Positions 1 through 26,159 of a stretch of DNA of 26,159 bases are shown piece after piece. Origin of the DNA: a virus; IMG/VR virus record IMGVR_UViG_3300031857_001195, positions 1 to 26,159 of that record, one strand, 5' to 3'. How positions within the stretch are numbered: the first letter of the stretch is position 1; every line of letters begins with the position of its first letter. The notes under the pieces are model-generated. The model did not search any database and was not told the origin of the DNA. It saw only the letters and a list, made by a program, of their open reading frames with translations. A program made the translations under genes and the position numbers.

Positions 1-1003
1 CGCCAACACGAGTATACATTGTGTACTCAATTGAGTCCTTACGTGGCCAGAAGAAGCGGTAAACAGTTACATCACGCTTGATACCAATAACTACGTTATT
101 TGGGAATGTCAAGTGGATATCTCCGTGGTTACCAGTCTCACCTGTGTAATCGCCATCTTGTGCTTCAGGAAGTAGTGGAACTTCGACAATTGGAATACCA
201 AATGCGAATGGAGCCACATAACCTGCTGGACCACCTAGAGGCTGTACGCCTTGTCCACGGATAACGCTTGATGCGATGTCCTGTGGGTTGTTTGAGCCGT
301 AGTCACCAAGAACTGAAGCTGAATATAGATAATCCTGAATCAAGTTTGAACCTGAAAGGAATCGTAGATCAGCTCTGCGTTGCTTGTACTTACGTGGAAG
401 TGCCTTCAATGCTGAGTTGAATACAGCACGAGAGATTCCTGCACCATTTGCGTCAACAACGTGACCGTTAGCCTTTGACTTCTTAACAACTCCGTCAAAT
501 GCCTTGTATAGTGCGTCACCTGTTAGTGACTCGTTACCGTTAAGGATAACGTCTTCAATATCATTACCTGCCTGTGTTGCCATCATGCGGGCAATATGAT
601 CTTCTAGATCTGGACCCTCAATATTGTCTTCTAGAGACTCTGTTGAAAGTTCCCAATCCAAGCGAAGCTTCTTTGTTGTCAAAGAAATCTTGGAGAATGT
701 GACAGCAGCGTTTGTACCTGTGTTGTCAGCTTCTGTTGCAAGCTTCATAAGTTTTTCGCCAACGCCAATACGATCAATTTCTGTTGTATCAGCCTTCATG
801 CGAACTGTTCGTGCTACTTTACCGATTACGGTTGCATCAAACATATAATCTAAGAATCGTGCAGATTGCTCTGGATTTAGTAAGCCACCGTTACCTGCTT
901 CTCCTCCTACGTGTGTACCTGATGTGGCACCAGTAGTAGAAGCGAAGGTTGCTGTAGCTGTTGTACCTGCTGCAACTGCTTTTTCTAATGTTTCATTGCT
1001 CAT
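1..1003 (-). CDS. Major capsid protein, HK97 fold (3' end outside window)
   Basis: This reading frame opens at an ATG at 1003 (N-terminus MSNETLEKAV) and stays open to the window edge, giving 334 visible residues without a stop. It forms the icosahedral shell of the virion. The fold call rests on the overall pattern: a short N-terminal arm, a stretch ARFLDYMFDATVIGKVARTV, then KISLTTKKLRLDWELSTESL, a helix with MMATQAGNDIEDVILNG, and a late DYTGETGNHGDIHLTFPNN segment followed by FFWPRKDSIEYTMYTRVG. That order is typical of HK97-like capsid proteins of actinophages. It lacks a long N-terminal coiled coil (delta domain), so assembly probably needs a separate scaffold, which the upstream protease gene can supply. 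An AGGGTAGGTG stretch upstream can act as ribosome-binding site. The order portal, protease, capsid supports the call strongly. Confidence 0.88.
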   Translation of the reverse strand, partial: MSNETLEKAVAAGTTATATFASTTGATSGTHVGGEAGNGGLLNPEQSARFLDYMFDATVIGKVARTVRMKADTTEIDRIGVGEKLMKLATEADNTGTNAAVTFSKISLTTKKLRLDWELSTESLEDNIEGPDLEDHIARMMATQAGNDIEDVILNGNESLTGDALYKAFDGVVKKSKANGHVVDANGAGISRAVFNSALKALPRKYKQRRADLRFLSGSNLIQDYLYSASVLGDYGSNNPQDIASSVIRGQGVQPLGGPAGYVAPFAFGIPIVEVPLLPEAQDGDYTGETGNHGDIHLTFPNNVVIGIKRDVTVYRFFWPRKDSIEYTMYTRVG

Positions 1004-1024
1004 TGTTTTTTTTCACCTACCCTT

Positions 1025-2350
1025 TTAGTTGAATAATTCGTTTACGGAACCGAGGAAAGAACCGTTCCATTTTGATTTTTTGATTGTTACTTCCTGAGAC
1101 CCGCCAAGGTCTGAGGACTTCTTAATTGCAGTCTCTGATTCTACTGCATCGACACGCTTTTCTACGCCATCAATCGTGCTCTTGATATCTTCAACAGCCT
1201 TGCTTAGTACGGCATGTTGTTCTGCCAACTCTGAAATTCTGCTGTCAACGCTCTTGCTGAAAACTTCAACTGTCTCTTTGATTGTTGAAACTTGTGCTGC
1301 ATTTGCTTCTGAAGCTTTGTTTAGAGTCTCTGAGAAAAATCCTTTTAGGTCACCAAGCATCTTTGCAAAATCAGGTTCATCAACCTCAACTTCTGATACG
1401 TCGGCTGCTTTTTCTAGAGTTTCGGCAGAAGCGTCTGCTGCTGCTTCTTCTACAGCAACTTCAGCAGCTGGTGCTTCCTCAGCAACAACTGGTGTTTCTT
1501 CTACGGCTGCTTCTGGTGCTACTGCATCTTCTGCAACTACGTTTTCTGTGTTTTCTGACACTTCATTACCTCCTTCTACGTTTGCCTGTTTTGCAATTGT
1601 TTGTGTATCAGGCAACGGTAATCTTGACTTCATGAACGAATCAAGAATCTTATCTATCTCTTTAGCTTTGTTAACATCGTTACTCTCTACCCAACCAATT
1701 AGTGATGCTGGCTTACCAGTGACTGGGGAGTCATAAGATGCTTCTTGTGAGATGAATACTGATTTACTCTCTTCACAATAAAAAATATTTTCTGTAGCAG
1801 TTTCTGCTGCTATTCCTTTAAACATTAATTGTCCATTCATCTTCTGAATAGACAAAATGTTGCACAACTCATTTGCTGGTGAATCTACAACTGATAGTTC
1901 CATCAATGCATAATCTTTAATAAAACGAATTGCTTTTCCTGTAGACTTATTTACTTCATTATCTGAATCAATAATCTTTCCGCCAATTGAGAAACCTGCA
2001 AGGGTTCCGTCCAAAATCTTTTCCCATGTGTCTTGAGCGCCTTTAGAAATATAAGCGTCTACATAAACGCCATTGTAAAATTCTCCGCTTTTTGGATCAT
2101 AAAAACTTTCTGGCTTAAATGATACCATTTTGCCAACAGCATTTGACCCATGCATCTCACGAATGTTTCCACGAAAATTTTCAAAAGCTTTTAGGCTTGC
2201 TTCAGCCGTAACTACATCTCCTGTTTGATCAAGATTATCTAGTGTAGCGAATCCAGAAACAGTTCTTTTTTCACGGTTGACCTTTGTAAACGGAACAGAC
2301 AAATTGATATTGTCGCCATTTGAAGACCAATAAGATTTTTCAATATTCAT
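1025..2350 (-). CDS. Prohead protease with scaffold-like C-terminal half
   Basis: This gene encodes a 441-residue protein from the ATG at 2350 (MNIEKSYWSS). An in-frame TTG at 2386 would add 12 residues; neither start has a strong Shine-Dalgarno, and I prefer the ATG. The first 170 residues are an HK97/U35-S78-type maturation protease: His67 in REMHGSN, Ser121 in AGFSIGGK and an ELSVVDSPANE segment near 151-161 match the spacing of the HK97 catalytic His, Ser and Glu. It should cleave scaffold and capsid parts during head maturation. After a linker the protein turns into an Ala/Glu/Val-rich acidic tract (about 270-330) and then a predicted coiled coil (about 340-415) with a basic tail, which looks like a scaffolding domain. 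A strong internal ribosome-binding site sits exactly at this junction. It lies between portal and capsid genes, as expected. Confidence 0.87.
   Translation of the reverse strand: MNIEKSYWSSNGDNINLSVPFTKVNREKRTVSGFATLDNLDQTGDVVTAEASLKAFENFRGNIREMHGSNAVGKMVSFKPESFYDPKSGEFYNGVYVDAYISKGAQDTWEKILDGTLAGFSIGGKIIDSDNEVNKSTGKAIRFIKDYALMELSVVDSPANELCNILSIQKMNGQLMFKGIAAETATENIFYCEESKSVFISQEASYDSPVTGKPASLIGWVESNDVNKAKEIDKILDSFMKSRLPLPDTQTIAKQANVEGGNEVSENTENVVAEDAVAPEAAVEETPVVAEEAPAAEVAVEEAAADASAETLEKAADVSEVEVDEPDFAKMLGDLKGFFSETLNKASEANAAQVSTIKETVEVFSKSVDSRISELAEQHAVLSKAVEDIKSTIDGVEKRVDAVESETAIKKSSDLGGSQEVTIKKSKWNGSFLGSVNELFN
1559..1573 (-). promoter_or_regulatory. Internal Shine-Dalgarno and in-frame GTG start for a separate scaffold product
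   Basis: On the minus strand GAAGGAGG is followed after 7 bases by a GTG that is in frame with the protease gene. Translation from here would give a 178-residue protein made only of the acidic and coiled-coil part. The ATG between them is out of frame. Phage lambda makes its scaffold Nu3 from inside the protease gene C in this way. The GGAGG also encodes Gly-Gly, so chance is possible. Confidence 0.5.
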
Positions 2351-2405
2351 ATGCTTAATTTTATCTTTTAAAATATAAAAAGGCAAATAACTAGTTGCCT
2401 AATAA

Positions 2406-3989
2406 TTAAGCAGTCGTTCTACCCTCACCTTTTGGATTTCTGGCCTCCCCTGAAATATCAGGTGCATTGGCATCTCTTTCCTGGGTTCTTCTTCTACTAT
2501 TAGTAGCTTGGGCCATTTGTTCGGCTGCCTGTTGAGGTTTTAGCTGAATTACTGCATCTCCACCATCAATTGGGACCATGCCTTTTCTAATTCTAACCTC
2601 ATTTGGAGTAATAACCTGCATTCTTAAATATCTTTCATCTATCTTAGATTGCGTGTCTTCATCTGTCAGGGTTAGCTCATTAAATTTAAGAACTAACACG
2701 TCTGTCTTTTCGGCAATAATTCTATTTAATTTCTTTTCTAGAATATCCTGTGCTGGACGACATACCTGCTCTTTAAACATTTTATCTGCGTCTCTAGCAG
2801 AGGCAAGGCTGACTCCCTCTGGTACTCCAATTTTATTTATTGGAACTCTGTGTGAAAGCAAAATTTCATCACGGTTAGCTTTTCGATAAGTGTTAAATGA
2901 TGAGTCTTGAATATTTGCCTCTACTGGCTCCATATTAAATTCAACTTTAGAATCTGCAGAGTCTGCTGGTAGTGGAACATAAAGAGATCTATGATTCTTT
3001 CCTTTAAGTCCTACCTGGAAAAACTCAAGCAACTTTCTTTCTGATTCTGTAGAAAGCTTTGCACCCTTTACTGTAATAATATATCTTGGAACTGCCTTGT
3101 TTTCAAAGTAGTCAAGGTTATACTTGCCAGCGAACTCATTACCAGCCATAGCATTCTGTGACGCTACGATATCTGGAATACCGTAGTAGTTATCCATAGG
3201 TGTATATTTCTTTAATTGAATAATTTCATTTGGTCGGTCTTCTTGACCAGCAATTGGATTCTCTGTTTCCATATCGCCAAAGTTTCTAAAGAATACTGCC
3301 TTGCCGTAAAGTAGTTGTATGAATCCATCACGTAGTCTACGAACACGCATTGTCTTTGCTGGGATATGTCCAATATATCCAATGTTTCCGCTTGTTGTTC
3401 TACCTATTTCAATAAAGCCATTTCCTGTTGCTTCTAGGTCTGTGTATACCTTTACGAGAGTCTCAACAAATGTTTCTTCTTCGTTTACGTCTTCTAGCCA
3501 AAGATCTAGTTGCTGTCTAATTCTATCCATTTTTCTACGTGCACGATTTAGCTGTGTTTCATCTGCAATGTTATCTAAAGCTTCCATAGCTTTTTTACTC
3601 TCAACAAATGAATATCCTAAGCCAACAATATTTGCAACCTTAGCATTAATTGCAGCATAGTTGTATGGAGAGATTTCATAAATTTTTGATAGATACTCAA
3701 GGTTGTACATCGGTTGAACAAGGTCGAACATGGCGTAGCCAGTTACTGCTTGCTGTAATAGATTTTGTTGTGTTGCAGTTCCTTCTATACCGCTAAATCT
3801 TTTTTGAAATTCTCTTGAAACCTTACGACGAAATGTTGGGCTTAAACCATTAATCTTTTTTAAATCGTCTCCAGATACCTTAAATGGATCTGTCTCTATA
3901 ACAATGGATTTATCAAACGTAAACATGTCTGATGAATTAGAAATGGATACCTCGCTGCTAAATGTATCTTCTTCGTTAATATATTCCAT
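2406..3989 (-). CDS. Portal protein
   Basis: The product, 527 residues, forms the dodecameric ring at one head vertex through which DNA enters and leaves and to which the tail joins. It follows the HK97/PBSX portal layout: an N-terminal region with NLEYLSKIYEISPYNYAAINAK (about 96-117), a conserved VYTDLEATGNGFIEI (181-195), YTPMDNYYGIPDIVASQNAM (262-281), the NLDYFENKAVPRYIITVKG stretch (291-309), then HRVPINKIGVPEG and a C-terminal helical stem and crown region with LKFNELTLTDE and ITPNEVRIRKGM. The Gln/Asn-rich tail is probably disordered. The ATG at 3989 is preceded by ACGGAGGATTAAAATA, a good ribosome-binding site, and overlaps the TAA of the gene before it by one base, suggesting translational coupling. 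The length is usual for the family. Confidence 0.92.
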   Translation of the reverse strand: MEYINEEDTFSSEVSISNSSDMFTFDKSIVIETDPFKVSGDDLKKINGLSPTFRRKVSREFQKRFSGIEGTATQQNLLQQAVTGYAMFDLVQPMYNLEYLSKIYEISPYNYAAINAKVANIVGLGYSFVESKKAMEALDNIADETQLNRARRKMDRIRQQLDLWLEDVNEEETFVETLVKVYTDLEATGNGFIEIGRTTSGNIGYIGHIPAKTMRVRRLRDGFIQLLYGKAVFFRNFGDMETENPIAGQEDRPNEIIQLKKYTPMDNYYGIPDIVASQNAMAGNEFAGKYNLDYFENKAVPRYIITVKGAKLSTESERKLLEFFQVGLKGKNHRSLYVPLPADSADSKVEFNMEPVEANIQDSSFNTYRKANRDEILLSHRVPINKIGVPEGVSLASARDADKMFKEQVCRPAQDILEKKLNRIIAEKTDVLVLKFNELTLTDEDTQSKIDERYLRMQVITPNEVRIRKGMVPIDGGDAVIQLKPQQAAEQMAQATNSRRRTQERDANAPDISGEARNPKGEGRTTA

Positions 3990-4336
3990 TATTTTAATCC
4001 TCCGTTTTTCAACGCTTTCATTTCGTCTTTATAATTACCAACATCCATTGGATCTGGTACTAGGCCCCATTTTAATCTTTGTTGCTGATACTCGAATTCT
4101 TCGTCGTCAATTTTCCTGCGTCCAGAAAGAAATACAGGCCCGCCTTCAGAAATACCGTATGACCGAACTGAATCAGCCAATAAAGAAATTCGTGATTTGT
4201 TTCCTTTTGTTGATGTGATTGATAGGAAGTTTCCTTCATCATCGCCAATCCACCTTCCGTCTGGCATTTGCCAAACATATATGCCAAGTCTGGTCTCTTC
4301 GTCTAATACTTTAGTGTTAATTCTATTGATATCCAT
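3989..4336 (-). CDS. Conserved small phage protein upstream of portal, function unknown
   Basis: The 115-residue product starts MDINRINTKVLDEETRLGIY. It has a WQMPDGRWIGDDEGNF motif (about 22-37) and ends in a KWGLVPDPMDVGNYKDEM segment followed by a basic tail. I recognise this only as a type of small protein seen beside portal genes in actinophages; I do not know its function. There is no Shine-Dalgarno before the ATG at 4336. Instead a -10-like TGGTAAAAT ends 8 bases upstream, so the transcript may be leaderless. It is the first gene of the head module, and its TAA overlaps the portal ATG. Confidence 0.75.
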   Translation of the reverse strand: MDINRINTKVLDEETRLGIYVWQMPDGRWIGDDEGNFLSITSTKGNKSRISLLADSVRSYGISEGGPVFLSGRRKIDDEEFEYQQQRLKWGLVPDPMDVGNYKDEMKALKNGGLK

Positions 4337-4344
4337 AGATTACA

Positions 4345-4373
4345 ATTTTACCATTCTTTTGGGTTAAAGTCCA
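4345..4373 (-). promoter_or_regulatory. Putative promoter for the head module
   Basis: On the minus strand TGGACT (4373-4368, four of six matches to TTGACA) and TAAAAT (4350-4345, five of six to TATAAT) are 17 bases apart, and a TGG precedes the -10 hexamer as in extended -10 promoters. Transcription would start close to the ATG at 4336, giving a leaderless message. It sits in the gap between the fibre and head modules. AT-richness makes chance matches possible. Confidence 0.45.
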
Positions 4374-4374
4374 G

Positions 4375-4399
4375 ATTTTGTCATAGGTTGTGACAAAAT
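4375..4399 (-). repeat. Perfect 9-bp inverted repeat at the fibre/head module boundary
   Basis: ATTTTGTCA (4375-4383) and TGACAAAAT (4391-4399) are perfect inverted copies around a 7-base loop. The repeat begins at the stop codon of the LamG-like gene and lies just upstream of the putative head promoter. It could be a weak terminator, an RNA processing or stability hairpin, or a protein-binding site. No run of T follows it on the minus strand, so a classical intrinsic terminator is not supported. Confidence 0.65.
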
Positions 4400-6225
4400 T
4401 ATACGTTTTCGATAACTTTCCAGTCGTAGTTATAGTAGTTTACGGAGTTTTCTGTCACGGTCATTAACGAATTTTCAAGGGTCGTGGTAGCATTACCTAA
4501 ATATAAATTAAAATGTTCCAGAACCTGTGTCGCTGTTAATGAATAATCATATAGGGCTATATTCTGGTAAAGTGCCGAAATTGAGCCAGCGGTAGAGTAG
4601 TTCATCTTAATAACACCAGATATAGGCTCAACAAATGTGATAACCACATATTGGAGCTGATCTTTGGTAAATACATTATGGACATCTGTCTGTGTGCTCT
4701 TATCTACTCCATTGACATATATCTTATCTATATTGGTTTTGGATAGTGTTCCTGTAGGCCAAGAGAGATTTGTAGGTTCATCTGCTACCTCTACGATCCC
4801 GCCCCCATTTAAATCTGATGGTGTATAAAAGAACTCTAATGATTTAATTAGAGTATTTGTATTCACATGAAAACTTGCTCCAGATTGAACTGCTATTCCA
4901 TTTCTAGCATCTCTAGATAATATCTCATATTGTGAATTACTAAATCCTATACCGCCAGTATTTGGTGAAATAAATGATGATGAATTAGAAGCATTTAATG
5001 TTTGATCATTATAAAAACTCATTGATAAACTATATAGCTTAGGTAGATACTTACTGTTATTAGATGTTGTCATTGTTATTCTAATATATAAATCTCTTGA
5101 TGTATCAAATGATCCTAGGGAGTATTCTGGTATTGGTTGTCCATTTATACAAGGAGAGTATGTAATTCCATCTACGCTGGACTCTACTGATATCCCGTTG
5201 TCCCCGTCCCATTCTATTCTAGAGTTATCCATATCTGGACCACTTGGTATTACAATAAAATCTTCTAGCACTACAGTTTTTGATATTCCAGAGCCGTAGG
5301 CTATTCTAATGGCATCATTATTATTATCATAATATAAGTCATCATTTAAAAAATAACTCCATGGCTTGGTTGCTGGATATGAATATGAATATTTAGTAGA
5401 CAGGGCATCGTCATATATACTAAATAATTCTCCGCCATCTGGATAAACAACTTCTGTGCTATTAATTGTGGCTCCTAGATTATAATGGTCTTGAATATTT
5501 TCTAAGCCCAAAGAATACCTGTATGCTGCAACACAGTTAATTAGCATATAATCTGATGAGTTTGCTACTGGACCAGAAGACAAGTTTAATGAGCTATTTG
5601 TAAATGCAAAATTTGTAAGCGTTTTTTCTTCTTCAAGAATTCCGTCTATATAGAGGTATGCCTTAGATCCAGTATATGATGCAACAACATGAAAAGACTT
5701 TTTGATATATGGTATTGTCCATGATATAGACTCTGAGTTTAATTTAAAAACTATATTCTTGTTATCATAGAACAAACCAACAGAGTTTGTTGAATCTGCC
5801 AATATTGGAATTATAGATGTTGATGAAGTATTAAAATATACCCAGCACTCTAAAGTAAAGTCGTTATCCGATGAGTTTGAAGTTCCAAATCCTGGAGACA
5901 ATGTGTTATTTACATGGTCATTTAATACTGGATATAATATTGATGATGATCCAGTTAATTTACCAGACTGAGTAAATCCAGGGACTAATGGAATAATTCC
6001 ATCTGTATGTGTTCCGCTATATATAGCAGTATTGTTAGATCCAGATATATCTTCTGTTATGCTTCCGCCAGCTTCAGCATACGTATTAAATGAATTTAAA
6101 AAATCTGTATAATCAGTAAAATTATTTAAAACATCCTGATACGTAGTAAGTCCACTACCAGTAATGGATTCTATCGGCCAAAATCCAAGCGGGTAGTCTG
6201 ATAGGACTTTTAATCTATATGACAT
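4399..6225 (-). CDS. LamG/concanavalin-like structural protein (probable adhesin or minor tail protein)
   Basis: The product has 608 residues. The N-terminus, YRLKVLSDYPLGFWPI, and a following dISGSNN..Y..GT segment are typical of phage LamG-type proteins. Residues about 120-250 form a jelly-roll of the laminin-G/concanavalin type: NDFTLECWVYF, then HVVASYTGSKAYLYIDG and a closing YRYSLGLENIQDHYNLG. A middle beta-rich part follows, and residues about 420-590 repeat the theme (QYVVITF...ALYDYSLTATQVLEHFNLYLGN). Such domains bind carbohydrates in many proteins, so attachment to the host surface is likely, but no binding site can be proved here. The ATG at 6225 is preceded by GGGAGATAGATGTC, a good ribosome-binding site, and overlaps the previous gene by 11 bases. 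A 9-bp hairpin follows directly. Confidence 0.75.
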   Translation of the reverse strand: MSYRLKVLSDYPLGFWPIESITGSGLTTYQDVLNNFTDYTDFLNSFNTYAEAGGSITEDISGSNNTAIYSGTHTDGIIPLVPGFTQSGKLTGSSSILYPVLNDHVNNTLSPGFGTSNSSDNDFTLECWVYFNTSSTSIIPILADSTNSVGLFYDNKNIVFKLNSESISWTIPYIKKSFHVVASYTGSKAYLYIDGILEEEKTLTNFAFTNSSLNLSSGPVANSSDYMLINCVAAYRYSLGLENIQDHYNLGATINSTEVVYPDGGELFSIYDDALSTKYSYSYPATKPWSYFLNDDLYYDNNNDAIRIAYGSGISKTVVLEDFIVIPSGPDMDNSRIEWDGDNGISVESSVDGITYSPCINGQPIPEYSLGSFDTSRDLYIRITMTTSNNSKYLPKLYSLSMSFYNDQTLNASNSSSFISPNTGGIGFSNSQYEILSRDARNGIAVQSGASFHVNTNTLIKSLEFFYTPSDLNGGGIVEVADEPTNLSWPTGTLSKTNIDKIYVNGVDKSTQTDVHNVFTKDQLQYVVITFVEPISGVIKMNYSTAGSISALYQNIALYDYSLTATQVLEHFNLYLGNATTTLENSLMTVTENSVNYYNYDWKVIENV

Positions 6226-6439
6226 CTATCTCCCATGTATCTGTTGATTCAGTATATATATAAATAGTACCATCTCTATTTTCTCTAATTAGATTTAGTC
6301 CAGTATCTTGAACATCTACCCATCTAGCTCCAATTGTAGACTTAATCCATTGTATGTACTGATCATCAGATTCATTATCTAAAGAAACCTTAAATAATGT
6401 TATTTCTTCTTGTGGTCTTTCTATTAATATTTCATCCAT
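6215..6439 (-). CDS. Small acidic protein, function unknown
   Basis: This short gene encodes 74 residues (MDEILIERPQEEITLF...), acidic, with no membrane segment, signal peptide or known motif. The end is beta-like and aromatic (GTIYIYTESTDTWEIDV). Its ATG at 6439 shares one base with the stop of the glycine-rich gene before it, and its 3' end overlaps the LamG-like gene by 11 bases, so all three are probably translated together. A part in tail or fibre assembly is a guess from position only. Confidence 0.65.
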   Translation of the reverse strand: MDEILIERPQEEITLFKVSLDNESDDQYIQWIKSTIGARWVDVQDTGLNLIRENRDGTIYIYTESTDTWEIDVI

Positions 6440-8046
6440 TATGGTAGGTATCCAAACATGATTGTAACACCGCTTCCTCCGTTACTACTGCCACCTAATG
6501 GTGTAAGTATACAGCCTATATAAAACCCTTTATCTGCAGTTGATAAAAGATAATTTCTTCCATATGTCCATCCAGGAGTAGTATTTCCTGCGTTATCAGT
6601 AGAACCTATTTGAGGAAATGCTTGAACGTTGCTTCCAGCTGCATCTGATGCTCTAATATATTGATACAGCCATTGTGTAGATGTTGCACTCCATGTTCCT
6701 CTTGTTGCAAATATTGTGCTTCCTACAGAGAAGCTACCAGAATAACTTCCTCCTCCAGAATATACTGGAATTAAAGGAATTTGTGATGAAGATGCAGAAT
6801 ATGCTGGTGCAGATGAGCCATTAGCATTAACTCCTCTTACTGCTAATCTATAATATAAACCTTGATCTTTTGATCCATTTAATCCTTGTCTAAGACTTCC
6901 AGCAGCTGCTAAAGTTTTTGCTGGATAAGAAGTAAAATATTGCCATGGATTTTGTGCTGCAGAAGATGGGCTTATTGAATAATCAGCATATGTAGAAGAC
7001 CATGTTGTCCTATCTCCCCAATATGTATTATCATTAGAATATTGCCATTTATATTCAAATGATGTTGCATTGCTCCAAGAACCGTCTGAAGTTTTAGTTA
7101 ATGTTCCTCCTGCTGAAGCAGATCCTCCAATTGAAGGAATAGAATTATTTGTTGGTACAGCACCTGGTGTTGTTTTTACTATAGCATCTGGATGAGATCC
7201 AAGATATCTGACAATTACAATTCCTTTACCGCCATTACCACCAGCTCTATATGAATCTTGATTTTTTCCTGCTCCGCCTCCACCGCCACCAGTATTTGCA
7301 ATTCCGCTTCCGCCAGTATCTCCCCATGGAGCTGGACCACCACCTTGTCCACCACCACCTGAAACATTTATATAATCTGCTGAACCTCCTCCACCTGCAA
7401 AAAGTCCGCTTAAACCTTTACCAGAAGCAATGGCCCAATCTGTATAATTTACACCAGCACCTGCTTGTATTGAAGAAGCTGCTCCACCTTGACCACCACC
7501 ACCGCCAAGTCCTCCTGAATTTCCTTGTGTGCCTGAACCAGCAGGTGATCCTCCACCACCGTTACCTCCGCTAGATCCAGTAGAACCATCTGCTGATGCC
7601 GTATTGTAATATGATCCACCACCGCTAGATGCACCGCCACCGCCACCTCCTTGAGCTGCAGTTAAACTTCCAAATTGTGAAGGTGATCCATTTGGACCTC
7701 TAGTTCCAGTAGTTGTGTAAGATGCGGTTGCTCCATTTCCAACAGTTACTGTATATGTATTTGGAGACAATGTTGTTGTTGCTAATAAAGCTGCTCCTGC
7801 ACCACCGCCATATGTTGTGTAAAGAGTTGAGTGGTGTCCTCCACCTGCTCCTCCACCACCAACAGTTAAAACTTCTACCTGTTTTGATGATAACATTGTA
7901 AATGTTCCACTATTTAAAAATGTGTGATAAGTATATCCATTATAAGTTGCAATTGAGTCTCCTCCGCTTGCAATTGGAGAAGCTTTACCAATTCCAAATC
8001 CGAAGCCTCTTGAAGACCCTGAACTCCTAGATGATATTATTGGCAT
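6439..8046 (-). CDS. Glycine-rich tail-fibre tip adhesin with C-terminal beta domains
   Basis: The product is 535 residues. After a Ser/Arg/Gly-rich start, residues about 33-285 form a glycine-rich domain: an opening YHTFLNSGTFTM strand, EVLTVGGGGAGGG, many GGGGG runs, and the usual closing GGNGGKGIVIVRYLG. Such domains fold as polyglycine-II-like sandwiches in phage tip adhesins (T4-like S16 gp38 is the known example), where the loops between glycine runs contact the receptor. The C-terminal half (about 290-535) is Ser/Thr/Trp-rich and beta-like, with FEYKWQYSNDNTYW and YYRLAVRGVNANGSS segments resembling Ig/fibronectin-like repeats. An AGGATTAATT ribosome-binding site precedes the ATG at 8046. 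It sits between the collagen-like fibre and the LamG-like protein. Confidence 0.78.
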   Translation of the reverse strand: MPIISSRSSGSSRGFGFGIGKASPIASGGDSIATYNGYTYHTFLNSGTFTMLSSKQVEVLTVGGGGAGGGHHSTLYTTYGGGAGAALLATTTLSPNTYTVTVGNGATASYTTTGTRGPNGSPSQFGSLTAAQGGGGGGASSGGGSYYNTASADGSTGSSGGNGGGGSPAGSGTQGNSGGLGGGGGQGGAASSIQAGAGVNYTDWAIASGKGLSGLFAGGGGSADYINVSGGGGQGGGPAPWGDTGGSGIANTGGGGGGAGKNQDSYRAGGNGGKGIVIVRYLGSHPDAIVKTTPGAVPTNNSIPSIGGSASAGGTLTKTSDGSWSNATSFEYKWQYSNDNTYWGDRTTWSSTYADYSISPSSAAQNPWQYFTSYPAKTLAAAGSLRQGLNGSKDQGLYYRLAVRGVNANGSSAPAYSASSSQIPLIPVYSGGGSYSGSFSVGSTIFATRGTWSATSTQWLYQYIRASDAAGSNVQAFPQIGSTDNAGNTTPGWTYGRNYLLSTADKGFYIGCILTPLGGSSNGGSGVTIMFGYLP

Positions 8047-8054
8047 AATTAATC

Positions 8055-9179
8055 CTACGCAAACTTAGTTTGTGATCCAAGAACCAAGTACGCTGGTGAA
8101 GCTGAAGTTTTAACTACTGTAAATGTATATAAATCTACAGAACTTGTGTTTCCACCCGTTGGTGCAGTTCCTCCCTGCCACTTAGGTGTTACTGCAGATC
8201 CGTCTACTTGAATTACTGATGGATAATATGCTGTAGCACCACTTGTGTTCATCCAAACAAATGTGATTGATTCTCCTACGCTTAACTTAGAAGACAATGA
8301 TGTTGATGAATTATATCTAAAATTTAATGTATGGTTAGCTGTTGCATCAGAAGTATAATAATAAATTGTTGATGTTTCTGCATCCATATTTATTGTTCCA
8401 GTTGCTGCTGAGGCAACAATATTTGCAGTTTCTGTTCCAGATAAGAATGTTGGATAACTTAATGTTTTATCTACAAGTGTCTGTGCTCCAAGTAGTGTTA
8501 CTTCGCCTGCTGGACCAGTTGGTCCTGTTGGTCCTACTGGACCAGTTGGTCCTGTTGGTCCTGCAACTGTTGAGTTTGCACCTGATGGACCAGTTGGGCC
8601 TTCTGCACCTACTGGACCTGATGGACCTGATGGGCCCGCTGGGCCTTGTGGTCCTGATGGACCTGTTGCACCTGCTGGACCAGTTGGACCTGTATCACCT
8701 GTTGGTCCAGGAACTACTGAGTCTGTACCAGAAGGACCTTGTGGTCCTGTTGGACCTGTTGGCCCTGTTGCACCAGTAGGTCCTTGAATACTTCCAACGT
8801 TTTCCCATGAAGATGATGTTGCAGACCAAACATATAATGATCCACCAATTAAATAACCGTCTCCAGGATTTCCTGTTGGATGTGCTGTTTGAAGTTCGCC
8901 TAATGAATTATACGTTCCAAGGATTGTTACCGCCGTTCCCTGTGGTCCTGATGGACCTGTTGCACCAGTTGCGCCTACTGGACCTTGTGGCCCTGAAGGG
9001 CCTGTTGCACCTGCTGGACCTGTTGCGCCTGTAGGACCTGTTGGTCCAGTAGGTCCTGTTGGTCCAGGATGGGCAGTTAAATATGCGTCTACGTCTTCAG
9101 CTAAATACTCCAGGTCTCTAGGGACATCTGGTGTATCTGTATATTCTGGGTAATGAAAACCCTTACCTGTAGTTGCCAT
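8055..9179 (-). CDS. Collagen-like tail fibre protein
   Basis: The 374-residue product has a short N-terminal attachment segment ([20 protein letters not shown]...) and then four blocks of Gly-X-Y triplets rich in Pro and Thr at about 39-81, 133-151, 158-200 and 207-225. The first two blocks are split by a globular insert (about 82-132) with [20 protein letters not shown], related to the KTYVWDGxxW modules of neighbouring fibres. The triplet tracts should form a trimeric collagen-type triple helix. The C-terminal 145 residues are a beta-rich tip ([19 protein letters not shown]..., [18 protein letters not shown]) common in marine phage fibres. No Shine-Dalgarno is visible before the ATG at 9179; a TGGTACAAT sits 6 bases upstream. 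The preceding gene is a glycosyltransferase. Confidence 0.85.
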
Positions 9180-9185
9180 TTTTAT

Positions 9186-9194
9186 ATTGTACCA
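9186..9194 (-). promoter_or_regulatory. Extended -10-like element 6 bases before the collagen-like gene
   Basis: The 24-base gap after the glycosyltransferase reads, on the minus strand, TATAATGGTACAAT followed by six bases and the ATG. TGGTACAAT fits an extended -10 (TGnTAnnnT), and no ribosome-binding site is present. This is the layout of a leaderless gene start. I see no convincing -35, so the evidence is limited. Confidence 0.3.
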
Positions 9195-9203
9195 TTATAT
9201 GCC

Positions 9204-10262
9204 TTATAATCTTGTGTACCACCCGTCATCCCATAGGGTTAAAAGACCTTTAAAATACTTATCATACTTATATTTGATTACATCGACTGAGTATGTAGCC
9301 ATTGCACGATCATGTATTATTTGAGGATTTAATTTCTTAACATCTTCTGCCGCTTTGCAAAATTCATCAAGGGTTCTACACCTGTATCCAGTTATGCCAT
9401 TCGGATTTGTTTCTACAAATGCTCCCCAGTCTGTTGTTATTGTTGGTGTACCGCAAAAATGTGCCTCTGGAACAATGTTTCCAAATGGCTCTATATAAGT
9501 TGTCGGGGCAATAACTGCAATTGCATTACTCATTAATTCTGCTCTTTTATCTGAATCTACTGGGCCAATATACTCACCATACTCTGGAATATAATCTCCA
9601 GGACCCGCCATAATTAATTTAGCACCAATTTCTTTGCACATTTGAGATGCAATATCTACACCTTTACGTTCTATCATTCTTCCAATGTAAAGATAGTAAT
9701 CTTTTTTATTTGGCTGGAACGGAAACATTTCTGGCTCAAAGTATCCTGGTATTACTGTATCGTAAAATAGACCATCTACTTTTGTTGGGTCTTTATGTGA
9801 AGCATAAGAAGCATGCATCCAAGAGTATGATTCCCAAACTCTATATTTAGCAAATGTGGATCCATACCCTATTCCAAATTCTACTGACATATGTTGTGGA
9901 AATGCATCTGCTATTGGCTTGTGTGAAGTTCCGCCAATTAAACATATAAAGTCTTTTTGTTGAAGACGTGGGCTTAATTCTTTTATTACGTTATTTAAAA
10001 ATTTATCCCAGAAAGGTTGAGTAATATCAAAAGATGCAGATGTAAAATGTTTACCATTTAATCCATAAAGTCTTTCTTGCTCTGATATACATGTAATTAA
10101 TTCATCGCATGGAGCTTCGTTTTGTTCTCCAGCATATAGATAAACTTCATGCCCTAAGTCTTTCATCATAAGGCAAAAGCGCCTTACTTTTTCAGTAAAG
10201 GCGCAATTGACATACTCTTTAGTCGTTTGAGTATGTGGAAGACTAACCACATGAAAACGCAT
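9204..10262 (-). CDS. Glycosyltransferase, GT-B fold, family 4 type
   Basis: This 352-residue enzyme should move a sugar from a nucleotide-sugar donor to an acceptor. The N-terminal acceptor half has MRFHVVSLPHT and the usual LGHEVYLYAGE strand (36-46). The C-terminal donor half starts YYLYIGRMIERKG (189-201; Arg195 and Lys200 match the phosphate-binding residues of the family), continues KLIMAGPGD, and carries the EX7E motif Glu258...Glu266 in EPFGNIVPEAHFCGTP. No membrane segment or signal is seen, so it acts in the host cytoplasm. It lies 3 bases after the 84-residue gene and 24 bases before the collagen-like fibre. Likely targets are a phage fibre (Thr/Ser-rich collagen tracts) or a host envelope polymer; DNA-base glycosylation is less likely from this location. 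All key residues are present. Confidence 0.85.
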   Translation of the reverse strand: MRFHVVSLPHTQTTKEYVNCAFTEKVRRFCLMMKDLGHEVYLYAGEQNEAPCDELITCISEQERLYGLNGKHFTSASFDITQPFWDKFLNNVIKELSPRLQQKDFICLIGGTSHKPIADAFPQHMSVEFGIGYGSTFAKYRVWESYSWMHASYASHKDPTKVDGLFYDTVIPGYFEPEMFPFQPNKKDYYLYIGRMIERKGVDIASQMCKEIGAKLIMAGPGDYIPEYGEYIGPVDSDKRAELMSNAIAVIAPTTYIEPFGNIVPEAHFCGTPTITTDWGAFVETNPNGITGYRCRTLDEFCKAAEDVKKLNPQIIHDRAMATYSVDVIKYKYDKYFKGLLTLWDDGWYTRL

Positions 10263-10265
10263 TAA

Positions 10266-10520
10266 CTATTCTTGAGGTTCTTCTGCTGTGTTCTGAGGTT
10301 GTTGTGATCTTGCAAGAAGTGCTAGTACTGCTTCTGCTGATTCAGCATTTGAGATAGAGTTATAAATTTCTCCAGCAGCAACCTTGATGTCTAGGCGTGT
10401 AGCTTTTCTAGAAGCCACTACTTCATCTGTTAATGAATCTAGCAGTCTATATGTTCCGTCTAAGTTTTTTACAACTACAAATGCAATTTCCGCATTTGGA
10501 GTCTTTGTATCTTCTGTCAT
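10266..10520 (-). CDS. Small acidic phage protein, function unknown
   Basis: The product has 84 residues with an AEIAFVVVKNLDGTYRLL strand segment (about 9-27), a RKATRLDIKVAAGEIYNSI helix, and a Gln/Glu-rich disordered tail. I recall similar small proteins with AFVVxKxxDG motifs from actinophages, but their role is not known to me. The ATG at 10520 has a good ribosome-binding site, AAAGGAGAAAAA. It follows the membrane protein gene by 10 bases and precedes the glycosyltransferase by 3, so it is probably co-expressed with both. Confidence 0.7.
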   Translation of the reverse strand: MTEDTKTPNAEIAFVVVKNLDGTYRLLDSLTDEVVASRKATRLDIKVAAGEIYNSISNAESAEAVLALLARSQQPQNTAEEPQE

Positions 10521-10530
10521 TTTTTCTCCT

Positions 10531-10815
10531 TTATATAAAGTGTTTAATAATTGCGGCTGAGGCTAGTATGCTCCATCCGATATTAAAATAAATAATTGTA
10601 GGTAATGTTTTTACAGTTGATGTAAAAACAAGGGTTAGGCTGGAGACTAATGCAAATATGTATAGCCACCAAAACTGTACTCCAAAAAGGAGTCCAGGAA
10701 ATATTATAGCAAGTTTTGTAGAAAAAGCCCAGAACTCTATAGCATTTACTTTATTCCAATATTCTTTTTTACCAAGCTTTTTAGTAACTAGGATTATCTC
10801 TTTAGGCTTTATCAC
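10531..10815 (-). CDS. Small membrane protein with about three transmembrane segments
   Basis: The 94-residue product has a basic, soluble N-terminus (about 1-25, many Lys) and hydrophobic stretches at about 30-47, 48-66 and 71-90. The Lys-rich N-terminus favours a cytoplasmic location for that end. It starts with GTG at 10815, inside the last 14 bases of the halogenase gene, with no clear ribosome-binding site, so it is likely coupled to halogenase translation. A membrane protein between a halogenase and a glycosyltransferase could tether or supply one of them (for example, move a lipid-linked sugar), but it is too short for a standard flippase and I do not recognise the family. Confidence 0.7.
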   Translation of the reverse strand: MIKPKEIILVTKKLGKKEYWNKVNAIEFWAFSTKLAIIFPGLLFGVQFWWLYIFALVSSLTLVFTSTVKTLPTIIYFNIGWSILASAAIIKHFI

Positions 10816-12397
10816 TGTGACGATTTTCTTTTAACCATTGATACATAGTTGGAGAAGCGTCTGCTTCATCTTGCCAATCTTTTCTCATTTTTTTCCAGTT
10901 TTCAAAAGCTAGCTGAGTTGCTTTATAGTAGTCAACCCCTTCGACATGCTCCCAGCCCATAATTGTCATTTTATCTACTGGAAAATAATTCATTCCTGTT
11001 GCAATACAATTCATGCCAGCATTAGGCTCGTATCTATTTAAATTAATTTTTCTTGCAGCTAAATCTGTAAATGTCATTGGGGTTAAAGGATTTTCATCCT
11101 TCATTGGTAAATTGAATGATCTTTTAGCTATGTCTTGCCAATATTTTGTATTAGTTCTATTTGATAGTGCATAATGCATAGCAACAAAATCTTTAAATTC
11201 TAGATACACCATTCTAGATGCTATATTAAAAGCATCCTTATCCCATTGATTTGCAGTTCCCCTGTTTAATGATTTCATTAATTTTATTAAAAATTTATGT
11301 ACTGTAAACAATCCATTTGATTCTAAAGGTTCAATAAAACCTGCTGATAATCCAATTGCAACTACATTTTTAACCCAAATTCTATTATGAATTCCAATTC
11401 TAAATTTAATGTCTTTATATTCATATGAATCTACATCTCTACTTGGATCATGAATTTTCATTTTATCTGACTTTAAATAATTTTTAAATTCTACTAATGC
11501 ATTTTCTGGAGAAACATATTTATCACTATAAACATATCCAGTTCCAATTCTTTCCCAAGAAGGTATATTCCAAACCCAGCCATTTTCAATTGCTGTACAA
11601 TTTGTAAAAGGTTCCATTTCATTTTCAATATCTGTATATGGAATTCTAGTTGCCCAAGCACGGTTATTTGGAAGCTGATGAGAATAATCATCAAATGGTT
11701 CTTTTAGTGCGTCTCCAAGAAGTATGCTTTTCCATCCAGTACAATCAATAAAAAGATCTGCCGATATAGACTCACCATTACTTAAAATTAAACTTTCAAT
11801 ACCGTCTTCATTTAATTTAACTTCATTAACTGTTAATGGTAATACTTTTACCCCTCTTGGAATACAGTAATTGTCTCTAAGCCATATTCCAAATTTGGTA
11901 GCGTCAAAGTGATATGCAACGTCTTTTTTAAAATTAAAATTATATAGTTTTCCAGATTCATTCCATGACAACTTGTTTTGCTCTGCTAATGTAAGTGCTG
12001 GGAAAAATGTTCTTGCATAATCTGCTACATCTAAATCTGGATATAGTGCTTTTTTAACATACCAGTCATTTAATCCATTATATGTTCCTTCAAGGAATGG
12101 GTCTCCGAATGGGTAATGAAAACTTCCAGAATCTTCTTTATAAAAATCAGTAAATTTAATACTCATTTTATAAACAGCGTCTGTGGCTGGCATAAAGTCT
12201 TTTTCATCTAGACCTATATAGTTTGCCCATTCTGTAATACTTCCAAGTGTGGATTCTCCTACTCCAACTATAGGGTAGTCTGGGGATTCAATTACTATAA
12301 TTTCTTTATCTGGAAATGTCTTTATAAATGTGGCTGCTGACATCCATCCAGCTGAACCTCCGCCAACGATTACAACCTTATTTATATTTAAATTCAT
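10802..12397 (-). CDS. Flavin-dependent halogenase (tryptophan halogenase family)
   Basis: The product has 531 residues, the usual family length. It uses reduced FAD and oxygen to make a hypohalous acid that is guided to a lysine. The FAD-binding GxGxxG is Gly12, Gly14, Gly17 in VGGGSAGWM; GVGESTLGSI (45-54) follows. The catalytic lysine is most likely Lys77 in AVYKMSIKF, matching PrnA Lys79. The family hallmark WxWxIP is WVWNIP at 274-279. Glu359 in SAGFIEPLESNG matches the catalytic Glu346 of PrnA. So the active site looks complete. Cyanophage Syn10 encodes a halogenase (VirX1) shown to iodinate many substrates, so phage halogenases are real enzymes. No flavin reductase is visible here; the host must supply it. 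It is preceded by a promoter-like sequence and followed by a membrane protein gene that overlaps it by 14 bases. The substrate cannot be told. Confidence 0.9.
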   Translation of the reverse strand: MNLNINKVVIVGGGSAGWMSAATFIKTFPDKEIIVIESPDYPIVGVGESTLGSITEWANYIGLDEKDFMPATDAVYKMSIKFTDFYKEDSGSFHYPFGDPFLEGTYNGLNDWYVKKALYPDLDVADYARTFFPALTLAEQNKLSWNESGKLYNFNFKKDVAYHFDATKFGIWLRDNYCIPRGVKVLPLTVNEVKLNEDGIESLILSNGESISADLFIDCTGWKSILLGDALKEPFDDYSHQLPNNRAWATRIPYTDIENEMEPFTNCTAIENGWVWNIPSWERIGTGYVYSDKYVSPENALVEFKNYLKSDKMKIHDPSRDVDSYEYKDIKFRIGIHNRIWVKNVVAIGLSAGFIEPLESNGLFTVHKFLIKLMKSLNRGTANQWDKDAFNIASRMVYLEFKDFVAMHYALSNRTNTKYWQDIAKRSFNLPMKDENPLTPMTFTDLAARKINLNRYEPNAGMNCIATGMNYFPVDKMTIMGWEHVEGVDYYKATQLAFENWKKMRKDWQDEADASPTMYQWLKENRHSDKA

Positions 12398-12440
12398 TTA
12401 TTTCCAGACTCTAATTATATACAAGTTTATGTATATTAAT

Positions 12441-12455
12441 ATAATACCATATTAT
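12441..12455. repeat. Perfect 6-bp inverted repeat over the -10 region (operator-like)
   Basis: ATAATA-CCA-TATTAT is a perfect inverted repeat of 15 bases that includes the whole -10 hexamer of the putative halogenase promoter. A further 12-base palindrome TATATTAATATA (12432-12443) overlaps it. Such symmetry over a -10 could be a repressor site. In AT-rich DNA short palindromes also occur by chance. Confidence 0.4.
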
Positions 12456-12469
12456 GTTAAAGTTTACAA
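12441..12469 (-). promoter_or_regulatory. Putative promoter upstream of the halogenase cassette
   Basis: On the minus strand TTGTAA (12469-12464) and TATTAT (12446-12441) are exactly 17 bases apart, with TGG directly before the -10 hexamer. It lies in the largest gap of the window (75 bases) and would start transcription of halogenase, membrane protein, small protein and glycosyltransferase. A second TATAAT lies nearer to the ATG without a convincing -35. Confidence 0.55.
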
Positions 12470-12472
12470 TAG

Positions 12473-12850
12473 CTAGTCAGCGTAATCTTCAGGAAGAATA
12501 TTTGCAGTAAATTGACTAATTACGGGATCTTTATCTTTAGTTTCAATTTTATTTAAAGCATCTTCTTGTTCTTTTTGAATTAAAACAATTAGGTCGTAGT
12601 CTTCTTCTTTTCCAATTGTTGGAATATATGTCTGCTCATATCCAAGTAGGTTTATACGAGTTCCCCATTGAGTGTCATGATCTACTTCTACCCATTTTAA
12701 ATCTGGGTGATATCTTCCAGTAGGATCAATTGTAGTAAATTCAACTATTGTGTTGTCTTCGTCTAAACGAGCCCATTTCTTTTTTTTCATTCTTTTAAGA
12801 GTTAAGGCATCTTCTTTAGACCAATGCTCTTTCATTGTTTTTATTTTCAT
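12473..12850 (-). CDS. Small structural-type protein with KWAR...DPTG motif
   Basis: The product has 125 residues: a Lys/Glu-rich N-terminal helix (about 1-24), then KKWARLDEDNTIVEFTTIDP (about 24-43), TGRYHPDLKWVEV, and an acidic helical tail. The middle part is clearly related to the 74-residue protein encoded just before it. Short proteins with this W-A-x...DPxGxFHPxxxW pattern occur in fibre regions of aquatic phages; I know no proven function. The ATG at 12850 lies 7 bases after the previous stop. It is the last gene before the halogenase promoter, so it probably ends the upstream fibre operon. Confidence 0.7.
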   Translation of the reverse strand: MKIKTMKEHWSKEDALTLKRMKKKKWARLDEDNTIVEFTTIDPTGRYHPDLKWVEVDHDTQWGTRINLLGYEQTYIPTIGKEEDYDLIVLIQKEQEDALNKIETKDKDPVISQFTANILPEDYAD

Positions 12851-12857
12851 AAAAACT

Positions 12858-13082
12858 TTACTCTTCTGTTTGAGGTGTTATTGAAGCAACATATTCTTCA
12901 TATGAAGCAACTAGGTCCTTTAGATCTTGATTATTTTCTGGAATAATTCCATTATCTTCAACTATTTCTGCAGAATCATTTACAGATTCCCAAACAATTG
13001 ACTCATGGAATTTACCAGTTGGATCTTCTGTAGTTATTTCTACAATATCTCCATTTTCGTTTTTTCTAGCCCATTTAGCCAT
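12858..13082 (-). CDS. Small structural-type protein, paralogue of the next gene
   Basis: The 74-residue product starts MAKWARKNENGDIVEITTED and continues PTGKFHESIVWESV, aligning with residues 24-56 of the 125-residue protein encoded next. The acidic C-terminus (ENNQDLKDLVASYEEYVAS) looks helical. The ATG at 13082 is one base after the stop of the glycine-rich adhesin, so the three genes are tightly coupled. The pair looks like a duplication followed by divergence at both ends. Its function is unknown. Confidence 0.7.
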   Translation of the reverse strand: MAKWARKNENGDIVEITTEDPTGKFHESIVWESVNDSAEIVEDNGIIPENNQDLKDLVASYEEYVASITPQTEE

Positions 13083-13083
13083 A

Positions 13084-14379
13084 TTACCACTCCACCGCTA
13101 CGAAGCCAGGTCCACCCTGTCCAGATTGTGTTGAGGTCCAGCTTAGTGTTCCACCAGCTCCACCTCCACCGCCACCAGCGAGTGAGTCTCCACCGACAGA
13201 TTGTTGGTTAACAGCGCCTCCGCCGCCTCCCATAAATCCACCAGCTCCACCGTTACCAGTATTAGATGAAGAGTTTTTAACTGCTCCACCTCCACCGCCA
13301 CCAGCGGCTCCACGTCCACCAGGTGCACCTCTTGTACCCCAGTATGATGTTGCTGCACCCATACCACCGCTTCCAACTACACAAAATAATCTTGGCGCTA
13401 CGAATGCATCTGGTGTCATAAGAACATTTAATGGAGAAATACCTTGTGGTGTAAATCTATAAGCATTGTCAGTGTTTAAGTTTACTCCATAATATACTCC
13501 CATTGCATATGGCTCTAGTGGACCATGATGGCCAGCTAAGCCATGTTGATTTTCTGAAAATCCAGAATGGTAATTATTTGTATCGAGTCCTGTATTTCTT
13601 GGTGCCATGTATCCTGCACCACCAAAACCTGACTGTGTTCCATGGTTGTTTGAAGAAGTATAAATAGATTCACCCATTTCCCAGGATCCTCCACCTCCAC
13701 CGCCACCCATATCGTAGTTAGTTGTAGTTGAACCCCACTGGTTATGCCATGCTCCACCTCCACGGCCTCCAATACCTCCACCGCCACCAGCACCTTGAGT
13801 ATAAGAATTTCCACCAGTTACTAAGCCACCTGTACCACCTTGGCCACGCCAAGATCCAGCTGAACCTCCACCTCCACCGCCACCTGAATACCATGTGTTA
13901 GCAGTATTATTTGATGTTTGTCCGTGTCCACCGCCACCACCAGAAGAGTTAACTAATGTTCCACCTGAACCATTACCCCATTGGTTCATTGCTTTACCAG
14001 AACCGTTTGCATGTCCTCCACCGCCACCACCAGTTGCTGAACAGAATGCTCCAAATGATGATGTTCCACCATTTCCACCGTATGTACCATATGATGTTGA
14101 TCTAGATCCTGCTGCACCTACTGTTACTGTAATTGCTTGACCTGGAGTAACTGTATACTCTCCCATAGCAAATCCGCCACCTGAACCACCGTCTCCACCG
14201 TGTCCTTGGTTTTGACTAGCACACATTCCACCTCCGCCGCCACCACCGAAAACGGTAGCACGTACTTTTGTTACGTTGGCAGGAACTGTAAATGTAAATG
14301 TTCCTGGTGTTGGATACTCAACAAAGTTTTTATACTTTCGAATATCTGGGTTTGATTGTAATGTACTTAGATTTGCCAT
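13084..14379 (-). CDS. Glycine-rich tail-fibre tip adhesin
   Basis: The product has 431 residues. A short N-terminus (MANLSTLQSNPDIRKYKNF) leads to the signature opening EYPTPGTFTFTVPANVTKVR (17-36) and VFGGGGGGG, then long glycine runs to about residue 260. A less glycine-rich insert (about 260-345; GHHGPLEPYAMGVYYGVN and LMTPDAFVAPRLFCVVGSGG) interrupts the domain, and a second glycine-rich block with GGAVNQQSVGGDSLAGGGGG runs to the end, closing GGPGFVAVEW. This is the polyglycine-sandwich design of receptor-binding tips. The His, Asn, Trp and Tyr residues between glycine runs are the probable receptor contacts. It begins one base after the stop of the 1384-residue fibre, with GGAG 11 bases before the ATG, and may cap that fibre. 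Confidence 0.8.
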   Translation of the reverse strand: MANLSTLQSNPDIRKYKNFVEYPTPGTFTFTVPANVTKVRATVFGGGGGGGMCASQNQGHGGDGGSGGGFAMGEYTVTPGQAITVTVGAAGSRSTSYGTYGGNGGTSSFGAFCSATGGGGGGHANGSGKAMNQWGNGSGGTLVNSSGGGGGHGQTSNNTANTWYSGGGGGGGSAGSWRGQGGTGGLVTGGNSYTQGAGGGGGIGGRGGGAWHNQWGSTTTNYDMGGGGGGGSWEMGESIYTSSNNHGTQSGFGGAGYMAPRNTGLDTNNYHSGFSENQHGLAGHHGPLEPYAMGVYYGVNLNTDNAYRFTPQGISPLNVLMTPDAFVAPRLFCVVGSGGMGAATSYWGTRGAPGGRGAAGGGGGGAVKNSSSNTGNGGAGGFMGGGGGAVNQQSVGGDSLAGGGGGGAGGTLSWTSTQSGQGGPGFVAVEW

Positions 14380-14380
14380 T

Positions 14381-17300
14381 TTAGATTAGTCTCCATCCGA
14401 GGGCAGCATTTGAATACTCTAATGTAATAGATGCTCCTCCTCTATCAATAATTAAGTTTTCAGCGTATCCTTGGATATTATGTCCATTTCTTGCAATTGT
14501 GATATTAAACTCTCCAGCTTTATTTGTACCATCTGTGATTTTAATTCTATCACCAATTAATACATCTGTTGGAAGTGTTAATGTAACAGCTGCTGTATGG
14601 TTTACTATATAGTTACCATTATTGTGAACATATCCTTCTGTTATATTTCCAAATCTCTTAGCAACGATGTTTCCTGATGCTGTGATAATTGAAGGAGTTA
14701 AATTGATTGTTGAATAGTCAACAGCATGAGATTGATCCCATGGGTCTTTATCAAGAATTACATTTCGTGCTTCAAGAGTATCTACGTTTAGATCTTCTCT
14801 AGTAAAGGTTGTTCCTGGAACTGAGAAGTCAATTGTATCTGAAGGCTTATTTGCAATTCCTCCGAGCAAGTACCACTTCTGGTTTCCTTGGTTACGAGCA
14901 AGACCTGTGTACTGTCCACGTAGTGGGTTAGTTACAGATGATGCACCTAGGTAGCTAAGAAGCTTGTATGATCCATAGCTTGGATAAGTTGCTGTTGCTG
15001 TACCACCAGTTTCAGCTGTTTCAATAACATCTGACAAAGCTTGTGAATATGAAATTGTATTTGCAGTTACTCCCGTAATTGTGTAAGTACCATTAAATGT
15101 ACTTGATACGTTAGCTACAACAATTGATTGGCCTGGTACAAATGCGTGGTTTGCGCTTGTTGTAAGCGTAGATACACCAGATGTACGGTTTCTGCTAATA
15201 ATATTTGCCACTACTGTTGTAGTAAGAGTTGTTGAAGCAATATCGTCAAGTGCTCTTGCAAATGATATTGAGAACGGAGCTGATGTATTACGTGCTGTAA
15301 TTGTTCTTGTTCCGTTTAGAGCAGATGTTACTCCTGCAATAAGTACTGAGCCACCTACTTCTACTTGTGGTGTATCATTAAGAACTAATGTTACAACACC
15401 ATTTGTAAGAGAGTAGCTTACTACTGTTGGGTATGTACGGCTAGGTGCAATTACTGACTCATCAGGAATTGATCTTGCGTATCTAAATTGTGTGCTATTT
15501 GGAACTTCAGTAATTGTATAGCTACCGTTGTAAACGTTTGGAAGAGAAACTCTTTGTACCAAACCTGATACTGGAGAAGGTGCTACGTTTGAAGTTGAAG
15601 AAACTGTATATGTAATTGTAGTTGATGTTACATCTGTGATTGTGTAAGTTCCATTTACGGCTGATGCCACTCCAGTTACAGTAATTGATTGTCCAGACAA
15701 TAGTCCGTGTGCTGTAGATGTTGTAATTTTAGCAGTTGTAGATCCTGTAACTTCATAAACAATAACTACTGATAGTGATGCTAGATCGTCTACACCTGTA
15801 ACTACTACTGTGTCATTTACTTCGTAATTATGTGCTGCTGTTGTTACTATTGTAGCTACGTTATTTGATGCTGAACGGAAGCTTACTGCATTTGATAATA
15901 CTAATGTGCGTTGTGAGCGAGATTCTCCAAGGAAGGCGAATGTTAATCCGTCTCCTGTTGGGTTTCCGCTTGCAACGAATACCATTGGGTTAACAACTGC
16001 AAGGTTTTCAGTTTCAACAACTGTTCCTGAACCACCGAATGTAATTTCACCAGCGATATTAACTGCACCTGCTACGTTGATATCTCCTTGAACTCCAAGA
16101 CCACCAACAAGTGTCAGTGCTCCTGTTGTAGGAGAAACGGAAGGTGTTGCAATTTCAATATGAATGTTTTGATTTGGAGTAATGGTCATCTGATCATTAC
16201 CAGTAAACAGACCACCAGCAGCAAAGATAATCTTATTATCTGTACCAGTGTTATCTGTTGCAAGAACTAAGTTACCTGTTCCTGTTGTTCCTTCTGGAGC
16301 GGACATAAAGATATATCCATCGTGAGGACCTGTTACGCCGAATGAAGGGTCATTGAAGTTTGCTCCAGTGATACCCATATCAATCCAACCAGATATGTTA
16401 TCTCCTTCTGCAGCGTATGCAATATAATCTGCTGAAGTTGATGTTCCTGATCCTAAGTTAACTAATGCGTTTTGTACGAATGAACTAGATGTTCCAGCTG
16501 CAATAATAACTGCGTCTGAAAGTTCTGCTGATGTTTCGTATGCTGTAGCGCCAGCACCTACTGGAAGTTTTGTAACTCCTTGTAAGTCCACGTTACCAAT
16601 AACTGTCAAGTCACCAGCAATATATTGATCGCCAGTGATACCAACACCACCGACAACTGTTAGAGCACCTGTTGTGGCGCTTGTTGAGGCTGTTGCAATT
16701 TCAATGTGTACGTTTTGATCTGGAGTAATAGACATTTGTTCATTACCTGAAGCAAATCCTCCAGCTGCTAGAATAATCTTGTTTGCTGCACCACCATCAC
16801 CTGTTGCAAGAACAAGGTTTCCATCTCCAAAGTACATTGTTGCTGTACCTGTTGCAGAGGTTGATGCTACATCTGCTGCTGTCTTAGCAAAACTAAATTC
16901 TGTTGCTGCAACGTTAGTGATAATATGAGTTCCATTGAATGGAGCTCCAACACCTTCAATTTTTACCTTTTTACCATTTGTAAAATTATGTGCAGCATTT
17001 GTTGTAATTGTTGCAACATCGTCTGCTAGTTGTATTCCTGTAATTGTTGCAGTAAGTGGCTCAAATCCTTGAGCAAATACATATCCATCTCCAGGACCTG
17101 TAATTCCAAATTGTGAAGCTGTAAAGTTTTTACCTGTAAATCCAAGATCTGCCCAACCAAATTCATTTGTTGAGTCTCCTGTGTATGCGATAAAGTCAGC
17201 AGATTGTGCTGATCCATCTCCTGTTGATGTGTCAAGGTTGTTAATAACAACTGCTTGAGCAAAATCTTCCGTGTCCCATGCTGCTGCTGTAGCAACATCT

Positions 17301-18535
17301 GATAGTGCTGCAGGACCTTCAATAAAGGTACGTGCTCCATCACCAAAGTATAGGTTGGTTACATCTCTTTCAAATGATGCTTCTGCGCCGTCTGTAGTAA
17401 GTACATATCCAGCTTTACCGCCTTGTCCTGGTAGAAGACCAGTTGCGCCTTTTGCTAGAATATCCCAATTCTCTTCATCATCAATTAAGAATTCTGAAGA
17501 TGTATGATCGACAGTAGCAATACGTGCATTTTCACCGTCATTTACAACGTCACCTTCGATGTAGAATGTATTTTCTTGCCATTCTCCACGATAACGAATT
17601 CCTGAGTTATACTTTTCCCAATAAGTGTCTTTGTCTGTAGCAAAGGCTGAGGAAGATGAGTGGAAGGCATCTGTAATATATGTATTACCACCCCATTGAA
17701 CAATGTCTCCGCCAAGATACTCTGTTGATGCTGCCCATTCACCCTTATATGTTGTACCAGATGTTAAAATATCCCAGTATACTGTATCTGTTGGTGTGTT
17801 TCCAAGTGTGTCACCCTTTGCGATATAAACTGTTGAACCATAAGTTACAATGTCGTTAATGTGATATTGTTCTGTTGAACTATATACTCCCATTGCACGA
17901 AGTCCATCGATATAAGGTGCCCAATCTGATGAATTTGTAGAAGGAATTTTGTTTGTGTTATTTGTTAAAGATAAATAAATTCTTGCGCCATATGCTGCTA
18001 ATTGATTTGGCTTATATGCTGTAGATGAATTCCATACACCAGTTGCATCAACACCAGATACGAATGTATCCCAGTATGATGGGGAAGTTGCAGGATTATG
18101 ATTTGTTGTATCTTGCTTAGCAATAAATACATCTGGTCCATATGTTACTACGTCATTCTTTTGATAGTTAGCTGTTGAAGACCATGCTCCTTCATACTGA
18201 ATACCGTCTGCAAATTGTGACCAGTATGTTGCATTTGGTGGAACTTGATTTGAACCTGTTTTAATAGAAATATAAACTTTACCACCGTATGCGATTCCAT
18301 CGCCAACACGGTATTCTGTTGTGCTGTCCCATACACCAGTAAACTTAAGACCTTCAATCATTAATGCCCAATAGTTTGTATTGGTTGGCAAGTATCCTTG
18401 TGATGCTAGAGCGTATGTGTATACATATACGTTACCGCCGTACTTGACAACATCGTTTAGTTCGTATGTTGTTGCATCGCTCCATGTTCCTGCGAAAAAG
18501 AATCTGATCTTACCTAGGTCGATTAGTTGTGTCAT
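14381..18535 (-). CDS. Large modular tail fibre with seven carbohydrate-binding-like repeats
   Basis: This is the largest gene (1384 residues). Residues 13-363 hold seven tandem repeats of about 50 residues, each with W..ST.Y...D.V.YGG..Y......P....YW....G, resembling the carbohydrate-binding module 5/12 pattern. Next come two long related units (about 395-660 and 660-815) with SADYIAY, GWIDMGITGANFNDPSFG and GALTLVGG. Repeats with AH....G..V.I.GV...NGTYTIT.V interrupt the first unit once and fill about 850-1190. The C-terminus (about 1300-1384) has LPTDVLIGDRIKITDG, ITIARNGHNIQG and LEYSNAALGWRLI, a beta-rich tip known from marine phage fibres. The ATG at 18535 shares a base with the previous stop; GGAGATACACTA is the ribosome-binding site. 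The role is host attachment, probably to surface sugars. The exact ligand is unknown. Confidence 0.82.
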   Translation of the reverse strand: MTQLIDLGKIRFFFAGTWSDATTYELNDVVKYGGNVYVYTYALASQGYLPTNTNYWALMIEGLKFTGVWDSTTEYRVGDGIAYGGKVYISIKTGSNQVPPNATYWSQFADGIQYEGAWSSTANYQKNDVVTYGPDVFIAKQDTTNHNPATSPSYWDTFVSGVDATGVWNSSTAYKPNQLAAYGARIYLSLTNNTNKIPSTNSSDWAPYIDGLRAMGVYSSTEQYHINDIVTYGSTVYIAKGDTLGNTPTDTVYWDILTSGTTYKGEWAASTEYLGGDIVQWGGNTYITDAFHSSSSAFATDKDTYWEKYNSGIRYRGEWQENTFYIEGDVVNDGENARIATVDHTSSEFLIDDEENWDILAKGATGLLPGQGGKAGYVLTTDGAEASFERDVTNLYFGDGARTFIEGPAALSDVATAAAWDTEDFAQAVVINNLDTSTGDGSAQSADFIAYTGDSTNEFGWADLGFTGKNFTASQFGITGPGDGYVFAQGFEPLTATITGIQLADDVATITTNAAHNFTNGKKVKIEGVGAPFNGTHIITNVAATEFSFAKTAADVASTSATGTATMYFGDGNLVLATGDGGAANKIILAAGGFASGNEQMSITPDQNVHIEIATASTSATTGALTVVGGVGITGDQYIAGDLTVIGNVDLQGVTKLPVGAGATAYETSAELSDAVIIAAGTSSSFVQNALVNLGSGTSTSADYIAYAAEGDNISGWIDMGITGANFNDPSFGVTGPHDGYIFMSAPEGTTGTGNLVLATDNTGTDNKIIFAAGGLFTGNDQMTITPNQNIHIEIATPSVSPTTGALTLVGGLGVQGDINVAGAVNIAGEITFGGSGTVVETENLAVVNPMVFVASGNPTGDGLTFAFLGESRSQRTLVLSNAVSFRSASNNVATIVTTAAHNYEVNDTVVVTGVDDLASLSVVIVYEVTGSTTAKITTSTAHGLLSGQSITVTGVASAVNGTYTITDVTSTTITYTVSSTSNVAPSPVSGLVQRVSLPNVYNGSYTITEVPNSTQFRYARSIPDESVIAPSRTYPTVVSYSLTNGVVTLVLNDTPQVEVGGSVLIAGVTSALNGTRTITARNTSAPFSISFARALDDIASTTLTTTVVANIISRNRTSGVSTLTTSANHAFVPGQSIVVANVSSTFNGTYTITGVTANTISYSQALSDVIETAETGGTATATYPSYGSYKLLSYLGASSVTNPLRGQYTGLARNQGNQKWYLLGGIANKPSDTIDFSVPGTTFTREDLNVDTLEARNVILDKDPWDQSHAVDYSTINLTPSIITASGNIVAKRFGNITEGYVHNNGNYIVNHTAAVTLTLPTDVLIGDRIKITDGTNKAGEFNITIARNGHNIQGYAENLIIDRGGASITLEYSNAALGWRLI

Positions 18536-18774
18536 TAGTGTATCTCCATTAACAGATTAGTTTTTTGGTTTTGATCCCAATCAAATTGTACCGTATGTTT
18601 GCTCCAAAACCAAGTTTTGTAATCATTTTTATTTGTAATATTGTCGGCGGGTAGCTTTACTGGGCTCCCGTCATTTATCCTTTCAACAGTGAGCTTTCCA
18701 GTCTCATTGTTGTACCTAATTCCGTAGAAAGTCTTTGAGGCGAAACTTAGGTCTAATTCTTGATATGCGTCCAT
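18535..18774 (-). CDS. Small protein upstream of the large fibre, function unknown
   Basis: I take the ATG at 18774 (MDAYQELDLSF, 79 residues), one base after the previous stop. An in-frame ATG at 18786 would add MVSK and overlap that gene by 11 bases. The product has a beta-like FYGIRYNNETGKLTVERI segment, then KLPADNITNKNDYKTWFW and an HTVQFDWDQNQKTNLLMEI end. I recognise no domain. Its stop overlaps the ATG of the 1384-residue fibre, so it may help to assemble that fibre or attach to it. That is inferred from position only. Confidence 0.65.
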   Translation of the reverse strand: MDAYQELDLSFASKTFYGIRYNNETGKLTVERINDGSPVKLPADNITNKNDYKTWFWSKHTVQFDWDQNQKTNLLMEIH

Positions 18775-18775
18775 T

Positions 18776-19090
18776 TTAGATACCATCCAATATTGAGACT
18801 ACTATATCAAAAGAGCCCTCTGTGCCAGCTACGGCTTTAAGAGCATCTCCAGCCTCTAGAAATATTTTGTTACCAGTAATAGCGTCAAATGAGTTGCCAC
18901 CGTCTACTGATTTGCCCTTTAGTATGTAATAAATCTCAGATCCATTTTGTATATAAAGGGAAATTGAATTTGTTGATCCTGTAATATTTGCTAGCATGCA
19001 ACCTGCAACAACGGTTGCTTGTACTGCCGTTAATAGAGTAACTGGTGTTTCACCAACACCATTTTCTTTTAAATTACTAAATACGGCCAT
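18776..19090 (-). CDS. Small beta-rich structural protein
   Basis: The product has 104 residues (MAVFSNLKENGVGETPVTLL). It has a VVAGCMLANITGSTNSISLYI core, a KSVDGGNSFDAITGN loop and a LEAGDALKAVAGTEGSFDIVVSILDG end. The order resembles the 109-residue protein at the upstream end of the region and small phage head or tail decoration-type beta-sandwich proteins, where a strand with N[IT]TGS is followed by an aGD.l.....G.....s.L end. No proven role. No Shine-Dalgarno is visible; a TATAAT ends 6 bases before the ATG at 19090. Confidence 0.7.
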   Translation of the reverse strand: MAVFSNLKENGVGETPVTLLTAVQATVVAGCMLANITGSTNSISLYIQNGSEIYYILKGKSVDGGNSFDAITGNKIFLEAGDALKAVAGTEGSFDIVVSILDGI

Positions 19091-19114
19091 AACCTTATTA
19101 TACTATACCTTTCT

Positions 19115-19396
19115 TTAAGACAAGCCTATGATTAGGCCTATGTCTGCTGCTCCGCCGCTTCCACCAGAGGCGCTAAGTAAAATTTTATTATTGTCATCAT
19201 CATAAGCTGCTGTTAAATTTGAGTGACTAGAATGATTAAAAAGTGGAGCTACATAATCTTGTACTTGTTCTTGAGTTAATGATCCACCAGATGATAATGT
19301 ATTCCAAACTGTTCCGTCCCAAACATAAGTCTTATCGCCAATAGTATATTGTTGACCTGTTGTTGGGCTTGACGGGAATCCTAAAGAAGATGTCAT
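19115..19396 (-). CDS. Short tail-fibre module protein
   Basis: The 93-residue product is made only of two modules that also occur inside bigger fibres. The first is FPSSPTTGQQYTIGDKTYVWDGTVWNTL (about 6-33), matching the repeated C-terminus of the 874-residue fibre. The second is TQEQVQDYVAPLFNHSSHSN plus YDDDNNKILLSAS (about 41-76), matching units in that fibre. A Gly/Ala-rich end follows. It is either a stand-alone fibre tip or linker, or a fragment left by recombination. A good ribosome-binding site, AAAGGAG with a 5-base spacing, precedes the ATG at 19396, so it is probably expressed. Confidence 0.75.
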   Translation of the reverse strand: MTSSLGFPSSPTTGQQYTIGDKTYVWDGTVWNTLSSGGSLTQEQVQDYVAPLFNHSSHSNLTAAYDDDNNKILLSASGGSGGAADIGLIIGLS

Positions 19397-19436
19397 TATT
19401 GCTCCTTTAAATAATATAATCTAATTTTATCATACT

Positions 19437-22061
19437 TTATATCTGAGCCCAGAATGATCCGTCATAGATATATGTTTTTGCTGTTGAAGAATTCATCCAT
19501 ATTGTTCCAAGTATTGGATTTGCTGGTGGAGTAGAAACAACTGCTGCTACTGCTTGTGCGCTTCCTGCACCAATCTCAACCCAAAATGAACCATCCCAAA
19601 TATATGTTTTACCATTATCTGAATCTAACCATATGTCTCCAAGTCCTGGTGTTGTTGGAGGTGTGGCAGAAATTATTACTGATGCTCCTCCGCCTCCGCC
19701 AGACATTCCTTGTAAAACAAGTCTATTGTTTGCGTCATCATAGGTTACAGAAATATTTGTATGTAAGGCATGGTTTAATAGTGGGGCAACAAAATCCTGT
19801 ATGTCTTCTTGATTTAATTGTGTGCTTGGAACTTTACCGTTTGCATCTAATGATGCAACACCGTTAGGATTTGCTTTTTGTCCAATTGGTATGTAACCAG
19901 ATTCTACTGTATCGCCAAGACCTGCTATTGCTAAATCTGTATAATCATTTGCTGATTCTAAAGTTGCTGCATCTTGTGTATCAACATATGTTTTTGTAGC
20001 TGTAATAGTATCGTCAATTTCAAATACATTACCATCTAATATTAAACCATTTCCTGATAAATATGTTCCAGCTCCTGAAAATTGTACCCATGAAATTGCG
20101 TCTGTACCTAGTACTGTTATATTATTTTCTTGTACCCAGCCAGTATTATTATATAAAGATCCATTAGATACAAATACAAAGTCTCCAGCATCAATTTCTG
20201 ATAATTCATTATAGTCTAATGATCTTGTTAAAGTCTGTAATGTTGCATCATATACATAAATACCATTTTCAGCAGGACTTGTTTGATCTTTTACAAGAAC
20301 TCTTTCTTGGTCCTGTATGGTGTGGCCATCTATAATTAATGATGATATTCCTGTAAATGAAGATATGTTTTCTGTTGTTGCGGCATGAACAGAAGCATGA
20401 ACATGTAATCCTTCAGTGACCGAATCAACATATGCTTTTGTTGCAGCATGGTCTGCTTGAGTTGGTATGCCTAATCCACTTATTTGATTTCCGTCCATGA
20501 GCAAATCATTGCCCATAGTCTTATTTGTTAATACTTGTGAATCTGTTGTTCCAACAACATCTCCAGATACTCCATGAACTCCAGATGTTGCAAAATTGTG
20601 TGTTTGTATAGCAGAATCAGTATATACGTTTGCATCAGATATAGCATCAGAAACATCTGTTGTGGTGGCAAAATTGGCATCTGTTAGTGCCTGATTAAAA
20701 TCTGCCAGTGTTCCACTTATCGTGTTGTCTGATAAATCAATGGTTTTATTTGTTAAAGTGTCTGTACTAGACGCTGTTATTTTAGTGGCTAAAGCGTTTG
20801 TTATTGTTGTTGCAAAATTACTATCGTCTCCTAATGCTGCTGCAATTTCATTGAGAGTGTCTAAAGCTTCTGGTGCGCTATCTATAAGATTTGATATTGC
20901 AGTATTAACGTATGTCTGAGTAGCTACTACGGATGTATCAACTGAAATAGTTATTGTATTGGCTTCATCGTCTACAGTTTTTGAAATGCCGTTTCCTGCG
21001 GTTAATGCTGTAGCAATTGTATCTACTACGTATTCGCCATCTTGTTCTACGGTTAGATTTATATGATTGTTATCATCATCATACGAAACTGTTATATTTG
21101 TATGTGTTCCGCCAGTTAATGCAGAAGCTGCTGCATCTTGAGCTCTTTCTACTGTAAAATATTTATTATTTGGACCCTCAAGGAAGCTGTCTGTAGTAAG
21201 ATTGCTTATTTGATTGTTTGTGTATTGATTAGCGTTAGATTCAGCTGTTGTTGCCGCCCCTGCTGGGTCGTAGTTAATTGCTAACCCGTCAGCGTAATCC
21301 TTTGCATTTTCTTCAGCTGTTGTAGCTGATCCTGCTGGATCATAATTTATTGCTAATCCATCTGCATAATCTTTTGCATTTTCTTCTGCTGTTGCAGCAG
21401 CGCCAAGCGGATCATATACTGTGGATAAAGCCAGTATCTCTTGGTCTGTGTATGCGGCAGCATTATTTGTTGCTGTTGTAATTGCAGATGAAATTGAATT
21501 GTTGATTGTAGTAACAAAATTTGCATCATCGCCAATAGCCGCTGCTATCTCATTAAGTGTATCTAATAAACCTGGTGCTGCATCAACAATTGCAGCTACT
21601 GCTGCATCAACATAATCTTGTGTGGCAATTGAGTCTGTGTTAACCTCAATAATAATTTTGTCTTCAACCGCATTGTAGGTCTTGGTAATGCCATATCCAG
21701 CTGTTAATGCTGTGGCAATAGCACTTATTACCTGCTCATCGCCATATGTTGAGGCAAGGCTGATCTTATTGTTATCGTCATCATATGTGACGGTTATATT
21801 GGTATGTGTTCCAGCATTTAAAACCCCAGCAACAATGTCCTGAATTGCATCAGTATCTATTACTGGATTATTTTCTAATGTTGTTACTCTATAGTCTAAA
21901 GAGGTAGCATTTGTTGAGCCATCAACGCCTACCTTGGCCTGTAATGCCTCGATAGCGTCATTAGCATCAGCATGTTGGGCGGCATGAGAGACAGCGGCAA
22001 CTGAATCCGTAGGTTGCGGATTTAAAAAGGAGTCTAGCTCCTCTGGAAATTGTGTTGCCAT
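19437..22061 (-). CDS. Modular tail fibre protein
   Basis: The product has 874 residues. An N-terminal HAAQHADANDAIEALQAKVG (26-45) leads to a chain of repeats: three YDDDNN-type modules (about 72-104, 306-338, 752-784), two DTLNEIAAA[IL]GDD units (167-186, 401-420) and two copies of TAEENAKDYADGLAINYDPAG (224-244, 247-267). Residues about 541-645 (TKAYVDSVTEGLHVHASVH, RVLVKDQTSPAENGIYVYD, GWVQ) are a domain common in T4-like and marine phage fibres. GYIPIGQKANPNGVASLDANG (722-742) recurs in the partial fibre at the window's right edge. The end holds two copies of G.IW..S...KTYI.DGSFW. It should form a long trimeric fibre for host binding. GAGG 9 bases before the ATG at 22061 is the ribosome-binding site. 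Confidence 0.82.
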   Translation of the reverse strand: MATQFPEELDSFLNPQPTDSVAAVSHAAQHADANDAIEALQAKVGVDGSTNATSLDYRVTTLENNPVIDTDAIQDIVAGVLNAGTHTNITVTYDDDNNKISLASTYGDEQVISAIATALTAGYGITKTYNAVEDKIIIEVNTDSIATQDYVDAAVAAIVDAAPGLLDTLNEIAAAIGDDANFVTTINNSISSAITTATNNAAAYTDQEILALSTVYDPLGAAATAEENAKDYADGLAINYDPAGSATTAEENAKDYADGLAINYDPAGAATTAESNANQYTNNQISNLTTDSFLEGPNNKYFTVERAQDAAASALTGGTHTNITVSYDDDNNHINLTVEQDGEYVVDTIATALTAGNGISKTVDDEANTITISVDTSVVATQTYVNTAISNLIDSAPEALDTLNEIAAALGDDSNFATTITNALATKITASSTDTLTNKTIDLSDNTISGTLADFNQALTDANFATTTDVSDAISDANVYTDSAIQTHNFATSGVHGVSGDVVGTTDSQVLTNKTMGNDLLMDGNQISGLGIPTQADHAATKAYVDSVTEGLHVHASVHAATTENISSFTGISSLIIDGHTIQDQERVLVKDQTSPAENGIYVYDATLQTLTRSLDYNELSEIDAGDFVFVSNGSLYNNTGWVQENNITVLGTDAISWVQFSGAGTYLSGNGLILDGNVFEIDDTITATKTYVDTQDAATLESANDYTDLAIAGLGDTVESGYIPIGQKANPNGVASLDANGKVPSTQLNQEDIQDFVAPLLNHALHTNISVTYDDANNRLVLQGMSGGGGGASVIISATPPTTPGLGDIWLDSDNGKTYIWDGSFWVEIGAGSAQAVAAVVSTPPANPILGTIWMNSSTAKTYIYDGSFWAQI

Positions 22062-22080
22062 TTACGTATACCTCTTCCTT

Positions 22081-22106
22081 AATTATACCTTAGATGGGTT
22101 ATAATT
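22081..22106 (-). repeat. 9-bp inverted repeat with one bulge upstream of the 874-residue fibre
   Basis: AATTATACC (22081-22089) pairs with GGTTATAATT (22097-22106) with one unpaired T, around a 7-base loop. It fills the 51-base gap and includes a TATAAT hexamer on the minus strand just upstream of the ribosome-binding site. It may be a regulatory or RNA-stability hairpin. No T-run follows it. Confidence 0.45.
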
Positions 22107-22112
22107 TAATTT

Positions 22113-22460
22113 TTAGGAAAACATGCCTTCATCGTATATTGTAGCCTCTGCAATAGTGGCTGGTGGAATATACTCATTATTTTCATTTTTTGTCCACATA
22201 GGTTTTACTTCTGGCCCAATAATATCTCCAGTAACATCAGATGAAAATACTGTTGAGTTTACTCTAAGAACCTTGTTGCCAAGCATTTCTTCTACAAAGT
22301 ATATTAGTTCTGCTTCTTCCCATTGACCGTCTACATATTTTTTTGCCATTAATGTATTTGGGTCAACTGAATCTTCTACTGGGATTGAGTTTGCAACAAA
22401 ATTTTGTGAATCTACATATGCAAAAGCTACCCCGTCTTTTAATTGTATCCAATTAGTCAT
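22113..22460 (-). CDS. Conserved small phage structural protein, function unknown
   Basis: The product has 115 residues (MTNWIQLKDGVAFAYVDSQN). It contains FVANSIPVEDSVDPNTLMAK, WEEAELIYFVEEMLGNKVLR, and a MWTKNENNEYIPPATI end. I recall the NWIQLKDGVAFA...LIYFVEE pattern from fibre regions of aquatic phages, without a known role. The ATG at 22460 has the ribosome-binding site AAAGGAGAAAA. It sits between the four-gene paralogue array and the 874-residue fibre. Confidence 0.7.
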   Translation of the reverse strand: MTNWIQLKDGVAFAYVDSQNFVANSIPVEDSVDPNTLMAKKYVDGQWEEAELIYFVEEMLGNKVLRVNSTVFSSDVTGDIIGPEVKPMWTKNENNEYIPPATIAEATIYDEGMFS

Positions 22461-22470
22461 TTTTCTCCTT

Positions 22471-22848
22471 TTAGTAGTATTCTACTACTTGCCACCTACA
22501 CGCACCAGTAGTGGTAAGTGTGGTTGAATTTGTTAAATATGCACCATATTCTGCAGAATATAATGATGTTGATCCTCCAGATAAACTTCTTGTTCCGCTG
22601 TATGTAGGCCAAGATCCTCCGCTGTTAGATCCGTTTCCTTGTGAAGCGCAAGATCCTCCTGATGGGGTAAGTGTTCCAGATTCAGAGCTATTGGTTGCTA
22701 CTGTTCCAGCAGCGCCAGTTGAAAATGAAATTACAAAAGATTTACTTAAATCAACTGATGATATTGTTACAGATCCAGCTGACACTACTGATCCTCTTTG
22801 GGTAGACTTAATCATTTGTAAGGTTTCAGGATATTGTTTAATTGCCAT
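22471..22848 (-). CDS. Tandem paralogue 4 (IKS.QRG small structural protein)
   Basis: This 125-residue protein (MAIKQYPETLQMIKSTQRGS) is the fourth copy in the array. The start at 22848 is chosen because it aligns with the other copies and shares a base with the previous stop (TAATG); a start at 22872 would add eight non-conserved residues. It shares VSAGSVTISSVDLSKSFVIS, a Ser/Gly/Pro variable middle (here with Cys: GGSCASQGNGSNSGG) and the ending NSTTLTTTGACRWQVVEY. It is the most divergent copy. Confidence 0.75.
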   Translation of the reverse strand: MAIKQYPETLQMIKSTQRGSVVSAGSVTISSVDLSKSFVISFSTGAAGTVATNSSESGTLTPSGGSCASQGNGSNSGGSWPTYSGTRSLSGGSTSLYSAEYGAYLTNSTTLTTTGACRWQVVEYY

Positions 22849-23234
22849 TATGAATATTCCACCACTTCCCATCTACATGCTCCAGTTGTAGTTATTGTAG
22901 TTGAATTAACTATGTATGCGCCATATTCTGAAACTGTAATAGATGTAGCACCAGCTCCATTTGATCTTGTTCCAGCATAATTTGGAAAACTTCCACCACC
23001 TGAAGATGCATTACCACCACCTGTTCCGCCAAAATTATATGACCCAGTAGGACTTAATGTTCCTGATTCAGAACCAGCAACTCCAACGCTTCCTGCTGAT
23101 CCAGTAGAATATGATCTAACAAATGACTTAGATGTGTCTATAGAAGATATGGTTATATTTCCAGCAGAAGCCGTTGAACCTCTTTGAATGGATTTAATTG
23201 GTGATAATGTTTGTGGGAATATTGTAGATGCCAT
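22848..23234 (-). CDS. Tandem paralogue 3 (IKS.QRG small structural protein)
   Basis: The 128-residue protein begins MASTIFPQTLSPIKSIQRGS and has ASAGNITISSIDTSKSFVRS, a glycine-rich variable middle (SYNFGGTGGGNASSGGGSFP), NYAGTRS, and the shared end NSTTITTTGACRWEVVEYS. Its ATG shares one base with the stop of copy 2 and its TAA shares one with the start of copy 4. The family looks like a small trimeric or repetitive virion surface protein; the function is unknown. Confidence 0.77.
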   Translation of the reverse strand: MASTIFPQTLSPIKSIQRGSTASAGNITISSIDTSKSFVRSYSTGSAGSVGVAGSESGTLSPTGSYNFGGTGGGNASSGGGSFPNYAGTRSNGAGATSITVSEYGAYIVNSTTITTTGACRWEVVEYS

Positions 23235-23617
23235 TAGTTATACTCAATAGCCTCCCATCTACATGCTCCATCAACAACTAGTGTTGTTGAGTTTAATAGA
23301 TATGCTCCATATCTTGCAGAAGTTAATGATGTTGCTCCAGCAGACAATGACCGTGTTCCAGAATAAGTGGGAGCTGATCCTCCGCCTGAAATAAATCCAC
23401 CGCCACCTGATGCAAATATGTTACCTCCAGATGGATTGTATGTTCCAGACGTATTACCAGTTCCAGCAACTGTTCCTGCGGAACCTGTAGAAAAAGATCT
23501 AACAAATGTTTTAGAAGTATTTACAGAAGAGATTGTTAAGTTTCCAGCTGATGCAGCAGATCCTCTTTGTATTGATTTAATTGGTGAAGAACTAATTGGA
23601 TATATTCTAGAGCCCAT
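23234..23617 (-). CDS. Tandem paralogue 2 (IKS.QRG small structural protein)
   Basis: This is a 127-residue protein from the ATG at 23617 (MGSRIYPISSSPIKSIQRGS), the start that aligns with its paralogues and overlaps the previous stop by one base. An upstream alternative at 23647 would add ten residues and overlap copy 1 by 31 bases. The variable middle is GGNIFASGGGGFISGGGSAP. The end, NSTTLVVDGACRWEAIEYN, departs from the TTTGACRWEVVEY of the other copies. Confidence 0.76.
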   Translation of the reverse strand: MGSRIYPISSSPIKSIQRGSAASAGNLTISSVNTSKTFVRSFSTGSAGTVAGTGNTSGTYNPSGGNIFASGGGGFISGGGSAPTYSGTRSLSAGATSLTSARYGAYLLNSTTLVVDGACRWEAIEYN

Positions 23618-23997
23618 TATGAATACTCTACTACTTCCCAACGACAAGCACCTGTTGTTGTAATAGTTGTTGAGTTTGCTATATACGCACCAAATGATGC
23701 TGATGTTAAAGAAGTTGACCCTCCGCTATAAGATCTTGTTCCTACATAGTTTGGGAAGCTTCCTCCAGCTGGATTAAAGCTTGGAGAAGATACAGAAACG
23801 TTTCCCCCAGAAGGAGTTAATGTTCCTGATGTTGAACTATTTGTTCCAACACTTCCTGATGATGATGTTGAAAATGAATTTATAAATGATTTAGATATAT
23901 CTATAGATGATATAGTTACGTTTCCAGCAGAAGCAGTCGATCCTCTTTGAACCGACTTAATTGTTGAAGATGTTGCTGGAAAAGTAGTATATGCCAT
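23617..23997 (-). CDS. Tandem paralogue 1 (IKS.QRG small structural protein)
   Basis: The 126-residue protein starts MAYTTFPATSSTIKSVQRGS. It has ASAGNVTISSIDISKSFINS, a Ser-rich middle without the polyglycine of copies 2 and 3 (GGNVSVSSPSFNPAGGSFPN), YVGTRSYSGGSTSL, and the end NSTTITTTGACRWEVVEYS. IKSIQRG-type proteins recur in many phage structural regions, but I know of no proven role. It begins one base after the stop of the 109-residue gene and leads the chain of four coupled copies. Confidence 0.76.
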   Translation of the reverse strand: MAYTTFPATSSTIKSVQRGSTASAGNVTISSIDISKSFINSFSTSSSGSVGTNSSTSGTLTPSGGNVSVSSPSFNPAGGSFPNYVGTRSYSGGSTSLTSASFGAYIANSTTITTTGACRWEVVEYS

Positions 23998-23998
23998 A

Positions 23999-24328
23999 TT
24001 AAGATATTTCTACTCCACTCATATGAATTGTTAATGCTGAACCAGTTGAAGCCCACCCAATAATTGTTTGGGTTCCGCTTCCACCAAACGCTTGCTTCAA
24101 ATCAAATGAGGCAATGCTGTTTGCTGGCACAGAAACAGCTGTAGCAAATGCTACCTGAGTTCCTGTAGAATCTGGGAATGTTAAATTAAATGAAGCTGCT
24201 GAACCAGTAATATTACTTACAATAATATTTGTAAGAATAGTAGTTGTTGCAGAAGGTACTGTATACAATACAGTTGTATTTGTAGTTGTTAATGCTGTTC
24301 TTGCTAGTAGTTTTGATATTGTTGCCAT
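23999..24328 (-). CDS. Small virion structural protein (beta-sandwich type)
   Basis: The 109-residue product has the pattern TTNTTVLYTVPSATTTILTN, IIVSNITGSAASFNLTF, then SVPANSIASFDLKQAFGG and SALTIHMSGVEIS. Proteins with LYTVP...NI...SN.....A.FNL and a C-terminal SGVEI are common small structural proteins in tailed phages, often annotated as tail or fibre accessory proteins. It starts at the ATG at 24328 with TAGGAGAAAAAAT upstream, a good ribosome-binding site, and follows a hairpin. It is the first of six small genes between two large fibres. Confidence 0.72.
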   Translation of the reverse strand: MATISKLLARTALTTTNTTVLYTVPSATTTILTNIIVSNITGSAASFNLTFPDSTGTQVAFATAVSVPANSIASFDLKQAFGGSGTQTIIGWASTGSALTIHMSGVEIS

Positions 24329-24351
24329 ATTTTTTCTCCTATTAGTTAGAG

Positions 24352-24371
24352 ATAATATTTTTCAATATTAT
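24352..24371 (-). repeat. Perfect 8-bp inverted repeat with GAAA loop after the partial fibre gene
   Basis: On the minus strand ATAATATT-GAAA-AATATTAT forms a perfect AT-only stem closed by a GAAA (GNRA-type) tetraloop. It lies in the 50-base gap between the stop of the partial fibre gene and the ribosome-binding site of the 109-residue gene. It lacks a following T-run, so RNA processing, stability or weak termination are all possible. Confidence 0.5.
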
Positions 24372-24378
24372 ATCGTTT

Positions 24379-26159
24379 TTACCATGCTTCCATAATATTC
24401 ATTATATCTGCACCTGCGGTTCCACCGCCTCCTGATACTTCTGCCCATGAGGTTGTAGTTCCATTTGTTGTTAAAAATTTTCCTGATTGTCCAGATTGAG
24501 ACGGATATACTGCAGATTGAACCCATGATCCTCCATGTGCAAAATACATTGCTCCTTCTCCATGAACATGTGCCCATCTACCATGATTACTAGAAGCATC
24601 TGGAAGTTCTGCAATTGTACTGTAGACTGGAATAGAAATCGTAGAATATGTAAAATCAGATGTATTTAATTTTGAAGACAACTCTATTGTTCCCCAAGAT
24701 GCTAGGGTTCCGTTTGTTGTTAAATATTTACCATCATTTCCAGATTGAGATGGAAGTGCATCTATGGTTGTACTTCCGCCTAAAGATACTGCCGATCCAT
24801 TAATAGTAATGCTAGAATTTGATAATGCAGAGTTTGGAATATTTATTAAATTGGCTCCAGATGTATTTTCTGGTAATGTAACTGTACCAGTAAATGTTGG
24901 GGATGATTTTGGAGCATAAGTAAGTCCAGCTTCTATTTTACCTAAATATATAATTGCTGCAGCATCTGTGCTTAATTTAGCATCTAGCTGTTCTTGAATT
25001 CCACCTGTTAGGCCATTTAAATATTGAATCTCTGTATTTGATACATCTCCAACTGTAATAGAAGAAGCTGTAAATCCAGCAACTTGTAAATCATCAAATG
25101 ATCCTTCGCTAAAGTCTACTGTTGTTGATGGTTCAGTTGTAACTCCTTTAAATAATTTCCATTTATTATCAGAAACGTCTCTTACTATACCAGCATGCTT
25201 TGCTGTACCATCATTATATGCTACAACAATTCCAAGATCTACTGTGTTTGCTGCATTTTCATGAGCAAGTTGAACCATATTGTCTTCAATTACAATAGAA
25301 GTTGCACTGGCTGCAAAATTTTGTCCATTAATAGTAAAATCACCATTTACAATTAAATCATCTGTTGTTACTGTACCAGTAAAAATTGGTGAGTCAAACG
25401 GAACTAGTATGCTTGTAGTATCCGTTAAGTCTGAAACATCTGCTGGAATAGATGGCTTATTTGTTAAATTACCATAATCTCCATCAAATAAAGCAGGTTT
25501 GTTTAGAATATTATCCCATAGTATATTTGGAATATCTCTACCGTCTATATTAAGTCTATTTCCTGAACCAATATTTGTCCAATATTGTGTATTTGTTGTT
25601 GGAAGACTTTCATTATCAAAGTTGGCTACAAATATACTGCCGCCGTCCCATACTATATCTCCAGCTAAATATCTTGTATTTTCTCCGCCTGGCAATAAGT
25701 AATGATTTGCAGTCCATTTAACTGCTCCTAATGCAATATTTGGTTTATCTGTTAAATCATTGTAGCTAGTTATAATTTCTGAATCTCTTGCTATATCTGG
25801 AGATATTTGTGTATCTGGTATATATCCATCTAAACCTAATGAAGCTACTCCGCCTGCTGTAGCCTTTTGTCCAATTGGTATATATCCGTTATCAACAGTA
25901 TCACTAAGACCAGCAATTGCAAGATCTGTATAAGAATTTGCATCCGCAATATCTCCCATAGTTGCAATTTGATTATCTGGATTAGACATGTCATTTAAAA
26001 ACTCTCCACCATTTCCAGATAGAAGAATTTTTCCTGAACTAACTGTCTCAAGAACAACATTTCCACCAGTGCCATTATAACCATTAACTCCGCCACCAAT
26101 AATATTAACTGTACCGCCTGTTTTATTGTCACTATTGGCTGCACCACCAGCTATTTCAA
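24379..26159 (-). CDS. Modular tail fibre protein, N-terminus outside window
   Basis: The frame is open from the window edge, so 592 complete codons are visible. The Met of MSNPDNQIATMGD at 25989 is internal: 56 upstream codons are in frame without a stop and encode a Gly/Asn-rich, beta-like run (GGTVNIIGGGVNGYNGTGGN, then VVLETVSSGKILLSGNGG). Further on come YTDLAIAGLSDTVDNGYIPI plus GQKATAGGVASLGLDG (shared with the 874-residue fibre), one YLAGDIVWDGGSIFVANF...YW repeat like those of the 1384-residue fibre, a domain with VQLAHENAANTVDLGIVVAY and KHAGIVRDVSDNKWKLFKG typical of marine phage fibres, and a C-terminal part with two SG..GK[YF]LTTNGT..SW units. It is a host-binding fibre; the true start and length cannot be seen. 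Confidence 0.8.
   Translation of the reverse strand, partial: EIAGGAANSDNKTGGTVNIIGGGVNGYNGTGGNVVLETVSSGKILLSGNGGEFLNDMSNPDNQIATMGDIADANSYTDLAIAGLSDTVDNGYIPIGQKATAGGVASLGLDGYIPDTQISPDIARDSEIITSYNDLTDKPNIALGAVKWTANHYLLPGGENTRYLAGDIVWDGGSIFVANFDNESLPTTNTQYWTNIGSGNRLNIDGRDIPNILWDNILNKPALFDGDYGNLTNKPSIPADVSDLTDTTSILVPFDSPIFTGTVTTDDLIVNGDFTINGQNFAASATSIVIEDNMVQLAHENAANTVDLGIVVAYNDGTAKHAGIVRDVSDNKWKLFKGVTTEPSTTVDFSEGSFDDLQVAGFTASSITVGDVSNTEIQYLNGLTGGIQEQLDAKLSTDAAAIIYLGKIEAGLTYAPKSSPTFTGTVTLPENTSGANLINIPNSALSNSSITINGSAVSLGGSTTIDALPSQSGNDGKYLTTNGTLASWGTIELSSKLNTSDFTYSTISIPVYSTIAELPDASSNHGRWAHVHGEGAMYFAHGGSWVQSAVYPSQSGQSGKFLTTNGTTTSWAEVSGGGGTAGADIMNIMEAW

Follow-up and report, generated by a model that had tools for sequence, protein, structure and literature searches.

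A flavin-dependent halogenase in an exchangeable slot among fibre genes of a probable actinophage

Phage halogenases as such are already known. The prnA genes of cyanophages appear in the literature from 2010 at the latest, with antibiotic or secondary-metabolite ideas attached to them (PMC2984593, PMC3037559, PMC7824862), and a halogenase is also on record from an actinophage of a lake (PMC10611076). Of the viral halogenases one, VirX1, has been characterised; it prefers iodide and has an open active site (PMC8407142, PMC7948982), and in the literature searched no native substrate is given for it. A proposal of fibre halogenation or modification was not found in that literature either, subscription papers being outside its scope. 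What is new here is a variant with an unexpected, exchangeable context. A first, sequence-only reading of the same DNA had set the gene beside VirX1 as the lone well-studied phage halogenase, and VirX1 is indeed a relative, but the gene is not a lone curiosity: halogenases are common in phages, with 65 named phage records and at least 373 IMG/VR stretches. The known halogenases of the PF04820 family act on free, carrier-bound, or peptide substrates, and to our knowledge none of them acts on a virion protein.

The window, i.e. the whole stretch of DNA analysed here, is a virus record of 26,159 bases and a fragment of a genome. Its halogenase ORF is complete and uninterrupted (Table 1). The protein matches the PF04820 profile with 332.6 bits (cut-off 21; profile positions 1-404 of 458) and phrog_2928, "tryptophan halogenase", with 490 bits, and its best PDB sequence match is VirX1 (6qgm, E 1.2e-104) across residues 4-525. 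The sequence-only reading had described a full-length gene with a catalytic set of GxGxxG (12-17), Lys77, WVWNIP (274-279), and Glu359; the ORF is intact and a script located GGGSAG and the other three elements at exactly these positions. Across an alignment of 40 sequences there is no variation at G12, G13, G14, G17, K77, W274, and E356-P357, and 33 of the 33 close (N-type) members keep E359 as well as Lys77. The structure prediction that the same reading had suggested besides a VirX1 alignment gave an AlphaFold (AF2) model with a pLDDT of 92.1, which Foldseek superimposes on VirX1 with a TM of 0.90 (rmsd 2.5) and on AbeH with a TM of 0.83. The dN/dS of the halogenase is 0.043 between the window and contig L003 (92% identical), the lowest among 13 genes compared, and 0.04-0.1 at dS 0.4-1.7 in the pairs compared, a sign of strong purifying selection. 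The gene is thus confirmed as a complete member of the PF04820 flavin-dependent halogenase family. Because of the profile scores, the VirX1 match, the invariant residues, the model fold, and the dN/dS, the protein appears to have been kept functional, and it is very probably an active halogenase on some substrate.

Table 1. Features of the window around the halogenase gene
Feature	Coordinates	Strand	Remarks
Portal protein	2406..3989	-	anchor for comparing related phages
LamG / concanavalin-like adhesin	4399..6225	-	Tyr 7.2%
Gly-rich fibre-like protein (Gly_rich_2)	6439..8046	-	
Collagen-like fibre protein	8055..9179	-	
Glycosyltransferase (phrog_3408)	9204..10262	-	
84-aa protein	10266..10520	-	between TM94 and glycosyltransferase
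TM94	10531..10815	-	94 aa, small hydrophobic, probably membrane; start overlaps halogenase 3' end
Flavin-dependent halogenase	10802..12397	-	531 aa, N361 clade, sister to VirX1 clade
Possible promoter TTGTAA-17-TATTAT	12441..12469	-	9/12; in 75-base gap upstream of halogenase
125-aa protein	12473..12850	-	directly upstream of halogenase
Gly-rich tail-fibre-type protein	13084..14379	-	upstream of halogenase
1384-aa tail fibre	14381..18535	-	CBM_5_12 match; GxWxxxTxYxxxDxVxYGGxxY repeats in W/Y-rich residues 1-420

In a tree of 102 sequences, made by a quick method with SH-aLRT support only, the window halogenase belongs to a clade of 42 rows sharing Asn361 (E-S-N-G). This clade represents one change on the tree (SH-aLRT 94), a fixed substitution adjoining the catalytic Glu, and position 361 is Thr in VirX1 (E-S-T-G) and nearly all bacterial members. 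The sister of the N361 clade is the group of VirX1, S-CREM1, S-RIM44b, S-WAM1/S-SZBM1, and S-MbCM6. N-type and VirX1-type enzymes together form a branch of 48 rows apart from the other cellular FDHs (SH-aLRT 100), which is nearly all phage but also includes the MAG contigs L296 (bacterial chromosome) and L297 (phage-like). VirX1 of Syn10 (PDB 6QGM) has the same K, E, GxGxxG, and WVWNIP and aligns over the full length including the C-terminal part; it likewise lies downstream of fibre-type genes, and DUF6065 and 2OG enzymes follow it. However, VirX1 is only about 38% identical to the window enzyme, and Asn361 in place of Thr together with the placement in the sister clade rules out orthology. 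Syn10 and S-RIM44 each encode one N-type and one VirX1-type halogenase in tandem. Their second enzymes, like those of Sf-CH11 and S-B64, belong to the Asn361 clade, but they come from phages of cyanobacteria, and the S-B64 gene is found among replication genes; we know of no characterisation of these four N-type enzymes. PrnA, RebH, PyrH, Thal, and AbeH have the same PF04820 fold and catalytic residues but show E-S-T-G in the alignments and belong to metabolic gene clusters. In PrnA-type enzymes the halide is, as we take it, held by the backbone of the equivalent Thr-Gly, and N361-G362 would presumably be that site here. The substitution is therefore at the likely halide site, where it could alter the activity and in particular change the choice of halide. 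An N-type halogenase with 55% identity is present on L296, a Deltaproteobacteria MAG chromosome with no phage genes around; it is nested within the N-type enzymes, nearly all of which are from phages, and transfer from phage is possible. Two window-like phages encode, next to their N-type halogenase, a further and only distantly related paralogue (L028:12266-13831 and L041:12239-13834). The Actinomycetia phage DSL-LC01 (PMC10611076) is, similarly, a lake phage with a predicted Actinomycetia host and a glycosyltransferase adjoining its halogenase (L376:32221-33792), but this enzyme is 23% identical, belongs to another clade, and has EPLD where the catalytic-Glu motif EPLE is expected, so that it may be inactive or altered.

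The halogenase is surrounded by structural genes. On the minus strand it is preceded by fibre-type genes, the 1384-aa tail fibre, the Gly-rich fibre, and two small ORFs, and followed by TM94, the 84-aa ORF, the glycosyltransferase, the collagen-like, Gly-rich, and LamG proteins, the portal, a protease, and the major capsid protein. The adhesin genes that the sequence-only reading had named as flanks are therefore all there, and its remark that the neighbouring fibres are rich in Trp and Tyr stands in part: there are 15 Trp and 33 Tyr in residues 1-420 of the 1384-aa fibre versus 5 and 30 in the other 964, and Tyr is high in LamG and one Gly-rich protein, whereas the other window fibres look ordinary in an informal comparison of composition. 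A search for co-occurrence of the W/Y-repeat fibre with the halogenase was dropped, the simple repeat pattern being found in few loci. Further along the fibre cluster (22471-23997) four related genes in tandem encode proteins about 126 aa long that share QRGS..SAG..TIS. From its family name and fold the enzyme might be expected to be an auxiliary metabolic one, halogenating free tryptophan, indole, or another small metabolite to yield a signal or an antibiotic. VirX1 accepts many small heteroaromatics (PMC8407142), and antibiotic protection has been suggested for cyanophage prnA (PMC2984593). However, biosynthetic genes are absent from the window, the neighbours being structural, and the alignments do not point to a Trp-type lid, as the window enzyme is matched by most bacterial Trp halogenases only to about residue 426 (421-432), by PrnA to 479, and by VirX1 to 525. 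We therefore regard a metabolic role as improbable.

The position of the halogenase was compared in 42 portal-anchored relatives (portal 76-100% identical) with enough upstream sequence. Between the fibre genes and LamG/portal, six of the 42 have halogenase and TM94, and by tblastn both genes occur in exactly the same six of 80 portal loci, which include near-identical contigs and do not represent six independent events. Contig L133, with 96% identity in the portal and 95% in the glycosyltransferase, has neither gene and carries a reverse-oriented DUF6065 relative in the slot. In many other portal relatives (L153-L205) the slot upstream of LamG/portal is filled by an array of about 6-11 proteins, each 150-280 aa long, and sampled array members match 2OG-FeII_Oxy, DUF6065, or short-chain dehydrogenase. 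The halogenase locus is thus an exchangeable slot. In relatives with a different (L139) or no (L133) halogenase the adjacent fibres are more different, while portal and glycosyltransferase stay alike. Such covariation of fibres and halogenase fits block exchange, but linkage alone could also produce it; fibre islands are recombination hot spots, and the co-location may reflect nothing but linkage, which speaks against a functional tie to the fibres. Given how variable the slot is among close relatives, the halogenase could even be a passenger in a recombination hot spot that has lost its activity or its link to the fibres. It is hard to reconcile this with the low dN/dS and with a DUF6065 partner common to actinophage-type and cyanophage lineages, and of all explanations we find it the least credible. 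Some of the 2OG-array proteins (L035:3283-3900, L022:12884-13450) carry the PHROG names "ferrochelatase" and "DNA endonuclease V" (phrog_2954, phrog_3531, phrog_274), which are possibly misnomers.

The comparison names two halogenase partners, TM94 and DUF6065. TM94 was called in 69 loci (the window and L210-L289), in 59 of which the halogenase is among the listed neighbours, frequently in the order halogenase, DUF6065, TM94; a search for TM94 in 50,697 named phage records was negative. As a small hydrophobic family found mostly near a halogenase, TM94 deserves a separate family description. The gene immediately after VirX1 in Syn10 encodes a DUF6065 homologue, as do the genes immediately after the VirX1 counterparts of S-RIM44 and S-CREM1 (HMM E 1e-21 to 1e-25), and others are located beside halogenases at L139:2704-3402 and L082:9577-10365. 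The predicted DUF6065 fold matches dUTPase/dCTP-deaminase-like structures at an E of about 1e-4 and a TMq of 0.4, and we did not adopt such a role because this match is too weak. TM94 might bring the enzyme to the membrane, where its target would be an aromatic compound of the host surface, either free or linked to lipid or glycan; halogenating this compound would result in superinfection exclusion or an altered envelope. Besides the closeness of TM94 to the halogenase, the glycosyltransferase in the same gene run, the L048-type contigs with nucleotide-sugar genes next to their halogenase, and a jumbo-cyanophage halogenase proposed to belong to a capsule/secondary-metabolite cluster (PMC7824862) would agree with a surface compound. 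However, most N361-clade relatives are located in structural fibre modules and not in sugar clusters, and we consider this explanation unlikely, if worth keeping in mind. A membrane-like partner would also suit an enzyme whose role is to give off hypohalous acid close to the envelope and not to modify a single substrate; halogenases are known to leak HOX (Thal, PMC7948982), and the fixed change adjoins the catalytic Glu. Yet Lys77 and Glu359, which are needed for directed halogenation, are kept in all 33 N-type members of the alignment, and release of HOX as the actual function is very improbable.

The fibre context extends beyond the close relatives of the window. After dereplication there were 36 N-type contigs; within five genes, a fibre-type gene is present in 25 of them, and 2OG, DUF6065, or TM94 in 30. 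These are descriptive counts because the fibre-type gene families were partly defined from the same loci. All 25 contigs with a fibre-type gene also have a partner enzyme. Neither was found within five genes in the remaining six of the 36 (L019, L046, L048, L060, L064, L079), some of which have the halogenase among replication or nucleotide-sugar genes. Thus, the setting in a fibre module is common to many relatives and comes with 2OG-oxygenase-like, DUF6065, and TM94 partners that the sequence-only reading had not mentioned, but it does not apply to several lineages. Among the eight named cyanophages of the VirX1/N-type branch examined, six (Syn10, Sf-CH11, S-CREM1, S-WAM1, S-SZBM1, and S-RIM44) have genes for fibres, structural proteins, or fibre assembly just upstream of the halogenase, with 2OG oxygenases near; the S-B64 halogenase adjoins SbcC, and that of S-MbCM6 is among metabolic genes. 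The window glycosyltransferase is homologous to one of Synechococcus phage S-CAM7 that is near tail-fibre and 2OG-oxygenase genes. More distant phage halogenases (S-SSM7, Syn1, P-SSM2, HTVC008M, S-H38) have varied gene contexts. Fibre adjacency is reported without a p-value. Seeding the fibre detection with the window fibres alone was too insensitive, as fibres diverge fast, and seeding it with the cyanophage fibres beside halogenases was circular; both were dropped.

The portal and capsid proteins of the window are about 60% identical to those of large Streptomyces siphophages, and WhiB, a protein of actinobacteria and actinobacterial phages, is encoded on the halogenase-carrying contig L139 (portal 91% identical) and on two further contigs with a halogenase, G006 and G008. 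The presence of WhiB in a relative such as L139, together with the Streptomyces-siphophage-like portal and capsid, points to an actinobacterium, probably a freshwater one, as host. The flavin reductase PF01613, whose absence had been claimed from the window (itself a fragment), was detected in none of 25 halogenase phage records, seven of them whole cyanophage genomes. Most likely, therefore, the host supplies the FADH2 or the electrons.

The best explanation, to be taken as tentative, is that the halogenase is part of an exchangeable fibre-modification cassette acting on the surrounding fibres. Fibre modification is the leading, although unproven, function among the readings considered. Catalysis, halide, substrate, and benefit to the phage are what we infer, the substrate because fibres are the common neighbour and because residues 1-420 of the 1384-aa fibre are rich in Trp and Tyr. 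That a component of the fibre module is the substrate seems to us plausible at somewhat less than an even chance; the target may be a fibre residue, a surface compound, or a metabolite, and the gene context favours the fibre module. With FADH2 from the host, the enzyme would form a C4a-hydroperoxyflavin and oxidise the halide to HOX, and K77 and E359 would direct the halogen onto an electron-rich aromatic group within an open site like that of VirX1. The cassette would comprise TM94, the glycosyltransferase, and the halogenase, whose place is taken in other phages by enzymes of the DUF6065 and 2OG-Fe(II)-oxygenase types, and would modify the fibres encoded around it, most plausibly at Trp or Tyr side chains, for example in the W/Y-rich N-terminal region of the 1384-aa fibre as a candidate substrate. 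Halogenation would change adsorption or protect the fibre. It is a more doubtful generalisation that aquatic phages of unrelated hosts use interchangeable cassettes to modify their own receptor-binding fibres post-translationally, the N361 clade being a protein-directed halogenase that leaves halotryptophan or halotyrosine on virions. Fibre modification makes a testable prediction for the whole group of phage halogenases, namely that halogen be sought on the fibres. Halogenated fibres, should they exist, would give phages a new means of diversifying adsorption, and an enzyme that halogenates proteins would be of practical use.

Concerning the gap upstream of the halogenase, the promoter-like TTGTAA-17-TATTAT of the window was not above chance in a scan. 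TTGACA is found in the same gap of L006 and L008-L011; in these relatives as well as in L015 and L058 the TTGACA just upstream of the halogenase precedes a strong hairpin, whose sequence varies, and a T-rich tail. The window and L003 have a weaker version of this arrangement. This element may be a promoter with a terminator or operator.
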